This document shows positions 1-64,000 of a stretch of 64,000 nt of DNA, piece by piece; the stretch's first letter is position 1; every line of letters starts with the position of its first letter. The translations under genes were made by a program, and so were the position numbers. The notes below the pieces were generated by a model, which was given only the letters and a program-made list of their open reading frames with translations, made no database searches and was not told the origin of the DNA. The DNA is from Flavobacterium saliperosum (GTDB lineage Bacteria > Bacteroidota > Bacteroidia > Flavobacteriales > Flavobacteriaceae): assembly GCF_900100625.1 (NCBI RefSeq), contig NZ_FMTY01000003.1:193424-257423 (forward strand), given 5' to 3'.

Positions 1-396
1 TTATCGAACACAAACCGATACCATATTGATATCGTTGCAAAAGGGAAAAAATGGCCTACTGTTAAAGAATTTTTTAGTATGTCGCTGACATTTTGCCTAG
101 CCATGTTTGCCTGGATTTTTTTCAGAGCCGAAACCGTTGCGATGGCGATTCAATATATAAAAAATATTTTTCTGTTTAACTTCAAAGGAGGGGTAGCTTA
201 TTTATCGATTGATCGTTATTCCATTGAATTGGTAGGACTGTTGGGTATATTTATTGTTTTCGAATGGGTATCCCGTGAAAAAGAGCATCCTTTTTTCGGT
301 AGGTTTCTTTATATTCGATTAGTATTGGTACTTTTGGGATTATTATTGTTTGGTGCATTTACAAATGCTGCGGATTTTATCTATTTTCAGTTTTAA
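1..396 (+). CDS. MBOAT family O-acyltransferase, C-terminal part
   Basis: Only the last 131 residues are present; the frame is open from base 1, so the gene begins outside the window. The visible part holds the motif FAWIFFRAE, typical of the C-terminal region of AlgI-like membrane-bound O-acyltransferases, then two hydrophobic segments and the terminal FIYFQF. The complete MBOAT protein at 51540-53225 has CWIFFRAKD at the equivalent place and the same FIYFQF end, which supports the family call. MBOAT proteins carry acetyl groups across the inner membrane for O-acetylation of polysaccharides. The stop overlaps the ATG of the next, SGNH-like gene (TAATG), the usual MBOAT-SGNH pairing. Inference: it modifies the polysaccharide made by the genes that follow. 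Confidence 0.85.
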   Translation, partial: LSNTNRYHIDIVAKGKKWPTVKEFFSMSLTFCLAMFAWIFFRAETVAMAIQYIKNIFLFNFKGGVAYLSIDRYSIELVGLLGIFIVFEWVSREKEHPFFGRFLYIRLVLVLLGLLLFGAFTNAADFIYFQF

Positions 397-1283
397 TGAA
401 AAAGTTTTTGTATTCTTTAACGATGGTTTTAGGTAGTGTTATTGTGTTATTATATGCAATGGACTACTTGTTCACTTGTGTGTATGAAACCTCTCAGCCC
501 AGAAATAAGTTCCAATATATCCTTAAACTTAAGCCTCAAACCATTGACTATGTTTTTTTAGGGTCTTCCCGGGTTGCTAACCATATTGCTACAAAAGAAG
601 TGGAGCAATTAACCGGGAGGAAAGCCATTAATTTGGGTATGGAAGGGGCACATTTGGAAGACAATCTGTTGCAGTTGAAGTTGTTATTGCATCAAGGGGT
701 TAAGATAAAAAAACTTTTTTTGCAGGTAGATTATCAGTTTGAAGATGAAGGAAGGTCGCCTATTGCCCTTTCAGATGCCATGCCTTTTATCAAACATCCT
801 GTTGTTAAAGAGCATATGCAATCCATCAATACTCCTGATTTTGAAGCCAATTATTATGTTCCTTTCTACAGGTACATGATGGCAGCTCCTAAAATAGGGT
901 TTCGCGAATTTTTCTTTGCATCGATAAATAAGCAACCTAAAATAGATCCCGGCGAGGGGTTTACGCCGAAAACAGGGAACCATTCTTTCGGGAAATATGC
1001 GCTGCCCTCATCCATTTCCGAAACCAATGCCGCATTGGAAGGCATTAAAAAAATCTGTAAAGACCATCAAATCGAGGTAGTTTTCTTTTGTGCTCCTTTC
1101 TGTTCGGTAACTGAAAATAAAGAGTATATTCGGGAATTAAAAACAAAATTGCCGGAATTAAAAGATTATTCGGCGGGCTATGAAGATGAATTATTTTACG
1201 ATTGTGCACATTTAAACGAAAAAGGAGCGCTTTTCTTTACAAGACAATTGGTTACAAATGAATTACTAAATGAGGAACAATAA
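396..1283 (+). CDS. SGNH-like O-acetyltransferase partner protein
   Basis: A 295-residue protein with one N-terminal hydrophobic segment (about residues 5-27) that would anchor it at the outer face of the inner membrane. FLGSSR puts a candidate nucleophile Ser at about residue 58, in the place of GDS in GDSL enzymes, and DCAHL near the C-terminus gives the Asp-x-x-His pair (D269, H272). That layout matches the DltD/AlgX-type SGNH proteins that work with an MBOAT partner. Its start overlaps the MBOAT stop by one base and its end overlaps the next gene by 14 bases, so the three are translationally coupled. Probable role: transferring acyl groups to an exported polysaccharide. Acceptor and exact reaction cannot be read from sequence. 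Confidence 0.7.
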   Translation: MKKFLYSLTMVLGSVIVLLYAMDYLFTCVYETSQPRNKFQYILKLKPQTIDYVFLGSSRVANHIATKEVEQLTGRKAINLGMEGAHLEDNLLQLKLLLHQGVKIKKLFLQVDYQFEDEGRSPIALSDAMPFIKHPVVKEHMQSINTPDFEANYYVPFYRYMMAAPKIGFREFFFASINKQPKIDPGEGFTPKTGNHSFGKYALPSSISETNAALEGIKKICKDHQIEVVFFCAPFCSVTENKEYIRELKTKLPELKDYSAGYEDELFYDCAHLNEKGALFFTRQLVTNELLNEEQ

Positions 1284-2646
1284 AATTTTACTTTTATTCC
1301 CAGACGGTGTAGGAATCCGGAATTATCTCTATTCGGATGTTTTTAAAAATACCGAAGCGGAATTGATGCTGTTTCACAATTTTGATGATGAAACAGCAGC
1401 CGATGTAAAAAACCTAACCGGGCTTTCTCAGGCATTTAAAATTCCGAAATATAAAGAAACGCTTAAAGAAAAATTTTTAAGGGAGTTGATTTGTTTGTCG
1501 CGTTTGTACAGCAATTCCAAAAAAACAGGAAATCCATCCATCCTCGCCAATTGGAACAGGAAGCATAAAAGTTTTTCTAAAAAAGTTGTTTACAAGGCGA
1601 TTGAAATTATCGCTCCTTTTATAAAAAAATACACTACTATTCTGTCTTTAGAGTCGGTTTATCAAAAAGCCATACGCGCAACCCACTTTTATAATGAGGT
1701 AAGAAGCATACTCGAAAACGTACAGCCGGACATGTTGTTCTGCTCCCATCAAAGAGGGTTGCAATGTGCTACGATTTTTGCTGCAGCATCTGATTTGGGT
1801 ATTGCAACTTCCACGGTGATTTATTCCTGGGACAATCTTCCGAAAGCCCGAATGGCATTGCGCGCCGATAGCTATCTGGTTTGGTCTGATTATATGAAAC
1901 AGGAAATGGCATTGTATTATCCTGAAATCAATCAAGCGCAGGTTTATGTTACCGGAACCCCCCAATTTGAATGTTATGAATCAAATCATTTGATTATTCC
2001 AAAAGACATTTTTTATGATAAATACGGATTGGATCCTAATAAAAAAATAATTTGCTACTCCGGTGATGATATTAAGACATCTCCCGATGATCCGCAATAC
2101 CTTGATGATATCGCCGAAGCATTGATTAAAGCAGGATTGGAAAACGAGTATCAGATTCTTTTACGACGTTGTCCGGTTGATTTGTCGGGTCGATTTGGCG
2201 CTGTCGTAAAAAAACACCATGGGTTAATAAAAGAAGCCCCACCGCTCTGGCTTTTTAAGAATTCGACAGAATGGAGTATGGTGTATCCGTCACGTGACGA
2301 CGTTTCACTTTTGGTAAGTACCGCCTACTATTCTGAAGTTGTTGTTAATGTGGGTTCCACTATGGCTTTTGATTTTGCCATGTTCAATAAACCGTGTGTT
2401 TTTATCAATTATGATCAGGAACACAAAAAAACAAGGAATTGGTCTGTAAAAACAATTTATCAGTACCAGCATTTCAGAAGTATGCCTGATAAAGAAGCAG
2501 TGATTTGGCTCAATCATCCTAATGAGATTGTTGCTAAACTCGTTCAGCCGTTCAACCGTAACGCGATGAAGCAGTGGGAAGCGGTTATTCTTGCCGACTA
2601 TCAAAACGCATCGGCTGCCATCCGAAAACAATTGAAATTAAACTAA
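1270..2646 (+). CDS. Glycosyltransferase-like protein (GT-B, CDP-glycerol transferase-like C-terminus)
   Basis: A 458-residue soluble protein without signal peptide. The second half contains SWDNLPKARMALRAD, then VTGTPQFE, and later NVGSTMAFDFAMFNKPCVF; a Gly-Ser-Thr loop followed by a pocket-closing helix resembles the donor-binding half of GT-B enzymes and of CDP-glycerol glycerophosphotransferases of capsule loci. It begins 14 bases inside the SGNH gene and lies just before a clear GT4 gene, so a role in assembling the same polysaccharide is likely. Sugar specificity is unknown. It could also be a surface-carbohydrate biosynthesis protein without transferase activity. Confidence 0.55.
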   Translation: MRNNKILLLFPDGVGIRNYLYSDVFKNTEAELMLFHNFDDETAADVKNLTGLSQAFKIPKYKETLKEKFLRELICLSRLYSNSKKTGNPSILANWNRKHKSFSKKVVYKAIEIIAPFIKKYTTILSLESVYQKAIRATHFYNEVRSILENVQPDMLFCSHQRGLQCATIFAAASDLGIATSTVIYSWDNLPKARMALRADSYLVWSDYMKQEMALYYPEINQAQVYVTGTPQFECYESNHLIIPKDIFYDKYGLDPNKKIICYSGDDIKTSPDDPQYLDDIAEALIKAGLENEYQILLRRCPVDLSGRFGAVVKKHHGLIKEAPPLWLFKNSTEWSMVYPSRDDVSLLVSTAYYSEVVVNVGSTMAFDFAMFNKPCVFINYDQEHKKTRNWSVKTIYQYQHFRSMPDKEAVIWLNHPNEIVAKLVQPFNRNAMKQWEAVILADYQNASAAIRKQLKLN

Positions 2647-2651
2647 CCGTT

Positions 2652-3806
2652 ATGCACATCTGCTTTATTACTCACGAATATCCCAAATCCGGCTTTCCGC
2701 ATGGCGGATTGGGCAGTTTTGTCAAGACTATCGGGGAAGCTTTGGTAACAAAAGGTATTCGGGTTAGTGTTGTAGGGATGAATTACACTTCCTGTTATGA
2801 GGAAACAACAGCATCAGGTGTTAGCGTTTACCGATTAAAACGAAGTACAGTCAAAGGCTTGTCGTGGTGGTTGAATTTCAAAGCGGTAACTGCTAAAATC
2901 AATGAAATTCATAAACTGCATCCTATTGATATTGTGGAAACCGCCGAATTGGGTTTGGCATTTCTCCCTAAAATAAAAGAGATTAAATACGTTATCCGTC
3001 TGCACGGAGGGCATCATTTTTTTGCCGAAGCCGAAAACAGGGGGGTCAACTGGTGGAAAGGATTTCAGGAGCGACGTTCTTTTGCCAAAGCTGATGCTTT
3101 TATAGCCGTTTCAAAGTATGTGAAAACCCATACCGAAAAGTACCTTTCCTACCGAAATAAACCTTTAGGGTATATTTTCAATCCCATAAATACCGATTTG
3201 TTTCATCCTATTGCGGTACCAACTGTTCCTTTTCAAATTGTATTTGCAGGTACTGTTTGCGAAAAAAAAGGAGTACGTCAATTATTACAGGCTTTTCCTT
3301 TGGTAAAAGAACAATTTCCCGCTGCAACTTTAGACATTTATGGCAGGGATTGGTTGTTCCCGGATGGGAGTTCTTACCGGCAAATGTTAATGGAAAAAGA
3401 GTTGCCTAAACTTGGAGACTTTGCGACTTCGGTTCATTTTCATGGTGCGATAGCCTTTGAATCTCTCCCTTCTAAATATGCACAAGCGAATGTGTGTGTG
3501 TTTCCTTCTCATATGGAAACTCTTGGTTTGGTGGCTCCGGAAGCTATGGCAATGGGGAAACCCGTGATTTTTACTGATAGAGGTCCCGGTCCTGAAATCA
3601 TTACGGATACCGTTACCGGGTTGTTGTGCAATCCCTTGGATTCTCAGGATATCGCTGAAAAAATCCTTTGGGTGTTTGAACATGAAGCCTTGGCTTCGGA
3701 AATGGGTGAAAAAGCCTCTCGTGAGATAAGTTCCCGTTTTGCGGTGGATGCCGTATTAAATAAGAATATTGATTTTTTTAAATCATTGATAGGTAAAAAA
3801 ATATAA
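2652..3806 (+). CDS. Glycosyltransferase family 4
   Basis: 384 residues from the ATG at 2652; the frame is open further upstream, but this ATG starts MHICFITHEYPKSGFPHGG, the normal N-terminus of a GT4 enzyme with its glycine-rich acceptor loop, and it follows the preceding stop by five bases. The C-terminal half has VFAGTVCEKKGVRQLLQAF and the EX7E signature at E289 to E297, followed by AMAMGKPVIFTD. These bind the nucleotide-sugar donor. It is a retaining, cytoplasmic enzyme adding one sugar to a lipid-linked repeat unit. Donor and acceptor are not predictable here. Confidence 0.9.
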   Translation: MHICFITHEYPKSGFPHGGLGSFVKTIGEALVTKGIRVSVVGMNYTSCYEETTASGVSVYRLKRSTVKGLSWWLNFKAVTAKINEIHKLHPIDIVETAELGLAFLPKIKEIKYVIRLHGGHHFFAEAENRGVNWWKGFQERRSFAKADAFIAVSKYVKTHTEKYLSYRNKPLGYIFNPINTDLFHPIAVPTVPFQIVFAGTVCEKKGVRQLLQAFPLVKEQFPAATLDIYGRDWLFPDGSSYRQMLMEKELPKLGDFATSVHFHGAIAFESLPSKYAQANVCVFPSHMETLGLVAPEAMAMGKPVIFTDRGPGPEIITDTVTGLLCNPLDSQDIAEKILWVFEHEALASEMGEKASREISSRFAVDAVLNKNIDFFKSLIGKKI

Positions 3807-3830
3807 CTTTAGCGACAAATAACAGAATTT

Positions 3831-4640
3831 ATGAAGACGGAAGCGGAAATTATTGAAATCAACAAAAAACAAAAAGAGTTTTACAACCATAAAAAGAAGA
3901 ACTTACCCACCCGTATGTGGTCGTTTGTTAGAGAGAAAACCTTAAAGCAAATCCGCAGGGATATTGGGGTTTTGAATCAATCCTATGATTTACACAAGGA
4001 ATGGTTTGGGGATCTGACTCATAAAAAAGTATTGGATCTTGGTTGTTTTTCAGGAAATAATCTGAGTCTTTATCTGGCTGAAAACAGTAAGGAGTATATT
4101 GGATTGGATTTGAGTGATCTGGCTATTGCCAAACTGAACGAGCGTTTAAAGAACATCCCGACAGCGAAAGCCATCGCTGCCGATTTCCTGTCCGAAACGG
4201 ATTTTCCAGATAAGGATTTTGACGTGATTTATGCTTATGGGGTATTGCATCATTTCCAAAACCCCGATGTGTTAATCAATAAATTAAACGAAAAACTGGC
4301 TTCCGGAGGCATCATCGTTAGTTACGATCCTTTGGAAACCAGCCTGCCTATCAAAATCTTAAGAATGCTTTACCGTCCTTTCCAATCTGATAAGGATTGG
4401 GAATGGCCTTTTACCAAAAAAACCTATTACAAGTTTCACAACACGTTTAAGGTTATCGAGCGTCATGGAGTTTTAGGTCAGGCAAAATGGTATTTTTTAA
4501 TCAATCTGCTGCCGCTGTCTGACGCCAAAAAACAGGAAATCGGAAAGAAATGGCATAAAAAAGACTGGGAGTTATCTGTGAATTCTGACAGTCATCTGTT
4601 TAGTTGCATGCAGTTAACCATGGTCATGCAGAAAAAATAA
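3831..4640 (+). CDS. Class I SAM-dependent methyltransferase
   Basis: 269 residues. Motif I is VLDLGCFSGNN (about residues 68-78), the acidic loop after the second strand is GLDLSDLAI, and AYGVLHHFQNPD is the motif IV region; together these are a standard Methyltransf_11/25 SAM-binding fold. The C-terminal third is rich in aromatic and basic residues. It sits between glycosyltransferase genes on the same strand, which suggests methylation of a sugar or of a polysaccharide precursor. The TAnnTTTG-like string about 20 bases upstream (TAACTTTA) is imperfect, so no internal promoter is claimed. Confidence 0.85.
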   Translation: MKTEAEIIEINKKQKEFYNHKKKNLPTRMWSFVREKTLKQIRRDIGVLNQSYDLHKEWFGDLTHKKVLDLGCFSGNNLSLYLAENSKEYIGLDLSDLAIAKLNERLKNIPTAKAIAADFLSETDFPDKDFDVIYAYGVLHHFQNPDVLINKLNEKLASGGIIVSYDPLETSLPIKILRMLYRPFQSDKDWEWPFTKKTYYKFHNTFKVIERHGVLGQAKWYFLINLLPLSDAKKQEIGKKWHKKDWELSVNSDSHLFSCMQLTMVMQKK

Positions 4641-4651
4641 CAATAATCGGA

Positions 4652-5206
4652 ATGACTTTTTTAGCATTAATAGCGTCTGATTATAAAAAATATAAAAAAT
4701 ACGGGGGTAATTTTATTACAATCGTATTTTTTACACAGGGTTTTTGGGCATTGTTTCAATACCGTATAGCCCACGGTATTTTTTCAAGCATAACTATTCC
4801 TTTACTTAGGCAGTTATTGCTTTTCGTTTGCTTGTTATGGCAAAAAGGAATTGAAGTGACCACCGGTATTTCGATTCCTGCTTCAGCCAAAATCGGACAT
4901 TCTTTTTATATAGGGCACTTTGGCGGTATTATTTTGAATTCGAATGCGGTTATAGGCAACAATTGTAATATTTCACAAGGGGTAACTATTGGGGTTTCCG
5001 GAATTGGCGAGAGGAGAGGCGTTCCGCTTATCGGTAACAATGTTTATGTTGGCGCCAACAGTGTTGTGGCCGGTAAAATAATCATAGAAGATAATGTACT
5101 CGTGGGAGCCTGTTCCTTGGTTACATCCGACATTAAGACTAACAGTGTGGTGTTGGGTGTTCCGGCAATAGTGGTTTCCGATAAAAGTTCGGAGGGTTAT
5201 ATATAA
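4652..5206 (+). CDS. Serine acetyltransferase-like hexapeptide-repeat protein
   Basis: 184 residues from the ATG at 4652 (MTFLALIASDYKKYKKYGG); the longer in-frame start at 4604 would run inside the methyltransferase gene and adds no family-like sequence. The C-terminal half is a left-handed beta-helix: IPASAKIGHSFYIGHFGG, then VIGNNCNISQGVTIG, IGNNVYVGANSVVAG and VPA near the end, as in CysE/LpxA-type acyltransferases. The N-terminal half is hydrophobic. CysE-like short proteins inside polysaccharide loci usually acetylate a sugar rather than serine, which I infer here. The stop overlaps the next ATG (TAATG). Confidence 0.82.
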   Translation: MTFLALIASDYKKYKKYGGNFITIVFFTQGFWALFQYRIAHGIFSSITIPLLRQLLLFVCLLWQKGIEVTTGISIPASAKIGHSFYIGHFGGIILNSNAVIGNNCNISQGVTIGVSGIGERRGVPLIGNNVYVGANSVVAGKIIIEDNVLVGACSLVTSDIKTNSVVLGVPAIVVSDKSSEGYI

Positions 5207-6324
5207 TGAAATTATTGATTGTTTCAGGCGCACCATTAATTCCTTCTTCCGCCGGATGGAAAGCTTATGGCCCTTACGTAAAGGAAATGGAGCTTTGGGC
5301 TAAATATGCGGATGAGATGCAATTCTGTTGTCCTGTTTGGGAAACCGATAGGGGATTGCTCATTTCTGAAATTCCATTTGACACACTAAAGCCGATTCCG
5401 TTACGGGAATTTGATATTAAATCGGTTAAACAGGGAATAAAGGCTGTTTATGCGGCGCTATTGAATTTTTGGATTATCATAAAAGCAATGCGTAATGCCA
5501 ATCATATTCATCTTCGCTGCCCGGGCAATATCGGATTGTTGGGCTGTCTGGTTCAGATTTTATTTCCCAATACACCCAAAACCGCTAAATATGCCGGAAA
5601 CTGGGATCCCAATGCCAAACAACCGTTGAGTTATCGCATTCAGAAGTGGATTTTAAGCAACACGTTTCTGACCCGCAACATGCAGGTTTTGGTCTATGGG
5701 GAATGGGAGGGAAGTTCGAAAAATATTAAGCCTTTTTTTACGGCTTCGTATAAGGAAAGCGATAAGCACGGTGTTGTGATAAGAAAAATGCAGGAGACCA
5801 TTCGTTTTCTGTTTGTAGGAACATTAACGGAAGGGAAACGTCCTTTGTATGCGGTCCAGCTCGTTGAACAATTATTACATTTAGGATATTTGGTGCATTT
5901 GGATTTGTATGGTGAAGGAAAAGAAAGGTCTGTCTTAGTCGATTATATACAAAATAACGAATTACGGGACTTTATACTTTTACACGGCAATCAACCCGCG
6001 GAAACTGTTCAGAAAGCTTATCAGGAAAGTCATTTTTTATTATTGCCCTCTAAAAGCGAAGGTTGGCCGAAAGTGGTGGCGGAAGCTATGTTTTGGGGCT
6101 GTGTACCTGTTGCCAGTTCCGTTTCCTGTGTGCCTACCATGTTGGATAAAGGGAATCGGGGTGTCGTGTTGGCGATGGTTATTAATGAAGATTGTGCTAA
6201 GCTAAAAGATTTCATAGACGATAATGAAAAGTATCAAATTGTTGCTGAAAAAGGTATGCAATGGTCACGTAAATATACTTTGGACTATTTTGAAACTGAA
6301 ATAAAAGCGTTGTTGAAACGTTGA
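5206..6324 (+). CDS. Glycosyltransferase family 4
   Basis: 372 residues. The N-terminal strand reads MKLLIVSGAPLIPSSAGWKA. The donor half has FLFVGTLTEGKRPLYAVQL, LDLYGEGKER and the EX7E signature at E285 to E293 (EGWPKVVAE) followed by AMFWGCVPVAS. It is translationally coupled to the acetyltransferase gene upstream by a one-base overlap. Role: cytoplasmic addition of a sugar during assembly of the surface polysaccharide; the donor is unknown. Confidence 0.87.
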   Translation: MKLLIVSGAPLIPSSAGWKAYGPYVKEMELWAKYADEMQFCCPVWETDRGLLISEIPFDTLKPIPLREFDIKSVKQGIKAVYAALLNFWIIIKAMRNANHIHLRCPGNIGLLGCLVQILFPNTPKTAKYAGNWDPNAKQPLSYRIQKWILSNTFLTRNMQVLVYGEWEGSSKNIKPFFTASYKESDKHGVVIRKMQETIRFLFVGTLTEGKRPLYAVQLVEQLLHLGYLVHLDLYGEGKERSVLVDYIQNNELRDFILLHGNQPAETVQKAYQESHFLLLPSKSEGWPKVVAEAMFWGCVPVASSVSCVPTMLDKGNRGVVLAMVINEDCAKLKDFIDDNEKYQIVAEKGMQWSRKYTLDYFETEIKALLKR

Positions 6325-6369
6325 TGTTTTTAATAAGCCATCGAAATAATTTAATAATAAAGTAAGACA

Positions 6370-7437
6370 GTGCGAATTCTTCAATTAATAGACAGTCTGG
6401 AAGCGGGCGGAGCGGAACGTATGGCCGTAAACTATGCTAATGCACTAGTTTCACGTACAGAAATTTCCGCATTGGTTGTATCGCGAAAAGAAGGGGCTTT
6501 ACGGGAAAGTCTTTTCGAAGCGGTTCCGTATCTTTTTTTGAACCGTACAAAGGTAATCGATCTTAAAGCCTTGTGGAAGCTCCGGAAATTTGTTGTGCAA
6601 AATAACATCGAATGGCTTCATGCGCACGGGACCTCTTTTTTTATGGCGGTGTTACTCAAATTGGTTTATCCGAAACTCAAAATCGTATGGCACGATCATA
6701 ATGGAAACAGGGTCAAAATGAAAGGGCATGACAACAGGATGCTTATTGTGTGTTCTTACTTTTTTAATCGTGTCCTTGTAGTTAATGAAGAATTGAAAGT
6801 TTGGGCAACCCGGCATTTGAAATGCAATCAAGTGCTCTATCTTCCCAATTTTACGGTGGTAAACAATAAAGAGCGCGGACAAACCTTATTGAAAGGGATC
6901 TCGGGAAAAAGAATCGTCTGCCTTGCAAACCTTCGTCATCCAAAGAATCACATCACGCTGTTAGAGGCATTTCATACTTCCGGTCTTGCGGCAAGCGGAT
7001 GGACTCTCCACCTGATTGGCAAAGATAGTCTGGATGCTTATTCTGAGGAACTGAAAGTTTATATCAAGGAGAATTCGCTTCCGGAAAGTGTGTTTGTATA
7101 TGGAGGACGCAACGATATTTTTCCCATACTTCAACAGGCCACCATAGGCGTATTGGTCTCCACTTATGAGGGGTTCCCGGTAACGTTACTGGAATACGGC
7201 CTTTCCGGACTGGCTGTTATTGCTTCGGATGTTGGGTATTGTTCCGAAATAATCAACGGTACTGAAAACGGATTGCTTTTCGATCCTAAAGAAACGGCAC
7301 AGTTACGCGAAAAATTAGTAGTTTTGGCGGAGAATGAAGGTTTGCGAAAGGAATTTGGAGCGGCATTGGCTGCTACGATAGCAAAACGGTTTTCGGAACA
7401 GACTGTGATCGCAGATTTTCTGCATTTTATACATTGA
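6370..7437 (+). CDS. Glycosyltransferase family 4
   Basis: 355 residues starting with GTG at 6370; MRILQLIDSLEAGGAERMA is the classical GT4 N-terminus with the GGAER acceptor loop, so this start is convincing although not ATG. The donor half contains RIVCLANLRHPKNH, the EX7E signature at E267 to E275 (EGFPVTLLE) and GLAVIASDVG. Of the four GT4 genes here it is the most canonical. The stop codon overlaps the TTG start of the following membrane protein. Sugar specificity is unknown. Confidence 0.88.
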   Translation: MRILQLIDSLEAGGAERMAVNYANALVSRTEISALVVSRKEGALRESLFEAVPYLFLNRTKVIDLKALWKLRKFVVQNNIEWLHAHGTSFFMAVLLKLVYPKLKIVWHDHNGNRVKMKGHDNRMLIVCSYFFNRVLVVNEELKVWATRHLKCNQVLYLPNFTVVNNKERGQTLLKGISGKRIVCLANLRHPKNHITLLEAFHTSGLAASGWTLHLIGKDSLDAYSEELKVYIKENSLPESVFVYGGRNDIFPILQQATIGVLVSTYEGFPVTLLEYGLSGLAVIASDVGYCSEIINGTENGLLFDPKETAQLREKLVVLAENEGLRKEFGAALAATIAKRFSEQTVIADFLHFIH

Positions 7438-8783
7438 TTTTGGGAAAAGGGAAATTAACATATACCGCACTGATACTCATCCACATCGGCATTGGACTGG
7501 TTGTCTATTTGCTTCCTTTTTTATCCAAAATATACAGTCTCCTGATGTTGGCCGTAGGGTTGGTCTATGTCGTAAAAACCAGAAATAAAAATAATGAGGT
7601 TTTGTTTGTGTCGGCTTACCTGGTTGGCAGTGAGGTTTTTTTAAGGATGACTGAAGGAAATCCCTTTCACGAGCTAACTAAATATTCCGTGATAATTTTT
7701 ATGATACTCGGAATGTTTTACAGCGGTATTTCTAAAGGCGGTTTGCCCTTTTGGGTGTATTTGATTTTTTTGATTCCCGGAGTTTTTGTAGCCACCGAAA
7801 CACTTAATTTTCATACCGATATCCGTAAGGCTATTATGTTTAATCTTTCGGGACCGCTTTGTTTGGGATTTGCCGCCATTTATTGTCACCGGCGCCGATT
7901 TACTTTAGAAGCGTTGAATAATCTGCTGTTAGTCATTGCACTTCCAATTGTGTCCACGCTAACCTATATTTTTCTATATACGCCTAGTATCAAAGAGGTG
8001 GTTACTGATACCCAGTCGAATCATGAAACCTCGGGCGGATTTGGTCCCAATCAGGTAGCTACCATATTGGGGTTAGGTGTTTTTATATTTTTTACCCGAA
8101 TTGTACTTAAATCAAAGAGTAAATGGCTGCTTTTCTTTAATGTAGTGCTTTGTGTTTTAATGACTTTCAGGGGAATCGTAACCTTTTCGAGAGGAGGGAT
8201 GATGACAGCAGGACTTATGGTAGTCCTCTTTCTTGGGGTGCTCTATTTTTTTATGGGTAACCAAAGCAGGTTTAAAATACTGCAAACGGTTTCTTTCGGA
8301 TTCCTGTTACTTATGGGTGTATGGCTGTACAGTTCGTCGCAGACCAGCGGGCTAATCGAACGACGTTATGCCAATGAAGGGGTGCACGGGAATAAAAAGG
8401 AAAGTCAGTTGTCCGGAAGGGAAGATTTGATTTCTTCGGAGTTAAAAATGTTTCTCGACAATCCGATTCTTGGTATCGGGGTGGGAAAGAACAAAGAATT
8501 TCGTGAGGAAACCACCGGTATTCAGGCGGCATCTCACAATGAAATTACCCGTATGCTTGCCGAACACGGTAGTTTCGGTTTGATAGGGTTTATTATTTTG
8601 CTCATCGTTCCCTTTGTCTTGTATCTGGACAATAAGATGCATATTTACATGCTTTCTTTTTATGTTTTCTGGTTACTGACGCTTAATCACGCGGCGATGC
8701 GAACGGCGGCTCCGGCTTTTATTTATGCCTTAACCCTTTTAAAAATTTATGCCCTTGAAAAACCTGTTGTACATAGGGAATAA
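7434..8783 (+). CDS. O-antigen ligase/polymerase-like membrane protein (Wzy_C)
   Basis: 449 residues with about ten to twelve hydrophobic segments. The large periplasmic loop before the last helices contains NPILGIGVGKNKEF and SHNEITRMLAEHGSFG, the characteristic Wzy_C signature of O-antigen ligases and polymerases. The start is taken as TTG at 7434, overlapping the previous stop; the first in-frame ATG lies about 37 residues later and would remove the first transmembrane segment. Role: polymerising repeat units or attaching the polysaccharide on the periplasmic side. Polymerase or ligase cannot be decided from sequence alone. Confidence 0.82.
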   Translation: MILGKGKLTYTALILIHIGIGLVVYLLPFLSKIYSLLMLAVGLVYVVKTRNKNNEVLFVSAYLVGSEVFLRMTEGNPFHELTKYSVIIFMILGMFYSGISKGGLPFWVYLIFLIPGVFVATETLNFHTDIRKAIMFNLSGPLCLGFAAIYCHRRRFTLEALNNLLLVIALPIVSTLTYIFLYTPSIKEVVTDTQSNHETSGGFGPNQVATILGLGVFIFFTRIVLKSKSKWLLFFNVVLCVLMTFRGIVTFSRGGMMTAGLMVVLFLGVLYFFMGNQSRFKILQTVSFGFLLLMGVWLYSSSQTSGLIERRYANEGVHGNKKESQLSGREDLISSELKMFLDNPILGIGVGKNKEFREETTGIQAASHNEITRMLAEHGSFGLIGFIILLIVPFVLYLDNKMHIYMLSFYVFWLLTLNHAAMRTAAPAFIYALTLLKIYALEKPVVHRE

Positions 8784-9765
8784 GCTTTCCGGGAAAGACA
8801 TAAACGTTACAACGATTGAAACTTTAGGAGCGTCGCTTACCCATGAAGGTTATAGTGTGTTTTATGCATCTGAAAAGCGAAATCCACTGCTTCGAATGAC
8901 CGACATGCTTTGGATGACCTTTCGTTTGCGAAAGCAAACGGATTATGTACTGATTGACACCTACAGTACTTCCGGTTTCTGGTTTGCTTTTTTGGTGAGT
9001 CAATTGTGCCGGGTTTTAAATAAGCACTATATTCCTATTTTGCACGGCGGTAATCTTCCTAATCGATTGCAAAACAATCCAACACTTTGCAGGATGGTGT
9101 TTGGACATGCATACCGAAATGTGGCTCCGTCCCATTATCTGTTGGAAGCTTTCAGAAGATTTGGTTTCACCAATCTGGTTTTCATACCCAATACCATAGA
9201 AATAGACCGTTATCCTTATTTGGAACGCAAAGAATTCCGACCTAAACTTTTATGGGTGCGCGCCTTTGATCAGATTTATAATCCGAAAATGGCAGTTACG
9301 GTTTTAAACGAACTTCAAAAAAGGTATCCCGATGCCCAACTTTGTATGGTGGGGCCGGATAGGGATGGGAGTATGGAGCACTGTAAAGACTATGCTTTGG
9401 AAAATAAAGTGACTGTTCGTTTTACGGGCCGACTCCCCAAAGAAGCATGGATTGCCTTGGCAGCGGAATATGATATTTTTATCAATACCACCCATTTTGA
9501 CAATACCCCGGTAAGTGTTATGGAAGCCATGGCTTTGGGTTTGCCGGTAGTTACAACTAATGTGGGCGGGATTCCTTTTTTACTTAAAGACAGGGAAGAA
9601 GCTCTGTTAGTGGATGACGGCGATGGGGAAGGGATGGTTAAAGCAATTTGTACATTGATGGAAAACCCAGTGTTGACTCAAAGGTTAGTTCAGAATGCCA
9701 GAAGGAAAGCCGAGTCTTGGGACTGGGAAGTTGTGAAAGGGTTGTGGGCTGATTTGTTTCGATAG
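8749..9765 (+). CDS. Glycosyltransferase family 4
   Basis: 338 residues, starting 35 bases inside the membrane-protein gene. NLLYIGNKLSGKDINVTTIE is the acceptor-side start, LHGGNLP and PSHYLLEAFRRFGF follow, and the donor half has LWVRAFDQIYNPKMAV and DNTPVSVME with AMALGLPVVTTNVGG. The first Glu of EX7E is replaced by Asp (D251, with E259 retained), a known variation. It is the last glycosyltransferase before a 327-bp repeat-bearing gap that precedes the initiating transferase gene. The stop codon lies within the first unit of a 7-nt tandem repeat. Confidence 0.85.
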   Translation: MPLKNLLYIGNKLSGKDINVTTIETLGASLTHEGYSVFYASEKRNPLLRMTDMLWMTFRLRKQTDYVLIDTYSTSGFWFAFLVSQLCRVLNKHYIPILHGGNLPNRLQNNPTLCRMVFGHAYRNVAPSHYLLEAFRRFGFTNLVFIPNTIEIDRYPYLERKEFRPKLLWVRAFDQIYNPKMAVTVLNELQKRYPDAQLCMVGPDRDGSMEHCKDYALENKVTVRFTGRLPKEAWIALAAEYDIFINTTHFDNTPVSVMEAMALGLPVVTTNVGGIPFLLKDREEALLVDDGDGEGMVKAICTLMENPVLTQRLVQNARRKAESWDWEVVKGLWADLFR

Positions 9766-9803
9766 CAGATAGCAGATAGCAGATGGCAGATGGCAGATGG
9801 CAG
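9764..9803 (+). repeat. 7-nt tandem repeat, consensus RGCAGAT (about 5.7 copies)
   Basis: Three units AGCAGAT, two units GGCAGAT and a partial unit run head to tail, starting in the stop codon of the glycosyltransferase gene. The same heptamer family appears after three other + strand genes (11510, 15809, 21413). It is neither coding nor a hairpin. It resembles the short heptameric tandem repeats described in other bacteria, but its function is unknown. Confidence 0.9.
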
Positions 9804-10092
9804 TGTTAAGTAGTCAGCGTTAAGTTCTGGATGAATGTTTTTTGGAGTGAATCGTTTGTTTTTTTTGTTTGAGATCCTTCCTTCGTCAGGATGACATTAG
9901 ATTCTTCGACAGGCTCTGGATGACAGGTGTCCGATTGCAGGTCAGGTGTCCGATTGCATAAGTCGGTGTTAGACGCACATTTTCAGTATGTTGAGGATGT
10001 AGAATTCAACTTTTTTTATTATTTTGTTATTTCTTTTTTGCTAGTGTGTTTTTCTGTAATAATTTGTTATTTTGCACAATAATGATTTATTG
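9766..10092. other. Gene-free 327-bp stretch built of short repeats
   Basis: After the heptamer array come two degenerate copies of a unit with the core TTCGACAGGCTCTGGATGAC (9872-9895 as CTTCGTCAGGATGAC and 9899-9926), then a 16-bp direct repeat CAGGTGTCCGATTGCA at 9924-9939 and 9943-9958. The rest is AT-rich and leads into the next gene. I see no open frame of note. A TAnnTTTG-like string before the next gene is one base short, so no promoter is claimed. Confidence 0.7.
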
Positions 10093-11478
10093 ATGACGAA
10101 CAGGAAAAAAATACATTTTGAAATCTCGGAACGCAAGATTCTGCTTCGTGTTTTTGACGTGTTGTTGGTGCTGGCCGCGCTTTACTTTCTCAGTAATTGC
10201 TTTCAGTTCGATTATTTTCGTTTTTCCATTCACAATTATTACTGGACATTTGTTTTGGCTTTTTATCTGCTTTTGTTCGGTACTGTTTTTGAAATGTACA
10301 ATCTGCAGGTAGCCGGAAATCAGTTTCAAATCATTAAAAGCATCATTCTTACGACCACCACTACGGTTTCAGTTTATCTTTTAACCCCTATACTTACCCC
10401 TTCGTTGCCTAAAAACCGTTTGCAGATCGTATTCTTTTATGTTACAATCCTTGGGATTCTTTTTTTATGGCGAATGGTTTATCAGAAGTTTCTGGCTTCG
10501 CACCGTTTTTATAAGAAAGTACTTTTTCTGGCCGATGATAAAACGGTGGACAGTTTGGTGGCCGAACTTGAAAAAGCAGATCCCAATTACAAAGTGATGG
10601 GGTATCTGAGTACGAAAGAGTCACTTAAGAAAAAAGTACAACTTACCAAAGTAACCCTCGATTCCCTTGAGGATTTTATAAGGAAGCATTCGGTTTCCGA
10701 AATCGTAATTGCCAACAAATCCACCGATGAGGTTCCTGTTGAGGTATACGATAAGCTTTTGTCTTTTCTGGAAAAAGGAATTATAATCCGTGAATATTCT
10801 CAGGTATACGAAACCAGTACGTATCGTCTTGCGGTACAATTTTCTGAAAAAGATTTCTACAAGTATTTTCCTTTCAGCCGAAGCAACCAGAATAAATTGT
10901 ATCTGTATGCCATTCGTCTTTTCGACATTGTCGTTTCTGTAATCGGTTTGTTGGTAGGTGTTTTGTTTTTACCATTGCTTTTTATCGGAAACCTGTTGGG
11001 CAATAAGGGGCCGTTATTTTACACACAGGAACGTGTGGGGAAAAACGGTATTCCATTTAAAATCTATAAATTCCGCTCGATGGTAACCAACGCAGAAGCC
11101 AATGGCGCTGTTTTTGCCGCTGCCAATGACAGCAGGGTCACTCCTTTCGGTAAGTTCCTCAGGAAATCCAGAATCGATGAATTTCCACAGTTCATTAATA
11201 TTCTGAAAGGGGATATGGCAGTAATCGGACCTCGACCGGAGCGTCCTGTTTTTGTGCAGCAAATTGCGGAAATCATGCCTTTTTACCAAACCCGCCATGT
11301 GATTAAACCCGGACTTACCGGTTGGGCACAGGTAAAGCACGCTTACGGCGAAACCATTGACGATAGTTTGATTAAACTGCAGTACGACTTGTACTATATC
11401 AAACACCGAAGCTTGTTTCTGGATGTGAATATCATCGTAAAGACACTTAGTACAGTGTTGTTTTTTAGGGGACAGTAG
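10093..11478 (+). CDS. Polyprenyl glycosylphosphotransferase (WcaJ-type initiating sugar transferase)
   Basis: 461 residues from ATG 10093 (MTNRKKIHFEISERK); a TTG 21 bases earlier is possible but unnecessary. Four N-terminal transmembrane segments are followed by a CoA-binding-like domain (about residues 135-260), a fifth hydrophobic segment and the catalytic bacterial sugar transferase domain with ERVGKNGIPFKIYKFRSM, SRIDEFPQF, MAVIGPRPERP and PGLTGWAQV. These enzymes move a sugar phosphate from a nucleotide sugar to undecaprenyl phosphate and so start repeat-unit synthesis. Its place at the end of the cluster, separated by a repeat-rich gap, means it may have its own promoter. Confidence 0.93.
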   Translation: MTNRKKIHFEISERKILLRVFDVLLVLAALYFLSNCFQFDYFRFSIHNYYWTFVLAFYLLLFGTVFEMYNLQVAGNQFQIIKSIILTTTTTVSVYLLTPILTPSLPKNRLQIVFFYVTILGILFLWRMVYQKFLASHRFYKKVLFLADDKTVDSLVAELEKADPNYKVMGYLSTKESLKKKVQLTKVTLDSLEDFIRKHSVSEIVIANKSTDEVPVEVYDKLLSFLEKGIIIREYSQVYETSTYRLAVQFSEKDFYKYFPFSRSNQNKLYLYAIRLFDIVVSVIGLLVGVLFLPLLFIGNLLGNKGPLFYTQERVGKNGIPFKIYKFRSMVTNAEANGAVFAAANDSRVTPFGKFLRKSRIDEFPQFINILKGDMAVIGPRPERPVFVQQIAEIMPFYQTRHVIKPGLTGWAQVKHAYGETIDDSLIKLQYDLYYIKHRSLFLDVNIIVKTLSTVLFFRGQ

Positions 11479-11492
11479 TGTTTAGGTAGCAG

Positions 11493-11510
11493 TCCCGATA
11501 GCTATCGGGA
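11493..11510. repeat. Palindrome TCCCGATAGCTATCGGGA
   Basis: A perfect 18-bp palindrome 14 bases after the sugar-transferase stop. It is bordered by AGCAG on the left and GCAGATAGCAG on the right, as if it had interrupted a heptamer array. The identical palindrome recurs at 23685-23702. It could form a hairpin in RNA, but there is no T-run, so it is not a typical terminator. Confidence 0.9.
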
Positions 11511-11663
11511 GCAGATAGCAGAAAGCTGTAATCGGGGTTAGTGTTCAGTAATCAGTTTCAGGGATTTTTTGGAGCGTCCCGGTAGGTTCGGCTATTTTTG
11601 ATTGTGATTCTTCGATTGGTTCAAGATGACAGAGTAGGTCCTTCGACAGGCGCAGGATGACAG
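11510..11663 (+). repeat. Degenerate intergenic repeat unit (RGCAGAW heptamers plus GGATGACAG copies)
   Basis: Two heptamers (AGCAGAT, AGCAGAA) are followed by GCGTCCCGGTAGGTTCGG at about 11574, which looks like the palindrome context of 23683-23711 with the palindrome deleted. Then come two units ending in AGATGACAG (about 11606-11633) and CAGGATGACAG (11638-11663). The order heptamer then GGATGACAG is the same as at 9764-9926. No coding potential is seen. Confidence 0.75.
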
Positions 11664-11696
11664 TGGCGGTTCGGAATTACCTTAATCAACTGTTGG

Positions 11697-12833
11697 TTAG
11701 TTCTTAAGCGCTTCTTTGCGTACTTTCCATAGTGCCGTAAGACAGGTTGCTACAAACGGTACCATCATTATCAAGTGGGCTTTGTTTAGCATGTACATCG
11801 TGTAAACGGCTATCAGTCCGAAACTCAACATCACTAAACGGTTTGTCCAAAGCGTATTTTTTCTTAAAGCCAAGAAAACCAAAGCAAGGTAAAGTGGACT
11901 CAAAACCAACACATTGTAGTTCCATAATACTTCCTGATGGAACGAATACAATCCGACCAATGTAAAGAAAAGCCCCAATAACCCTATGATTGTTAAGTAA
12001 GTCAAAGCTATGACACGTTTCTTAAAAGCAAGGAAAGCAATACTGAGCATGACAAGTGCAAAGGTGTAATAGTTGTTCCAAAGGGATTTCTCGGTTTTTA
12101 CATTCTGACTTTTGAATACCGTAATGGTACTGTCAGATAATGGTTTTCCGTTTATTTTTGTTTTTTCAATTCCCTGCAACAGTTCTATGGGAAGGAATAA
12201 TTGGTCGGATTGGCGGTCTGTCTTTGCGCCGAAAATTAAATTGATTCCGAGATTTTCATAAAATTTATCGGTTTGGTAATCGTATAAAATCTGACGGTAA
12301 TTTTTCTGCGTATCAGGTACTTCTGTAGAAATAGGTTGGGTCAAAACGTTATTAATCACATCCCGAACCATAGTGGTACAATTCCGGTCGATGAATTTAT
12401 AAGTGTAAAAACGTTTTTCTGAGGCAAGTACGCTGTTTAATTCGGTAAAAATCTTTTGTTTTTGTTCGTGGGTCAGGTTCAGTTTTTGTTCAAAAATATC
12501 CCGGTTGTCATACACGTAGCTGTAGTTGAATTCTTGAAAGCTGCTGGTGCTCACGAAGTATTCCAAATCGCCTTTGACAAATTTTCCGTAAAAATTGGGC
12601 GTACTGAAATCGAATGCGCCATAATTGTAAACCACATCGATTTGGTTGATTGGGTCGTTAATGCGTAAGGCCGTATGCCCGTATAAGGAGTACAGTTCTT
12701 CTCCTGTTCCGCAGGTGAGCAGACTGATTTGTGCTTTTTCGGACAGGCTTTGTGTTTGTGATTGCGCTGTATTTCCGATGCAAATCGCAATCAGCAGCAG
12801 TAATGATTGTAGGAAAGCAAAACGTGGTGTCAT
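11697..12833 (-). CDS. DUF4105 (Lnb N-terminal-like) periplasmic/membrane protein
   Basis: 378 residues with an N-terminal signal sequence ending near SQTQ. The domain begins with LTCGTGEELYSLYGHTALRI, includes YNYGAFDF and the pair DRNCTTM, which fits the Lnb N-terminal periplasmic domain (DUF4105): conserved Cys, His and Asn suggest a papain-like fold. After about residue 255 there are four or five transmembrane helices. Substrate unknown. It is coupled to the PorV/PorQ-like gene, whose stop overlaps this start by one base, so the two are co-transcribed. Confidence 0.8.
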   Translation of the reverse strand: MTPRFAFLQSLLLLIAICIGNTAQSQTQSLSEKAQISLLTCGTGEELYSLYGHTALRINDPINQIDVVYNYGAFDFSTPNFYGKFVKGDLEYFVSTSSFQEFNYSYVYDNRDIFEQKLNLTHEQKQKIFTELNSVLASEKRFYTYKFIDRNCTTMVRDVINNVLTQPISTEVPDTQKNYRQILYDYQTDKFYENLGINLIFGAKTDRQSDQLFLPIELLQGIEKTKINGKPLSDSTITVFKSQNVKTEKSLWNNYYTFALVMLSIAFLAFKKRVIALTYLTIIGLLGLFFTLVGLYSFHQEVLWNYNVLVLSPLYLALVFLALRKNTLWTNRLVMLSFGLIAVYTMYMLNKAHLIMMVPFVATCLTALWKVRKEALKN

Positions 12834-13909
12834 TATCTGAAAATGCCTAAATCGACTTTAAGAGAAAAAATATTTGAGTACAAAGCGGCACTCTGGTCAC
12901 CAATATCGGTAAGTGCATAATCTACCTGAATGCCTTTGTATTTGAATCCGATACCGATGTTGGGCTGGAAACTTAAGCTTTTGGAGTTGTCGATTTCCGT
13001 GATGTTCTGAAAATTCCCCACTCCGGCACGCAGAAAAACCAGGTCGATGTACCCGGCTTCAAAACCGATGGCCGGATCGATACTCACCACGTCTGTGGAA
13101 ATGATGTCGTTGGTTTTTGCGAACTGCATGTTTAAGTTGGCCGCTGTTACAAGGCTGTAATCGTGGCGAATAAGGAACTTTTTGGACATTCCGAATTGGG
13201 CTTTTGGCAACGTGATTTCCGAAGTTTCGGGTGCTTCCTGGTTTTCGCCCGGAACGGCATCTTTAATTTTTTGATATTCATCTTCATCAATGGCCCAAAC
13301 GTTATAGGTTGTGGTGATGTCGCGAAGCATTACGCCGAATTTCCATTCGTCTTTGGTTTCGTACTGCAGACCCAAATCAAACCCAAAACCCCAGGAACTG
13401 GCAAATTTACCGATGACCCGACGGATGATTTTTGCATTTACCCCATAATTGAAGCCCTGGACCGGTAAGGCTCTGGCATACGAAACGGTCAGGCCGTAAT
13501 CGGCAGCGGAAAACAAACTGATTCTGTTATAATCGACATTTCCCTGACTGTCTATAAGTTGGGTAGTGTTCAGGATGTCATCCACTCCAAAGCGAATTAA
13601 GGAAACTCCCATTGCGCTTCGGTCGTCTATCGGCATCGCAAAAGCGGCGTAATCGTATTGGGCAATATTGGCAAAATAGCTGGCATGCATCAGTGCGATT
13701 TGCTTGTCTTCCAGTTTTAAAAGACCTGCCGGATTCCAATACCCTGAATTTACATCAGCGGTATGCGACACCACAGCGTTAGACATCCCCAGTGCCGCTG
13801 CGTCCACACCAATACTCATAAACTCATTGGAGTATTTTCTAACGGCTTGAGCGTTAGCAAATAAAGTGGTGAATAAAAGTAGTACTAAGTAGGTCTTCTT
13901 CAAAGCCAT
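12833..13909 (-). CDS. PorV/PorQ family outer-membrane protein
   Basis: 358 residues from the ATG at 13909 (MALKKTYLVLLLFTTLFANA signal peptide); an upstream in-frame ATG at 13948 would put a charged stretch before the signal peptide. The mature N-terminus YSNEFMSIGVDAAALGMSNA followed by SGYWNPAGLL is the hallmark of PorV/PorQ-like, FadL-fold beta-barrels of Bacteroidota, and the protein ends in an alternating pattern with terminal Phe-Arg. PorV proper is the shuttle of type IX secretion; this is a family paralogue whose role cannot be assigned. It is the first gene of a two-gene operon with DUF4105. Confidence 0.8.
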   Translation of the reverse strand: MALKKTYLVLLLFTTLFANAQAVRKYSNEFMSIGVDAAALGMSNAVVSHTADVNSGYWNPAGLLKLEDKQIALMHASYFANIAQYDYAAFAMPIDDRSAMGVSLIRFGVDDILNTTQLIDSQGNVDYNRISLFSAADYGLTVSYARALPVQGFNYGVNAKIIRRVIGKFASSWGFGFDLGLQYETKDEWKFGVMLRDITTTYNVWAIDEDEYQKIKDAVPGENQEAPETSEITLPKAQFGMSKKFLIRHDYSLVTAANLNMQFAKTNDIISTDVVSIDPAIGFEAGYIDLVFLRAGVGNFQNITEIDNSKSLSFQPNIGIGFKYKGIQVDYALTDIGDQSAALYSNIFSLKVDLGIFR

Positions 13910-13991
13910 TTTTTTTACGAATATGAAACGAGTATATGTAAAACTCACAGAAGACAGTCATTTGCATCCGGGTTCTGTTCTATACCTTTGA

Positions 13992-13999
13992 CAAATATA
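13992..13999 (-). promoter_or_regulatory. Candidate -7 box TATATTTG for the PorV/PorQ-like gene
   Basis: Read on the minus strand the sequence is TATATTTG, an exact TAnnTTTG match, 83 bases before the start codon. No TTTG lies 19 bases further upstream, so only the -7 element is supported. Confidence 0.45.
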
Positions 14000-14143
14000 G
14001 TACAATAAGATGAAATGCTCATTAAAAAACATTCTTCCCGACACTGTCAAAAAGCTTTGCTTTGCAGTGCCTGACGGTGAACTACTTTTCAGTAAGAAAT
14101 AAAAACTCAATTAGTAAACTCCATTTTGTATTAACTTATTGTA

Positions 14144-14151
14144 TAACTTTG
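14144..14151 (+). promoter_or_regulatory. Candidate -7 box TAACTTTG for pssA
   Basis: An exact TAnnTTTG match 22 bases before the pssA ATG. A TTTG occurs at 14125-14128, but the 15-base spacer is shorter than the usual 19 or so, so the -33 element is uncertain. Confidence 0.6.
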
Positions 14152-14173
14152 TGTCAGTTTAAAAAGAAACCGT

Positions 14174-14920
14174 ATGTCATTTAAAAAACAGATTCCTAAT
14201 TTTATTACTTTCTTAAATCTTATTGCAGGACTTTTAGCGTTAATACATGCGTTTAACGGTAATTATAATGAAGCCTTTTCATTGGTGTGTCTTGGTATCT
14301 TTTTCGATTTTTGGGATGGTTTTTTTGCCCGGATATTCAATGCGCAGAGTCCTTTGGGTGTTCAGTTGGATTCCTTAGCCGATATGGTTACCAGTGGTGT
14401 GGTTCCGGGTGTGGTGATGTACAAGATGTTGTCTGATATTCAGGAAAATCAAGATATTTACACTTTAACACCGGATACGTATTACATGGCGGTGGTGCCT
14501 TATATTGGGTTTATCATAACGGTGGCTTCCTGCTATCGTTTGGCTAAATTTAATATTGATACCCGTCAGACGGATTCTTTCATCGGGTTACCAACACCGG
14601 CCAATGCCTTGTTAATCATGAGCATTCCTATGATTTTGTTCGCCAATCAGTACGAATGGCTTTCCAATATTTTAAGCAATCCGTATTTCCTTGTAGGATT
14701 GTCCTTTTTGAGCGCTTATTTGTTAAACGCTGAAATTCCTTTGTTCTCATTGAAAGTGAAGTATTTCAGTTGGGATAAGAACAAGCTTCAGGTTTTGTTT
14801 TTAGCGGTTTCGGCGGTTTTGGTGGTACTGTTACAGTATTTGGCGATTCCGATAATTATCCTGTTTTACGTGCTGCTTTCGGTGATAAACAATTCGTTTT
14901 TAAAAAATAAGACCGCTTAG
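14174..14920 (+). CDS. pssA: CDP-diacylglycerol-serine O-phosphatidyltransferase
   Basis: 248 residues, about seven hydrophobic segments. The CDP-alcohol phosphatidyltransferase signature is complete: D48-G49, A52-R53, G62, D66 and D70 (DGFFARIFNAQ then LGVQLDSLAD). The N-terminus IPNFITFLNLIAGLLAL and GLPTPANALLIMS are typical of the phosphatidylserine synthase branch (PssA) rather than PgsA. It makes phosphatidylserine, precursor of phosphatidylethanolamine, from CDP-diacylglycerol and serine in the inner membrane. The lysozyme gene follows four bases after the stop, so the two are probably one transcript. Confidence 0.9.
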   Translation: MSFKKQIPNFITFLNLIAGLLALIHAFNGNYNEAFSLVCLGIFFDFWDGFFARIFNAQSPLGVQLDSLADMVTSGVVPGVVMYKMLSDIQENQDIYTLTPDTYYMAVVPYIGFIITVASCYRLAKFNIDTRQTDSFIGLPTPANALLIMSIPMILFANQYEWLSNILSNPYFLVGLSFLSAYLLNAEIPLFSLKVKYFSWDKNKLQVLFLAVSAVLVVLLQYLAIPIIILFYVLLSVINNSFLKNKTA

Positions 14921-14924
14921 TTTC

Positions 14925-15803
14925 ATGAAGCGCGCTGCTGCGAAGAAAAACACGCCGTTAAAAAGAACCTCCCGCCCGAAATCCAAAAAGACAACCCAAA
15001 CTCCTTTCGGGAAGCTGTTGTTGTATACTTTGGGTATTCTCTTTATTGTGATGCTAATCGGGGGGGTGTACAATTACCGCCACGGTTTGTTGTATTATCT
15101 CGGATTTAAAAGCTATAAAAACACTGCGGAACTTACCGAAGAGGAACGCAAAATTGAAGACATCCGTATTTTTGAAGTCCTGAGTCGCCATGATGCCCAA
15201 TTGGTTGGTTTTGATGTTTCGGAATATCAGGAAAAAATAGAATGGGGCAATATCAATACCATTGAAGAGGAGTTTCCGCTGACTTTTGTTTTTATCCGTG
15301 CCACTGCCGGAAGTAATAAAACGGATTCCCGCTACAAAGAAAACTGGAAAGCGGCTAAAGAACATTATTTTGTTCGCGGGGCTTATCATTACTACCGTCC
15401 GAATGAAAATTCCATTGCTCAGGCAGAAAATTTCATCAGAAATGTAAAGCTGCGAAAAGGCGATTTGCCACCGGTGTTGGATATTGAAAAGTTACCTAAA
15501 AACCAATCGATTGACAGTTTGAAGATAGGTTTACGACGTTGGTTGAAACACGTGGAAAAACATTATAAGGTAAAACCCATCATTTATTCCGGGCAAAGTT
15601 ACTATACCGATTTCCTGAAGGATGAATTCAAAGGCTATCCGTTATGGATTGCCAATTACAATTTTTTTGTGGAACGAATCCGTAAAGACTGGCTGTTTTG
15701 GCAGTTTACCGAGAAAGCACAAATCCATGGTATAAAGGGTATGGTGGATGTGAATGTGTTTAACGGGAATATGGAGGATTTGAAGGCATTGATGATTCAG
15801 TGA
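14925..15803 (+). CDS. Membrane-anchored glycoside hydrolase family 25 (lysozyme)
   Basis: 292 residues: a Lys/Arg-rich cytoplasmic start, one transmembrane helix (about residues 30-48), then a GH25 domain. The catalytic region is recognisable as GFDVSEYQ (D97), FIRATAG, RGAYHYYRP, PVLDIEKL (D186, E188), IYSGQSYY, LWIANYN and FWQFTEKAQI. GH25 enzymes are N-acetylmuramidases cutting the peptidoglycan glycan chain; the anchor places the domain in the periplasm. Co-transcription with pssA suggests a housekeeping envelope role, not a phage lysin. Its stop is followed at once by a short repeat element. Confidence 0.9.
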   Translation: MKRAAAKKNTPLKRTSRPKSKKTTQTPFGKLLLYTLGILFIVMLIGGVYNYRHGLLYYLGFKSYKNTAELTEEERKIEDIRIFEVLSRHDAQLVGFDVSEYQEKIEWGNINTIEEEFPLTFVFIRATAGSNKTDSRYKENWKAAKEHYFVRGAYHYYRPNENSIAQAENFIRNVKLRKGDLPPVLDIEKLPKNQSIDSLKIGLRRWLKHVEKHYKVKPIIYSGQSYYTDFLKDEFKGYPLWIANYNFFVERIRKDWLFWQFTEKAQIHGIKGMVDVNVFNGNMEDLKALMIQ

Positions 15804-15808
15804 TCAGG

Positions 15809-15850
15809 TTGCAGAAAGCAGATGAGATTCCTCCTTTGTCAGGATGATAG
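15809..15850 (+). repeat. Short intergenic repeat unit (two heptamers plus TCAGGATGA)
   Basis: Right after the lysozyme stop are the heptamers TGCAGAA and AGCAGAT, then GATTCCTCCTTTGTCAGGATGA. This is the same order of parts as downstream of the genes ending at 9765 and 11478, only shorter. Confidence 0.7.
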
Positions 15851-15866
15851 GAATTCTTGAAAATGG

Positions 15867-16100
15867 TTACTTTTTGGAAATAAGTGTTGTTACAAATACA
15901 AAGAAAAGAGCCATTCCAAAGAATAGTAAAACCGCTTTGGTATTGGCAAAATTGATGGTCCAGCCCATCCATTCTATTTTTTTGGGAACCATGCCGCGCG
16001 GATCTTCCGGGTTGTAATAGAAAATGCCCCATTTCCAGTTGTTGGGGTCTTTCTGCCATTTATCCAACGTTTCTTTATCAGGAGTTTCAGAATCTTTCAT
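15867..16100 (-). CDS. DUF5808 domain small membrane protein
   Basis: 77 residues. The central motif DPNNWKWGIFYYNPEDPR followed by GWTINFAN matches the DUF5808 family, a short soluble patch that precedes one transmembrane helix (about residues 55-75). Function is unknown. It lies 42 bases downstream of lptB on the same strand and may be the last gene of that operon; it converges on the lysozyme gene. Confidence 0.75.
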   Translation of the reverse strand: MKDSETPDKETLDKWQKDPNNWKWGIFYYNPEDPRGMVPKKIEWMGWTINFANTKAVLLFFGMALFFVFVTTLISKK

Positions 16101-16142
16101 AGCTTTTCGCTTATTGCTTACAGCCTTTAGCTTCCGGCACTA

Positions 16143-16883
16143 TTAAAACTCCAGTTTCTTTTTACGCAATTCGAAATTCTGACCCAAATACACACGACGT
16201 ACCATTTCGTCCTGTACTAATTCTTCCGGTACTCCGGCTTTCAGGATACCTCCTTCAAACATTAGGTACGTTTTGTCGGTAATGGCTAGGGTTTCCTGCA
16301 CGTTATGGTCGGTAATAAGGATTCCGATGTTTTTGTTTTTCAACTGTGCTACGATACGCTGAATGTCTTCCACGGCCACCGGATCCACTCCGGCAAACGG
16401 TTCGTCCAATAAAATGAATTTCGGATCGGTAGCCAAACAACGGGCGATCTCCGTACGACGACGTTCGCCTCCGGAAAGTAAATCCCCGCGATTCGTACGA
16501 ATGTGTTGTAGGCTGAATTCGTCAATCAGCGATTCCATTTTAGCTTCCTGTTCGGCTTTGGATAGGCTGGTAAGTTGCAATACACTTAAAATGTTGTCCT
16601 CAATACTCAACTTTCTGAACACCGACGCTTCCTGAGCCAAATAACCAATTCCGTTTTGTGCGCGTTTGTACATCGGGAAGTCGGTTATGTTCATGTCGTC
16701 CAGGTAGATGTTTCCGGCATTGGGTTTTACCAGGCCTACAATCATGTAAAACGAGGTGGTTTTCCCGGCACCGTTTGGTCCCAGCAATCCCACAATTTCT
16801 CCCTGATTCACTTCTACCGAAACGCCTTTTACCACGCTTCTTCCTTTGTAGGTTTTAACTATATTTTCGGCTCTTAATTTCAT
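16143..16883 (-). CDS. lptB: LPS export ABC transporter ATP-binding protein
   Basis: 246 residues. Walker A GPNGAGKTT (35-43), signature LSGGE (136-140), Walker B ILLDEP (157-162) and the LptB-typical AGVDPVAVEDIQ and LITDHNVQETL are all present, and the length equals the family norm. LptB powers extraction of lipopolysaccharide from the inner membrane together with LptF, LptG and LptC, which are not in this window. It sits in an operon with kpsF/kdsD, which makes the Kdo precursor, so the cluster joins LPS synthesis and transport. Confidence 0.95.
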   Translation of the reverse strand: MKLRAENIVKTYKGRSVVKGVSVEVNQGEIVGLLGPNGAGKTTSFYMIVGLVKPNAGNIYLDDMNITDFPMYKRAQNGIGYLAQEASVFRKLSIEDNILSVLQLTSLSKAEQEAKMESLIDEFSLQHIRTNRGDLLSGGERRRTEIARCLATDPKFILLDEPFAGVDPVAVEDIQRIVAQLKNKNIGILITDHNVQETLAITDKTYLMFEGGILKAGVPEELVQDEMVRRVYLGQNFELRKKKLEF

Positions 16884-16896
16884 TCTTTTTGAGGTG

Positions 16897-16936
16897 CTTA
16901 GTCGCTAAGTTTCTTAGTTACTGAGTATTTTAGTAT
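16897..16936. repeat. 8-nt degenerate tandem repeat (five units)
   Basis: Units CTTAGTCG, CTAAGTTT, CTTAGTTA, CTGAGTAT and TTTAGTAT follow each other in the gap between lptB and the AhpD-like gene. It is a low-complexity array like the heptamers elsewhere, with a different period. No function can be assigned. Confidence 0.6.
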
Positions 16937-16984
16937 TACAAATAAACGAATTACAGTTTATTGCATCAACAAATTAACAAATAA

Positions 16985-17332
16985 TTATTCTTGGTTTTCG
17001 AGTGCTTCCCAAAACTCATATGCTCTTCTTAAATGCGGAATTACTATGGTTCCGCCCACTAATGTGGCAATTCCCATGGCTTCCATCATTTCTTCTTTGG
17101 TGATTCCGTTTTTGTAGGCCGTTTCCAGATGGTATTTGATACAGTCGTCGCAACGCAAAACGGCCGAAGCCACCAATCCTAACAATTCTTTGGTTTTTAC
17201 ATCCAAAGCGCCTTCCATGTAGGCATTCGTGTCCAGATTGAAAATGCGTTTTACGATTTTGTTGTTATCGTTTAGTAACTTTTCGTTCATTTTGGAACGG
17301 TAGTCGTTGAATTCTTTTACGATGTCTGACAT
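16985..17332 (-). CDS. Carboxymuconolactone decarboxylase/AhpD-like protein
   Basis: 115 residues. C61-x-x-C64 (in RCDDCIKYH) plus H68 form the redox-active site of AhpD-like members of the family; GLVASAVLRCDDCIKYHLE and ATLVGGTIVIPH are family-like. Members with this CxxC act in peroxide detoxification; the catalytic role here is inferred only from the motif. It starts two bases after the tatC stop and precedes lptB by about 100 bases, so it belongs to the kpsF-tatC operon. Confidence 0.85.
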   Translation of the reverse strand: MSDIVKEFNDYRSKMNEKLLNDNNKIVKRIFNLDTNAYMEGALDVKTKELLGLVASAVLRCDDCIKYHLETAYKNGITKEEMMEAMGIATLVGGTIVIPHLRRAYEFWEALENQE

Positions 17333-17334
17333 AA

Positions 17335-18153
17335 TTAGGTGGTTTTCAGTTCTTCTTTTTTGATTACGAAACGCGATATGAAAATACTGATTTCATATAA
17401 AATGACCAACGGAATGGTTACAATCGTCTGGCTGATAACATCCGGAGGGGTAACAATGGCCGCGATAATCAGAATGATTACATACGAATATTTTCGGTAA
17501 TCGCTCAGGAATTTCGGGGTTACCAAGCCCAGTCGGGAAAGGAAATAAATCACAATCGGCAATTCAAACACGAGTCCGGTTGCCAGGGAAGTGGTTTTTA
17601 CCAATCCGATATAGGAGTCAATGTCAATCGAATTTTTTACGTGATCACTGATGGTCAGATTCGCAAGGAAGTTGATGGAAAGCGGCGTCAATACAAAGTA
17701 TCCGAACGCGACTCCGATGAAAAAAAGCAGGGAAGCGATGAAAATGAACAATTTGATGTTTTTTCGTTCCTTGTCGTATAGGGCAGGGCTTACGAATTTC
17801 CATAATTCCCATAAAATAAAAGGAAAGGCAACCACAAAGCCCACCGTGATGGATGTCCAGATTAACATGGAAAACTGTCCTTCCATGGTTCGGTTCTGTA
17901 ATTCAAACGGCAATTCCTGAATGCAGAAACTTTTGTCCAAATCATACTGATTGGCTAAATCACAAAAGAAGCGATAGGTGATGAAACTTCCGTCTTTCGG
18001 ACCAAATATTATCGTGTCGAAAATAAAATCACTGAAGTAATACGCCACACAGGCGCCTACTAAAATGGCTATGGTGCTTCTCACTAACAACCATCGGAAT
18101 TCTTCCAAATGGTCTAAAAACGACATTTCTTTTCCGGCTTTATTCGTTGCCAT
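17335..18153 (-). CDS. tatC: Sec-independent protein translocase TatC
   Basis: 272 residues, six transmembrane segments. The N-terminal motif MSFLDHLEEFRWLLVRS is the diagnostic TatC signal-peptide binding region; FPFILWELWKFVSPALYDKE is the conserved cytoplasmic loop and FELPIVIYFLSRLGLV the helix IV region. A Bacteroidota-type insertion is present in the first periplasmic loop (about residues 50-95). TatC recognises twin-arginine signal peptides and works with TatA/B, not seen here. Its start overlaps the kpsF/kdsD stop by one base. Confidence 0.95.
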   Translation of the reverse strand: MATNKAGKEMSFLDHLEEFRWLLVRSTIAILVGACVAYYFSDFIFDTIIFGPKDGSFITYRFFCDLANQYDLDKSFCIQELPFELQNRTMEGQFSMLIWTSITVGFVVAFPFILWELWKFVSPALYDKERKNIKLFIFIASLLFFIGVAFGYFVLTPLSINFLANLTISDHVKNSIDIDSYIGLVKTTSLATGLVFELPIVIYFLSRLGLVTPKFLSDYRKYSYVIILIIAAIVTPPDVISQTIVTIPLVILYEISIFISRFVIKKEELKTT

Positions 18154-19118
18154 TATATAATTCCTTCTTTTAAAATATCATGAATGTGGAGTACGCCTTT
18201 GTATTCTCCATTGTCTACAACAACCATTTGGGTGATGGAATGGTTTTCCATGGTGTTGAAAGCGTCCACCACCATGTCGGAAAGTTGTACGGTTTTCGGT
18301 TTTTGGGTCATAATGTCTTTAGCGGTAAGATCGCTGAACGTGTCTCTTTTTTCCAGCATTCTTCGGATATCCCCATCGGTTATGATGCCTACAAGATGCT
18401 TGTTTTCGATTACGGCGGTGACTCCCAAACGTTTTTCGGAAATCTCCATAATCACGGTTTTGATGCTCGCATCCGGACTGACTTGCGGACGATGGGTTTG
18501 GTCTAACATATCTACCACACGAAGCAATAATTTTTTACCCAAAGCGCCTCCCGGATGGTATTTGGCGAAATCCTCGCTTTTGAAATTGCGCATTTCCATC
18601 AAACAAACGGCTAACGCATCGCCTAAAACCAATTGCGCTGTGGTACTGTTGGTGGGTGCTAAATTGTTCGGACAGGCTTCCATATCCACATGGGCATTCA
18701 GTACGAAATCGGATTCTTTGCCTAAAAACGACGATTTGTTAGCCGTCATTCCGATTAACATATTGCCGAAACGTTTCAATAAAGGAACCAAAACTTTTAT
18801 TTCCGGACTGTTGCCGCTTTTTGAAATGCAGATGAGCACATCGCCGGGTTGCACCATGCCTAAATCACCATGAATGGCCTCGGCGGCGTGTAAAAACATC
18901 GACGGCGTTCCGGTTGAATTAAAAGTGGCGACCATTTTCGTGGCAATAATGGCGCTTTTCCCTATTCCGGTTACAATCAAACGGCCTTTGCAATTGTAAA
19001 TCAGTTCCACCGATTTTGCAAAATCATCATCAATGAGGTTTATAAGATTGGCAATGCTTTCGCTTTCCGATAGTATCGTTTTTTTTGCCGTAGCTAAAAT
19101 GGTTTCCCTGACTGTCAA
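18153..19118 (-). CDS. kdsD: Arabinose-5-phosphate isomerase (KpsF/KdsD/GutQ family)
   Basis: 321 residues: an N-terminal SIS sugar-isomerase domain (GKGRLIVTGIGKSAIIA-like region with STGTPSMFLHAAEAIHGDLG, SKSGNSPEI, and PTNSTTAQLVLGDALA) and two C-terminal CBS domains (DQTHRPQVSPDASIKTVI and MTQKPKTVQLSDMVVDAF). This is the standard build of the enzyme that converts ribulose-5-phosphate to arabinose-5-phosphate, the first step to Kdo. It is the first gene of a minus-strand operon with tatC, the AhpD-like gene and lptB, and is divergent from recQ. Confidence 0.92.
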   Translation of the reverse strand: MTVRETILATAKKTILSESESIANLINLIDDDFAKSVELIYNCKGRLIVTGIGKSAIIATKMVATFNSTGTPSMFLHAAEAIHGDLGMVQPGDVLICISKSGNSPEIKVLVPLLKRFGNMLIGMTANKSSFLGKESDFVLNAHVDMEACPNNLAPTNSTTAQLVLGDALAVCLMEMRNFKSEDFAKYHPGGALGKKLLLRVVDMLDQTHRPQVSPDASIKTVIMEISEKRLGVTAVIENKHLVGIITDGDIRRMLEKRDTFSDLTAKDIMTQKPKTVQLSDMVVDAFNTMENHSITQMVVVDNGEYKGVLHIHDILKEGII

Positions 19119-19173
19119 AATAGAAATTTTATTAGTTTGTGAATATTAAAGATTTTTGTATCTTTATTCTCTG

Positions 19174-19181
19174 CAAATTTA
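19174..19181 (-). promoter_or_regulatory. Candidate -7 box TAAATTTG for the kdsD-tatC-lptB operon
   Basis: On the minus strand the octamer is TAAATTTG, an exact match to TAnnTTTG, 56 bases before the kdsD start, in the divergent region with recQ. No -33 TTTG is seen at the expected spacing. Confidence 0.45.
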
Positions 19182-19205
19182 TGTAAAAATACCTATTAAT
19201 AAATA

Positions 19206-21401
19206 ATGAAGCCAAGCGAAATTGACTTACATAAAGAGTTAAAAAAATATTTTGGTTTTAACCAATTCAAAGGTTTACAGGAAGGTGTTGTTAAAAGTAT
19301 TATTACGGGTAACAACACTTTTGTGATTATGCCTACAGGTGGTGGTAAGTCATTGTGTTATCAATTGCCGGCTTTGGTGCTGGATGGTACCGCTATAGTG
19401 GTTTCCCCGTTGATTGCCTTGATGAAAAATCAGGTGGATGCCATTCGGAGTTTGTCTTCAGAATACGGTATTGCCCACGTTTTAAACTCCTCGCTTACCA
19501 AAACCGAAGTCAATCAGGTGAAGAAAGACATCACTTCCGGATTGACTAAGTTGTTATACGTCGCCCCCGAATCGTTAACAAAAGAAGAATATATCGACTT
19601 TTTAAAAAGCGTGCCCATTTCTTTCGTTGCCATTGATGAAGCGCACTGTATTTCCGAATGGGGACACGATTTCCGTCCGGAATACCGTAACCTGAGAAGT
19701 ATCATTAAGCAATTGGGAGATATCCCGGTTATCGGATTAACGGCAACGGCGACACCCAAAGTGCAGGAAGACATTCTGAAAAATCTGGACATGACGGATG
19801 CTAACACGTTCAAAGCCTCGTTCAACCGTCCGAATCTGTACTATGAAGTACGTACCAAAACCAAAAACATTGAAGCGGATATCATTCGTTTTATCAAACA
19901 GCATAAAGGGAAATCGGGGGTAATTTACTGTCTGAGTCGTAAGAAAGTAGAGGAAATTGCCCAGGTGTTACAGGTGAACGGCATTAGTGCCGTACCTTAT
20001 CATGCCGGATTGGATGCCAAAACACGCGCCAAACATCAGGACATGTTTCTGATGGAAGATGTGGATGTGGTGGTGGCCACTATCGCTTTCGGAATGGGAA
20101 TTGACAAGCCGGACGTTCGTTTTGTGATTCACCATGATATTCCGAAATCACTTGAAAGTTACTATCAGGAAACGGGTAGAGCCGGTCGTGATGGCGGAGA
20201 AGGCCATTGTTTGGCCTATTACTCGTATAAAGATATAGAGAAGCTGGAGAAATTCATGGCCGGAAAACCGGTAGCCGAGCAGGAAATCGGATATGCGTTG
20301 TTGCAGGAAGTGGTGGCGTATGCGGAAACTTCCATGTCGCGTCGTAAATTTTTACTGCATTATTTCGGTGAGGAATTTGATGAAGTGAATGGCGAAGGTG
20401 CCGATATGGATGACAATGTTCGCAATCCGAAGAAAAAAGTGGAAGCCCAGAATCAGGTTGTCACCCTTTTGGAAACGGTTCGGGATACCAATGAAATGTA
20501 CAAATCCAAAGAAGTGATTTATACGCTGATCGGAAAAATCAATGCAACCATTAAAGCGCACAGAACCGATGCCCAGAAGTTTTTCGGAAAAGGAAAAGAG
20601 CATGAGGAGAAATACTGGATGGCACTAACCCGTCAGGTGTTGGTGGATGGTTTGCTTTCGAAAGATATTGAAACCTACGGTATTCTGAAACTGACCAAAA
20701 AAGGATTGGAGTTCATTAAGAAGCCTCATTCTTTTATGATGTCGGAAGACCATGAATACAACGAAACCGAAGACGAAGCTATTGTAACGGCGGCAAAATC
20801 TTCCGGTACTGCTGATGAAGCCCTGATGACCATGTTGATTGACTTGCGTAAAAAAGTGGCCAAAAAACTGGGCGTACCGCCGTTTGTGGTTTTTCAGGAG
20901 CCTTCTTTGGAGGACATGGCGTTAAAATACCCGATTTCTATCGATGAATTAAGTAACGTTCATGGGGTAGGAGAAGGAAAAGCCAAAAAATACGGAAAGG
21001 AATTCGTAGAATTAATTGCCCGTTATGTAGAAGATAATGACATCATGCGTCCGGATGACTTGGTGGTGAAATCCACCGGAGCGAATTCGGCATTGAAATT
21101 GTACATTATTCAGAATATCGACCGAAAACTGCCGTTGGATGATATTGCCAAAGCGAAAGGATTGGATATGGATGCGCTGTTGAAAGAAATGGAGCAGATT
21201 GTGTATTCCGGTACCAAGCTGAACATCAAATACTGGGTCGATGACATTTTGGATGAAGACCAACAGGAAGAAATTCACGATTACTTCATGGAATCGCATT
21301 CGGATAAAATTCAGGATGCCTTAGACGAATTTGAAGGCGATTATGATACGGAAGAATTGCGACTGATGCGGATCAAGTTTATCAGCGAAGTGGCGAATTA
21401 G
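19206..21401 (+). CDS. recQ: ATP-dependent DNA helicase RecQ
   Basis: 731 residues, longer than the E. coli enzyme. Helicase motifs are clear: Walker A TGGGKSLCYQLP (about 42-54), DEAHCISEWGHDFRPEY (about 144-160), GLTATATPKVQ, then AFGMGIDKPDVRFVIHHD and QETGRAGRDG in the second RecA domain. An RQC-like region follows, and an HRDC domain lies at about residues 545-605 (PSLEDMALKYPIS then GVGEGKAKKYG). The C-terminal 120 residues are acidic and may be an extra helical domain found in Bacteroidota RecQ. Role: 3'-5' unwinding in recombination and repair. Divergent from kdsD; its stop is followed by a heptamer array. Confidence 0.96.
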   Translation: MKPSEIDLHKELKKYFGFNQFKGLQEGVVKSIITGNNTFVIMPTGGGKSLCYQLPALVLDGTAIVVSPLIALMKNQVDAIRSLSSEYGIAHVLNSSLTKTEVNQVKKDITSGLTKLLYVAPESLTKEEYIDFLKSVPISFVAIDEAHCISEWGHDFRPEYRNLRSIIKQLGDIPVIGLTATATPKVQEDILKNLDMTDANTFKASFNRPNLYYEVRTKTKNIEADIIRFIKQHKGKSGVIYCLSRKKVEEIAQVLQVNGISAVPYHAGLDAKTRAKHQDMFLMEDVDVVVATIAFGMGIDKPDVRFVIHHDIPKSLESYYQETGRAGRDGGEGHCLAYYSYKDIEKLEKFMAGKPVAEQEIGYALLQEVVAYAETSMSRRKFLLHYFGEEFDEVNGEGADMDDNVRNPKKKVEAQNQVVTLLETVRDTNEMYKSKEVIYTLIGKINATIKAHRTDAQKFFGKGKEHEEKYWMALTRQVLVDGLLSKDIETYGILKLTKKGLEFIKKPHSFMMSEDHEYNETEDEAIVTAAKSSGTADEALMTMLIDLRKKVAKKLGVPPFVVFQEPSLEDMALKYPISIDELSNVHGVGEGKAKKYGKEFVELIARYVEDNDIMRPDDLVVKSTGANSALKLYIIQNIDRKLPLDDIAKAKGLDMDALLKEMEQIVYSGTKLNIKYWVDDILDEDQQEEIHDYFMESHSDKIQDALDEFEGDYDTEELRLMRIKFISEVAN

Positions 21402-21412
21402 TGGTCAGGATA

Positions 21413-21453
21413 CAGAAGGCAGAAGGCAGAAGGCAGAAGGCAGAAGGCAGAAG
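21413..21453 (+). repeat. 7-nt tandem repeat, unit CAGAAGG (about 5.9 copies)
   Basis: Five perfect units and one partial unit begin 12 bases after the recQ stop. Written in the phase GGCAGAA it is the same RGCAGAW heptamer as at 9764. Unlike the other copies it is followed by a proper terminator rather than by GGATGACAG units. Confidence 0.92.
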
Positions 21454-21483
21454 AGGAGCTAGACAGCTTAAAAACAGATAATA

Positions 21484-21517
21484 AAAACCCCGATTGATTT
21501 TCAGTCGGGTTTTTTTT
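21484..21517 (+). terminator. Rho-independent terminator after recQ
   Basis: AAAACCCCGA and TCGGGTTTT form an imperfect stem around a short AT-rich loop, followed by a run of eight T. It can stop recQ transcripts and, read in reverse, has A-rich flanks for the convergent small gene. Confidence 0.75.
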
Positions 21518-21580
21518 ATGGTATCTGTTGAAAATACAAGATTCATGATTGCATTAAACTATCTGAATACCGAACACTGC

Positions 21581-21817
21581 TTACTGATAAATCTCTCCAC
21601 GATGTGGTTTCAGGGCATCTCTCATCGGAATCATGTATTCATCGGTGACTACAATATAAGCGATGGCATACATGTCGCTGATGATTTCAAATCCGGTAAT
21701 GGTTATGGGCAGTTTCTCGATTTCAATATATTCTTTCAGATGAATTTCGTGATGTTCTGCGGTTTTGGCGGCTCCCGGTCCCCGGAAATCCCAAATGAGT
21801 TTGATTTGTCGTTGCAT
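21581..21817 (-). CDS. Conserved hypothetical protein, 78 residues
   Basis: The start is the ATG at 21817 (MQRQIKLIWDFRGPGAAKTA); the frame is open upstream, but into the 5' end of the divergent oxidoreductase gene, which is certainly coding on the other strand. The protein is soluble, with the motifs AEHHEIHLKEY and ITGFEIISDMYAIAYIVV, and no known domain that I can name. Compact alternating strand/helix pattern and sensible codon use favour a real gene. Its neighbours recQ (convergent) and the FAD enzyme (divergent) say nothing about its job. Confidence 0.7.
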   Translation of the reverse strand: MQRQIKLIWDFRGPGAAKTAEHHEIHLKEYIEIEKLPITITGFEIISDMYAIAYIVVTDEYMIPMRDALKPHRGEIYQ

Positions 21818-21920
21818 GATGTTAGTGCGATAATACAGAAACAAAGATAGTAAGGTTGGCTTTGAATTTGTATTTTTGCGTCTGAAATAGTTGTAAAATA
21901 AAAATTTACCTTCCATTCGT

Positions 21921-23492
21921 ATGCCTAAAGAATTACTGATACAGGTCGCTCCCGAAGTGGCAGCCAATGCACAATTGTTAAACGAACATTTAGCCAAGTT
22001 ACTACATGTAAATAGGTCTGAAATCCAACATGTTTCGATTCTCAAACGTTCCATTGATGCCCGTCAGAAAGCGATTAAGATTAATCTGAAAATCACCGTT
22101 TTTTTTCAGGACGAACCTTTTGTTGAAGATAAAATCGAATTACCGGACTATAAAAATGTGGCCAATGCGCAGGAAGTTATTGTGGTTGGGGCAGGTCCGG
22201 CAGGTTTATTCGCGGCCTTGCAATTGATAGAACTCGGTGTGAAACCCATTGTAATCGAAAGGGGAAAAGATGTTCGTGGTCGCCGTCGTGATTTGAAAGC
22301 GATTAATGTCGATCATGTGGTGAACGAAGACTCCAATTATTGCTTCGGGGAAGGAGGAGCCGGAACGTATTCCGACGGGAAATTGTACACCCGTTCCAAA
22401 AAACGCGGGGATGTCGACCGGATATTGACTTTGTTTGTTGCTTTTGGTGCCACGCCGGATATTATGGTAGATGCCCATCCGCACATCGGAACCAATAAAC
22501 TACCTCAGATTATTCAGGATATCCGCGAAAAAATCATCGAATGCGGCGGAAAGGTTTTGTTCGAAACCCGTGTAACCGACATTCTCATAAAAAATAACGA
22601 AGTACAGGGTGTTGTTACCCAAAACGGCGATACTATTGAAGCAAAGAAAATCATTCTGGCTACCGGACATTCCGCCCGTGATATTTTCGAATTGTTAGAC
22701 AGAAAAAAGGTGTTCATTGAAGCCAAGCCGTTTGCTCTAGGCGTTCGTGCCGAGCATCCGCAAAGTTTAATTGACAGTATTCAATATTCCTGCGATTTTA
22801 GAGGCGACTTTTTACCACCGGCGCCGTATTCCATCGTGAAACAGGTGAACGGACGGGGTATGTATTCATTCTGCATGTGTCCGGGTGGTGTGATTGCGCC
22901 TTGTGCTACGAGTCCGGGTGAAGTGGTAACCAACGGTTGGTCGCCCTCCAAAAGAGATCAGGCTACGGCCAATTCGGGTATCGTGGTCGAATTGAAGTTG
23001 GAAGATTTTAAGCCATTTGCCAAATTCGGCGCACTTGCCGGAATGGAATTTCAGAAAAGCATCGAACAAAAAGCATGGTATCTGGCGGGGCAAACCCAAA
23101 AAGTGCCGGCACAACGTATGATTGATTTTACGCAAGGCAAGGTTTCCAAGGATATTCCCAAAACATCGTATGTTCCGGGAACGACTTCGGTGGAACTCGG
23201 ACAAGTGTTTCCCGGTTTTCTGACCCAAATCATGCGGGAAGGTTTCGTACAGTTCGGAAAATCCATGCGCGGGTATCTTACCAACGAAGCGATTTTGCAC
23301 GCTCCGGAAAGCCGTACTTCCTCACCGGTTCGAATCCCGAGAGATAACGAAACCTTAGTACACCTGCAGATAAAAGGGTTGTATCCTTGCGGAGAAGGCG
23401 CGGGGTATGCGGGCGGGATTATTTCGGCCGCCATCGATGGTGAGAAGTGTGCTTTAAAAATAGCTGAAGCTTTGGGACTTGCTGTAAGTTAA
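21921..23492 (+). CDS. NAD(P)/FAD-dependent oxidoreductase (COG2509-like)
   Basis: 523 residues. An N-terminal ferredoxin-like domain of about 80 residues precedes the FAD-binding motif VVGAGPAGLFAA (G90-x-G92-x-x-G95) and VIERGKDVRGRR. Further family marks are GEGGAGTYSDGKLYTR, ILATGHSARDIFELL, CMCPGGVIAPCAT with paired cysteines, and the C-terminal GEGAGYAGGIISAAIDG that closes the FAD site. This fits the widely conserved, uncharacterised FAD-dependent dehydrogenases of COG2509. The substrate is unknown. It is monocistronic: a repeat-rich 475-bp gap follows. Confidence 0.85.
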   Translation: MPKELLIQVAPEVAANAQLLNEHLAKLLHVNRSEIQHVSILKRSIDARQKAIKINLKITVFFQDEPFVEDKIELPDYKNVANAQEVIVVGAGPAGLFAALQLIELGVKPIVIERGKDVRGRRRDLKAINVDHVVNEDSNYCFGEGGAGTYSDGKLYTRSKKRGDVDRILTLFVAFGATPDIMVDAHPHIGTNKLPQIIQDIREKIIECGGKVLFETRVTDILIKNNEVQGVVTQNGDTIEAKKIILATGHSARDIFELLDRKKVFIEAKPFALGVRAEHPQSLIDSIQYSCDFRGDFLPPAPYSIVKQVNGRGMYSFCMCPGGVIAPCATSPGEVVTNGWSPSKRDQATANSGIVVELKLEDFKPFAKFGALAGMEFQKSIEQKAWYLAGQTQKVPAQRMIDFTQGKVSKDIPKTSYVPGTTSVELGQVFPGFLTQIMREGFVQFGKSMRGYLTNEAILHAPESRTSSPVRIPRDNETLVHLQIKGLYPCGEGAGYAGGIISAAIDGEKCALKIAEALGLAVS

Positions 23493-23684
23493 TAAAAACA
23501 GCGCTGCATGCTACTGTCTGCAATTCATTGTTAATATTAACATATATCGCGTTAACCGGGTGTTGAATAAGTAACACAGATTTTGCGGATTTCGCAGATT
23601 TACACGGAGTAATCGGTGTGAATTTGTGGAATCTGAGTTTTAAAATTTTATTTCGTATTCGTTTAACACCTTATTTTTGAAGCG

Positions 23685-23702
23685 TCCCGATAGCTATCGG
23701 GA
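23685..23702. repeat. Palindrome TCCCGATAGCTATCGGGA (second copy)
   Basis: Identical to 11493-11510. Here it is flanked by GCG on the left and GGTTCGGGTTTTG on the right; the GCGTCCCG and GGTTCGG flanks are also found joined directly at about 11574-11591, as though the palindrome had been lost there. Confidence 0.9.
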
Positions 23703-23730
23703 GGTTCGGGTTTTGTCGGTTGTCCTTGTT

Positions 23731-23811
23731 CCCGCTTTCCGCTGCAATTACCTTTGTCAAAGTTCAAAACTTTTACAAAGGTAATTTACACTGCAATCGG
23801 GGCTAAGCGGG
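23731..23811. repeat. 81-bp inverted-repeat element, MITE- or REP-like
   Basis: Left arm 23731-23757 begins CCCGCTTTCC and ends AATTACCTTTGT; the right arm 23775-23811 is its imperfect reverse complement, starting ACAAAGGTAATT and ending CTAAGCGGG. Between them AAAGTT-CAA-AACTTT (23759-23773) makes a perfect central hairpin. The whole folds into one long stem. No transposase is present; I see no clear target-site duplication. Confidence 0.75.
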
Positions 23812-23942
23812 ATTTCTTTTTTCCATTTGTTGTGTTTTGATTGCTGAATGCAGTAGTTCGGTTCCTGTTTTTCCGTTTCCGGCTGTAAAGGGATTATTTT
23901 TTCAGAATCAGTACAAAGCCTTTTAAACCATTTCTTTTTTCG

Positions 23943-23950
23943 TATTTTTG
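23943..23950 (+). promoter_or_regulatory. Candidate -7 box TATTTTTG for idi
   Basis: Exact TAnnTTTG match 17 bases before the idi ATG. No TTTG is found about 19 bases upstream. Confidence 0.55.
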
Positions 23951-23967
23951 ACATGTAATAACCAATT

Positions 23968-24495
23968 ATGACAGAAGAAAACGTAATATTAGTCAACGAA
24001 AAAGACGAACAGATTGGTTTGATGCCAAAATTGGAAGCGCATGAGAAAGCGGTGTTACATCGTGCTTTTTCAGTGTTTGTTCTGAATGAGAAAAACGAAA
24101 TCATGCTCCAGCAAAGAGCGCATCATAAGTACCATTCCCCGTTATTGTGGACCAATACCTGCTGCAGTCACCAACGCGAAGGTGAAAGTAATATTCAGGC
24201 CGGAACACGAAGATTGCGGGAAGAAATGGGTTTTACCACCGAGTTGAAAGAACTGTTTTCGTTTATCTACAAAGCACCTTTTGATAATGGTTTGACCGAA
24301 CACGAACTCGATCACGTAATGATTGGTTATTATAATGAGGCGCCGAAAATTAATGACGATGAGGTGGAAAGCTGGAAATGGATGGCTGTGGACGCCGTAA
24401 AATTGGATATGGAACAGAATCCGGACATTTATACGGTATGGTTCAAAATCATATTTGATGAATTTTATCATTTCCTTGAAGATCATAAACTTTAA
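23968..24495 (+). CDS. idi: Isopentenyl-diphosphate delta-isomerase (type I)
   Basis: 175 residues, the normal length of type I IDI. The catalytic Cys is in TNTCCSHQREGE, the Nudix-like box is GESNIQAGTRRLREEMGF, and the second active-site Glu lies in LTEHELDHVM. It interconverts isopentenyl and dimethylallyl diphosphate for isoprenoid (quinone, undecaprenyl, carotenoid) synthesis using divalent metal. Next gene queD starts 34 bases later on the same strand, so idi-queD-bcp-manA may form one transcription unit. Confidence 0.95.
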   Translation: MTEENVILVNEKDEQIGLMPKLEAHEKAVLHRAFSVFVLNEKNEIMLQQRAHHKYHSPLLWTNTCCSHQREGESNIQAGTRRLREEMGFTTELKELFSFIYKAPFDNGLTEHELDHVMIGYYNEAPKINDDEVESWKWMAVDAVKLDMEQNPDIYTVWFKIIFDEFYHFLEDHKL

Positions 24496-24529
24496 AATTC
24501 TGATTTCTGAATTCTAATTTCAAAATTAA

Positions 24530-24940
24530 ATGAGAGTAACTGTCAGTAGAAAAGCCCATTTTAATGCGGCACATCGTTTGTATCGCAAGGATTGGTCTGT
24601 GGAGCAAAATGAGACTGTTTTCGGAAAATGCAACAATCCGAATTTTCACGGACACAATTATGAACTGATTGTGAGTGTTACCGGAAAAATCAATCCGGAA
24701 ACAGGGTATGTAATGGATATCAAGGATTTGGCAGATATTATTTATGAAGAAGTCGAAACCCAGTTTGATCATAAAAATTTGAATCTGGACGTACCCGAAT
24801 TTCAGGATTTGAATCCCACAGCTGAAAACATAGTGGTTGTTATCTGGAATAAAATCAGAAAAAGAATAGTGGCCGGAAATGATCTGGAAGTGGTGTTGTA
24901 TGAGACGCCGCGTAATTTCGTAACCTATAAAGGCGAATAA
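24530..24940 (+). CDS. queD: 6-carboxy-5,6,7,8-tetrahydropterin synthase
   Basis: 136 residues. Zinc ligands are the His of FNAAHRL and the pair in NFHGHNYEL; the catalytic Cys is in KCNNPNFHG; FDHKNLNLD and the Glu of VVLYETPRN complete the PTPS/QueD signature. Cys-x3-4-His-type spacing favours QueD (queuosine and 7-deazaguanine route) over eukaryotic PTPS. Its stop overlaps the ATG of the peroxiredoxin gene (TAATG). Confidence 0.92.
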   Translation: MRVTVSRKAHFNAAHRLYRKDWSVEQNETVFGKCNNPNFHGHNYELIVSVTGKINPETGYVMDIKDLADIIYEEVETQFDHKNLNLDVPEFQDLNPTAENIVVVIWNKIRKRIVAGNDLEVVLYETPRNFVTYKGE

Positions 24941-25398
24941 TGGGAGAGATTAAAGTAGGGGATAAGTTGCCCTTGTTTGGCGCTAAAGACCAAAACGGAG
25001 ATGATTTTTACATTGCTTCGGTATTGCATAAAAAAGTGTTGGTGATTTATTTTTACCCCAAAGACGATACACCGGGCTGTACCAAGCAGGCCTGTTTTTT
25101 TCGGGACCAATTTGAGGAATTTAAGGATGTAGGAGCTGAAGTTATCGGAATCAGCGGTGACAGTGTGAAATCCCATAAAAAATTTGCGGAACAGTATAAG
25201 TTGCCGTTTACCTTACTTTCCGATCAAGATAAGAGCCTGAGAAAGCTATTTGGCGTACCAACGAATCTTTTAGGGTTGCTTCCCGGAAGAGTTACTTATG
25301 TTGTGGATAAACAAGGGATTGTTCGTTTGGTTTTTGACAGTATGAATGCAGAAAGCCATTTTCCAAAAGTGGTGGAAGCAGTGAAAAAGTTAGTGTAA
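24940..25398 (+). CDS. bcp: Thiol peroxidase, Bcp/PrxQ family
   Basis: 152 residues. YFYPKDDTPGCTKQAC contains the peroxidatic C47 and, five residues on, C52, the resolving Cys of PrxQ-type enzymes; FRDQFEEF, GISGDSVKSHKKF and LLSDQDKSLRKLFGV are family marks. It reduces peroxides in the cytoplasm with thioredoxin. It is tightly packed between queD (one-base overlap) and manA (no gap), so probably co-expressed rather than separately induced. Confidence 0.94.
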   Translation: MGEIKVGDKLPLFGAKDQNGDDFYIASVLHKKVLVIYFYPKDDTPGCTKQACFFRDQFEEFKDVGAEVIGISGDSVKSHKKFAEQYKLPFTLLSDQDKSLRKLFGVPTNLLGLLPGRVTYVVDKQGIVRLVFDSMNAESHFPKVVEAVKKLV

Positions 25399-26370
25399 AT
25401 GAATTTCGAGAGCTATCCACTGGTTTTTAAGCCAATCGTAAAAGACCGAATTTGGGGGGGAGAAAAACTCCGGACACTTTTAAATAAAGATATTCTAACG
25501 CCAACAACGGGTGAAAGTTGGGAAATATCGACTGTTCCCGGAGATGTAAGCGTAGTGGCTAACGGAAATTTTGCCGGGATTTCCTTAAACGAATTGCTTC
25601 AGAACTATCCGAAAGAAATTCTCGGATCAACCGTTTATGAACGTTTTGGAAGCGAATTTCCCTTGTTGTTTAAGTTTCTGGATGCCCGAGAAGATTTGTC
25701 GATTCAGCTCCATCCGAATGATGCCTTGGCAAAAGAACGTCATAATTCTTTCGGAAAGACTGAAATGTGGTATGTGATGCAGGCCGATGAAGGTGCTGAA
25801 ATTATAGTAGGTTTTAAGAAAAAGTCTTCCGCTTCCGAATATTTACAGCATTTGGAACAAAAATCACTGGTGTCGATTTTAAATAAAATACCCGTGCAGC
25901 AAGGAGATGTTTTCTTTTTGGAAACCGGAACCATTCACGCAATAGGGGCAGGAGTGATGTTAGCTGAAATTCAGCAGACTTCGGATATTACCTATCGCAT
26001 TTACGACTGGGATCGGGTTGATGCTCAGGGGAATTCACGCGAGTTGCACATCGAACAGGCTTTGGATGCCATAACCTATGATGAGGTAGCCGCACAAAGA
26101 AAGTACGAATCCAAACCGAACACAAGAAACCAAGTCGTTCATTGTTCTTATTTTACCACGAATATCATTCCGTTGGACGGAAAAATGAATTTTAATAAAG
26201 ACGGCGAATCGTTTACGGTTTTGGTATGTACGGAAGGGGAATTTTATGTGGTAACCGATTCATTCCTAAAGTATTCCTTTAAAAAAGGCGATACGGTTTT
26301 ACTTCCGGCGGCTTTAACTGATTTTGAATTGGTTGGTAAAGGCACTTTGTTAGAAATATTTATTTCTTAA
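25399..26370 (+). CDS. manA: Mannose-6-phosphate isomerase, class I
   Basis: 323 residues, the short bacterial type. Zinc and active-site motifs are LSIQLHPNDALAKE (His and neighbouring Glu), GKTEMWYVMQ and LETGTIHAIGAGVMLAEIQQ, and DITYRIYDWDR with the catalytic Arg region. It links fructose-6-phosphate to mannose-6-phosphate and so to GDP-mannose, GDP-fucose and similar donors, useful for the polysaccharide genes at the window start. It follows bcp without a gap. Confidence 0.93.
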   Translation: MNFESYPLVFKPIVKDRIWGGEKLRTLLNKDILTPTTGESWEISTVPGDVSVVANGNFAGISLNELLQNYPKEILGSTVYERFGSEFPLLFKFLDAREDLSIQLHPNDALAKERHNSFGKTEMWYVMQADEGAEIIVGFKKKSSASEYLQHLEQKSLVSILNKIPVQQGDVFFLETGTIHAIGAGVMLAEIQQTSDITYRIYDWDRVDAQGNSRELHIEQALDAITYDEVAAQRKYESKPNTRNQVVHCSYFTTNIIPLDGKMNFNKDGESFTVLVCTEGEFYVVTDSFLKYSFKKGDTVLLPAALTDFELVGKGTLLEIFIS

Positions 26371-26392
26371 CTTATTATCTAAAGATTAATTG

Positions 26393-26400
26393 TAATTTTG
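26393..26400 (+). promoter_or_regulatory. Candidate -7 box TAATTTTG for the 88-residue protein gene
   Basis: Exact TAnnTTTG match 25 bases before the ATG at 26426, lying after the manA stop, which suggests the small gene has its own promoter. No -33 TTTG is seen. Confidence 0.5.
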
Positions 26401-26425
26401 CAAACGAAATTTTAAACAAAATAAA

Positions 26426-26692
26426 ATGGCAAGCGTAAAAAACTTAAAAAAAGACATCAACTTCGTATTGGGTGATATTATTGAAGCAGTTTATATCTAT
26501 GAGATGACTACAACAGGGAAACCATCTGCTGAATCTGATGCATTGATTGATGAAGCTATCGCCTCTTTTGATGGTTTGATCACTAAAGTGAACCAAAAGA
26601 AAGTGGAGAATAAAAAAGCACATTACAAACAAATTAATAAAGATTTAGAAGTTGTTGCTACTCAGTTGGTTGAAAAAATCAACAAATTGTAG
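26426..26692 (+). CDS. Conserved small hypothetical protein, 88 residues
   Basis: Lys-rich, soluble and almost entirely helical by pattern: MASVKNLKKDINFVLGDIIE, then two further amphipathic stretches ending VATQLVEKINKL. I recognise no domain. It has its own candidate promoter, begins with a good ATG and shows coding-type base use; such short helical proteins are common next to tRNA genes in flavobacteria. Possible coiled-coil or structural role; not assigned. Confidence 0.75.
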   Translation: MASVKNLKKDINFVLGDIIEAVYIYEMTTTGKPSAESDALIDEAIASFDGLITKVNQKKVENKKAHYKQINKDLEVVATQLVEKINKL

Positions 26693-26725
26693 TCTGAAAA
26701 AAACTTAAAAAAGTGCAAATAAGAA

Positions 26726-26756
26726 TTTGGAAGTTTGAAAAACTCCATTATATTTG
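26726..26756 (+). promoter_or_regulatory. Consensus promoter for the tRNA-Thr pair
   Basis: TTTG at 26726-26729, a 19-base spacer, and TATATTTG at 26749-26756: this is the full Bacteroidota sigma-A type pattern (-33 TTTG, -7 TAnnTTTG). It lies 58 bases before the first tRNA. Confidence 0.8.
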
Positions 26757-26814
26757 CACCCGAAAAGTAATTCACGAGCCCCTATAAACAGAAGTGTTTG
26801 TGAATAATTGAGAC

Positions 26815-26888
26815 GCCGGTGTAGCTCAGCTGGCTAGAGCAGCTGATTTGTAATCAGCAGGTCGTGGGTTCGAGTCCCTCTATCGGCT
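26815..26888 (+). tRNA. tRNA-Thr (anticodon TGT)
   Basis: 74 bases fold as a cloverleaf: acceptor GCCGGTG pairs with TATCGGC (with G-T pairs), D arm GCTC...GAGC, anticodon stem GCTGA/TCAGC with loop TTTGTAA giving anticodon TGT, and T arm GTGGG-TTCGAGT-CCCTC with one weak pair. Discriminator T; CCA is not encoded. Reads ACA and, with wobble, other ACN codons. Confidence 0.96.
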
Positions 26889-26948
26889 CAATTTTTTCTA
26901 ACACGCGCAGCGTGGTTTCTTACTGAAACAAAAGCAACAGTACAAGTT

Positions 26949-27022
26949 GCCGGTGTAGCTCAGCTGGCTAGAGCAGCTGATTTGTAATCAGCAGGTCGTG
27001 GGTTCGAGTCCCTCTATCGGCT
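26949..27022 (+). tRNA. tRNA-Thr (anticodon TGT), second identical copy
   Basis: Identical to the tRNA at 26815-26888 over all 74 bases, 60 bases downstream, in the same transcription unit behind the promoter at 26726-26756. CCA is not encoded. A terminator follows directly. Confidence 0.96.
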
Positions 27023-27023
27023 C

Positions 27024-27053
27024 AAAAGGTTTCCAATTTTGGAAACCTTTTTT
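27024..27053 (+). terminator. Terminator of the tRNA-Thr unit
   Basis: AAAAGGTTTCC and GGAAACCTTTT form a perfect stem around AATTTT, followed by a T-run, two bases after the second tRNA. Confidence 0.85.
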
Positions 27054-27084
27054 GTTTTTGAACCTTTTTGTGAAAAGCATCAAT

Positions 27085-27117
27085 AAAAAAAAGCGACCGT
27101 TAACGGTCGCTTTTTTT
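27085..27117. terminator. Bidirectional terminator between tRNA unit and DUF4369 gene
   Basis: A-run plus GCGACCG, loop TTAA, CGGTCGC plus T-run: a symmetric hairpin that ends transcription from both sides. On the minus strand it lies 20 bases after the DUF4369 lipoprotein stop. Confidence 0.88.
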
Positions 27118-27136
27118 ATTATTCCATCCCTTTACA

Positions 27137-27847
27137 TTATTCGGATGTTTTTCGTCTTGCAATAAATTCGGTTAACTGTTTTCCGTATTTGGATTTGGCA
27201 ACCTCAGGAGACATTGCTTTTTGGATGGTGTCTAAATATTTGATGTTCGCATCATAAATTTCTGTCAGGGCAATGTAAGGCGCCACTTCGTGATTTCCGT
27301 TGTTAACCGCAAAGTTAATGGCGTCCAGATACCTTCTCATGGTTAGTTTGTCAGCACGCTGGTTTAAACTGTCTAATTTTTGGACATTATTGATTTTTCG
27401 TGCCAATATTGTAAAGCTTAACGTTTTATTCTGCTCGTCATTGTAACGCATTTTAATTTTCTTAAAATCATTGTACAGATCGTTGTTTTTTGAACCGGTT
27501 ACTTTTGCTTTGGCATAAAACTCTTTTAAAGAGGTTTCAATGGTCATATTGCCCGGTTCGGCAAAGAAAGGTAAGATGTTGTCTAAGGAGTTGGAATTTC
27601 CTCTGTCCAGGGATAAATACAACATTTCCGGTTCCGAAATTTGTAAATCGCTTTTGAAATTGGCATCGCCTTCCACCATAATACTGTCCAAGGTTACTAA
27701 ACTTGTATCAACAATGTGCTGGATGTATAATTTGCCCTTTTTTAAACCTTCAATTTTTCCGGTTAAGTGCAGGTTTTTATCGCTTTCTTTTTTATCGCAG
27801 GCCACTAAAGCAGAAAAGGCTAAAGCGGCAATCAGTAATTTTTTCAT
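27137..27847 (-). CDS. DUF4369 domain lipoprotein
   Basis: 236 residues from the ATG at 27847; the longer in-frame start at 27913 would place 22 extra residues before the signal sequence. MKKLLIAALAFSALVACDKK is a lipoprotein signal with lipobox LVAC (C17). The next part, LTGKIEGLKKGKLYIQ and DSIMVEGDANFKSDL, is the DUF4369 beta-rich N-domain common in Bacteroidota, often fused to a thioredoxin domain; here the C-terminal 120 residues are helical with no CxxC, so this is the version without thioredoxin. Function unknown; location periplasm or outer-membrane inner leaflet. Confidence 0.85.
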   Translation of the reverse strand: MKKLLIAALAFSALVACDKKESDKNLHLTGKIEGLKKGKLYIQHIVDTSLVTLDSIMVEGDANFKSDLQISEPEMLYLSLDRGNSNSLDNILPFFAEPGNMTIETSLKEFYAKAKVTGSKNNDLYNDFKKIKMRYNDEQNKTLSFTILARKINNVQKLDSLNQRADKLTMRRYLDAINFAVNNGNHEVAPYIALTEIYDANIKYLDTIQKAMSPEVAKSKYGKQLTEFIARRKTSE

Positions 27848-27941
27848 TCTTTTTGGTTTAATGGTTGCAAAGTAAAGAAAATTAATTGAAATGCCTGTAA
27901 AGAAACTTTGCATGGCGCTTGTGAATCGAAAGGAAATAAAA

Positions 27942-27970
27942 ATCCCCGACCTACATTGTAAATCGGGGAT
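27942..27970 (-). terminator. Hairpin terminator after the M61 peptidase gene
   Basis: ATCCCCGA at 27942-27949 and TCGGGGAT at 27963-27970 pair over 8 bp; on the minus strand the stem is followed by a T-containing tract, 21 bases past the stop. Confidence 0.7.
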
Positions 27971-27990
27971 AGTTGTATTAAAAAGAAATA

Positions 27991-29850
27991 CTAGCCTTTT
28001 AACCAGCCTTCTTTTAATTTCGCTTTGCTGCTGTCCGTGGCATGGAAACCTTCCACTTCCTCCATTGGTAAGGTGACTTTTCCTTTCAGAAGTTGCTCTT
28101 TTCCGTTGCGTTTGATTTTAACGGTAATCGGATCGCCTTCTTTCCATCCCATGCTTAACATAATTAAATCATAGATGTTGTCTAAATTGTAGTTGGTGTC
28201 GTTAACCGCTGCAATGACATCGTCATTTTTAATGCCAAGGGATTTCATGAACGTATTCAGTTCGATTTCCGGAAGAATTTTGATTTCTTTCGTGGCGGGA
28301 TCTACCGTAATGTATGGGGTAGACTGGTCTTTTAAGAATGGATTGCCCGCTTTTTTGACTTTTGCCTGAGTCACGCCCATTTTTGCAAAGTACTGATCGT
28401 AAGGAATCGGCGTTTCTCCCGCAACATAGGTTTTTAGGAATTCCCCAACGGCCGGATAAGATAAGGATGTTATTTTCGCAAACAATTCGGCATCGTTAAA
28501 CGCTTTTTTGGTTCCGTATTCTGCAGATAATGCGTGCATTAGATCTAAAATTCCTTTTTCGCCATTACTGCTCTCTCTCATTTGAATGTCGATACACATG
28601 GCAATCAAAGCTCCTTTTAAGTAAACATTATAATAGGAATCTTTGTATTGTTTGTCCAAAATGTTTTTACTCATCGTGGTGAACGGCATTTTTTCATCAA
28701 AACGTTTGGACTGGTCAATTTTATCCACCATTCTGTTGTAGAAGTCTTCTTCGGATATTAAACCTTGGTTTACCTGGAAAAGATTCGCGAAATATTCCGT
28801 TACCCCTTCATACATCCATAGGTGTTCCGACATTTTCGGATTGTTGAAATCGAAATATTGGATTTCCGTAGAGTGTACCGTTAAAGGTGTTACGATATGG
28901 AAGAATTCGTGGGAAACCACATCTTTCAATTGTTCCAATAAGGCTGCTTTCGGCATCATTTCCGGCATCACTACCGTAGTGGATGTGGTGTGTTCCAAAG
29001 CGCCGAAACCTTTAGCATCGGCTTTTTTCATATCGGATAAATACAATAAAACGCTGTATTTTTTGGTGGCATTTACCGGGCCTAAGAATTTTTTCTGAGC
29101 GCGCATCATCGTTTCCATCGCTGGCGTGATGTCTGCTGCTTTGTAGGTTCCGTTTGGCGAATACACGCTGATTAAAATATCCATATCGTCTACTTTAAAC
29201 GCCGTATAATCCGGTTTGGAATACATGATCGGGTGGTCTACCAATTCGGCATAACGGGATGTCATGAATACATCTTTATCGGCGCTGGCATCTGTGTCTG
29301 TCAATGAAGTGGCGCCCCATAAAGCTGCCGGGTGCGCAATGGTTACTTTGTATGGAAGCTCCGATTTTCCTTCGAAATACCCCACAAAACCATGTGTATT
29401 TATCATGAAATTCTCGCCTGCTGCAATGTTTGTTCCGGCCGGAGAGAAAACATCTTTTCCGCCCATGCCTCCTGAAACTTCCACGTCAAATGAGTCGTTT
29501 ACCAAATAGGTTACTTTGCTGATTTTTTTAGCATCGGCAATCGTCCATGAATTCTCGTCTTTTTTTGTGACAGCCAAAAGGTTTCCTTGGGCATCGTATG
29601 CTTTTACATCCTCGATGAATCTTCCGTAATTGTCTTCGGAATACGTTCCGGGAACGGTTTTCGGAATGTGGAATGTAATTGTTTCTGTGGTGAAAGTTGG
29701 TGGTGTGATGGTTACCATAACCTTATCGTCGGTTACGTTTACCAAATCAATAGCAACATTTACGTCGTTTATTGTCGGCGTGTTATTTTGTGCCGTTTTG
29801 CAGCTTACTAACACTGCGGCCAATGCCAATGTGCAAATTAGTTTTTTCAT
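27991..29850 (-). CDS. M61 family metallopeptidase with PDZ domain, lipoprotein
   Basis: 619 residues. The signal MKKLICTLALAAVLVSC has lipobox LVSC (C17). An N-terminal beta domain (about residues 25-190) precedes the zinc site HEFFH (H314, E315, H318) with the third ligand probably in the following EGVTEYF segment, and a C-terminal PDZ domain (about 500-600, with GIKNDDVIAAVND). This is the glycyl aminopeptidase-like M61 fold widespread in Bacteroidota. It is probably attached to the outer membrane or periplasmic face and degrades peptides. Exact specificity is unknown. Confidence 0.9.
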   Translation of the reverse strand: MKKLICTLALAAVLVSCKTAQNNTPTINDVNVAIDLVNVTDDKVMVTITPPTFTTETITFHIPKTVPGTYSEDNYGRFIEDVKAYDAQGNLLAVTKKDENSWTIADAKKISKVTYLVNDSFDVEVSGGMGGKDVFSPAGTNIAAGENFMINTHGFVGYFEGKSELPYKVTIAHPAALWGATSLTDTDASADKDVFMTSRYAELVDHPIMYSKPDYTAFKVDDMDILISVYSPNGTYKAADITPAMETMMRAQKKFLGPVNATKKYSVLLYLSDMKKADAKGFGALEHTTSTTVVMPEMMPKAALLEQLKDVVSHEFFHIVTPLTVHSTEIQYFDFNNPKMSEHLWMYEGVTEYFANLFQVNQGLISEEDFYNRMVDKIDQSKRFDEKMPFTTMSKNILDKQYKDSYYNVYLKGALIAMCIDIQMRESSNGEKGILDLMHALSAEYGTKKAFNDAELFAKITSLSYPAVGEFLKTYVAGETPIPYDQYFAKMGVTQAKVKKAGNPFLKDQSTPYITVDPATKEIKILPEIELNTFMKSLGIKNDDVIAAVNDTNYNLDNIYDLIMLSMGWKEGDPITVKIKRNGKEQLLKGKVTLPMEEVEGFHATDSSKAKLKEGWLKG

Positions 29851-29896
29851 TATTTCGTTTTTGATATATCAATAAGTAGCACAGTTGTGTTTTTTG

Positions 29897-30838
29897 TTAC
29901 AATCTGTTGTTTAAGAATTTTAGTATGGTTTCTGAAAGTTCCGGATTGTTCTTTACTTCTGGCTTTGAATAAGTTTCCATATTCTCCTTTTCGTCTCCCG
30001 TAACGGTTTTGAAAACGTGGTTCATGTCTTTGATGATGACCAGTGTGCTTTTTTGTTGCGCCTCGTTTAACAGTCGGGCATCTTTTGGGGTTACCTGTAG
30101 GTCTTTATCACCATTAATAATTAGCGTCGGACAGTTTACTTTCTTGATTTCCTGCTGCGGATTGTATTTTAACCACGAAATCATATAAGGCTGAACGCTT
30201 TCCCGGAACAGTGAATTTAAAACCGGAGTATCATTCTTAAATGTTTCTCCCTTTTTTAGCAGGTTCAGGTAGGCAATGGTTTTCTCTTTAAGCGAAGGTA
30301 TTTGCTTTTCAAGTTGTTCCACCAGAACTTCATCAATGCTTCTTCCGGCTCCTGCAAGCGAAATATAGGCGTCTGCTTTGGTTTGTTGGGCGGCAATCAT
30401 TCCTACTAATGATCCTTCGCTGTGTCCGGCAAAAATGAATTTGTTGTATTGGTTCGTTTTCTTAAAATAATCGGCTACGCTTGTCGCATCGGAAATCAAA
30501 TCGTCAAATCTTGCTTCCGATTCATTTACGGTACCGGCTATAATCTGAGCGATGATTCTTTTATCGAAAGTAAACACGCTGTAGCCGCCGTTGGTCAATT
30601 CTTCCGCAAGGTATTTCAGGGAATTGTTCTGCATTCCGATTTGATTCCCGTTGCGGTTGGTTGGTCCCGATCCGGCCAAAAGAATAATCAGGCTTTTTTG
30701 TGATTTTCCGTTCTTGGGCGTGTACAGGTCGCCTTTAATTAAAGTCGAAACGGCGATTTCTTCTTTCGAAAAATTTTCGGTTTGAGAAAATGCCATTGTC
30801 GTGAAAAGCAACAATAGGAGGTTGAGGGTTTGCTTCAT
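29897..30838 (-). CDS. Secreted alpha/beta hydrolase
   Basis: 313 residues from the ATG at 30838 (MKQTLNLLLLLFTTMAFSQ signal peptide); the in-frame ATG at 30862 adds eight residues that spoil the signal. The fold is recognisable by LIILLAGSGPTNRNGNQ (oxyanion region), the nucleophile elbow AGHSEGSLVG, the acid in LIINGDKDLQV and the final His in MNHVFKTV. Closest in style to the Bacteroidota esterase/dienelactone-hydrolase-like periplasmic enzymes. The substrate is unknown. Its -7-like box lies in the loop of the terminator upstream. Confidence 0.85.
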   Translation of the reverse strand: MKQTLNLLLLLFTTMAFSQTENFSKEEIAVSTLIKGDLYTPKNGKSQKSLIILLAGSGPTNRNGNQIGMQNNSLKYLAEELTNGGYSVFTFDKRIIAQIIAGTVNESEARFDDLISDATSVADYFKKTNQYNKFIFAGHSEGSLVGMIAAQQTKADAYISLAGAGRSIDEVLVEQLEKQIPSLKEKTIAYLNLLKKGETFKNDTPVLNSLFRESVQPYMISWLKYNPQQEIKKVNCPTLIINGDKDLQVTPKDARLLNEAQQKSTLVIIKDMNHVFKTVTGDEKENMETYSKPEVKNNPELSETILKFLNNRL

Positions 30839-30851
30839 GTTTGTGTAAAAA

Positions 30852-30875
30852 AAATCTCCCAAATATAGGAGATTT
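30852..30875 (-). terminator. Terminator of the DUF2805 gene with an embedded -7-like box
   Basis: AAATCTCC and GGAGATTT pair; read on the minus strand the hairpin ends in a run of eight T, six bases after the DUF2805 stop. The loop region at 30860-30867 reads TATATTTG on the minus strand, an exact -7 box lying 22 bases before the hydrolase start. Confidence 0.75.
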
Positions 30876-30880
30876 CTGTT

Positions 30881-31162
30881 TTAATCCATTTTATTTTTAA
30901 AATAGTATTTGCTGTCTAACTCGTCATCCTCAATTTCATTGAATTTTAGAGGTTTTGGTTTCGGTTTGCTTGCTGTAACCTTCTTTTTCCAAAGTTCGAA
31001 ATTGTCTTTAGACAATTTTTTCCGCATCAGTTCAGTAACATCGTTTTCTGAAATACCAAATTCTTCTTTTAATACTTCAAAAGGCTTTTTTTCCTCCTGA
31101 GCCATTGTGACAACACGTTCTAGCGTTTCGTTGTCCATTTCTGAAATTTTTCTTTTTTTCAT
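30881..31162 (-). CDS. DUF2805/TIGR03643 family protein
   Basis: 93 residues. ETLERVVTMAQEEKKPFEVL followed by EEFGISENDVTELMRKKLS is a small helix-turn-helix-like module known as DUF2805 or TIGR03643; the tail is Lys/Pro-rich. The predicted HTH makes DNA binding thinkable, but no function is established as far as I know. Single gene with its own terminator. Confidence 0.8.
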   Translation of the reverse strand: MKKRKISEMDNETLERVVTMAQEEKKPFEVLKEEFGISENDVTELMRKKLSKDNFELWKKKVTASKPKPKPLKFNEIEDDELDSKYYFKNKMD

Positions 31163-31315
31163 TAGATGAAAAATTAATACAATAAACTGGTTTTAGTACT
31201 ATTTATAAATCGTTACTCAATATTACTAAAAAAACGGATTTAGAAATACGTGAGTTTTATTTTTTATGAATTTACAAAAATCAGACCAAAAAGGAAATCA
31301 CCTTTGCATTTTGTT

Positions 31316-31915
31316 TTATAAAATTGTACGAAACGTAAGATTTATTCGTTGATTTATTGGTTTTGTTGTTTTCGGAATCTGATGTTTCCAATAGTGTTGT
31401 GTGGTTCCCTTCATTAAAAGTAGGCTTCCGTTTTCCAGAACGATACTTTGTTTGGCCTCTTTTATGGTATTGTGTTTTAACTGAAAGGTTCTTTTTTCTC
31501 CGAAACTTACCGAAGCGATTATTGGATTTTGTCCCAGTTCTTTTTCGTTATCGGCGTGCCAGCCGTTACTGTCTTTTCCATCGCGGTATAAATTGAGTAA
31601 TACCGAAGTGAACGTGTGTCCGGTTGTCTTTTCGACTTTCAGTTTAATTTTTGTCAGTAATTCGTTCCAGGGATGTGGATGCATACTTATGTTGGAATAG
31701 GAATACGGTTTTCCTTCCTTTCCGAATAGAGCAGTTAGTCTGGGTTGTTGATGTGTTTTTCCGAAAACGGTGATGTTGTCCTGCTGCCACGGAATTTCAT
31801 CAAGGAGTTTGTGAAATAACGAAAGGGCTTCCGTTTCCGAAACGAAATCCGGATAGTATTCGATGTCAGCATCGGGTAAATCGAACGTGATTTTATCTTT
31901 CGGAAACAAATTCAT
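31316..31915 (-). CDS. alkB: AlkB-type 2-oxoglutarate-dependent dioxygenase
   Basis: 199 residues. The iron site is H120-x-D122 (WHADNEKELG), with the distal His and the Arg pair in the C-terminal HYWKHQIPKTT and NQRINLTFR segments; IIASVSFGEKRTFQL is the conserved strand. This is the AlkB/ALKBH2-like branch that oxidatively removes alkyl groups from DNA or RNA bases. It is separated from aqpZ upstream by a strong terminator, so it is expressed on its own. Adaptive control is not visible. Confidence 0.9.
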   Translation of the reverse strand: MNLFPKDKITFDLPDADIEYYPDFVSETEALSLFHKLLDEIPWQQDNITVFGKTHQQPRLTALFGKEGKPYSYSNISMHPHPWNELLTKIKLKVEKTTGHTFTSVLLNLYRDGKDSNGWHADNEKELGQNPIIASVSFGEKRTFQLKHNTIKEAKQSIVLENGSLLLMKGTTQHYWKHQIPKTTKPINQRINLTFRTIL

Positions 31916-31925
31916 AATTCAAAAT

Positions 31926-31959
31926 TAAAAAAAAAGCGATGAATGCTTTCACCGCTTTT
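31926..31959 (-). terminator. Rho-independent terminator after aqpZ
   Basis: Read on the minus strand a 12-bp stem (AAAAGCGGTGAA with TTCATCGCTTTT, one G-T pair) closes a 4-base loop and runs into a long T tract. It lies 18 bases after the aqpZ stop and separates it from alkB. Confidence 0.85.
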
Positions 31960-31976
31960 GATTTGTATGCAGCAAT

Positions 31977-32684
31977 TTATTCCGAATCGTTTTTCTGGAG
32001 CAGGTTTTTATAAATAATTCCCGCAACGATCGCCCCTAAAATTGGAGCCAGCCAAAATAGCCATAACTGAAGTAAGGGTTCGCCCTGAGTAAATAATGCC
32101 TGTGACGTGGAACGGGCCGGATTTACAGAGGTATTGGTGATTGGGATGCTGATCAGATGAATTAAGGTGAGTGCTAAACCAATGGCTACTCCGGCAAATT
32201 TTCCGTTAGCCAATTTATCGGTAGCGCCAAGGATGATTAACAGGAAAAACATCGTGAGAACAAATTCGACCGTAAAAGCGGATGCCATGGAAAAACCGTC
32301 GGGTGAGAAACTGCCATAACCGTTGGAAGCAAAAGCACCTGCTTTCGTGTTGTCGATGGCAAATCCGGCTTTCCCCGATGCGATAAAAAACAGCGTGGCG
32401 GCAGCCGTAATGGCGCCTGAACATTGCGCAATGACATAAGGAATCAAATCTTTAATGTCAAAACGACCGCCGGCCCACAATCCGAAAGAAACTGCGGGAT
32501 TAAAGTGTCCGCCCGATATGTGTCCAACCGCATACGCCATGGTTAAAACGGTTAACCCGAAAGCTAAAGAAACACCGGTAAAACCAATACCTAACTCAGG
32601 GATACCTGCCGCAAAAAGGGCGCTCCCACAACCTCCAAATACTAACCAATAGGTTCCGAAAAATTCTGCGAATAGTTTTTTCAT
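31977..32684 (-). CDS. aqpZ: Aquaporin Z
   Basis: 235 residues, six transmembrane helices and two half-helices. Both NPA boxes are intact: [13 protein letters not shown] and [15 protein letters not shown]; the narrow-filter Arg follows the second box, and the start [20 protein letters not shown] is AqpZ-like. The absence of the Asp after the second NPA favours a water channel over a glycerol facilitator. The DoxX-like gene lies 38 bases upstream on the same strand, so the two may be co-transcribed. Confidence 0.93.
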
Positions 32685-32722
32685 ACTGCTGATGTTTTTA
32701 TTATGTGTGGATTAAAATTGAT

Positions 32723-33076
32723 TCAGGTGTAGCAAAAGGCCCAATACAATAATACCAGTTGAAATGGTAAACGAATAAACCGTAACCAGGACGGAATGCC
32801 TAAGCCGGCATCATCGTGCAGATACATATAAATATTAGCCGGAAAAACAGCAATGAGTAAGGCAATAATGCCCCAGGCGGCGAATTTTGAAACCACGGGA
32901 ATGCAAAGCGCAATCCCCAGAATCACTTCAGAAAAACCGCAAATCAGGTTGAGTGTCTTAGGATTGGGGAAATAAGGCGGAATGATTTTGAGATAGAGTC
33001 TTGGCGTTCTGAAATGATTTAACCCTGCAATAATGTAGAGCGAAGCCATCAGGTATAAGTGCCAAGGTAAACTCAT
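32723..33076 (-). CDS. DoxX-like small membrane protein
   Basis: 117 residues, four hydrophobic segments. SLYIIAGLNHFRTPRLYLKI and PPYFPNPKTLNLICGFSEVI (a helix break with Pro and an acidic residue in the next helix) are typical of the short DoxX/DoxD-related membrane proteins. Function is unknown in general; some members work in redox chains. Located between the EamA transporter and aqpZ genes on the same strand with short gaps. Confidence 0.75.
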   Translation of the reverse strand: MSLPWHLYLMASLYIIAGLNHFRTPRLYLKIIPPYFPNPKTLNLICGFSEVILGIALCIPVVSKFAAWGIIALLIAVFPANIYMYLHDDAGLGIPSWLRFIRLPFQLVLLYWAFCYT

Positions 33077-33130
33077 AATAAGGTATATTTATTACGAATT
33101 TACTTAAAAAAATATAAAAATGTTAAAAAA

Positions 33131-34039
33131 TTACGATTTATTTTTAAAATTTACATTCATAATAACAATAGCGAGAATTATTAATAAAATCCCTATCCAT
33201 TGTGTGAAAACCACCGTTTCGTTCAGGATGAAGAAAGCCATTGTAACGGAAACCGGCAATTCCAGAGAGGAAACAATACTTCCCAATCCGATTCCGGTGT
33301 TTGGAAACCCGGCATTCATCAACATAGGAGGTATTATCGTTCCGAAAACCGCTAAAACGATGCCCCATTTCATGAAAATGTCAAAATTGAAAGGCGCGGT
33401 TTGGGTGTATAAACTAAATCCAAATACGATAACGGCACCACCTAAAAGCATGTACAAACTTCTTTGTGCCGAAGAAATGCCCACGGCTACTTTGTTAGCG
33501 GTGAACATGGTGGTTGTAAAGGAGGCCGCCGCTAAAATTCCCCAGAAAATTCCGGTTGTCCAATCTATTTCGGGGTCATTGAAGTCGATTTTAAAAATGT
33601 TTATGGCCAAAGCAGTTCCAATCAAAACAATAATAACCGAAATGATTTTTTGTATGGAAGGCGCTTTTTTATCCAGAAACCACTCCAGTAATACTCCCAT
33701 CCAAACCGTTTGCATTAACAAAACGATTCCAATCGAAACCGGAATGTATTTTACGGCCAAATAATAGAAAATGCTGGTCATGCCTAGCGAGGTTCCGGCC
33801 AGCATCAAATGAAAAACATTTCTTCCGGTAGCCTTAATTACACCGTTTCCTTTTTTTATTTTCTGAAAAGCATTGATTAATAAAATTCCAATAATTCCCA
33901 ATATGAATTGTGATGACGTTACTTCTGCCGTGGTGTATTTTTCCTCATACGCCAATTTTACAAAAGTGGCCAACATCCCATAACTGGTAGCACCTAAACC
34001 TACCAGGAAAACTCCCTTTAATACTCTGTTCCCAAACAT
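33131..34039 (-). CDS. EamA-type (DMT superfamily) transporter
   Basis: 302 residues with ten hydrophobic segments in two homologous halves, typical of EamA proteins: the first half has SYGMLATFVKLAYEEKYTTA and ILGIIGILLINAF, the second VIVLIGTALAINIF and IPPMLMNAGFPNTGIGLGSI. EamA transporters export small metabolites such as amino acids or nucleosides; the substrate cannot be predicted. A long open frame on the opposite strand (33120-33764) is a shadow. First gene of the leftward group with the DoxX-like gene and aqpZ. Confidence 0.88.
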   Translation of the reverse strand: MFGNRVLKGVFLVGLGATSYGMLATFVKLAYEEKYTTAEVTSSQFILGIIGILLINAFQKIKKGNGVIKATGRNVFHLMLAGTSLGMTSIFYYLAVKYIPVSIGIVLLMQTVWMGVLLEWFLDKKAPSIQKIISVIIVLIGTALAINIFKIDFNDPEIDWTTGIFWGILAAASFTTTMFTANKVAVGISSAQRSLYMLLGGAVIVFGFSLYTQTAPFNFDIFMKWGIVLAVFGTIIPPMLMNAGFPNTGIGLGSIVSSLELPVSVTMAFFILNETVVFTQWIGILLIILAIVIMNVNFKNKS

Positions 34040-34217
34040 ATTTTCAATTTTAAAAAGCCGGCAAAGATAAGGGTTTTGTTTAAATTATGTTGTTTGCAGA
34101 CAGAAAGTTGTGGTTTTTGGTTTGGGTATAGACGGGCGGATTAAAATTAGTTCAGGTAAATCATACTAAAATTAAAAGAGTGGTGTTTAAACAGTATCTC
34201 TGAAATTTTAATGCGCC

Positions 34218-34805
34218 ATGAAAAGAAAGCTCCTTCTGATTATCGTTTCTTTTATCAGCTGTAATTCCTCAAACGGGGCCAAAGCAACCTATGCCGATTG
34301 CCATTTGGAAGCTAAAAAATTTTGCAAGGAAAACAACTTCAATGAGGAGTATTATTTTCTGATTGATTTGAGCGTGCATTCCGGAAAAAACCGGTTTTAT
34401 GTCTATGATTTTACAAAATCAAAAATTACCGATAAAAATCTGGTAACACATGGTGCCTGTGATCATTTCGAAGTCAATACCGCCAAATACAGTAAGGTGA
34501 GATTCAGCACGGAAACCGACAGTCATTGTTCCATGAAAGGGAAATACAGGATTGGAAAGCGCGATTACAGTACGTGGGGCATTAAGGTGAAATACTGGCT
34601 GGAAGGTTTGGAAACCACGAATAAAACCGCTGTGGAACGCATTGTGGTGTTGCATTCCTGGGAAAAAGTCGCCAATAAGGAGATATTTCCTCTTTATTCT
34701 CCTCTAAGTTGGGGCTGTCCTGCGGTTTCGGATGCGTTTATGAGAAAATTGGATAAGAAACTGAAAACTACCAACAAACCCGTTTTGCTTTGGATTATCG
34801 AATAA
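34218..34805 (+). CDS. Murein L,D-transpeptidase catalytic domain protein (YkuD_2-like)
   Basis: 195 residues with an N-terminal hydrophobic signal. The catalytic core has VVLHSWEK (H146) and LSWGCPAVS (C167), the His and Cys of the L,D-transpeptidase fold, in a form seen in the YkuD_2 family of Bacteroidota. The segment after the signal (FISCNSS) may be a degenerate lipobox. Probable role: peptidoglycan remodelling or linking in the periplasm. Single gene with its own terminator, convergent to htpG. Confidence 0.85.
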   Translation: MKRKLLLIIVSFISCNSSNGAKATYADCHLEAKKFCKENNFNEEYYFLIDLSVHSGKNRFYVYDFTKSKITDKNLVTHGACDHFEVNTAKYSKVRFSTETDSHCSMKGKYRIGKRDYSTWGIKVKYWLEGLETTNKTAVERIVVLHSWEKVANKEIFPLYSPLSWGCPAVSDAFMRKLDKKLKTTNKPVLLWIIE

Positions 34806-34806
34806 A

Positions 34807-34837
34807 AAAACCTGCAAGTGATTTTCCTGCAGGTTTT
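34807..34837. terminator. Bidirectional terminator between L,D-transpeptidase and htpG genes
   Basis: AAAACCTGCA and TGCAGGTTTT form a 10-bp stem; A-run on the left and T-rich tail on the right allow function on both strands. The htpG stop lies at 34865. Confidence 0.85.
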
Positions 34838-34864
34838 GTTTAATGATAATGACTTTTAAGAAGC

Positions 34865-36745
34865 TTACTTAATCAATTCAAAACTACGTTTCACAAAAGC
34901 GGTCAATTCTTCGCCTTTCAATAAACCTTGTGACAGTTTGGCTAAATCCAGAGCTTGTTTTACCAGGTTTTCCTGAGCGGTTTTGTCTTTTTCGTTTACG
35001 ATGGAAGTCGCCAAATCCGAATTGGTATTTACCACCAGATTGTACATTTCCGGGAAGTTGCCCATGCCGAACATTCCTCCGCCGCTTGTTTTGCTCATTT
35101 CTTTCATACGACGCATGAATTCCGGTTGTGTAATCATAAACGGCGCGGCTTTGCTGTCCATCGCTTCCAGTTGTACCGTGTATGTGGTTGTAGGAACAAT
35201 GGATTCCAGAGTGGTTTTCAGCGTTTCTTTTTCTTCATCGGACAATTTCGAAATCTGATTGTCGTCTTTCTTGATCAAATTGTCAATATGATCCGAATCC
35301 ACGCGAACAAACTGCAGGTTTTCGTTATCGGATTCCAGTTTCTGAATCAGATGCGATACGATTGGCGAATCCAATAACAAGACTTCGTATCCTTTGGCTT
35401 CGGCAGCTTCCACATAACTGTGTTGTGCATCGTTGTCGGAAGCATACAGAATCACTAATTTTCCGTCTTTATCGGTTTGCTTGTCTTTAATCGTTTCTTT
35501 CAATTCCTCCAGCGTGTAGTATTTTTTGTTTACTGTTGGATATAATGTAAAGGCGCCTGCTTTTTCATAGAATTTCGGTTCGGATAGCATTCCGTATTCC
35601 AAAACGATTTTTATGTCGTTCCATTTTTGTTCGAAATCTTCGCGGTTTTCGTTGAATAACGCTTTCAGTTTATCGGCAACTTTACGCGTAATGTAATTTG
35701 AAATTTTCTTCACCGCGCCATCCGCTTGTAAGTAGGAACGCGACACGTTTAACGGAATGTCCGGAGAATCGATTACCCCTTTCAGCATCGTAAGAAATTC
35801 AGGCACAATGCCTTCCACGTTATCAGTTACATACACCTGATTTTGGTACAATTGGATTTTATCTTTCTGAATCTGTAAATCGGCCGACATTTTCGGGAAA
35901 TACAGGATTCCGGTTAGGTTGAACGGGTAATCCACGTTCAGGTGAATGTTGAATAACGGTTCTTCAAACTGCATCGGATACAATTCGCGATAGAAGTTTT
36001 TGTAGTCGTCCTCATCTAAATCCACCGGTTGTTTTGTCCATGCCGGCGTTGGATTGTTGATGATGTTGTCCACCTCAATTTCCTCCATTTTTTCTTCTTC
36101 GCCTATGCCAAACGCTTTTTTCTCCTTACGGGTTCCGAATTTAATCGGCACCGGCATGAATTTGTTGTATTTGGTTAACAATTCACGGATTTTGAAGTCT
36201 TCCAGAAACTCCAGGGAATCTTCGGCAATATGAAGGATGATTTCGGTTCCGCGTTCGGTTTTGTCTGATGGAGTTAATGTGAATTCCGGACTGCCGTCAC
36301 ACGTCCAATGTGCCGCCGGTTCGTCTTTATAGGATTTGGTGATGATTTCGACTTTTTCCGCTACCATGAAGGCAGAATAGAAGCCCAAACCGAAATGCCC
36401 GATGATGCCGCTGTCTTTAGCCGAATCTTTGTATTTCTCCAAAAATTCTTCCGCACCCGAAAAGGCGACCTGATTGATGTATTTTTCGACTTCTTCCGCC
36501 GTCATCCCCAAGCCCTGATCGATAATGTGAAGCTTTTTGCCTTCTTTGTCGATTTTCACTTCGATAACCGGATTGCCGTATTCCACTTTTGCTTCACCAA
36601 TGCTGGTGAGGTGTTTTAACTTTAAAGTAGCGTCGGTGGCATTGGAAACCAACTCACGAAGGAAAATCTCGTGATCGCTGTATAAAAATTTCTTGATTAA
36701 CGGAAAGATGTTCTCTACCGAAACATTAATTTTTCCTGTTGTCAT
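34865..36745 (-). CDS. htpG: Molecular chaperone HtpG (Hsp90)
   Basis: 626 residues, the normal length. The GHKL ATPase domain is complete: ELVSNATDATLKLKH, IDQGLGMTAEEVEKY, GHFGLGFYSAFMVAEKV and RGTEIILHI; the middle domain has the catalytic Arg region DIPLNVSRSYLQ, and the C-terminal dimerisation part ends LTAFVKRSFELIK. Cytosolic ATP-driven chaperone. No heat-shock operator (CIRCE-like) is seen in the 185 bases upstream. Confidence 0.97.
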   Translation of the reverse strand: MTTGKINVSVENIFPLIKKFLYSDHEIFLRELVSNATDATLKLKHLTSIGEAKVEYGNPVIEVKIDKEGKKLHIIDQGLGMTAEEVEKYINQVAFSGAEEFLEKYKDSAKDSGIIGHFGLGFYSAFMVAEKVEIITKSYKDEPAAHWTCDGSPEFTLTPSDKTERGTEIILHIAEDSLEFLEDFKIRELLTKYNKFMPVPIKFGTRKEKKAFGIGEEEKMEEIEVDNIINNPTPAWTKQPVDLDEDDYKNFYRELYPMQFEEPLFNIHLNVDYPFNLTGILYFPKMSADLQIQKDKIQLYQNQVYVTDNVEGIVPEFLTMLKGVIDSPDIPLNVSRSYLQADGAVKKISNYITRKVADKLKALFNENREDFEQKWNDIKIVLEYGMLSEPKFYEKAGAFTLYPTVNKKYYTLEELKETIKDKQTDKDGKLVILYASDNDAQHSYVEAAEAKGYEVLLLDSPIVSHLIQKLESDNENLQFVRVDSDHIDNLIKKDDNQISKLSDEEKETLKTTLESIVPTTTYTVQLEAMDSKAAPFMITQPEFMRRMKEMSKTSGGGMFGMGNFPEMYNLVVNTNSDLATSIVNEKDKTAQENLVKQALDLAKLSQGLLKGEELTAFVKRSFELIK

Positions 36746-36930
36746 ATACTGTGAATTTTAATTAAAAGTTATGCTGGCTTTTCGTCAAATTAAATACCAA
36801 ATGCGATGGAAGTGACAAATTGACATAAGTGTTAAAAAAAAAACAATTTGCCGTTTAATGGGTAATAATTCGTTAAATTAGTACGTTTTTAATTACTAAA
36901 ATTATTTACGTAAAATCAAAATATATTTTT

Positions 36931-37383
36931 ATGAGAAAGTTATTGCTTTTAAGTTTTTTTGCCTTGTTCCTGTTTTCGTGCAAACCTACTATCGATACCA
37001 AATCACAAATCGGATTAAAAGGAAAATGGACCATCACTAACGTAAGTTATGCCGGTTCGGAGTATTTTAAAGCCACTTCGTTTCAAATTGCCGATTCCAA
37101 GTGTTTTGTAGGCAGTAAGTGGCAGTTTGTGTCCAATAATAATACGGGAACGGTCGAATTAACCCAATGTACCGATTTCAATAGCGATATCGTGTGGTCC
37201 ATTACCCCGGAAAAAGAGTTTACCCTGAAGTTTATCGGAGAAGATGCCAAAGCAAGAAAAGTCACTCAGGGTTACCGTTTACGAATTGCCAACCAATCGG
37301 AGAATTCTTTTCAATTGGTTGACAAAATCAATGTTGGCGGAAATAATGCGGATATTGTGTATCAATTTCAAAAAGTTAATTAA
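36931..37383 (+). CDS. Lipocalin-like lipoprotein
   Basis: 150 residues. Signal MRKLLLLSFFALFLFSC with lipobox LFSC (C17). GLKGKWTITNVSYAG is the conserved GxW start of lipocalin-like domains, and alternating strands follow to the end. Probably carried to the outer membrane by Lol. The OmpA-family gene starts 15 bases later, so the two form an operon of envelope lipoproteins. Ligand unknown. Confidence 0.8.
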   Translation: MRKLLLLSFFALFLFSCKPTIDTKSQIGLKGKWTITNVSYAGSEYFKATSFQIADSKCFVGSKWQFVSNNNTGTVELTQCTDFNSDIVWSITPEKEFTLKFIGEDAKARKVTQGYRLRIANQSENSFQLVDKINVGGNNADIVYQFQKVN

Positions 37384-37398
37384 ATAAACAAGAATAAT

Positions 37399-38094
37399 AT
37401 GAAAAAGGTAAGTATTTATATTTTGGCGTTGACCCTTACAATGGGAGCTGCTTTTACAAGTTGTAAATCAGTTAAAAATGCCAACAATACTCAAAAAGGA
37501 GCCGTAATAGGTGCTGTGGGAGGTGCTGTTATCGGTGGTGTTTTGGGAAATAATCTTGGTAAAGGAGGAAAAGGGGCTTTGGGTGCCGTTCTTGGAGGTG
37601 TAATCGGAGGAACTGCCGGCGCCATAATCGGAAGACAAATGGATAAACAGGCACGTGAAATCAAGGAAGCGTTGCCGGGCGTTGAAGTGGAAAGGGTAGG
37701 AGAAGGAATCCGTTTGATTTTGGGTGAAAACTCCGTGAATTTTGATTTTAACAAATCGACATTAACGGCTACAGCCAAACAAAATTTAGACAAATTGGTT
37801 CCGGTATTTAAAGAATATCCGGATACTAATATTCAGATTTACGGATATACCGACAGTAAAGGTTCGGATGAATACAATTTGAATTTATCAGAGCAACGTG
37901 CTGCGGCTGTTCGAAGTTATATGGCCGGAAAAGGTTTGGTTTCTGCTCGATTCACTACTGTTGGAATGGGAGAGGCCGATCCGATTGCAGATAACGACAC
38001 TGATGCAGGAAGGGCTAAAAACCGCCGAGTTGAGTTTGCCATTACGGCTAACGAAAAAATGGTGGAGGAAGCGAAAAAAGAATCCGGAAATTAA
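37399..38094 (+). CDS. OmpA family lipoprotein with glycine zipper
   Basis: 231 residues. A signal with Cys at residue 22 (TSCKSV) is followed by a glycine-zipper region (residues 34-78, alternating GAVIGG and AVLGG) likely to insert in or lie on the membrane, then an OmpA C-terminal peptidoglycan-binding domain (about 110-225) with NFDFNKSTLTATAKQNLDKL, IYGYTDSKGSDEYN, LSEQRAAAVRSYM and AKNRRVEFAI. The Asp and Arg that hold diaminopimelate are in place. It resembles YiaD-type proteins: ties outer membrane to peptidoglycan. Confidence 0.9.
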   Translation: MKKVSIYILALTLTMGAAFTSCKSVKNANNTQKGAVIGAVGGAVIGGVLGNNLGKGGKGALGAVLGGVIGGTAGAIIGRQMDKQAREIKEALPGVEVERVGEGIRLILGENSVNFDFNKSTLTATAKQNLDKLVPVFKEYPDTNIQIYGYTDSKGSDEYNLNLSEQRAAAVRSYMAGKGLVSARFTTVGMGEADPIADNDTDAGRAKNRRVEFAITANEKMVEEAKKESGN

Positions 38095-38117
38095 GTTTTA
38101 AGGATTTTCCATAAAAT

Positions 38118-38148
38118 AAAACCCCCCGATGTCTTCGGGGGTTTTTGT
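38118..38148. terminator. Bidirectional terminator after the OmpA gene
   Basis: AAACCCCCCGA and TCGGGGGTTTTT form a GC-rich stem with a short loop and T/A tracts at both sides, between two convergent genes. Confidence 0.88.
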
Positions 38149-38152
38149 TTTA

Positions 38153-38776
38153 TTATTTTCCGCCAAAAGTATAGGTTAGTCCCAGACTTAAGTTGTAAGT
38201 GTATGTTGTAGTAGCATTGTCGGCAGCTCTGGAAACACGCGTTCCGTCAAATTTAACGTGCTGCGCCAAATTCATAATCGCTGTGGCATCAATACCTACC
38301 GAAAAACCTTCGGCAAAAGTGTATTGCGGATTAAGTCCTATCATCATGTGCGGAATTTCATCAATTCCAGGCCCCCCCCATTCGGGGTAAGATACCGACT
38401 TCTGCCAGGCATAGCCACCACCTGCATGTGCTAAAATGCAAAAGTATTCGTTGTAAAAATAACTTCGGTCGTCCAGAATGTTATTCAGGTTTCCAACCGC
38501 CTGAACAGAAATCCGCTGATAATCCGTTCCCATTTCATTTGGCGATTTTTGGGTTCTGAATTTATCGGTTCCGTAATCCAATTTAATTCCCCATTTTTCA
38601 CCAAACATGTAGCGAAATCCGAAATCGATATGCGATAACTCTGTTATGGAAGGAGCATATGCACCTGATAGACCGTAGTTTACATCAATGGAGTAGTTAT
38701 CATACACACGTTGTCCAAACGAGAAATAGGATAAAAACAAAAAAAAGAATGTCAGTTTTTTGGCTGAAAAATTCAT
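38153..38776 (-). CDS. Outer-membrane beta-barrel protein
   Basis: 207 residues with a signal peptide (MNFSAKKLTFFFLFLSYFSFG, cleavage near GQ). The mature part shows amphipathic strands: VNYGLSGAYAP, IDFGFRYMFGEKWGIKLDYG, AHAGGGYAW, and the last strand ends YNLSLGLTYTFGG, a normal barrel C-terminus. Length suits an eight-stranded barrel like OmpX/OmpW or the flavobacterial OprF/TolB-style ones. Function unknown. Confidence 0.8.
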   Translation of the reverse strand: MNFSAKKLTFFFLFLSYFSFGQRVYDNYSIDVNYGLSGAYAPSITELSHIDFGFRYMFGEKWGIKLDYGTDKFRTQKSPNEMGTDYQRISVQAVGNLNNILDDRSYFYNEYFCILAHAGGGYAWQKSVSYPEWGGPGIDEIPHMMIGLNPQYTFAEGFSVGIDATAIMNLAQHVKFDGTRVSRAADNATTTYTYNLSLGLTYTFGGK

Positions 38777-38885
38777 GCAACTAGTAGGTTATAATTTCTG
38801 CAATATTAGACATAAACTTTCAAATAGTAACGAATTTGGATTTAAAAAAATGTTATAAAGGATGCATATTAAGATTATTAGCGGT

Positions 38886-38893
38886 TAAATTTG
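38886..38893 (+). promoter_or_regulatory. Candidate -7 box TAAATTTG for the orphan ABC ATPase gene
   Basis: Exact TAnnTTTG match 19 bases before the ATG at 38913. No -33 TTTG at the expected place. Confidence 0.5.
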
Positions 38894-38912
38894 CAGCTTC
38901 TATTTGATAACA

Positions 38913-39857
38913 ATGCTACAGGTTAAAACGATTTCCTTCGGATATACGGATAAAAAGATCATTCATAACTGCAACTTTACGGTTGCTAAAGGGACGAATT
39001 TGGCTGTCTTGGGAGAAAGCGGTTGCGGTAAAAGCACACTCCTTAAACTCATTTACGGTTTGTATGATTTGGATCAGGGACAGATTTTTTGGGCAGACAC
39101 GGAAGTAACCGGACCGAAATTCCATTTGGTTCCCGGAATGCCGTTTATGAAATATCTGGCGCAGGATTTTGATCTGATGCCCTATGTTACCGTAGCCGAA
39201 AACGTGGGAAAGTTTCTTTCTAATTTTTATCCCGAACAGAAAAAGCAACGGGTTGAAGAATTGTTGGAAATTGTGGAAATGACAGAATTTGCCAATGTGA
39301 AAGCACAGTTCTTGAGCGGAGGACAACAGCAGCGTGTGGCTTTGGCAAGGGTTTTAGCGCTTGAACCGGAAGTTTTGTTACTGGATGAACCTTTCAGTCA
39401 TATTGATAATTTCAGGAAAAACGCACTGCGAAGAAATTTATTTGCCTATCTGAAATCCAAAGGGATTACGGTAATTATTGCCACCCATGACAGTGTGGAT
39501 GCGCTTTCTTTTTCCGATGAGACCCTGGTTTTGCGAAAAGGGGAAATCGTGGAGAAAGGTGTTTCGGCAACGATTTATAATAATCCGAGTAACAAGTATG
39601 TGGCCTCTCTTTTTGGGGAAGTGAACGAATTATTGCTTTCGCAGCTTGTATTCACGGAAGGCGAAGACGAAACGCTTTTGTTGTATCCGCACCAATTGAA
39701 AGTGGTCGAAAACGGTCTTTTAAGAGTAACGGTAAAACAATCCTATTTTAAAGGAAGCCATTATCTGGTGAAAGCGGTGTTTGACCGAAAAGTGATTTTC
39801 TTCGAGCATGAAACCGAATTGACTTCCAATTCGGAAGTAACCTTAATGATCAGTTAG
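38913..39857 (+). CDS. ABC transporter ATP-binding protein with TOBE-like tail, no permease nearby
   Basis: 314 residues from ATG 38913; a TTG nine bases earlier is possible but less likely. Walker A GESGCGKST (34-42), signature LSGGQ (134-138), Walker B LLLDEP (155-160) and H-loop H192 are intact. The C-terminal 75 residues (RVTVKQSYFKGSHYLVKAVF) form a TOBE-like domain as in PotA, FbpC and other importer ATPases. No permease or binding protein is in the neighbourhood; a 128-residue protein gene follows two bases later. It may energise a transporter encoded elsewhere. Substrate unknown. Confidence 0.88.
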   Translation: MLQVKTISFGYTDKKIIHNCNFTVAKGTNLAVLGESGCGKSTLLKLIYGLYDLDQGQIFWADTEVTGPKFHLVPGMPFMKYLAQDFDLMPYVTVAENVGKFLSNFYPEQKKQRVEELLEIVEMTEFANVKAQFLSGGQQQRVALARVLALEPEVLLLDEPFSHIDNFRKNALRRNLFAYLKSKGITVIIATHDSVDALSFSDETLVLRKGEIVEKGVSATIYNNPSNKYVASLFGEVNELLLSQLVFTEGEDETLLLYPHQLKVVENGLLRVTVKQSYFKGSHYLVKAVFDRKVIFFEHETELTSNSEVTLMIS

Positions 39858-39859
39858 TT

Positions 39860-40246
39860 ATGGCAAAAGAGGATTTCCTGTCCAAACAGATAGCGCAGTT
39901 GGGATTTGTATTGAAAAGAATGTTTGAAAAACTTATCGGAAGCACATCGGATGCTGATTTTAGTACTGCCGTTTCACAGATTAATGTCGCACTAAAGAAA
40001 GAATTGGGTTTTGATTTGGATACCATTGAGGGAATTCCAAAGGACGAACTAGTATCTTTTTTGATTCAAAATCAGTGTTTTACTCCTGAAAATATCGAAA
40101 TTTTTGCAGATATTCTGGCGCATATCGGTAAATCAGATTTTAATGAAAAAGCCTTGCTGCTTTACGAGTACGTAAATGCAAAAACGGCCACTTTTTCCAT
40201 GGAAAGGAATCTGAAAATTCAAAACATAAAAAAGAGGCTATTGTAA
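39860..40246 (+). CDS. Hypothetical protein, 128 residues, coupled to the ABC ATPase
   Basis: Starts two bases after the ATPase stop, so almost surely co-translated. Soluble, helical, no motif that I recognise: MAKEDFLSKQIAQLGFVLKR, then IGSTSDADFSTAVSQINVAL and a leucine-rich tail. The helical hairpin pattern recalls tetratricopeptide-like or scaffold proteins, but nothing is diagnostic. Context suggests a partner of the ABC ATPase. Confidence 0.7.
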   Translation: MAKEDFLSKQIAQLGFVLKRMFEKLIGSTSDADFSTAVSQINVALKKELGFDLDTIEGIPKDELVSFLIQNQCFTPENIEIFADILAHIGKSDFNEKALLLYEYVNAKTATFSMERNLKIQNIKKRLL

Positions 40247-40250
40247 AAAG

Positions 40251-40278
40251 AAACCCCGAATACTAACATTCGGGGTTT
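40251..40278. terminator. Bidirectional terminator between the 128-residue gene and the S9 peptidase gene
   Basis: AAACCCCGAA and TTCGGGGTTT pair perfectly around TACTAACA; A and T tracts flank it. Genes on both sides converge on it. Confidence 0.85.
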
Positions 40279-40288
40279 GATTTATAAA

Positions 40289-42703
40289 TTAGTTTTTCAG
40301 ATATTTTTCCAGGAACTGATCTTGTTCCCAAAGCAGGTGGAAAATATTTTCCTTAGCGGCATATCCGTGTGATTCTTTCGGTAAAATAACCATTCTTGCC
40401 GGCGCTCCCAAACCTTTCAAAGCCTGGAAGTAACGCTCGGTTTGTAGGGTGAACGTCCCCGGATTGTTATCCGCTTCTCCATGAACCAATAGCAAAGGGG
40501 TTTTCATTTTTTCCGCATTCATGAACGGTGACATTCCGTTGTAAATGTTCGGAACTTCCCAGTAATTGCGTTGTTCGCTCTGGAAACCGAAAGGCGTTAG
40601 GGTTCTGTTGTACGCCCCGCTTCGGGCAATCCCACAGGCAAATAAGTTGGAGTGGCTTAATAAATTTGCCGTCATGAAAGCACCATACGAATGTCCGCCC
40701 ACAGCTACTTTTTTACGATTAATGTAGCCTAAATTATCCACCGCGTCAATGGCCGCTTCTCCGTTAGCTACCAATTGCGTAATGAACGTGTCGTTGGGTT
40801 CTGTTTTTCCTTCTCCGATAATCGGGAACGAAGCGTCATCCAATACCGCATAGCCTTTGGTTACCCAATATACAAACGAACCGTAATTAGGGAAGGTGAA
40901 TTCGTTCGGGTTCTGATTGGATTGTCCTGCCGAATTCTTGTCTTTAAATTCGGTTGGGTAGGCCCAAATTAGTAACGGAAGTTTTTCTTTTTTCGCTTTG
41001 CGGTCGTAATTTGCCGGAAGGTATAATGTTCCCGATAATTCCACGCCGTCCTTACGTTTGTATTTGATGACTTCTTTATACACGTTCTTAATGCTTTCAA
41101 ATGGGTTTTTGAAGGCGGTTATCGGTGTGATTTTGTCTTTCGATTTGATGTTTCGGAAATAATAATTCGGGAATTCGGTTGGTGATTGGATTTGAACCAG
41201 AACCTCTCCTTTTTTATAATCTTCAATCGACAGGATGTCTTCTTTTTTGTTTTTGAAAGCCGATTGGTACAAACGTTTGGCTTTTAAGGTTTTGGTGTTG
41301 AACTCATCAATGAAAGGGAATTGCCCTTCTTTGGTGAATCCGTTTCCAATCAGATAGGCATTGTCGTTCTCCATTGCTAGCACCTGTCTGCCATATGCGT
41401 TTTTCTTCGTTTCAAAGTTTCCGGGATCGGAATAGATGTCCTGCGAATTTCGGTCAGAAATCACTTTGGGCGCTTCTGATGGATTGGATGGATTGATCAG
41501 GTAGGTTTTGGTGTTTCGGGTATCGTACCAGCTGTCATAAACCACAGCAATTTTATCATTACCCCAGGTGATGCCGGCATAGCGTTGCGGCGTTTTTACC
41601 AATGAAGTGGGTGCCGAAGCGAAAGGGGCATTCCATAGGAAAACTTCATCTCGGAATTCCACTTTGTTGGCAGGGTCGCCACCGTCTAAAGCCTCCACAT
41701 AACACAACGTTGCCGGAGTGTCATTTCTCCAACTCATGTTTCTTTTTCCTTTACGGACGGCCATGAAACCTTTGGGCATAATTTCATTCAGCGGCACTTC
41801 ATTCACCACTTTGATTTCGTTTCCGGATTTCTCATAAACGATTGTTTTTTGCGGGAAACGGCTTAACGGTACGATGTAGGAAAACGGCTTTTGTAATGTC
41901 GAAATCATAATGTAATTTCCGTCCGGAGAGAAGGATTCACCCGCATACATGTCGGCTTTTTTGAATAATTCGGCTTTTCCGTTCAAATCGATTTTGTACA
42001 ATTCGGAGGTTACCAGATTTTCAAAATTGGTTTCATCGGTTTTGTTTTTCAGTAAATCCTGATACGTTCTGTTTTGGGATACTTTTCCTTCGCTGTTGGA
42101 AACGATAGGTCCGGCAGGCAAATCCTTTTTGGCATCAATCAAAGCGGAACGGTTTGTTAATAATGTCTTTACCAGAAGATGCTGTCCGTCTCTGAACCAA
42201 CTGATTGGGTTGCCCATGTTGGCATTCAGATTGTCGGATGATAATTTGGAAGCTTTCGCCGATGCAATATCCAAAACCCAAAGTTCTACGCCCGAAGTGG
42301 TAGTGTGGGTGAATGCTATTTTCTTTTCATCGGGTGACCACGATAAGTTGGCAATTTTCGGATTGTTCGGTAAACCCTGAACCTGAAGTTCGTTTTTGTC
42401 TTTTATACGACGAACTTTCAGGTTATTGATGTAGGTAACCGTACTGGAAATATTGGTAATCGGATTGATTCGCAACCCGCCCAAACGCATTTCCTCCTGA
42501 TTCAAATCGTCTAAGTTCTTGTAAGTGTTGCGGTAGCTCAACAGCATCCATTCTTTTTTGGTGTCCATTGTTACCGATGGTGCTCTTTCGTATTCTGCCA
42601 ATGCCAAAATTTCTTTGGAAGGCTTTTGGTAGGTTAGGTTTTCCTGTGCAAAAAGCGAACTGCTTAAGAATAAGAAGAATACAGATTTATAAAGTAGTTT
42701 CAT
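40289..42703 (-). CDS. S9 family (prolyl oligopeptidase-like) serine peptidase, secreted
   Basis: 804 residues from the ATG at 42703 (MKLLYKSVFFLFLSSSLFAQ signal peptide); the frame continues upstream to 42790 but those residues are not signal-like. The N-terminal two thirds form a beta-propeller (LSWSPDEKKIAFTH is a propeller blade). The alpha/beta hydrolase domain has the nucleophile GGHSYGAFM (S672), the acid in LVHGEADNNPGTF and the His in LPKESHGYA. It resembles glutamyl- and dipeptidyl-type S9 peptidases of Bacteroidota and plant chloroplasts. It probably trims peptides in the periplasm. Single gene. Confidence 0.9.
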   Translation of the reverse strand: MKLLYKSVFFLFLSSSLFAQENLTYQKPSKEILALAEYERAPSVTMDTKKEWMLLSYRNTYKNLDDLNQEEMRLGGLRINPITNISSTVTYINNLKVRRIKDKNELQVQGLPNNPKIANLSWSPDEKKIAFTHTTTSGVELWVLDIASAKASKLSSDNLNANMGNPISWFRDGQHLLVKTLLTNRSALIDAKKDLPAGPIVSNSEGKVSQNRTYQDLLKNKTDETNFENLVTSELYKIDLNGKAELFKKADMYAGESFSPDGNYIMISTLQKPFSYIVPLSRFPQKTIVYEKSGNEIKVVNEVPLNEIMPKGFMAVRKGKRNMSWRNDTPATLCYVEALDGGDPANKVEFRDEVFLWNAPFASAPTSLVKTPQRYAGITWGNDKIAVVYDSWYDTRNTKTYLINPSNPSEAPKVISDRNSQDIYSDPGNFETKKNAYGRQVLAMENDNAYLIGNGFTKEGQFPFIDEFNTKTLKAKRLYQSAFKNKKEDILSIEDYKKGEVLVQIQSPTEFPNYYFRNIKSKDKITPITAFKNPFESIKNVYKEVIKYKRKDGVELSGTLYLPANYDRKAKKEKLPLLIWAYPTEFKDKNSAGQSNQNPNEFTFPNYGSFVYWVTKGYAVLDDASFPIIGEGKTEPNDTFITQLVANGEAAIDAVDNLGYINRKKVAVGGHSYGAFMTANLLSHSNLFACGIARSGAYNRTLTPFGFQSEQRNYWEVPNIYNGMSPFMNAEKMKTPLLLVHGEADNNPGTFTLQTERYFQALKGLGAPARMVILPKESHGYAAKENIFHLLWEQDQFLEKYLKN

Positions 42704-42858
42704 GTAGTAAATGGTTTTTTGAAAAATGAAAGCCTCTAAAATACTATTTTTAAGTAAGAAATGAAGTATGGAATTGTTAAAAATCACCAATTTATCGGAT
42801 AAGAATTGCTGTAATCGAAAAAAAAAGTGCTAATATTAATTATAATTTCAATTATGCT

Positions 42859-42866
42859 TAAATTTG
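42859..42866 (+). promoter_or_regulatory. Candidate -7 box TAAATTTG for fabH
   Basis: Exact TAnnTTTG match 28 bases before the fabH ATG. No -33 TTTG at 19-base spacing. Confidence 0.5.
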
Positions 42867-42894
42867 TAGCCCGATTTTTAACAAAAAAACAAAG

Positions 42895-43905
42895 ATGATG
42901 TATCATTCAAAAATCTCTGGACTAGGCTTTTACGTTCCGGAAAATATTGTTACCAACGACGATTTGTCGAAAAAAATGGATACCAACGATGCATGGATTC
43001 AGGAACGGACCGGAATTCAGGAGCGTCGTCATATTATAAGAGGTGAAGACACGACAACTTCTATGGGCGTAAAAGCGGCTGAAATAGCTATCGAACGCTC
43101 CGGAGTGGCTAAAGAGGCTATTGATTTTGTGGTTTTTGCCACGCTGAGTCCGGATTACTATTTCCCGGGTCCTGGAGTTTTGGTACAACGCGATTTGGGT
43201 TTGAGAACCGTTGGTGCTTTGGACGTCCGTAACCAGTGTTCCGGATTTGTGTATGCGTTATCGGTTGCCGATCAGTTCATTAAAACCGGAATGTATAAAA
43301 ACATTCTGGTAATCGGTTCGGAAGTACATTCCACCGGTTTGGACATGACCGATCGCGGCCGTGGTGTTTCCGTAATTTTCGGAGATGGTGCCGGTGCAGC
43401 CGTTTTAAGCCGAACGGAAGATACCACAAAAGGGATTTTATCCACGCATTTGCATTCGGAAGGCCAACACGCCGAAGAATTGGTGTTGATTGCGCCGGGT
43501 ATGGGAAAACGCTGGGTAACCGATATTTTATCCGATAACGACCCGGACGATGAAAGTTACTATCCACACATGAACGGACAATTCGTATTCAAAAATGCGG
43601 TGGTTCGTTTCAGTGAGGTGATTAATGAAGGGTTAGAGGCGAACAACCTGCAGGTTTCAGATATTGATATGCTGATTCCGCATCAGGCGAATTTGCGTAT
43701 CTCTCAGTTTATTCAGCAGAAATTCCAATTAACCGACGATCAGGTATATAACAACATCCAAAAATACGGAAACACAACAGCCGCTTCTATTCCGATTGCT
43801 TTAACTGAAGCATGGGAAAAAGGAAAAATAAAAGAGGGTGATTTGGTGGTTCTGGCAGCTTTCGGGAGCGGATTTACCTGGGGAAGTGTGATTATCCGCT
43901 GGTAA
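42895..43905 (+). CDS. fabH: 3-oxoacyl-ACP synthase III (ketoacyl-ACP synthase)
   Basis: 336 residues. The catalytic triad is complete: C115 (RNQCSGFVYA), H263 (IPHQANLRI) and N293 (YGNTTAASIP). Compared with typical FabH (C112, H244, N274 in E. coli) there is an extra stretch of about 16 residues before H263, with DNDPDDESYYPHMNGQ. It condenses acetyl- or branched acyl-CoA with malonyl-ACP to start fatty acid synthesis. No fatty-acid genes are adjacent, so this may be a second copy; branched primers (iso-fatty acids) are typical for flavobacteria. ATG 42895 or 42898 both possible. Confidence 0.93.
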   Translation: MMYHSKISGLGFYVPENIVTNDDLSKKMDTNDAWIQERTGIQERRHIIRGEDTTTSMGVKAAEIAIERSGVAKEAIDFVVFATLSPDYYFPGPGVLVQRDLGLRTVGALDVRNQCSGFVYALSVADQFIKTGMYKNILVIGSEVHSTGLDMTDRGRGVSVIFGDGAGAAVLSRTEDTTKGILSTHLHSEGQHAEELVLIAPGMGKRWVTDILSDNDPDDESYYPHMNGQFVFKNAVVRFSEVINEGLEANNLQVSDIDMLIPHQANLRISQFIQQKFQLTDDQVYNNIQKYGNTTAASIPIALTEAWEKGKIKEGDLVVLAAFGSGFTWGSVIIRW

Positions 43906-43929
43906 AAAACGGATAAATCAAACTACAAT

Positions 43930-43965
43930 AAAAAACCTCGGAGTTGACCATCTCCGAGGTTTTTT
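43930..43965. terminator. Bidirectional terminator between fabH and the TonB-type receptor
   Basis: AAAAAACCTCGGAG and CTCCGAGGTTTTTT form a 14-bp stem with an 8-base loop, active in both directions; the two genes converge. Confidence 0.92.
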
Positions 43966-43999
43966 GGTTAAATATAATTGAAAAACTAAAAACTCACAT

Positions 44000-46507
44000 T
44001 TAGAACATTCCGCCACTACCTTGCGTTTCGTTGGTATCACGTTGTTTGCGTTGTAATTCTCTGTTCTTTCCACCACCGAACATTAGGTTAAACCCAACAT
44101 ATAAGGTTTGGCTCTCCCAGTAAAAAGCCCCGTGTTGTCTGTACGGAATATCGCCGTCAAAAGCAAAACGCATGGTGTTGAAAATATCATTGGATCGGAT
44201 CGTAATCGTACCTTTTCCTTTCATCACATTATACGTCATCCCTAAATCGGCTTTGTACATTGGCTTTCTTTCGAACTGAAGACTCAAGTCGCGTCCTCTG
44301 TACATTCCGAACAATTGAACACGTAAATTTTTGTTAAGTGTGAACGTATTGTTTAGTCTCGTGTTGAATGTCGTAACATCCACTTCGGCATTTTCAAATT
44401 CGTCAGTAGTCGCGTTTTGAACCGTACCGCGTACTGTTTTGAAATAGGCATCAGCACTAGCATTAACCGCCCACCATTTTGTGAATTTAAGGTTGCCTGA
44501 GGCTTCTACACCGTAGGCATTATTGTCGTTGAAATTGTCGAAAGAAAGTATTTTTCGGTTTTCATCGTTCGGATCATTAAACACTACTCTTGAAATTTCA
44601 TCATTGATTCTTCTGTAGAAAACACCTGTGGTAACAGAACCCAATTTGGTGTTTCTGGTGTAATTAATTTCAAATGAATTCGTGAACTGAGGTACTAAAT
44701 CCGGATTACCTCTTGATTCCATCGTAGGCGTTGTCCACTCTCTGATCGGATTGATTTGTCCAATACTTGGTCTGTCCACTCTTCTGGAATAATTGAAGTT
44801 GAAAGAGTTTTTCTCATTTACAGTGTATGTAAGGAAAGCAGACGGATAGGCTGTGAAAATATCATCGGTTACCGTTTGGGATTTGTCGTCAGCCGGATTT
44901 GTGGAAAGCGTTTCAAAGTTGGCTTCAATTTTATATGCCTCTACACGTACACCTAATTGTGCGCTCCATTTGTTCCATTGCTTGCCGTAATTGGTGTAGA
45001 CTGCATGGATATCTCTTTTGAAATCGAAATTATTGGCTGCAAAATACGTCCCGGAAACATTGTCGAAATTACTGTCGGTTTTTTGCAATCTGGTTTCGGC
45101 TCCCACTTCGATTTTTGAAGTTTCCGATAACGGATTTACATAATCAAGGTTTAACTGCGTATAATTCGTTTTCGTGTCGATTAAATTGGTTCTGTATGAA
45201 TCTTCGGTTGGCGTGTATTGCGTATCGATATAATCTGTGTTTTCATTGTTTTTCGTTTTTGAAAAATTCGCCTGAAATTCTAAGTTTTCACCCTTTTTAG
45301 CAAAATCGTGTTTAAAAACCATATCATACGTCTGGTTTTTGTTTTCGTTTTCATTGCGGAACAACTGCTGTGTATCTCTGTTGGTTCTTGTGAAATAAGT
45401 TGCCGGATCTAAAGGATCAACCGGACCGGGAACATTCGGGTTGTCATCAAGAAAAACCGAAGTATTGTCAAAATAATCAACAGTAGTGCTTCCGAAACCG
45501 TCTGAATGGGTAATGTTCTGGTTGGTATACGCAGATATCGTGTTCTTTTCGTTGATATAAAAATCCATTCCGAATTTCAATAAATGCGAGTTGTTAAGAT
45601 TTCTGAATTTAAACTCCTGGAAGCTTTCACGCGTTGGGTTTTCACTGGTAACATCTCCATGGTTGGCATTGATACCGTGATTGTATCCGTAGTTGGTGTA
45701 GAAATTCACTTTTCCGACTTTATAATTCATGTTTAAAGCGGAGTTGGTTTTTGGCGTAATACCAAATGTCACACCCGTATTTAAAGAGCCGTTAAACCCT
45801 TGGTTTGCATTTTTGTGAAGAATGATGTTGATGATTCCGCTCATTCCTTCCGGATTGTATTTTGCCGAAGGATTGGTAATCAACTCAATTTGTTTGATGG
45901 AAGCCGATGGGATTTGCTGTAACAACTGTGCTGCATCGACATTGGATGGTTTTCCGTCAATCAGCACACGTACATTGCTGTTTCCTCTTAAACTTAATTC
46001 TTTGGTTTGCGGATCAACGCTTACTGTTGGAACATTGTTAAGAATGTCTGATGCAGTTGTTCCCGAGGCAACCAAATCTTTGCCGACATTCACCACTTTG
46101 CGGTCGATTTTCTGAACAATGTTAGAACGCTCAGCAACGATATTTACGCCTTCCAATTGGGTGGCTTCGGATTCAATCGCAATCGTACCCACGTTTAGTG
46201 ACTTGTCGGAAGTGCTTAAAACAATGGCTTTTGTATACGTCTTATATCCTATGAACTGAACTTCTAAAGTGTAGCTTTTCAGTTCCAGATTGGGAATGTT
46301 GAAATTTCCGTTTTCCTGAGAAATGGCTCCGGTTACTACTTTAGCGCCGTCTTTTATCGAAACCGAGGCATAACCAATGGGTTCTTTGGTGGTTTTATCA
46401 ACGATTTTACCGGAAACACTGCCCGGATTTCCTGCTGCTGCGGGAGCCTGTGCGAATGTCGAGCTGATAGAACCCAACAAACAAACGATGAATAATTTAA
46501 GTTTCAT
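44000..46507 (-). CDS. TonB-dependent receptor-like outer-membrane protein with CarboxypepD_reg domain
   Basis: 835 residues from the ATG at 46507 (signal MKLKLFIVCLLGSISSTFAQ); the frame is open to 46648 but the extra 47 residues are not signal-like. After the signal is a carboxypeptidase-regulatory-like domain (about 30-115: VSGKIVDKTTKEPIGYASVS), then a plug domain with VRVLIDGKPSNVDAAQLLQQ and EGMSGIINIILHKNANQG, and a large barrel of the outer_membrane_beta-barrel (OMP_b-brl_3) type. No SusD partner is adjacent, so it is a stand-alone TonB receptor, maybe for a metal chelate or peptide. Ligand unknown. Confidence 0.9.
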   Translation of the reverse strand: MKLKLFIVCLLGSISSTFAQAPAAAGNPGSVSGKIVDKTTKEPIGYASVSIKDGAKVVTGAISQENGNFNIPNLELKSYTLEVQFIGYKTYTKAIVLSTSDKSLNVGTIAIESEATQLEGVNIVAERSNIVQKIDRKVVNVGKDLVASGTTASDILNNVPTVSVDPQTKELSLRGNSNVRVLIDGKPSNVDAAQLLQQIPSASIKQIELITNPSAKYNPEGMSGIINIILHKNANQGFNGSLNTGVTFGITPKTNSALNMNYKVGKVNFYTNYGYNHGINANHGDVTSENPTRESFQEFKFRNLNNSHLLKFGMDFYINEKNTISAYTNQNITHSDGFGSTTVDYFDNTSVFLDDNPNVPGPVDPLDPATYFTRTNRDTQQLFRNENENKNQTYDMVFKHDFAKKGENLEFQANFSKTKNNENTDYIDTQYTPTEDSYRTNLIDTKTNYTQLNLDYVNPLSETSKIEVGAETRLQKTDSNFDNVSGTYFAANNFDFKRDIHAVYTNYGKQWNKWSAQLGVRVEAYKIEANFETLSTNPADDKSQTVTDDIFTAYPSAFLTYTVNEKNSFNFNYSRRVDRPSIGQINPIREWTTPTMESRGNPDLVPQFTNSFEINYTRNTKLGSVTTGVFYRRINDEISRVVFNDPNDENRKILSFDNFNDNNAYGVEASGNLKFTKWWAVNASADAYFKTVRGTVQNATTDEFENAEVDVTTFNTRLNNTFTLNKNLRVQLFGMYRGRDLSLQFERKPMYKADLGMTYNVMKGKGTITIRSNDIFNTMRFAFDGDIPYRQHGAFYWESQTLYVGFNLMFGGGKNRELQRKQRDTNETQGSGGMF

Positions 46508-46772
46508 GCTTTTGATTTTTTTCCGATGCGCTCCAAATGGTTCGGCTGCGTTTCGGGTTGATTGATGATTATTTGATTGTATTCTTTTCATTAAAAATAT
46601 TTTTGGGGCAACTGTTACCATTTCGTAACTCACGAATAATAGACTCATAAAGGGATCAATTGTTACATAATTTCCATAAAAAATTACGCATTAGTAAATT
46701 GTATTCGATAAAGTGTTGAATTTCAGCGTTAAAATTTGTGATTTTCTAATTTTCAATTTCTGCAATTAAACG

Positions 46773-46780
46773 TATCTTTG
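46773..46780 (+). promoter_or_regulatory. Candidate -7 box TATCTTTG for argS
   Basis: Exact TAnnTTTG match 23 bases before the ATG at 46803, in the 295-bp divergent gap with the TonB-type gene. TTTC, not TTTG, is near the -33 position. Confidence 0.55.
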
Positions 46781-46802
46781 CACCCTTAAAAAATCAAAGA
46801 TT

Positions 46803-48578
46803 ATGATACTTCAACAAATTCTTACGGAAAAAATCCAGAAAGCAGTTCAGGATTTATTTGATGTTACACTCGAAAAAGTGGAATTTCAGGCTACCCGTCG
46901 GGAATTTGAGGGAGACATAACGGTAGTGATTTTTCCGCTATTGAAACTGGTGAAAAGCAACCCGGTGGAATTGGGGAATAGAATTGGGGATTATTTGGTT
47001 CAGAACGTAGCTGAAGTAGACCGTTTTAATGTGGTTTCCGGTTTTTTGAACATCGTGATTTCCGATGCGTATTATCTGAATTTCTTCAACGAAATTAAAA
47101 ATACCAACAACTTCGGTTTCGTAACTCCAAAAGAGGATGCCAAAGCCATTATGGTTGAGTTTGCTTCACCCAATACCAACAAACCGTTGCATTTAGGACA
47201 CGTGAGAAACATTCTTTTGGGATCTTCCGTAGCTGAAATCATTAAAGCTTCGGGTAAAAAAGTATACAAAACCCAAATTATCAACGACCGTGGCATCCAT
47301 ATCTGTAAATCGATGTTGGCCTGGCAAAAATTCGGAAACGGAGAAACACCTGAGACATCTGGTTTAAAAGGCGATAAATTGGTTGGGAAATATTATGTAG
47401 AATTCGATAAGGCTTATAAAACCGAAATTGCTGCTTTAATGGCGCAAGGCAAATCGGAAGAAGAAGCCAAAAAACAAGCACCCATGATTCTGGAAGCACA
47501 GCAAATGCTTTTGGACTGGGAAGCCGGAAAACCTGAAGTGGTAACGCTTTGGAAGACCATGAACCAATGGGTATACGATGGTTTCGCAGTTACTTATAAC
47601 GGTTTGGGTGTAGATTTCGATTCGTATTATTACGAAAGCAACACCTATTTGTTAGGAAAAGAAGTGGTGCAGTTCGGATTGGAAAAAGGCATTTTCGAAA
47701 AAGATCCAGACGGTTCGGTTTGGATTGATTTAACCGAGGATGGTTTAGACCGAAAAATAGTATTGCGTTCGGACGGTACAGCCGTTTACATGACGCAGGA
47801 TATCGGAACCGCGATTCAGCGTGTGAAAGACAATCCGGATGTGGGCGGAATGGTCTATACCGTAGGAAACGAACAGGATTACCACTTTAAAGTATTGTTC
47901 CTGATTCTGAAAAAATTAGGTTTCGACTGGGCCGAAGATTTATATCATTTATCGTACGGAATGGTGGAATTGCCTTCCGGAAAAATGAAATCCCGTGAAG
48001 GAACCGTGGTAGATGCCGATGATCTAATTGAAGAAATGGTGGTAACCGCACGAGAAATATCGGAAGAATTAGGAAAACTGGAAGGCTATTCCGAAGAGGA
48101 AAAAGCGAAGTTATACACTACCATCGGAATGGGGGCGTTGAAATATTACATGCTGAAAGTGGATCCGAGAAAAGGAATGATGTTCAATCCGGAAGAATCG
48201 GTTGATTTTGCCGGAAACACGGGGCCTTTTATTCAGTATACCTATGCGCGAATCCAATCGATTTTAAGAAAAGCCGATTTCGATTTGAGCAAAGACGTTG
48301 TGGTGGAAATCCACGAAAAGGAAAAAGAATTATTGAAACAAATTGAGGCATTCCCGGTTGTCATTCAGGATGCGGCCAAAAACCACAGTCCGGCTCTGAT
48401 AGCCAATTATACCTACGATTTGGTCAAAGAATACAACTCGTTTTATCAGTCGGTTTCCATTTTAGGCGAAGAAGACGAAATGAAGAAAATCTTCCGCGTG
48501 CAATTGTCTAAAAAAGTAGGCGAAGTAATTAAATCGGCATTTGGTTTGCTAGGAATCACGGTGCCGGAGAGAATGTAA
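46803..48578 (+). CDS. argS: Arginyl-tRNA synthetase
   Basis: 591 residues. Class I signatures: EFASPNTNKPLHLGHVRN (the HIGH equivalent) and GKMKSREGTVVDADDL (KMSKS equivalent). The N-terminal additional domain (residues 1-110) and the C-terminal anticodon-binding DALR domain (NTGPFIQYTYARIQSI and later SVSILGEEDEMKK) are present. Essential charging enzyme in the cytoplasm. Followed by a repeat-bearing gap of 97 bases before the SGNH genes, so those need not be co-transcribed. Confidence 0.97.
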   Translation: MILQQILTEKIQKAVQDLFDVTLEKVEFQATRREFEGDITVVIFPLLKLVKSNPVELGNRIGDYLVQNVAEVDRFNVVSGFLNIVISDAYYLNFFNEIKNTNNFGFVTPKEDAKAIMVEFASPNTNKPLHLGHVRNILLGSSVAEIIKASGKKVYKTQIINDRGIHICKSMLAWQKFGNGETPETSGLKGDKLVGKYYVEFDKAYKTEIAALMAQGKSEEEAKKQAPMILEAQQMLLDWEAGKPEVVTLWKTMNQWVYDGFAVTYNGLGVDFDSYYYESNTYLLGKEVVQFGLEKGIFEKDPDGSVWIDLTEDGLDRKIVLRSDGTAVYMTQDIGTAIQRVKDNPDVGGMVYTVGNEQDYHFKVLFLILKKLGFDWAEDLYHLSYGMVELPSGKMKSREGTVVDADDLIEEMVVTAREISEELGKLEGYSEEEKAKLYTTIGMGALKYYMLKVDPRKGMMFNPEESVDFAGNTGPFIQYTYARIQSILRKADFDLSKDVVVEIHEKEKELLKQIEAFPVVIQDAAKNHSPALIANYTYDLVKEYNSFYQSVSILGEEDEMKKIFRVQLSKKVGEVIKSAFGLLGITVPERM

Positions 48579-48584
48579 ATAAAA

Positions 48585-48670
48585 AGTAGTTAGTTGAGAG
48601 TAATTAGTAGTTAGTAAAAATAGAAAGAGGGAATACCTAACTCCTAACGACTAATCCCTAACACCTGAAT
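48585..48670. repeat. Paired inverted 7-nt repeat arrays after argS
   Basis: Left array 48585-48619: five heptamers AGTAGTT, AGTTGAG, AGTAATT, AGTAGTT, AGTAAAA. After a 16-base spacer comes 48636-48670: CCTAACT, CCTAACG, ACTAATC, CCTAACA, CCTGAAT. The right array is broadly the reverse complement of the left (AGTTAGG versus AGTAGTT), so the RNA could fold back with many mismatches. It starts seven bases after the argS stop and reaches to within 5 bases of the next ATG. Confidence 0.75.
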
Positions 48671-48675
48671 ATAAA

Positions 48676-50127
48676 ATGAATCAAAATAAATCATACTTTG
48701 TTCCATCGCTCACAATTTTTGCAGTTTCCATAGCGGCATTTTTGGTGTTCAAATCGTTCTTGCCGAAGAAATTGTTTTCCGAAAGTACGGTTAACGCTAA
48801 AAATGTGGTGATCGACAGTCTGCTTTTGGAGGCAATCGAAGAAGAAAATACTGCCGAAGAAGGCGATACCCTTTCCAATCAGCCTATTTCTTTTGCAGCG
48901 GTTGACGGTATCACGTTTCCTGATGAGACTTTTAGCGATTACAGGGGTTTTCAGCATTTAGTGCAATTTTATGAAAAACTGTATCAGTTGGAAACCACGC
49001 AGCAAGGCAATGTACGTATCGCGTATTTTGGCGATTCGATGACCGACGGCGACATGATTGTGCAGGATTTCAGAACGAATTTCCAGAACGAATTTGGCGG
49101 CCAGGGCGTAGGTTTCGTGAACATCACTTCCGAATCCGCAGCGTCGCGTAATTCCATCAAACACGAATTTTCACCAAACTGGAAAACACAATCCTATCTG
49201 AACGTAAAAAATCCGAGAAAACCTTTCGGCGTAAACGGACATGTGTTTTTCGCGAATGATACCGCAAACGTGGAGTGGGTAAAATACAAAGCAAGTAAAA
49301 TTAAAAACCTTACGGAACTCTACAATCCGACGCTTTTCTACGGAAAATCATCCAATAAGAGTGGTAAAATTGCGTTGAAAGTTGGCAACGATACGATTTA
49401 CAAAAAATTGTCGCCCAACAAATTGGTGAATACACTAGTAATCGGAAACACCACCAAAAACCTGAAAGTCGATTTCATAAAAGCGGATTCGATTCCGGTT
49501 TACGGATTGAATTTCGATGACGGAAAAGGTGTTCACGTGGATAACTTCTCGAATCGAGGGAATTCCGGTTTGCCGATTTCAACCTTCAATACCGAAGTAA
49601 TGCGTCAGTTTCAGGAGAAATTAGGCTACGATTTAATCGTTTTGCATTACGGAACCAATGTGTTGAATTACGGTTCTTTAAATTACACCTGGTACGAAAA
49701 GCGCATGAAAAAAGTGGTGAATCATTTGAAAGAATGCTTTCCCGGTGTAGCCATTTTGATTATTTCCACGGCAGACAAATCCACGAAATACGATTTGGAA
49801 ATGAAAACCGATTCGGCAGTGGTTCCATTATCGACAGCACAGAAAAAATACGCGATTCAGTCGCAAGCCGGTTTCGTGAATTTATACACCTTAATGGGAG
49901 GGGACGGTTCGATGGTGAAATGGGTGGAAGAAACGCCGGCTTCGGCCAATAAGGATTATACCCATTTTAATTATCGCGGGGCCAAACGGATTTCGTCGTT
50001 AGTGTACGATCAGATTTACGGTGGGTATCAGCAATTCAAAAAACTGCGTGCCAACAGAAAACCAGTAAAGCCAGCTGTTAAGAGAGACAGTGTAACCGTT
50101 AAAACAGACAGTGTTCATGTGGAATAA
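48676..50127 (+). CDS. SGNH/GDSL-family protein, membrane anchored
   Basis: 483 residues. One N-terminal transmembrane helix (about 8-28), a low-complexity acidic linker and a SGNH domain. The nucleophile is S121 in IAYFGDSMTDGDM and the Asp-His pair is D427/H430 (KDYTHFNYRG); a GTNVLNYG segment in between supplies the Asn of block III. An inserted beta-rich region lies between blocks I and III (about 150-310). Its 3' end overlaps the next SGNH gene by 11 bases and the MBOAT gene follows, as in AlgJ/AlgX-AlgI modules. Probable O-acetyltransferase or esterase acting on an exported polymer; acceptor unknown. Confidence 0.8.
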   Translation: MNQNKSYFVPSLTIFAVSIAAFLVFKSFLPKKLFSESTVNAKNVVIDSLLLEAIEEENTAEEGDTLSNQPISFAAVDGITFPDETFSDYRGFQHLVQFYEKLYQLETTQQGNVRIAYFGDSMTDGDMIVQDFRTNFQNEFGGQGVGFVNITSESAASRNSIKHEFSPNWKTQSYLNVKNPRKPFGVNGHVFFANDTANVEWVKYKASKIKNLTELYNPTLFYGKSSNKSGKIALKVGNDTIYKKLSPNKLVNTLVIGNTTKNLKVDFIKADSIPVYGLNFDDGKGVHVDNFSNRGNSGLPISTFNTEVMRQFQEKLGYDLIVLHYGTNVLNYGSLNYTWYEKRMKKVVNHLKECFPGVAILIISTADKSTKYDLEMKTDSAVVPLSTAQKKYAIQSQAGFVNLYTLMGGDGSMVKWVEETPASANKDYTHFNYRGAKRISSLVYDQIYGGYQQFKKLRANRKPVKPAVKRDSVTVKTDSVHVE

Positions 50128-51538
50128 ATTGCTCCTATTGTTTTCCGGATTGCTCTTTTCCGTAACGCTGTCCGCCCAAGTGATTGATTCTACCACGGTG
50201 GAAGTCGATACGCTGGGAATGGAAGCGAAGCTGAGTTACGGAGAAAATGCGATTTCCAATACCAAAGCGATAGATCGTTTTTTTGAAAAATTGTACGTCC
50301 TTGAAACGGCTAAAACCGGAAAAGTGCGTGTGGTTCATATTGGAGATTCCCACATTCAGGCCGATTTGTTTACGGGTGTTATCCGAAAAAAGCTTCAGGA
50401 TACATTCGGAAACGGCGGGTTGGGATTTTCCTTTCCGCACAATTTGGCAAAAACCAACGGCAGTCACTACATCCGTTATTCTTCCAACGAATCGTGGAAT
50501 AATCACCGGTTGACTAAAGAAAAAAACGGCAGTCCGATTGGTTTAAGCGGCATTTCATTGACGACCCGGGCGAAAGATTTTGCATTGGAAATCAACGTAA
50601 AAGACAACGCCTACCAATTCAATACGCTAAAAATCGTCACTCCGGAAAATACTCCGATGTTCGATGTGGCCACGAGTTCCAAAACCATTGTGCTGGAATC
50701 GAAAGTGCCGAAGAAAATCGTACATAAAATCAAAAATGGGGAAGCGATTTCCATCATCGCCGACAAATACAATATTTCCGTAGCCGAATTGAAACGTGCC
50801 AACGGTTTGAAATCGGATAAGATCCGTGCCGGAAAAACGCTGAAGATCCCAACGAATGAAATGCAGAAACGAAGCCTTAAACGTTCGGAATTTATTCCGC
50901 TTTCGCTGAATGAGGAAGCTCAAGCGCACTCGTTTTATTCGGAAACCCTTATGGATAAAATCTACCTGATTCCGAATAAAAAAGCCACTGCTTTCGCTTT
51001 GAACGGATTGGTTTTTGAAAGAAACGAACCCGGAATCACGTACAGTGCCATTGGTGTAAATGGTGCCAAAGCGTCTGACTATAACAAATATCCGTTGTTT
51101 TTCGAACAGGTTGCCGCATTAGAAGCAGATTTGATAATCGTCTCCCTGGGAACAAATGAAACGTTTGATAAAATGCCGGTTCAGGATTATATGAACGTGC
51201 TTAATGCATTTATTGCCACTATCAAAACCAAGAATCCGAATGCGGAAGTTTTGGTGTTGTCGACGCCGCCTTCCTTGTTGTACCGTCGTTCCCTGAATCG
51301 TTTTGCCGATGAGTATGCACGTGCCATCAATACGCAGGCGACCACGGTGAATCACGCTGCTTATGATTTGTTTGCGATTATGGGCGGGATGTATGGTGTG
51401 AACCGAAATTACCGTCAGGGTTTGATGTCGGGGGACAAAGTGCATTATTCCAAAGCCGGTTACGAAAAACAAGGTGCCCTTTTCAGTGAAGCGTTGCTGA
51501 ACGCCTACGAGAATTTTAAAGTAAATAAGAAAAATTAA
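50117..51538 (+). CDS. SGNH/GDSL-family protein with an inserted LysM domain
   Basis: 473 residues from the ATG at 50117; a GTG six bases before also fits. MWNKLLLLFSGLLFSVTLSAQ is a clean signal peptide. The nucleophile is S78 in VVHIGDSHIQAD, block III GTNETF follows and D440/H443 (GDKVHYSKAG) complete the triad. A LysM domain (about 201-246: IKNGEAISIIADKYNISVAE, then RAGKTLKIPT) sits inside the SGNH insertion, pointing to peptidoglycan or another GlcNAc polymer as binding partner. Overlaps the first SGNH gene by 11 bases and is followed by MBOAT after one base: a three-gene unit. Confidence 0.82.
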   Translation: MWNKLLLLFSGLLFSVTLSAQVIDSTTVEVDTLGMEAKLSYGENAISNTKAIDRFFEKLYVLETAKTGKVRVVHIGDSHIQADLFTGVIRKKLQDTFGNGGLGFSFPHNLAKTNGSHYIRYSSNESWNNHRLTKEKNGSPIGLSGISLTTRAKDFALEINVKDNAYQFNTLKIVTPENTPMFDVATSSKTIVLESKVPKKIVHKIKNGEAISIIADKYNISVAELKRANGLKSDKIRAGKTLKIPTNEMQKRSLKRSEFIPLSLNEEAQAHSFYSETLMDKIYLIPNKKATAFALNGLVFERNEPGITYSAIGVNGAKASDYNKYPLFFEQVAALEADLIIVSLGTNETFDKMPVQDYMNVLNAFIATIKTKNPNAEVLVLSTPPSLLYRRSLNRFADEYARAINTQATTVNHAAYDLFAIMGGMYGVNRNYRQGLMSGDKVHYSKAGYEKQGALFSEALLNAYENFKVNKKN

Positions 51539-51539
51539 T

Positions 51540-53225
51540 ATGCAGGATTGGTTTACCCAAAATATAGCCTCACTCTTTACAAATTTAACTGCCGAAACGG
51601 TTACCGACTGGTTTGTTTACAATCCGAAGGAACCGATTTTGTTCAATACCGGTTTGTTCCTTGGAATGTTCCTGATTTTCTACAGTTTTTACATTACGCT
51701 TAAAAATACGTTTTATCCGCGTTTGGTATATGTAATCCTGTTCTCCTTGTTTTTCTATTACAAATCGAGCGGTGTTTTCTTTTTGTTGTTGCTGGGTTCT
51801 TCGATAGTCGATTATAATTTAGGGAATCTGGTCCACCGCACGCAAAGCGTACTGAATAAGAAATTGTGCCTGGCCTTCAGTGTGGTGTTGAATTTAGGCT
51901 TTTTAGGGTATTTCAAATACACGAATTTCATCATTGATACCTATAATTCGGTTTCCGACGGGCATTTCGAATTTCAGAAAATCATCCTTCCGGTGGGGAT
52001 TTCGTTCTATACGTTCCAGTCGATAAGTTACATCATTGAGATTTACCGTAAGGAAATAGAGCCCACGAAAAGCTATGTGGATTACCTGTTTTTCGTATCG
52101 TTCTTCCCGCAGTTGGTAGCCGGACCTATTGTTCGTGCCAAAGATTTCCTGCCGCAGATTTATCAGAAATTAAACGTGACCAAAGACGATATCAACCGCG
52201 CCTTTCTGTTGATTATTGGCGGATTGATTAAGAAAACGGTGATTTCCGATTACATTTCGATCAATTTCGTGGATCGTGTTTTTGACGCACCTTCCGCATA
52301 TACCGCTTTCGAAAATTTAATGGCCTCTTACGGGTATGCGATTCAGATTTACTGTGATTTCTCCGGATATTCCGATATGGCGATTGGGGTGGCTTTGTTG
52401 TTAGGATTCAAATTACCCACGAATTTCAGAACACCGTATCAGTCGGCATCGATTACCGAATTCTGGAGAAGATGGCACATTTCGTTGTCCACCTGGTTGA
52501 AAGACTTTTTATACATCTCGGTAGGGGGTAACCGTAACGGAACCTTTGCCGGATTTTTATTCCCAGCCTTGTTCTTTTTCGGATTGATTGTTTGGGGCAT
52601 CACGTATGCGCCAACCAGTAATGTTCCTTTGATTATAGCAATTGGTTCCACCGTTCTTTTTGCCCTGACGTTTTTATTGTCTAAGGAAAAAGAGCGTACT
52701 ATGTTTACCAATGTCAACCTGATGACCACCATGTTATTGGGCGGATTGTGGCACGGCGCGAGTTTGCGTTTCATCATTTGGGGCGCTTTGCACGGAATGG
52801 GACTGGCAGTTCATAAAATCATCATGGAGTTTTTTCCATCCAAAAAAGAGGAGAAAAAATCATTTTTCGGATACGTTTGGTTGGTGATTTCGGTACTGAT
52901 AACGTTTCATTTCGTAACCTTCTGTTGGATTTTCTTCCGTGCGAAAGATTTTACCATTGCTTTGGAATTAATCAACAACATAGGAAAAGTAACTTTTGAT
53001 TGGGAACAATGGATGGTTATTGCTCAAGGGTATAAAAATGTATTTTTGTTGATGGCTATCGGTTTTTCATGGCATTATTTACCCGAAAAAATGATTAATG
53101 CGATGCAATCGGTCTTCAAATCACTCCCGATTATTGTAAAAGCACTCGTGTTAGGATTGGTTTATTGGCTGGTGTATGCCACTGCTTCTGCGGGGCCTCA
53201 GCCTTTCATTTATTTTCAGTTTTAA
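51540..53225 (+). CDS. MBOAT family O-acyltransferase (AlgI-like)
   Basis: 561 residues with about twelve transmembrane helices. MBOAT marks are YCDFSGYSDMAIGVALLLGF, the pattern WRRWHISLSTWLKDFLYI and the two conserved histidines of LWHGASLRFIIWGALHG (H405 and H418). These enzymes pass acetyl groups from cytoplasmic acetyl-CoA to the periplasm. The gene starts one base after the LysM-SGNH stop. With two SGNH partners this is a complete O-acetylation-type module. The C-terminal FIYFQF equals that of the partial MBOAT at 1-396. Confidence 0.93.
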   Translation: MQDWFTQNIASLFTNLTAETVTDWFVYNPKEPILFNTGLFLGMFLIFYSFYITLKNTFYPRLVYVILFSLFFYYKSSGVFFLLLLGSSIVDYNLGNLVHRTQSVLNKKLCLAFSVVLNLGFLGYFKYTNFIIDTYNSVSDGHFEFQKIILPVGISFYTFQSISYIIEIYRKEIEPTKSYVDYLFFVSFFPQLVAGPIVRAKDFLPQIYQKLNVTKDDINRAFLLIIGGLIKKTVISDYISINFVDRVFDAPSAYTAFENLMASYGYAIQIYCDFSGYSDMAIGVALLLGFKLPTNFRTPYQSASITEFWRRWHISLSTWLKDFLYISVGGNRNGTFAGFLFPALFFFGLIVWGITYAPTSNVPLIIAIGSTVLFALTFLLSKEKERTMFTNVNLMTTMLLGGLWHGASLRFIIWGALHGMGLAVHKIIMEFFPSKKEEKKSFFGYVWLVISVLITFHFVTFCWIFFRAKDFTIALELINNIGKVTFDWEQWMVIAQGYKNVFLLMAIGFSWHYLPEKMINAMQSVFKSLPIIVKALVLGLVYWLVYATASAGPQPFIYFQF

Positions 53226-53276
53226 TTTTAATAAAATATTAAGTTAGCAAAAATTATCATAATTCATTTTTTTTTC

Positions 53277-53284
53277 TACATTTG
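53277..53284 (+). promoter_or_regulatory. Candidate -7 box TACATTTG close to the start of the Cys-rich gene
   Basis: Exact TAnnTTTG match ending only five bases before the ATG at 53290. If used, transcription would start at or next to the start codon. Confidence 0.4.
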
Positions 53285-53289
53285 AAGCA

Positions 53290-53622
53290 ATGAAATTTTT
53301 GACAGCGATATTAACTTTTTATTTTGTGCTTCTGATGGGGACACCAACTTTGCGTGTGGTAAAGTCTCATATGAAAGCGCATTGTACGGCTACGGCTAAA
53401 AAAGGATGTTGTCAGAAAGAAGAAATACCCGAAGGCTGTCAGAAAGAAAAATGTGTGCTGAACATGAATTTTTCGGCAGGACAGTTCATCGTGCAACAGA
53501 TTCAGAACCTTTCAATACCAATTGAATTTGAAACGGAAAAAAAAGAAAACCTGATTTACGAAAAATCGTTTATACCCAATTATTATAATACGTTTTGGCA
53601 TCCTCCGGAAGGCATTTCCTAA
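53290..53622 (+). CDS. Cys-rich small exported protein (HYC_CC_PP-like)
   Basis: 110 residues: a hydrophobic N-terminus (3-20) and a Cys cluster H31-C32, C40-C41, C50, C55, then FIPNYYNTFWHPP near the end. The HC, CC and PP features remind me of the HYC_CC_PP family of Bacteroidota, often near metal efflux genes; this is from memory and not checked. The paralogue at 54114 shares PEGC, NFS and FIP-Y-NT-WHPP. Probable role: metal (copper-like) binding or sensing in the envelope. First gene of a run of small exported proteins. Confidence 0.6.
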   Translation: MKFLTAILTFYFVLLMGTPTLRVVKSHMKAHCTATAKKGCCQKEEIPEGCQKEKCVLNMNFSAGQFIVQQIQNLSIPIEFETEKKENLIYEKSFIPNYYNTFWHPPEGIS

Positions 53623-53689
53623 ATCCGAGATTACAAATTCAAAATAAACAAAATAAAAAATCAATAAATTAATTTTAAAAAATATCAAT

Positions 53690-53881
53690 ATGAAAAATAT
53701 CGTAGCAATTTTAGCAGTAGCATTATTTACAGTTTCAATGAATGTAAATGCACAAGAGAAAAAAACCAGCGGACCTGCTAAAAAAGAAGCAACCACTAAA
53801 AAAGAAGAATGCTCTAAAGAAGAGAAAAAAGCTTGCTCAACAGGTGAGAAAAAAGCTTGTTGTTCTGCAAAAAAAGCATAA
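53690..53881 (+). CDS. Small exported Lys/Cys-rich protein, 63 residues
   Basis: Signal peptide of about 21 residues (MKNIVAILAVALFTVSMNVN then AQ) and a mature part of about 42 residues made of Lys/Glu with four cysteines (C41, C49, C57, C58). No fold is recognised; low complexity suggests a disordered, metal-chelating periplasmic peptide. It has a clean start, a strong terminator behind it and lies between two related Cys-containing genes, which supports expression. Function inferred only. Confidence 0.65.
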   Translation: MKNIVAILAVALFTVSMNVNAQEKKTSGPAKKEATTKKEECSKEEKKACSTGEKKACCSAKKA

Positions 53882-53902
53882 TTCTTTAAGATTACCAGTA
53901 AG

Positions 53903-53931
53903 ACGCCTCGAGAAATCGAGGCGTTTTTTTT
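53903..53931 (+). terminator. Rho-independent terminator with GAAA loop
   Basis: ACGCCTCGA and TCGAGGCGT pair perfectly around GAAA, followed by eight T. It ends the first Cys-rich pair of genes. Confidence 0.92.
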
Positions 53932-54113
53932 GCTTTGTAACATAAGTTACAGATTATTGTTTATAAAATTATAATTTCACCAAGATTCTAAAAGTAGAAT
54001 ACTGCTTTTTTTTCGGTTTAGAGAAAAATCTGTTTAGGAAATTCTTTAGTGGTATTCATGGAATAATCCTAACGTGTTGGTGTAAAGTATATTAAAATTC
54101 ATATATTAGGATT

Positions 54114-54449
54114 GTGAAATTTTTGGTCTACATAGTATGTGCTTATCTGATTGTACTGACGGCGTTGCCTTCGGTGCGGTCTGTTAAGTTGCATCACATT
54201 GGGTCGAAAGCACTTTCTTGTGAAAAAAAATCCTCAAGTAGCAGTTTTCCTGAGGGTTGTGAAAAAAGTAAATTCATAACCAGTTTAAATTTCAGTCCGC
54301 TACAGTTTGTAAGCGAATTACGGTTGACTCCAGATCCTTTTATTCTGGAAGCCGCTATCGGAAAAAACCAGTCCCATTACGAGAAGATATTTATCCCTAA
54401 ATATCAGAATACGATATGGCACCCTCCCAAGACTTCTTCTTTGCTATAA
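54114..54449 (+). CDS. Paralogue of the Cys-rich exported protein at 53290
   Basis: 111 residues starting with GTG (MKFLVYIVCAYLIVLTALPS). It aligns with 53290-53622 along its whole length: the PSVRSVKLH segment, FPEGCEKSK, LNFSPLQF and FIPKYQNTIWHPP. The CC pair and two other Cys are lost; only C9, C36 and C49 remain, and a Ser run replaces part of the Cys region. So the paralogue keeps the scaffold but not most of the thiols. Likely related but different ligand use; not assigned. Confidence 0.6.
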   Translation: MKFLVYIVCAYLIVLTALPSVRSVKLHHIGSKALSCEKKSSSSSFPEGCEKSKFITSLNFSPLQFVSELRLTPDPFILEAAIGKNQSHYEKIFIPKYQNTIWHPPKTSSLL

Positions 54450-54525
54450 ATTAAATTCTCAATTATTATTAATGATGTCGGTTACTGTTTTATTCGGTTT
54501 CGGACACACTTATTTATACCTAATT

Positions 54526-54879
54526 ATGAAGTCTATACTATCAATTTCAATAATGCTGTTTGGTCTGGCGTTTTTATGTTTGGGAAGCCAGTCCGCCACC
54601 ATCCAATCTTCAAAATATTCTTTAGAAAAAGAAACGCCTTTCGCATTGGCACATTCTCAAGCCAACAAAGTTGTAACATCCGAAAGTTGTGTTCGTTGTC
54701 ATGATTGTTCGGGAACCAATTTAGAAAATGACGAAACAATTCAAAACATTGTGACCCCTTCCCGTATCGGTGTTGAAAAAGCCGCGGATCAAGAATCAAC
54801 ATCGGAATCGGTTTTTGATGACACCCCAACTGTAAAACCGGAAGTGGCAGATCGTTTTGTTCAAAGGGAATTAAATTAA
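54526..54879 (+). CDS. Small exported protein with a CxxCH motif
   Basis: 117 residues from ATG 54526 (MKSILSISIMLFGLAFLCLG signal); an in-frame ATG at 54472 would add 18 residues before the signal. The mature part has C55-V-R-C58-H59-D-C61, which matches the CxxCH haem c attachment pattern and also a simple metal site; nothing else resembles a cytochrome. The C-terminal half is acidic and polar. It stands seven bases before the kelch/T9SS gene, so the two are likely co-transcribed. Confidence 0.6.
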   Translation: MKSILSISIMLFGLAFLCLGSQSATIQSSKYSLEKETPFALAHSQANKVVTSESCVRCHDCSGTNLENDETIQNIVTPSRIGVEKAADQESTSESVFDDTPTVKPEVADRFVQRELN

Positions 54880-54886
54880 AGTACAG

Positions 54887-56488
54887 ATGAAAAATTATAT
54901 TTACATAGTGCTGCTGCTGTTTGCAAGTCATTCCGCATTGGCTCAAAGCACCTTTGCTTACGATGTGGTGCTTACACCGGTAACAGTTTCCGGTTTGCCG
55001 GGATTGCATTCGTATGCCTTTGCCCAATCGAACGGAAAATGGCTGATTATCGGTGGAAGAAAAGACGGAATTCACGCACGCCAGCCTTTTAACGCTTTTC
55101 CGGGTGCCCAAAACAATACCGACATTTATGTGGTTGATATCGCAACGCAACAATCGTGGTCGGCTTCTTTAAATTCTTTGCCAACTGGAATCAAGGAACA
55201 ATTGCAATCCACCAACATGAATTTTCATCAGGATGGGGATGCGTTGTACATTATCGGCGGGTATGCTTTTTCCGTTACGGCAAATGACCATAAAACCTTT
55301 ACTAATCTGACATCGGTTAATGTTCCCGGTCTGATCAATGCCATCATAGCCGGCACACCCATAGCGTCTTATTTTAAGCAGATTTCCAATGATGTTTTCG
55401 CCATAACGGGCGGGCAATTGGCAAAAATAGACGGTACCTTTTATCTGGTGGGAGGACACCGTTTCGACGGACGGTACAATCCGATGGGCAACCCAACATT
55501 TACACAGACCTATTCCAATCAGATCCGGAAATTTACCATCGACAACTCAGGAACCCAATTAAGTTATGCCAATTATCAGGAGATTACGGATGCGGTTCAT
55601 TTGCATCGTCGGGATTACAATCTGTTGCCTCAGGTGTTTCCGGACGGCGAGTTGGGATACACCATTTCATCCGGCGTTTTTCAGATTAATGCCGATTTAC
55701 CTTTTTTATACCCTGTGGATATTAAGAGCGGAGGGTACTTTCCGCAAACACAGTTCAATCAATATCTGAGTAATTATCATAGCGGGAAAGCCTGTTTGTA
55801 TGATCAAACCGAAAACAGTATGCACAATTTGTTTTTCGGAGGAATAAGTCAGTATTATTATCAGAACGGAACTTTGATACAGGATGACACCGTTCCGTTT
55901 GTGAAAACAATAAGCAGAACTACGCGCTCGGCTGACGGGACTTTAACCGAATACCAGTTGCCTGTAGAAATGCCAAGCCTGAAAGGATCGGGCGCCGAGT
56001 TTATTATGAGCACTAATTTACCTCATTATTCCAACGAAGTGATTAAGCTCAGTGATATTACGGCAGATGAGTTTGTAATCGGGCATCTTTACGGCGGAAT
56101 CCAAAGTTCTTCCAAATCGGCCTTTACAGACAATCAGGTAAATTTAACCAGTGCCGATCCTACGGTTTATGAGGTTAAATTAATCAAAAACCCGGCTTTG
56201 AGTGTTGCGGAAATTGATGGCAGCAATCCTTATTCCTTTACGGTTTCACCCAATCCGACCACATCAGATGATGTTAATGTGGAGTTCACACTAATAAAAG
56301 AAGTGCCTCTGGACTATTTGATATCTTCTTTAGATGGTAAGATTATTGAAAATGGTGAAATTGTAGGGACCAATATTGGCTTGAATACCATGAGTTTCGG
56401 TTTATCCAAAGCTAAGACCAATGTGGTAATCATCACGTTTGTTTTTGATAATAAGTATTTCGTTTCCCGCAAGGTAATCCGCAAGTAA
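54887..56488 (+). CDS. Kelch-like secreted protein with type IX sorting domain
   Basis: 533 residues with signal peptide (MKNYIYIVLLLFASHSALAQ). Kelch-type blades are seen at WLIIGGRKDG, LYIIGGYAFS and FYLVGGHRFDG, each with the paired Gly, so the body is probably a beta-propeller. The last 80 residues (YSFTVSPNPTTSDDVNVEF ... VSRKVIRK) are a type A C-terminal signal for the type IX secretion system, with the PNPT motif. Destination: cell surface or medium. Ligand or enzyme activity unknown. Last gene of the run, followed by a terminator. Confidence 0.85.
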   Translation: MKNYIYIVLLLFASHSALAQSTFAYDVVLTPVTVSGLPGLHSYAFAQSNGKWLIIGGRKDGIHARQPFNAFPGAQNNTDIYVVDIATQQSWSASLNSLPTGIKEQLQSTNMNFHQDGDALYIIGGYAFSVTANDHKTFTNLTSVNVPGLINAIIAGTPIASYFKQISNDVFAITGGQLAKIDGTFYLVGGHRFDGRYNPMGNPTFTQTYSNQIRKFTIDNSGTQLSYANYQEITDAVHLHRRDYNLLPQVFPDGELGYTISSGVFQINADLPFLYPVDIKSGGYFPQTQFNQYLSNYHSGKACLYDQTENSMHNLFFGGISQYYYQNGTLIQDDTVPFVKTISRTTRSADGTLTEYQLPVEMPSLKGSGAEFIMSTNLPHYSNEVIKLSDITADEFVIGHLYGGIQSSSKSAFTDNQVNLTSADPTVYEVKLIKNPALSVAEIDGSNPYSFTVSPNPTTSDDVNVEFTLIKEVPLDYLISSLDGKIIENGEIVGTNIGLNTMSFGLSKAKTNVVIITFVFDNKYFVSRKVIRK

Positions 56489-56512
56489 AAATTTTAAAAA
56501 ACAATCATCAGT

Positions 56513-56539
56513 AAAAGACACCTTTTTTGGGTGTCTTTT
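56513..56539 (+). terminator. Terminator after the kelch/T9SS gene
   Basis: AAAAGACACC and GGTGTCTTTT pair around a T-rich loop, with a T-rich tail. It separates the Cys-rich cluster from the RND operon. Confidence 0.85.
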
Positions 56540-56666
56540 GTTTTACAGATGTTTTTAGTATTGGTACTAGTGGCCTTTTGTAATGTTTTTTCATATAAGC
56601 ATTCTAGTGTTTAGTGGATTCGAGAGGAGTGTAACACTTGTTACTGACTATACTTTTTGTCCGTCA

Positions 56667-56674
56667 TACATTTG
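56667..56674 (+). promoter_or_regulatory. Candidate -7 box TACATTTG for the RND operon
   Basis: Exact TAnnTTTG match 27 bases before the TolC-family ATG at 56702. No TTTG at the right distance upstream. Confidence 0.5.
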
Positions 56675-56701
56675 CTTCATAATCAGAGATAAGTAAATGT
56701 T

Positions 56702-58015
56702 ATGAAAAATAAAATTCAACTGTTATTATTAGGATTCCTTGTTTTTACGCAAGTGATGATGGCGCAGGATACGCTGCGTATTTCCAAAAACGATTTGTGG
56801 CAGAAAGCTTCCGAAAAGAACTTACAGCTCAAAATCGCCAATCAGGAATTCAAATCCGCTCAGGCCGATTATCGCCAGTCGAATTCGCTTTTCTTACCGA
56901 GTATCTCCGCTTCGCATACGGCCATGACCACGACCAATCCGTTAATGGCTTTCGGTTCGAAACTGAATCAGGAGATTTTAACCGCAGCCGATTTCAACCC
57001 GGCGTTACTGAATGATCCTAATCAGACCCAAAATTACGCAACCAAAATTGAAGTCTTGCAACCGATAATCAATGTGGACGGAATTTACGGCAGACAGGCG
57101 GCCAAAGCGAAGATGGAAGCCTATCAGTTGCAAACCGAGCGTTCCAAAGAATACCTGGAACTGGAATTGAGCAAAGCGTTTATGCAGTTGCAATTGGCAT
57201 ATAAAGCGGTAACGGTTTTGGAAAAAGCAAATACTACTTCCGAAGCGACACTTAAATATGTAGAGAACAATTTCAAACAAGGGTACCTGCAAAAAACCGA
57301 TGTATTGTCTGTTCAGGTGCGTGTAAATGAAGTGAAAAACCAACTGCAATACGCCAAAAGTAATGTACAGAATGCTTCCGATTATTTAGCGTTTCTGCTT
57401 CAGGAAGACATGACCGGAAAAGTATACCAGCCCACAGAAGCTTTGGAAAACACCATCGCGGTGACTTCGGTAACGGCAACATTGTCTGACAACCGTAAAG
57501 ATCTTCAGGCGATGAACAAGTCCAGTGAGGCGTATCGTAAAATGATGCAGTCCGGAAAAATGAGTTTTCTTCCGCGTTTGAACGCTTTCGGAGCGTATGA
57601 ATTATACGATACTAAAATTTTCGGAATGGCAGCCAACGGTTATACGGTAGGCGCACAATTGTCATGGTCCTTATTCGACGGGTACAAGTCCGTGGGAAAA
57701 CTTCAGAAAGCAAAAGCCGATTTCCAGAAATCCGAATTGGAGCTGAAACAGTACAAAGCACAAAGTCAGCTGGAACTGAACAAAACCAACCGTCAGTTAT
57801 TGGACGCCGAAAATAAAGTGAACCTTTCGAAACTGGCTTTCGAACAATCTCAGGAAGCGCAAAGAATCCGAAAAAACCGATTCACACAAGGTCTTGAAAA
57901 AACCACCGATGTATTGCAATCGGAAACCCAAGTGGCCCAAAAAGAACTGGAATATTTGCAAGCCGTTTTCGAATACAATTTCACCCAACAATACCAACAA
58001 TTTCTAACAAAATAA
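56702..58015 (+). CDS. TolC family outer-membrane efflux protein
   Basis: 437 residues with signal peptide (MKNKIQLLLLGFLVFTQVMM then AQ). Two long coiled-coil repeats with the TolC/OEP pattern: ANQEFKSAQADYRQSNSLFL, LELSKAFMQLQLAYKAVTVL, and in the second half LELNKTNRQLLDAENKVNLS, RIRKNRFTQGLEKTTDVLQS. It forms the trimeric outer-membrane channel of the tripartite pump. First gene of the operon; the adaptor follows after ten bases. Confidence 0.93.
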   Translation: MKNKIQLLLLGFLVFTQVMMAQDTLRISKNDLWQKASEKNLQLKIANQEFKSAQADYRQSNSLFLPSISASHTAMTTTNPLMAFGSKLNQEILTAADFNPALLNDPNQTQNYATKIEVLQPIINVDGIYGRQAAKAKMEAYQLQTERSKEYLELELSKAFMQLQLAYKAVTVLEKANTTSEATLKYVENNFKQGYLQKTDVLSVQVRVNEVKNQLQYAKSNVQNASDYLAFLLQEDMTGKVYQPTEALENTIAVTSVTATLSDNRKDLQAMNKSSEAYRKMMQSGKMSFLPRLNAFGAYELYDTKIFGMAANGYTVGAQLSWSLFDGYKSVGKLQKAKADFQKSELELKQYKAQSQLELNKTNRQLLDAENKVNLSKLAFEQSQEAQRIRKNRFTQGLEKTTDVLQSETQVAQKELEYLQAVFEYNFTQQYQQFLTK

Positions 58016-58025
58016 ATAACCAACC

Positions 58026-59111
58026 ATGAATAGAATCAGTAAATCTTTAATGATAATCGGAACCGCTGTTTTAGTGGCGAATTGTTCCGGCGATAAGAAA
58101 CAGGAAGCTGTTACACAACCGACAGTTTCCGTAAAAGTGAGTACGCCTTCCGGTGATTCAGGCAGTCCGTTTGTAACCGCCAGCGGAAAAATTGAAGCCG
58201 AAAACAGTGCCAACTTAAGTACCCGAATGATGGGGTATGTAACCAAAGTGAACGTAAAAGTTGGTCAGAATGTAAAAGCCGGGCAACTTTTGGTAACGGT
58301 GAACAGTACCGATTTACAGGCGAAAAAAGCACAGGTGGACGCTTCCATTATTCAGGCAGAAGCCGCTTATAAAAATGCGAAGAAAGATTACGATCGTTTC
58401 GTAAACCTGTACAGTCAGCAAAGTGCGTCGCAAAAAGAACTGGACGATATGACGGCGCGTTACGAAATGGCAAAAGCCGGACTCGAAGCCGCACGACAAA
58501 TGCGAAATGAAGTACTGGCGCAGTTTTCCTATTCGAACATAACCGCTCCGTTTTCAGGTGTAGTAACTAATACGTTTGTGAAAGAAGGCGACATGGCGAA
58601 TCCGGGGATGCCGTTAGTGAGCATCGAAGGTTCGGGACGTCTCCAGGTAACCGCGATGGTTTCGGAATCGGACATCACCTCCATCAAAAACGGAATGCCG
58701 GTGAAAGTATTGGTGAAATCCTCCAACAAGGAACTAACTGGGAATGTATCGGAAATAAGTTTGTCGGCTAAAAATACAGGAGGACAATATTTAGTAAAAG
58801 TGAATTTGGATAAAACGGATGCGGCTACCTTATCCGGCATGTTTGTCAACGTACACTTTCCTGTTGAAAAAACGGTTAAAACAACCGAAAGCGATGTGGT
58901 TTTAGTACCCGAAAGCGCTTTGGTGAAACAGGGTCAGTTGACCGGAGTTTATGTGGTTGGGTCCAATAACACCGCGCTATTGCGTTGGATTAAAACCGGG
59001 AAATCGTTCGGGAATCAGGTAGAAGTGCTATCCGGCTTAAATGCTTCTGAAAGTTATGTTACTGAAGCCGAAGGGAAATTGGTTAACGGAGCGAAAATCA
59101 GTATTCAGTAA
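58026..59111 (+). CDS. RND efflux periplasmic adaptor subunit (lipoprotein)
   Basis: 361 residues. Signal with lipobox VANC (C20). The half-motifs GQNVKAGQLLVTVNSTDLQA and FSYSNITAPFSGVVTNTFVK form the split lipoyl domain around a coiled-coil hairpin (about 95-160); beta-barrel and membrane-proximal domains follow with VPESALVKQGQLTGVYVV. It couples the permease with TolC. No metal-binding His/Met-rich segment is visible, so metal specificity is not supported by this protein. Confidence 0.92.
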   Translation: MNRISKSLMIIGTAVLVANCSGDKKQEAVTQPTVSVKVSTPSGDSGSPFVTASGKIEAENSANLSTRMMGYVTKVNVKVGQNVKAGQLLVTVNSTDLQAKKAQVDASIIQAEAAYKNAKKDYDRFVNLYSQQSASQKELDDMTARYEMAKAGLEAARQMRNEVLAQFSYSNITAPFSGVVTNTFVKEGDMANPGMPLVSIEGSGRLQVTAMVSESDITSIKNGMPVKVLVKSSNKELTGNVSEISLSAKNTGGQYLVKVNLDKTDAATLSGMFVNVHFPVEKTVKTTESDVVLVPESALVKQGQLTGVYVVGSNNTALLRWIKTGKSFGNQVEVLSGLNASESYVTEAEGKLVNGAKISIQ

Positions 59112-59150
59112 CTGTAAACCGTTAACAGTAAACTTTAAACGAAAGAAATT

Positions 59151-62100
59151 ATGCAAGAAGGTATTTCAGGAAAAATAGCCAATTTCTTCATCAACTCAAA
59201 ACTAACCATCTTGTTGATGGTGGCGTTGATGATGATAGGCGTATACAGCTCGTTCTTAATTCCGAGGGAAGAAGAACCGCAAATTAATGTTCCGATGGCC
59301 GACGTAATGGTAGGTTATCCGGGAGCCAGCCCAGCCGAAGTGGAAAGCCGTGTGGTAAAACCGCTGGAGAAAGTGATTTCCAATATCAAAGGGGTGGAGC
59401 ACGTACACAGTATGGCCATGAACGGTCAGGCGATGTTGATTGTTCAGTTTTATGTGGGTGAAGACATCGAACGCTCGTATGTGAAATTGTACGACGAATT
59501 GAATAAAAATGCCATGAATATGCCGCAAGGCGTGATGCAACCGATGGTAAAAACACGTTCCATAGACGATGTTCCGATGCTGGGACTGACCTTGTGGAGC
59601 GAAAAATACGATGATTATCAGTTACGTCAGATTGCCGGTGAGTTAACCAACGAAATCGAGAAAGTAAAGGACGTAGCCATTACCAATAAAATCGGAGGAA
59701 GAAACCGCGAACTGAAAGTAGTTTTGGACAAAGACAAGTTAGCTGAAAATGGAATCGATGCGCTTTCGGTAGTGCAGATGATCCAGGCCAACAATCAGCA
59801 ATCGCAGTCCGGAAGTTTTGTAAGCAAAGACCAAGAGTATCTTTTAACTACAGGGAATTTTTTAACCTCGGATGAAGATGTGGAGAATCTGGTTGTGGGT
59901 GTAAACAAAAACATGCCGGTGTATTTAAAACAGGTGGCGGCCGTTCAGGACGGACCTTCATCGCCAAAAAGCTACGTCTCTTTTGGATACGGAACCGGAA
60001 ATGAGGCGCGAGCGAAAAACACTTCGGAATATCCCGCGGTAACCATTTCGGTAGCCAAAGTGAAAGGTGCCGATGCGATGAAAATCTCCGAGAAAATCAT
60101 CACGAAAGTAGAAGCATTAAAGAAAACATTGATTCCGAGTGACGTTCACGTGGAAGTGACCCGTAACTACGGCGAAACCGCGTCGCATAAAGTAGGCGAG
60201 TTGTTGCTGCACCTGGGTGTTGCGATTATTGCCGTGACGCTTTTGGTAATGTTTGCCATGGGATGGCGCGGCGGATTGGTGGTTTTCTTCTCCGTACCGC
60301 TAACGTTTGCACTGACGCTTTTCAGTTATTATTTATTAGGATATACCTTAAACCGAATCACCCTTTTTGCCCTGGTGTTCGTGGTGGGAATTGTGGTGGA
60401 TGACAGTATTATCATCGCCGAAAACATGCACCGTCACTTTAAAATGAAGCGACTGCCGTTCAAACAGGCTGCGATTTATGCGATTAATGAAGTCGGAAAT
60501 CCTACTATTCTGGCGACATTTACGGTTATTGCGGCTATTTTACCGATGGCTTTCGTATCGGGAATGATGGGGCCATACATGAGTCCGATGCCGATTGGCG
60601 CTTCCATTGCGATGATCTTGTCGTTGTTCGTTGCCTTGACAGTAACACCTTATCTGGGGTATCATTTGCTTCAGGAAAAGGACGAACAAAAACATAAAGA
60701 GGAGCAAGGTCTTGAAACCAGTTGGATTTATAGAATCTACAATAAGGTGGAGCGTCCGTTTTTGGAAAGTTCCAAAAAGCGTCTGATTATGTTCGGCATT
60801 ACGATTGTATTGTTATTGGGTTCGGTACTGATGTTCTTTACCAAATCGGTAGCCGTGAAAATGCTGCCTTTCGATAACAAGAACGAATTCCAGGTGGTCA
60901 TCGATATGCCGGAAGGAACTACGTTGGAACGCACTGCAGCGGTAACGAAAGAAATTGCGCAATACCTTTCCGGGCGCCCTGAAGTGGTGAGTTATCAGAA
61001 TTATGTCGGAACCTCGGCACCAATTACCTTTAACGGACTGGTGCGTCATTACGACCTGCGTGGCGGAAGTAATATGGCCGATATTCAGGTGAATCTGCTG
61101 CATAAGGAAGACCGAAGCGAACAGAGTCACGACATCGCGAAAGCCGTGCGTCCGGAGATTCAGAAGATTGCCAAAAAATACGGTGCGAATGTGAAAGTGA
61201 TTGAAGTGCCGCCGGGACCACCGGTTTTGTCAACTTTGGTAGCCGAAATTTACGGACCGAATTATGAAGAGCAGATTGAAGTCGCCAATCAGGTGAAAAC
61301 CATACTGGAATCGACGTCTGATATCGTGGATGTAGATTGGATGACCGAAGACAATCAGACCGAATACAAACTCGAAGTTGATAAGGAAAAAGCCATGTTG
61401 TACGGTGTAGCGCCTCAACAAGTTGTTGCTACATTAACCACAATCATGAAAGAATATCCGGTTTCCCGATTGTACGATGAAAATTCAAGCGACAATATCG
61501 GAATCGTATTGGCTTTGGATGATAACGAGAAAACGAGTCTGCAGGATATTCAGAACATTAAGATCAAATCGGCGCAAGGAACTATGATTCCGGTGAGCGA
61601 TCTGGTAAAAGTGAAAAATGAAACCCTGAAAAAAACGATTTACCGTAAAGACCAAAAACGCGTAGTGTATGTTACAGCGGATATGGCGGGAGTATTGGAA
61701 AGTCCGGTATATGCGATTTTGGGAATGAACGAGAAATTGCAGCAGATGAAACTGCCGAAAGGGTATAAAGTAAACGAACTGTACATGGAACAACCTTCGG
61801 ATGAAAGCGATTTCACCGTGAAATGGGATGGCGAATGGCAGATTACCCTGGAAGTGTTCCGTGATTTGGGAGCGGCCTTTTTAATCGTGATTATTGTGAT
61901 TTACATGCTGATTGTGGGCTGGTTCCAGAACTTCAAAACGCCGATTGTCATGATGATGGCCATTCCGCTATCGTTAATCGGAATTGTATTGGGTCACTGG
62001 TTGTTAGATGCTTTCTTCACCGCAACTTCCTTTATCGGAATGATTGCTCTGGCGGGAGTTATGGTGCGGAACTCGGTGCTGCTCATCGACTTTATCGAAA

Positions 62101-62339
62101 TCCGACTCAAAGAAGGAGCGCCTTTAAAACAAGCCATTATTGAAGCCGGAGCGGTACGAACCACCCCAATTTTATTAACAACCGGGGCCGTGGTAATCGG
62201 AGCTTCCATCATTCTGTTTGACCCGATTTTCCAAGGGTTGGCGATTTCACTGGTGGCCGGAGCGATTGTATCGACATTATTAACATTGATTGTAGTTCCG
62301 CTGATTTATTACATAACCGAAAAACATAAATACGAATAA
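59151..62339 (+). CDS. RND efflux transporter permease (AcrB/HAE-like)
   Basis: 1062 residues, twelve transmembrane helices with two large periplasmic loops. TM1 is followed by FLIPREEEPQINVPMADVMV and YPGASPAEVES. TM4 carries VVGIVVDDSIIIAEN with the Asp pair D417/D418 used for proton relay in drug-type (HAE) pumps; HME metal pumps have a different TM4 pattern. The C-terminal half repeats the fold (GMIALAGVMVRNSVLLIDFI). So the pump looks drug/organic type although small Cys-rich genes are nearby. A PII-like gene begins two bases after its stop. Confidence 0.93.
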   Translation: MQEGISGKIANFFINSKLTILLMVALMMIGVYSSFLIPREEEPQINVPMADVMVGYPGASPAEVESRVVKPLEKVISNIKGVEHVHSMAMNGQAMLIVQFYVGEDIERSYVKLYDELNKNAMNMPQGVMQPMVKTRSIDDVPMLGLTLWSEKYDDYQLRQIAGELTNEIEKVKDVAITNKIGGRNRELKVVLDKDKLAENGIDALSVVQMIQANNQQSQSGSFVSKDQEYLLTTGNFLTSDEDVENLVVGVNKNMPVYLKQVAAVQDGPSSPKSYVSFGYGTGNEARAKNTSEYPAVTISVAKVKGADAMKISEKIITKVEALKKTLIPSDVHVEVTRNYGETASHKVGELLLHLGVAIIAVTLLVMFAMGWRGGLVVFFSVPLTFALTLFSYYLLGYTLNRITLFALVFVVGIVVDDSIIIAENMHRHFKMKRLPFKQAAIYAINEVGNPTILATFTVIAAILPMAFVSGMMGPYMSPMPIGASIAMILSLFVALTVTPYLGYHLLQEKDEQKHKEEQGLETSWIYRIYNKVERPFLESSKKRLIMFGITIVLLLGSVLMFFTKSVAVKMLPFDNKNEFQVVIDMPEGTTLERTAAVTKEIAQYLSGRPEVVSYQNYVGTSAPITFNGLVRHYDLRGGSNMADIQVNLLHKEDRSEQSHDIAKAVRPEIQKIAKKYGANVKVIEVPPGPPVLSTLVAEIYGPNYEEQIEVANQVKTILESTSDIVDVDWMTEDNQTEYKLEVDKEKAMLYGVAPQQVVATLTTIMKEYPVSRLYDENSSDNIGIVLALDDNEKTSLQDIQNIKIKSAQGTMIPVSDLVKVKNETLKKTIYRKDQKRVVYVTADMAGVLESPVYAILGMNEKLQQMKLPKGYKVNELYMEQPSDESDFTVKWDGEWQITLEVFRDLGAAFLIVIIVIYMLIVGWFQNFKTPIVMMMAIPLSLIGIVLGHWLLDAFFTATSFIGMIALAGVMVRNSVLLIDFIEIRLKEGAPLKQAIIEAGAVRTTPILLTTGAVVIGASIILFDPIFQGLAISLVAGAIVSTLLTLIVVPLIYYITEKHKYE

Positions 62340-62341
62340 CG

Positions 62342-62647
62342 ATGAAAATGATGCTCATAACCTCCGTAAAAGCTTTTGAAGACAATATCAAATTGTTTTT
62401 AAAGGAAGCAGGAATTCAAAGTTATACCTATCAGGATGTTAACGGATTTAAAGACTGCTCCGGACTGTCCGTAAAGGATAACTGGTTTGCCAATGATAAG
62501 AGTGAGTGTGAATCGGTTTTGTTTCATGTTTTTACTGAACAAATTAAAACGGATGGTTTTCTTCAAAAAGCCAAAATGTTCAATGAAAAACAAGCGACAG
62601 CGAACGCTATTCATGCCGTAATAATTAACACAGATAAAACTTTATAA
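62342..62647 (+). CDS. PII-like (GlnB-fold) small protein
   Basis: 101 residues. The first half has the PII shape: KMMLITSVKAFEDNIKLFLK then AGIQSYTYQDVNGFKD, comparable to the beta1-alpha1-beta2 of GlnB with its GI--MT---V-GF pattern; the end has AIHAVIINTDK as the last strand. The T-loop is short and lacks the classical uridylylated Tyr and signature, as described for the PII new group (PII-NG) associated with metal transport genes. It starts two bases after the RND permease stop. Probable role: sensing a ligand and adjusting the pump. Similarity judged by eye only. Confidence 0.6.
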   Translation: MKMMLITSVKAFEDNIKLFLKEAGIQSYTYQDVNGFKDCSGLSVKDNWFANDKSECESVLFHVFTEQIKTDGFLQKAKMFNEKQATANAIHAVIINTDKTL

Positions 62648-62649
62648 TT

Positions 62650-62838
62650 ATGATAAACAGAATTGTTAGAGCCGTAGCCGGCACGTTTATACTGATCAGT
62701 TTGTTATTGGCAGTGTATGTCAATCAGAATTGGTTGTGGTTCACAGGATTTGTGGGAATCAATTTGCTTCAGTCGTCATTCACCAAATGGTGTCTGCTGG
62801 AAGACATTCTCCGAAAAGTCTTCAAGATTCAGGATTAA
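62650..62838 (+). CDS. DUF2892 family small membrane protein
   Basis: 62 residues with two hydrophobic segments: RIVRAVAGTFILISLLLAVY and WLWFTGFVGINLLQSSFTKW, then CLLEDILRKVF. The FxGxNLLQSxFTxWC pattern is typical of DUF2892 (inner membrane YgaP-like tail). Starts three bases after the PII-like stop, so it is the fifth gene of the RND operon. Function unknown; such proteins often accompany sulfur or metal related genes. A hairpin terminator follows. Confidence 0.85.
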   Translation: MINRIVRAVAGTFILISLLLAVYVNQNWLWFTGFVGINLLQSSFTKWCLLEDILRKVFKIQD

Positions 62839-62848
62839 ATCAGAAAAT

Positions 62849-62871
62849 AACCGTCGTAAGGCGGTTTTTTT
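62849..62871 (+). terminator. Terminator of the RND operon
   Basis: AACCGTC and GGCGGTT pair around GTAA, one G-T pair, followed by a run of T, ten bases after the DUF2892 stop. Confidence 0.85.
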
Positions 62872-62935
62872 ATGCAATTTTATTCAGAAAAAAGCGTTAA
62901 TTTTATTCTGAGTTTTTAATGTTTAAAATTTTGAT

Positions 62936-63406
62936 ATGAAAAAAATAGTAAGTCTTTCAGCAGCGGTTTTTCTGCTAATGGTTAGTTTGGGTTGTTCCGA
63001 TGATGATGACAATAGCAATTCGTCTTCGTCAAATAACAGTCAGACGATAACGGCAATACGAAATGCGGTTTCTTCGGGAACTTGGCGCATCACCTATTTT
63101 TACGATACCGATACGGATGAAACCGCAAACTTTACCGGATACAATTTTACTTTTGGTGCCAGTAATGTGTTAACGGCAACCAACGGTGGTAATACCTACA
63201 CCGGAACGTGGTCAGTAACCGACAGTAACAGCAATGACGACAGTCCGAGTGATGTCCATTTCAATGTAGGATTTACAGCGCCTCTCAACTTTGAAGATTT
63301 AACCGATGATTGGGAAGTGTTGGAACATACGGCTACCAAAATCAGATTGACCGATGTAAGCGGCGGTGGCGGCGGAACCGATTTTCTGACTTTCGAAAAG
63401 AATTAA
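62936..63406 (+). CDS. Hypothetical lipoprotein, lipocalin-like size
   Basis: 156 residues. Signal with lipobox SLGC (C20), then an acidic and Ser/Asn-rich linker (SDDDDNSNSSSSNN). The body has VSSGTWRITYFYDTDTDE, TGTWSVTDSNSNDD and ends in a Gly-run followed by TDFLTFEKN, a pattern like lipocalin-like Bacteroidota lipoproteins (GTWxIT start). The Asp/Ser after the Cys could act as a surface export signal as in flavobacterial surface lipoproteins; inferred. Function unknown. Confidence 0.7.
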   Translation: MKKIVSLSAAVFLLMVSLGCSDDDDNSNSSSSNNSQTITAIRNAVSSGTWRITYFYDTDTDETANFTGYNFTFGASNVLTATNGGNTYTGTWSVTDSNSNDDSPSDVHFNVGFTAPLNFEDLTDDWEVLEHTATKIRLTDVSGGGGGTDFLTFEKN

Positions 63407-63414
63407 ATACAACA

Positions 63415-63436
63415 CCAGTCTACGGACTGGTTTTTT
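63415..63436 (+). terminator. Terminator after the lipoprotein gene
   Basis: CCAGTC, loop TACG, GACTGG followed by six T, eight bases after the stop. Confidence 0.88.
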
Positions 63437-63471
63437 ATTCCTTAAAACCCAAAACTTTGCACCACTGTCAC

Positions 63472-63502
63472 TTTGCACCTTTGCGACTTTATATTATCTT
63501 TG
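63472..63502 (+). promoter_or_regulatory. Consensus promoter of ffh
   Basis: TTTG at 63472-63475, 19-base spacer, TATCTTTG at 63495-63502: complete match to the Bacteroidota -33/-7 pattern, 23 bases before the ffh ATG. The region contains several TTTGCAC strings. Confidence 0.8.
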
Positions 63503-63525
63503 CACCTCATTAAACAAAAACTATC

Positions 63526-64000
63526 ATGTTTGATAATTTAAGCGATAAACTCGATAAAGCCTTCCATATATTAAAAGGGCACGGAAAAATTACCGAAGTA
63601 AACGTAGCGGATACTTTGAAAGAAGTACGCCGTGCTTTACTTGACGCCGACGTTAACTTTAAGATTGCCAAAGATTTTACCTCTCGTGTAAAAGACAAAG
63701 CAATTGGTCAGGACGTACTAACAACATTACAACCGGGTCAGTTAATGGTGAAACTCGTTAAAGACGAGTTGACCGAATTGATGGGTGGTGATGCGGCCGG
63801 AGTAAACCTTTCTGGAAATCCGTCTGTGATTTTGATGTCGGGTTTACAAGGTTCGGGTAAAACGACTTTCTCCGGGAAGTTAGCAAATTTCCTGAAAACA
63901 AAAAAAGGAAAAAAACCGCTTTTGGTTGCCTGTGATATTTACCGTCCGGCGGCTATCAATCAGTTGCATGTGGTTGGAGATCAGATTGGTGTTGAGGTAT
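63526..64000 (+). CDS. ffh: Signal recognition particle protein Ffh, N-terminal part
   Basis: The first 158 residues; the gene runs out of the window. N-terminal four-helix bundle (FDNLSDKLDKAFHILKGHGK, VRRALLDADVNFKIAKDF) and the GTPase P-loop GLQGSGKTTFSGKLANFL (about 107-124), followed by ACDIYRPAAINQL. This is the SRP GTPase Ffh rather than FtsY because of the short N-domain and the sequence LLDADVN. It binds signal sequences with SRP RNA and docks to FtsY. Transcribed from a consensus promoter. Confidence 0.96.
   Translation, partial: MFDNLSDKLDKAFHILKGHGKITEVNVADTLKEVRRALLDADVNFKIAKDFTSRVKDKAIGQDVLTTLQPGQLMVKLVKDELTELMGGDAAGVNLSGNPSVILMSGLQGSGKTTFSGKLANFLKTKKGKKPLLVACDIYRPAAINQLHVVGDQIGVEV

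Follow-up and report, generated by a model that had tools for sequence, protein, structure and literature searches.

Small exported cysteine proteins of Flavobacterium saliperosum as a possible envelope arm of a Crp/Fnr-family reactive-sulfur regulon

Four small exported Cys-containing proteins are encoded side by side in the 64,000-nucleotide stretch of the Flavobacterium saliperosum genome analysed here (the window), and the locus raises the question of what such proteins do outside the cytoplasm and with which genes they work. An earlier note on this DNA had described them as one cluster that includes two paralogues, here named A and C, and the open reading frames agree with the description of the cluster. 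In the translations, A carries H31, C32, C40, C41, C50 and C55, and C has two Cys beyond residue 25. The features of the locus are the following.

53290..53622, + strand: A, exported Cys protein of the A-type subfamily (GCQKEKC), 110 aa (ORF, alignment, tree)
53690..53881, + strand: K63, exported Lys/Cys peptide of 63 aa with four Cys (ORF, relatives)
53900..53927, + strand: terminator-like hairpin and T run 3' of K63 (consensus match only)
53937..53950, no strand: operator GTAACATAAGTTAC upstream of C (exact palindrome; the orthologous place in locus L045 of a relative also has an operator)
54114..54449, + strand: C, exported protein of the C-type subfamily with few Cys, GTG start, 111 aa (ORF, alignment, tree)
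54526..54879, + strand: exported CxxCHDC protein, 117 aa (ATG at 54526; the ORF opens at 54472, 135 aa)
54887..56488, + strand: kelch-like exported protein, 533 aa (name tentative; no Pfam model above cut-off)
56516..56536, + strand: hairpin and then T run 3' of the kelch-like gene (read by eye; absent from the list of the terminator scan)
56631..56644, no strand: operator GTAACACTTGTTAC upstream of TolC (exact palindrome)
56667..56674, + strand: TACATTTG, promoter element of the -7 type, placing the TolC operator at -41.5
56702..58015, + strand: TolC-type outer-membrane efflux protein (OEP model above cut-off)
58026..59111, + strand: RND periplasmic adaptor, MFP (TIGR01730 above cut-off)
59151..62339, + strand: RND permease, nearer multidrug-type than CusA-type (model scores, solved relatives)
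62342..62647, + strand: small PG0541-like protein, weak (16.0 bits against a cut-off of 45)
62650..62838, + strand: YgaP-like transmembrane protein (PF11127, 50.3 against 25.3 bits)

Since the hairpin at 53900-53927 lies between A-K63 and C-CxxCH-kelch, these are probably separate transcription units and the cluster would comprise at least two; the genes from TolC through MFP, RND and the PG0541-like protein to YgaP look like a third. The region 52500-57000 gave no match to an RNA element in Rfam, and a scan for sigma70-type promoters, the wrong promoter type for this phylum, returned matches no commoner than in shuffled sequence. Upstream, the stretch 46803-53225 encodes an ArgS-like, two SGNH-like and one MBOAT-like protein (names given by eye), and the same gene order before the A/C gene is kept at 12 of 37 loci with A- or C-type genes (A/C loci), with ArgS as the gene counted.

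The paralogy of A and C is borne out by an alignment over the full length with 38% identity (E 6e-21), in which PEGC, NFS and the FIP-Y-NT-WHPP end are common to both, and the two belong to separate subfamilies. A search of the same genome with A returned A and C, and two more matches at E 0.07 and 0.08 were not significant. In a tree of 70 rows, the A-type (19), C-type (25) and DUF6660-type (22) groups, which were defined by short motifs, each lay on one side of a supported branch, and four rows fell in none of them. The three groups remained on separate branches after the defining motifs had been masked, with SH-aLRT values of 91 for A, 87 for DUF6660 and only 27 for the C-type. This placement suggests an origin of A and C in two older lineages and not in a recent duplication, the separation being well supported only with the motif included. 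The loss of thiols on a kept scaffold, also noticed earlier, extends to the subfamilies, with a mean of 2.96 Cys in the C-type and 4.42 in the A-type, whose members retain three to six; only one Cys column is invariant among 22 aligned A/C rows.

No curated family of Pfam or NCBIfam matched A or C above its cut-off. The proteins had earlier been likened to HYC_CC_PP (NF047658), and membership is contradicted by the scores, because A reached 16.1 bits against a curated 28, C gave no match and only 1 of the 22 A/C rows was matched by this model at E 1 or better. The likeness lies in small size, export, Cys content and a PP motif at the C-terminus, together with the weak match from A only. The true HYC_CC_PP gene of this genome lies at 8956-9387 of locus L192 (contig C19), away from the window locus; its neighbours, both identified by eye, are a receptor-like gene of 746 aa and a gene for an exported HMA-like protein. 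The DUF6660 model (PF20365, cut-off 27 bits) matched 2 of the 22 A/C rows at E 1 or better (best E 0.026) and nothing in the F. saliperosum genome at E 10. Comparison of the DUF6660 and A/C profiles with hhalign gave a probability of 98.7 (E 2.5e-16, 106 columns), a match carried mostly by the signal-like N-terminus and the C-terminal motif. The nearest named family of A and C is DUF6660, with kinship at the profile level only. The open-licence PMC papers searched gave no match for HYC_CC_PP or DUF6660, two AlphaFold models were too poor to be of use (mean pLDDT 48.2 and 42.3), and a sequence search of solved structures returned nothing for A or C.

A profile built from two rows, A and C, found matches in 95 of 299 genomes of the genus at E 0.01 or better, and by our own reading these consist of a strong group of 36 genomes and a weak group. 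Twenty-four loci fetched from the weak group, 21 of them with a DUF6660-type row, are called the DUF6660-group loci. Among 395 genomes of the order, A/C matches below E 1e-20 occurred only in Flavobacterium. Weak matches that lay outside the genus or had internal stops (L005, L012, L014) were discarded as chance, and L013 is a DUF6660-type row.

The gene order around these proteins is conserved, as the earlier note had proposed to check. A K63 relative follows the A-type gene in 17 of 19 rows (one row is at a contig end) and K63 relatives are found at 30/37 A/C loci, the 40 relatives having a mean of 4.2 Cys. The kelch-like gene comes next, or after one CxxCH gene, in all 25 C-type rows. This protein is present in 45 of the 299 Flavobacterium genomes, and it co-occurs with A/C-type genes (28/36 genomes with them versus 17/263 without, p 1e-20); a sequence search of solved structures found nothing convincing for it. 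Relatives of the CxxCHDC protein occur at L045, L054, L056, L059 and L078. A cytochrome c identity of the CxxCH protein was not indicated by Pfam, where no match was found, or by NCBIfam, where the best match was E 0.015, far below cut-off, and none reached E 0.001. In four other loci (L173, L176, L177, L179), ApbE/DUF3570-like genes lie on one side of the kelch-like gene and a two-component system on the other (names by eye); an exact operator accompanies the kelch-like gene in three of the four, and CusA-type pumps follow in three.

Beyond this core, the 37 A/C loci contained MBL-rhodanese genes resembling persulfide dioxygenase (PDO) at 9 loci, TauE at 2, YeeE-type genes at 4, SQR-like genes at 5 and cydAB at 4. 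Sulfur genes, counted as persulfide-dioxygenase-like, TauE, YeeE, rhodanese, Sox-like and SQR-like, were present at 16/37 A/C loci versus 3/40 control regions (p 4e-4) and at 9/17 kelch loci without a strong A/C gene (p 4e-4). Common descent of the loci and overlap within three pairs of control regions make the p-values of this analysis too small. The same count gave 2/20 stretches of the F. saliperosum genome and 0/24 DUF6660-group loci. The names of representatives were checked and other genes were assigned to them by BLAST; the names SQR, SoxB, PDO and TPMT rest on scores below curated cut-offs. The control regions were random draws from the contigs used for the A/C loci, one of which (G482) is without either type. 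A-type genes follow a PDO-like gene in PDO-FAM-K63 strings that have no kelch-like gene (L057, L067, L073) and lie inside Sox-like clusters in L054, L056 and L059. The window itself has no sulfur enzyme nearby save the YgaP-like membrane protein; the PDO-like gene of this genome sits on another contig, and an SQR-like gene was not found in the genome. A 679-aa neighbour, considered as the copper enzyme NosZ, proved to be a peptidase M13.

What connects the window with these sulfur genes is a palindrome, GTAACN4GTTAC, the one common to the intergenic regions of the window and the region upstream of the Crp-TauE-PDO string of the same genome. Exact copies in the window start at 53937 and 56631, both at this locus, and a one-mismatch match at 43229; because 14/100 shuffled windows reach three matches at that looseness, the count in the window alone proves little. 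In 503 kb of the 2.89-Mb genome (two of the stretches overlap by 4 kb), only five exact copies were found, upstream of C, TolC, the Crp-type regulator, the PDO-like gene and a rhodanese gene, and three of the five are in stretches fetched for PDO/rhodanese homology, chosen independently of the operator. The exact operator was absent at L189 and L190, two loci of this genome with rhodanese-like matches, and in 400 kb of contig C14 taken regardless of content. Exact sites numbered 49 (74.8 per Mb) in the 37 A/C loci, spread over 24 of them; a 700-kb control had three, all inside genes, and the 24 DUF6660-group loci had none.

Upstream sites, defined by at most one mismatch and a gene start within 200 bp downstream, were present at 30/37 A/C loci and 16/18 kelch loci (82 and 30 sites, respectively; median 59.5 bp to the start codon); the 700-kb control had 2 such sites, the 400 kb from the F. 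saliperosum genome had 1 and the DUF6660-group loci had 0. The genes behind them were mainly TolC (44), A/C-type (14), PDO (9), kelch (8), SQR-like (5) and cydA (5), followed by YeeE (4), Tll0287-like (4), DUF2202 (3), rhodanese (3), TauE (1), Crp (1) and a few others. Seven A/C loci had no upstream site (L047, L064, L067, L069, L071, L073, L075). The region upstream of A showed no operator in the window, and neither did that of its counterparts in L045, L046 and L047; the A-type genes of L066, L068, L074, L076 and L077 have the operator or its one-mismatch form. When the kelch lineages were clustered at 80% identity, 22 of 26 clusters, five of which lie outside the genus, had the operator and 13 had a sulfur gene, and 9 of the 22 with the operator were without a sulfur gene in the fetched stretch. 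The operator sequence is not new, because the same consensus, GTAACnnnnGTTAC, matched exactly at 53937 and 56631, has been published for HcpR2, where it stands upstream of hcp in HcpR2-containing genomes, Bacteroides included (Rodionov et al. 2005, PMC1274295). A description of the present gene set behind this operator was not found in the available text of the open-licence PMC papers searched.

Other small genes accompany some of these loci. The loci L061, L070, L078, L079 and L081 encode a small, divergent exported protein that combines KCNGKCH with a C-terminal HPP motif and adjoins a TonB receptor whose best model, tested for L061, is a copper receptor below cut-off, and the small gene has the operator or a variant upstream at four of the five loci, not at L070. 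DUF2202-type genes lie near A/C genes in L054, L056, L059, L061, L063 and L065 (domain confirmed for L054), and in L054, L056 and L059 a variant of the operator immediately precedes them. An HMA-like protein of about 90 aa (KCGGC; named by eye) is encoded near thioredoxin and K63/kelch genes in L171, L172, L174, L175 and L178, a hint of copper in addition to sulfur.

The position -41.5 is that of class II activation by Crp/Fnr proteins, and many of the promoters behind the operator have this geometry. Of the distinct sequences that fit GTRACN4GTYAC and have a gene downstream, 69 in all, 41 have TAnnTTTG beginning 27-29 bases away from the middle of the operator, and a single match was found at the same offset on the opposite side; further peaks at 46 and 51 bases accompany tandem sites 17 and 22 bp apart. 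As the first T of the promoter consensus is numbered -12 (PMC6847099), the operator is centred at -41.5. The TolC promoter of the window fits exactly. TAnnTTTG at the class II offset was not found for C in the window, which has a degenerate promoter element and an operator 170 bp from the start, or for the PDO-like gene of the same genome.

The candidate regulator is the Crp-type protein encoded beside TauE and PDO in this genome (L191, contig C14), with the operator 49 bp from its own start. Two Cys, six residues apart, are invariant in 10/10 of these Crp proteins and are a possible thiol sensor. The residue after the recognition-helix Arg is Val in this protein and in L068, L172, L174, L175 and L178, and Glu in L148, L169, L180 and L181. 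The half-sites tend to be GTGAC where the protein is of the Glu type (9 G : 7 A) and GTAAC where it is of the Val type (1 G : 15 A; p 0.006), a comparison of four Glu genomes with only two of the six Val genomes; the Val-type genomes L172, L174, L175 and L178 had only departing sites, for example with GTTAC or GCAAC halves. L148, one of the control regions, has a relative of the Crp gene together with a full GTGACN4GTCAC site 63 bp from a 424-aa gene. NtcA, which reads GTAN8TAC, is among the nearest solved regulators and has Arg-Val at the same place, and the present operator fits the NtcA pattern.

Reactive sulfur is what the gene neighbourhood and the common operator suggest in the first place. 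The reading that we prefer, with belief and doubt about evenly balanced, is that a Crp/Fnr-family regulon of Flavobacterium deals with reactive sulfur (sulfide, persulfide, thiosulfate) and that the cluster forms its envelope arm. The statistics support the view that C-CxxCH-kelch and the RND operon share one regulon with sulfide-handling genes, as judged from the DNA; for A-K63, membership would follow by kinship. The Crp protein beside TauE/PDO would sense sulfane sulfur through its two invariant Cys, read GTAACN4GTTAC and act from -41.5, an activator-type placement, in front of C-CxxCH-kelch, TolC-MFP-RND-YgaP, Crp-TauE-PDO-like and the rhodanese genes. Least certain are the parts outside the cytoplasm, where A, C, K63 and the CxxCHDC protein may accept sulfane sulfur, or alternatively hold a thiophilic metal that sulfide has made toxic or scarce, and where the RND pump may clear some product.

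The earlier note had favoured an envelope copper/zinc or thiol system, possibly working with the downstream RND pump. A link with the pump gains support from the same operator upstream of TolC, and the RND permease is present at 17/37 A/C loci. A metal-efflux function was rejected as first choice, because the permease scored 257.7 bits against a cut-off of 701 with the CusA/CzcA model (TIGR00914) and its nearest solved relatives are of the multidrug type, with the metal pump ZneA further down. Copper or soft-metal handling, in which A, C and K63 would bind Cu(I)/Zn outside the cytoplasm, nevertheless remains the main rival, although we consider it rather unlikely. It could even be joined to sulfide, which would remove copper and so call for a switch to the copper-free cytochrome bd and for copper scavenging, and the operators upstream of cydA in five places, the HMA-like proteins and the TonB receptor described above suit it, as does the profile kinship with DUF6660, whose group loci have fused CusA-type pumps in 20 of 24 cases. 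In the fetched stretches of the A/C loci, however, such pumps are found at 0/37, the mean His content of A- and C-type proteins (2.42 and 2.08) is below the 3.91 of the DUF6660 rows, the present RND pump is nearer to multidrug pumps, and no gene of the DUF6660-group loci has the operator upstream.

The small proteins could also accompany the kelch/RND operon as passengers and have a structural task, such as folding or anchoring the kelch-like protein, and their Cys would then form disulfides and not serve as ligands. The invariable C-kelch order, the few Cys of the C-type and the single invariant Cys column of the A/C rows agree with this explanation, which we nonetheless hold to be improbable, because A-type proteins occur in the PDO-FAM-K63 strings without kelch and keep three to six Cys, and the K63 relatives have 4.2 on average. 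Less probable still is control by a regulator of the HcpR2 type responding to nitric oxide or nitrite, which would make the locus a nitrosative-stress module and the sulfur genes secondary. The common consensus speaks for it, but according to PMC1274295 HcpR2 has Pro at position 181, where the Crp proteins here have Val or Glu (the placing of E. coli position 181 in them is our own reading), and the regulons of most Bacteroides species consist of hcp only, while here the named genes behind the operator are for the most part those for the pump, A/C and kelch, the sulfur genes and cydA. The division of labour once suggested for the paralogues, with A as metal binder and C as its Cys-poor decoy or chaperone, appears very improbable. 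The Cys counts do differ, and the window, L045, L054, L056 and L059 each have both types, but 32/37 A/C loci have one type only in the fetched stretch, and therefore C seems not to need A nearby.

A bolder form of the sulfur reading, which we regard as speculative, would have the Crp thiol sensor drive the sulfide response with a new envelope arm, in which two exported Cys lineages and K63 carry persulfides alongside the kelch-like protein and a dedicated RND pump expels a product of sulfur stress, on a scaffold shared with, or recruited from, the DUF6660 metal-efflux loci. If the sulfur reading is true, uncharacterised families of exported proteins would gain roles, an uncharacterised Flavobacterium RND pump would be tied to sulfur stress and not to metals or drugs, and sulfide detoxification in these common water and soil bacteria would have a named operator and regulator. 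The data also suggest that one small-protein scaffold serves in both metal-pump and sulfur loci.

Among known systems, the DUF6660 proteins resemble A and C in length, in the MKFL..IL..Y..L...P start, the Cys-rich middle and the Y..F.S.Y..SIWxPP end; they differ in CxPFCxCNCC-like motifs, more His and CusA-type neighbours, and the A/C rows lie across a supported branch from them. SqrR/BigR/YgaV and the SoxR of Hyphomicrobium are ArsR-type proteins. They regulate sulfide or sulfur-oxidation genes, as is proposed here, whereas the present candidate is of the Crp type and its regulon would include exported Cys proteins and an RND pump; in the parts of the open-licence PMC papers that were available, no described sulfide regulator was found for this group. 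The HcpR2 regulon (PMC1274295) is like the present one in its operator consensus and differs from it in that sulfur genes, kelch and RND stand behind the operator here and that the recognition helix has another residue.
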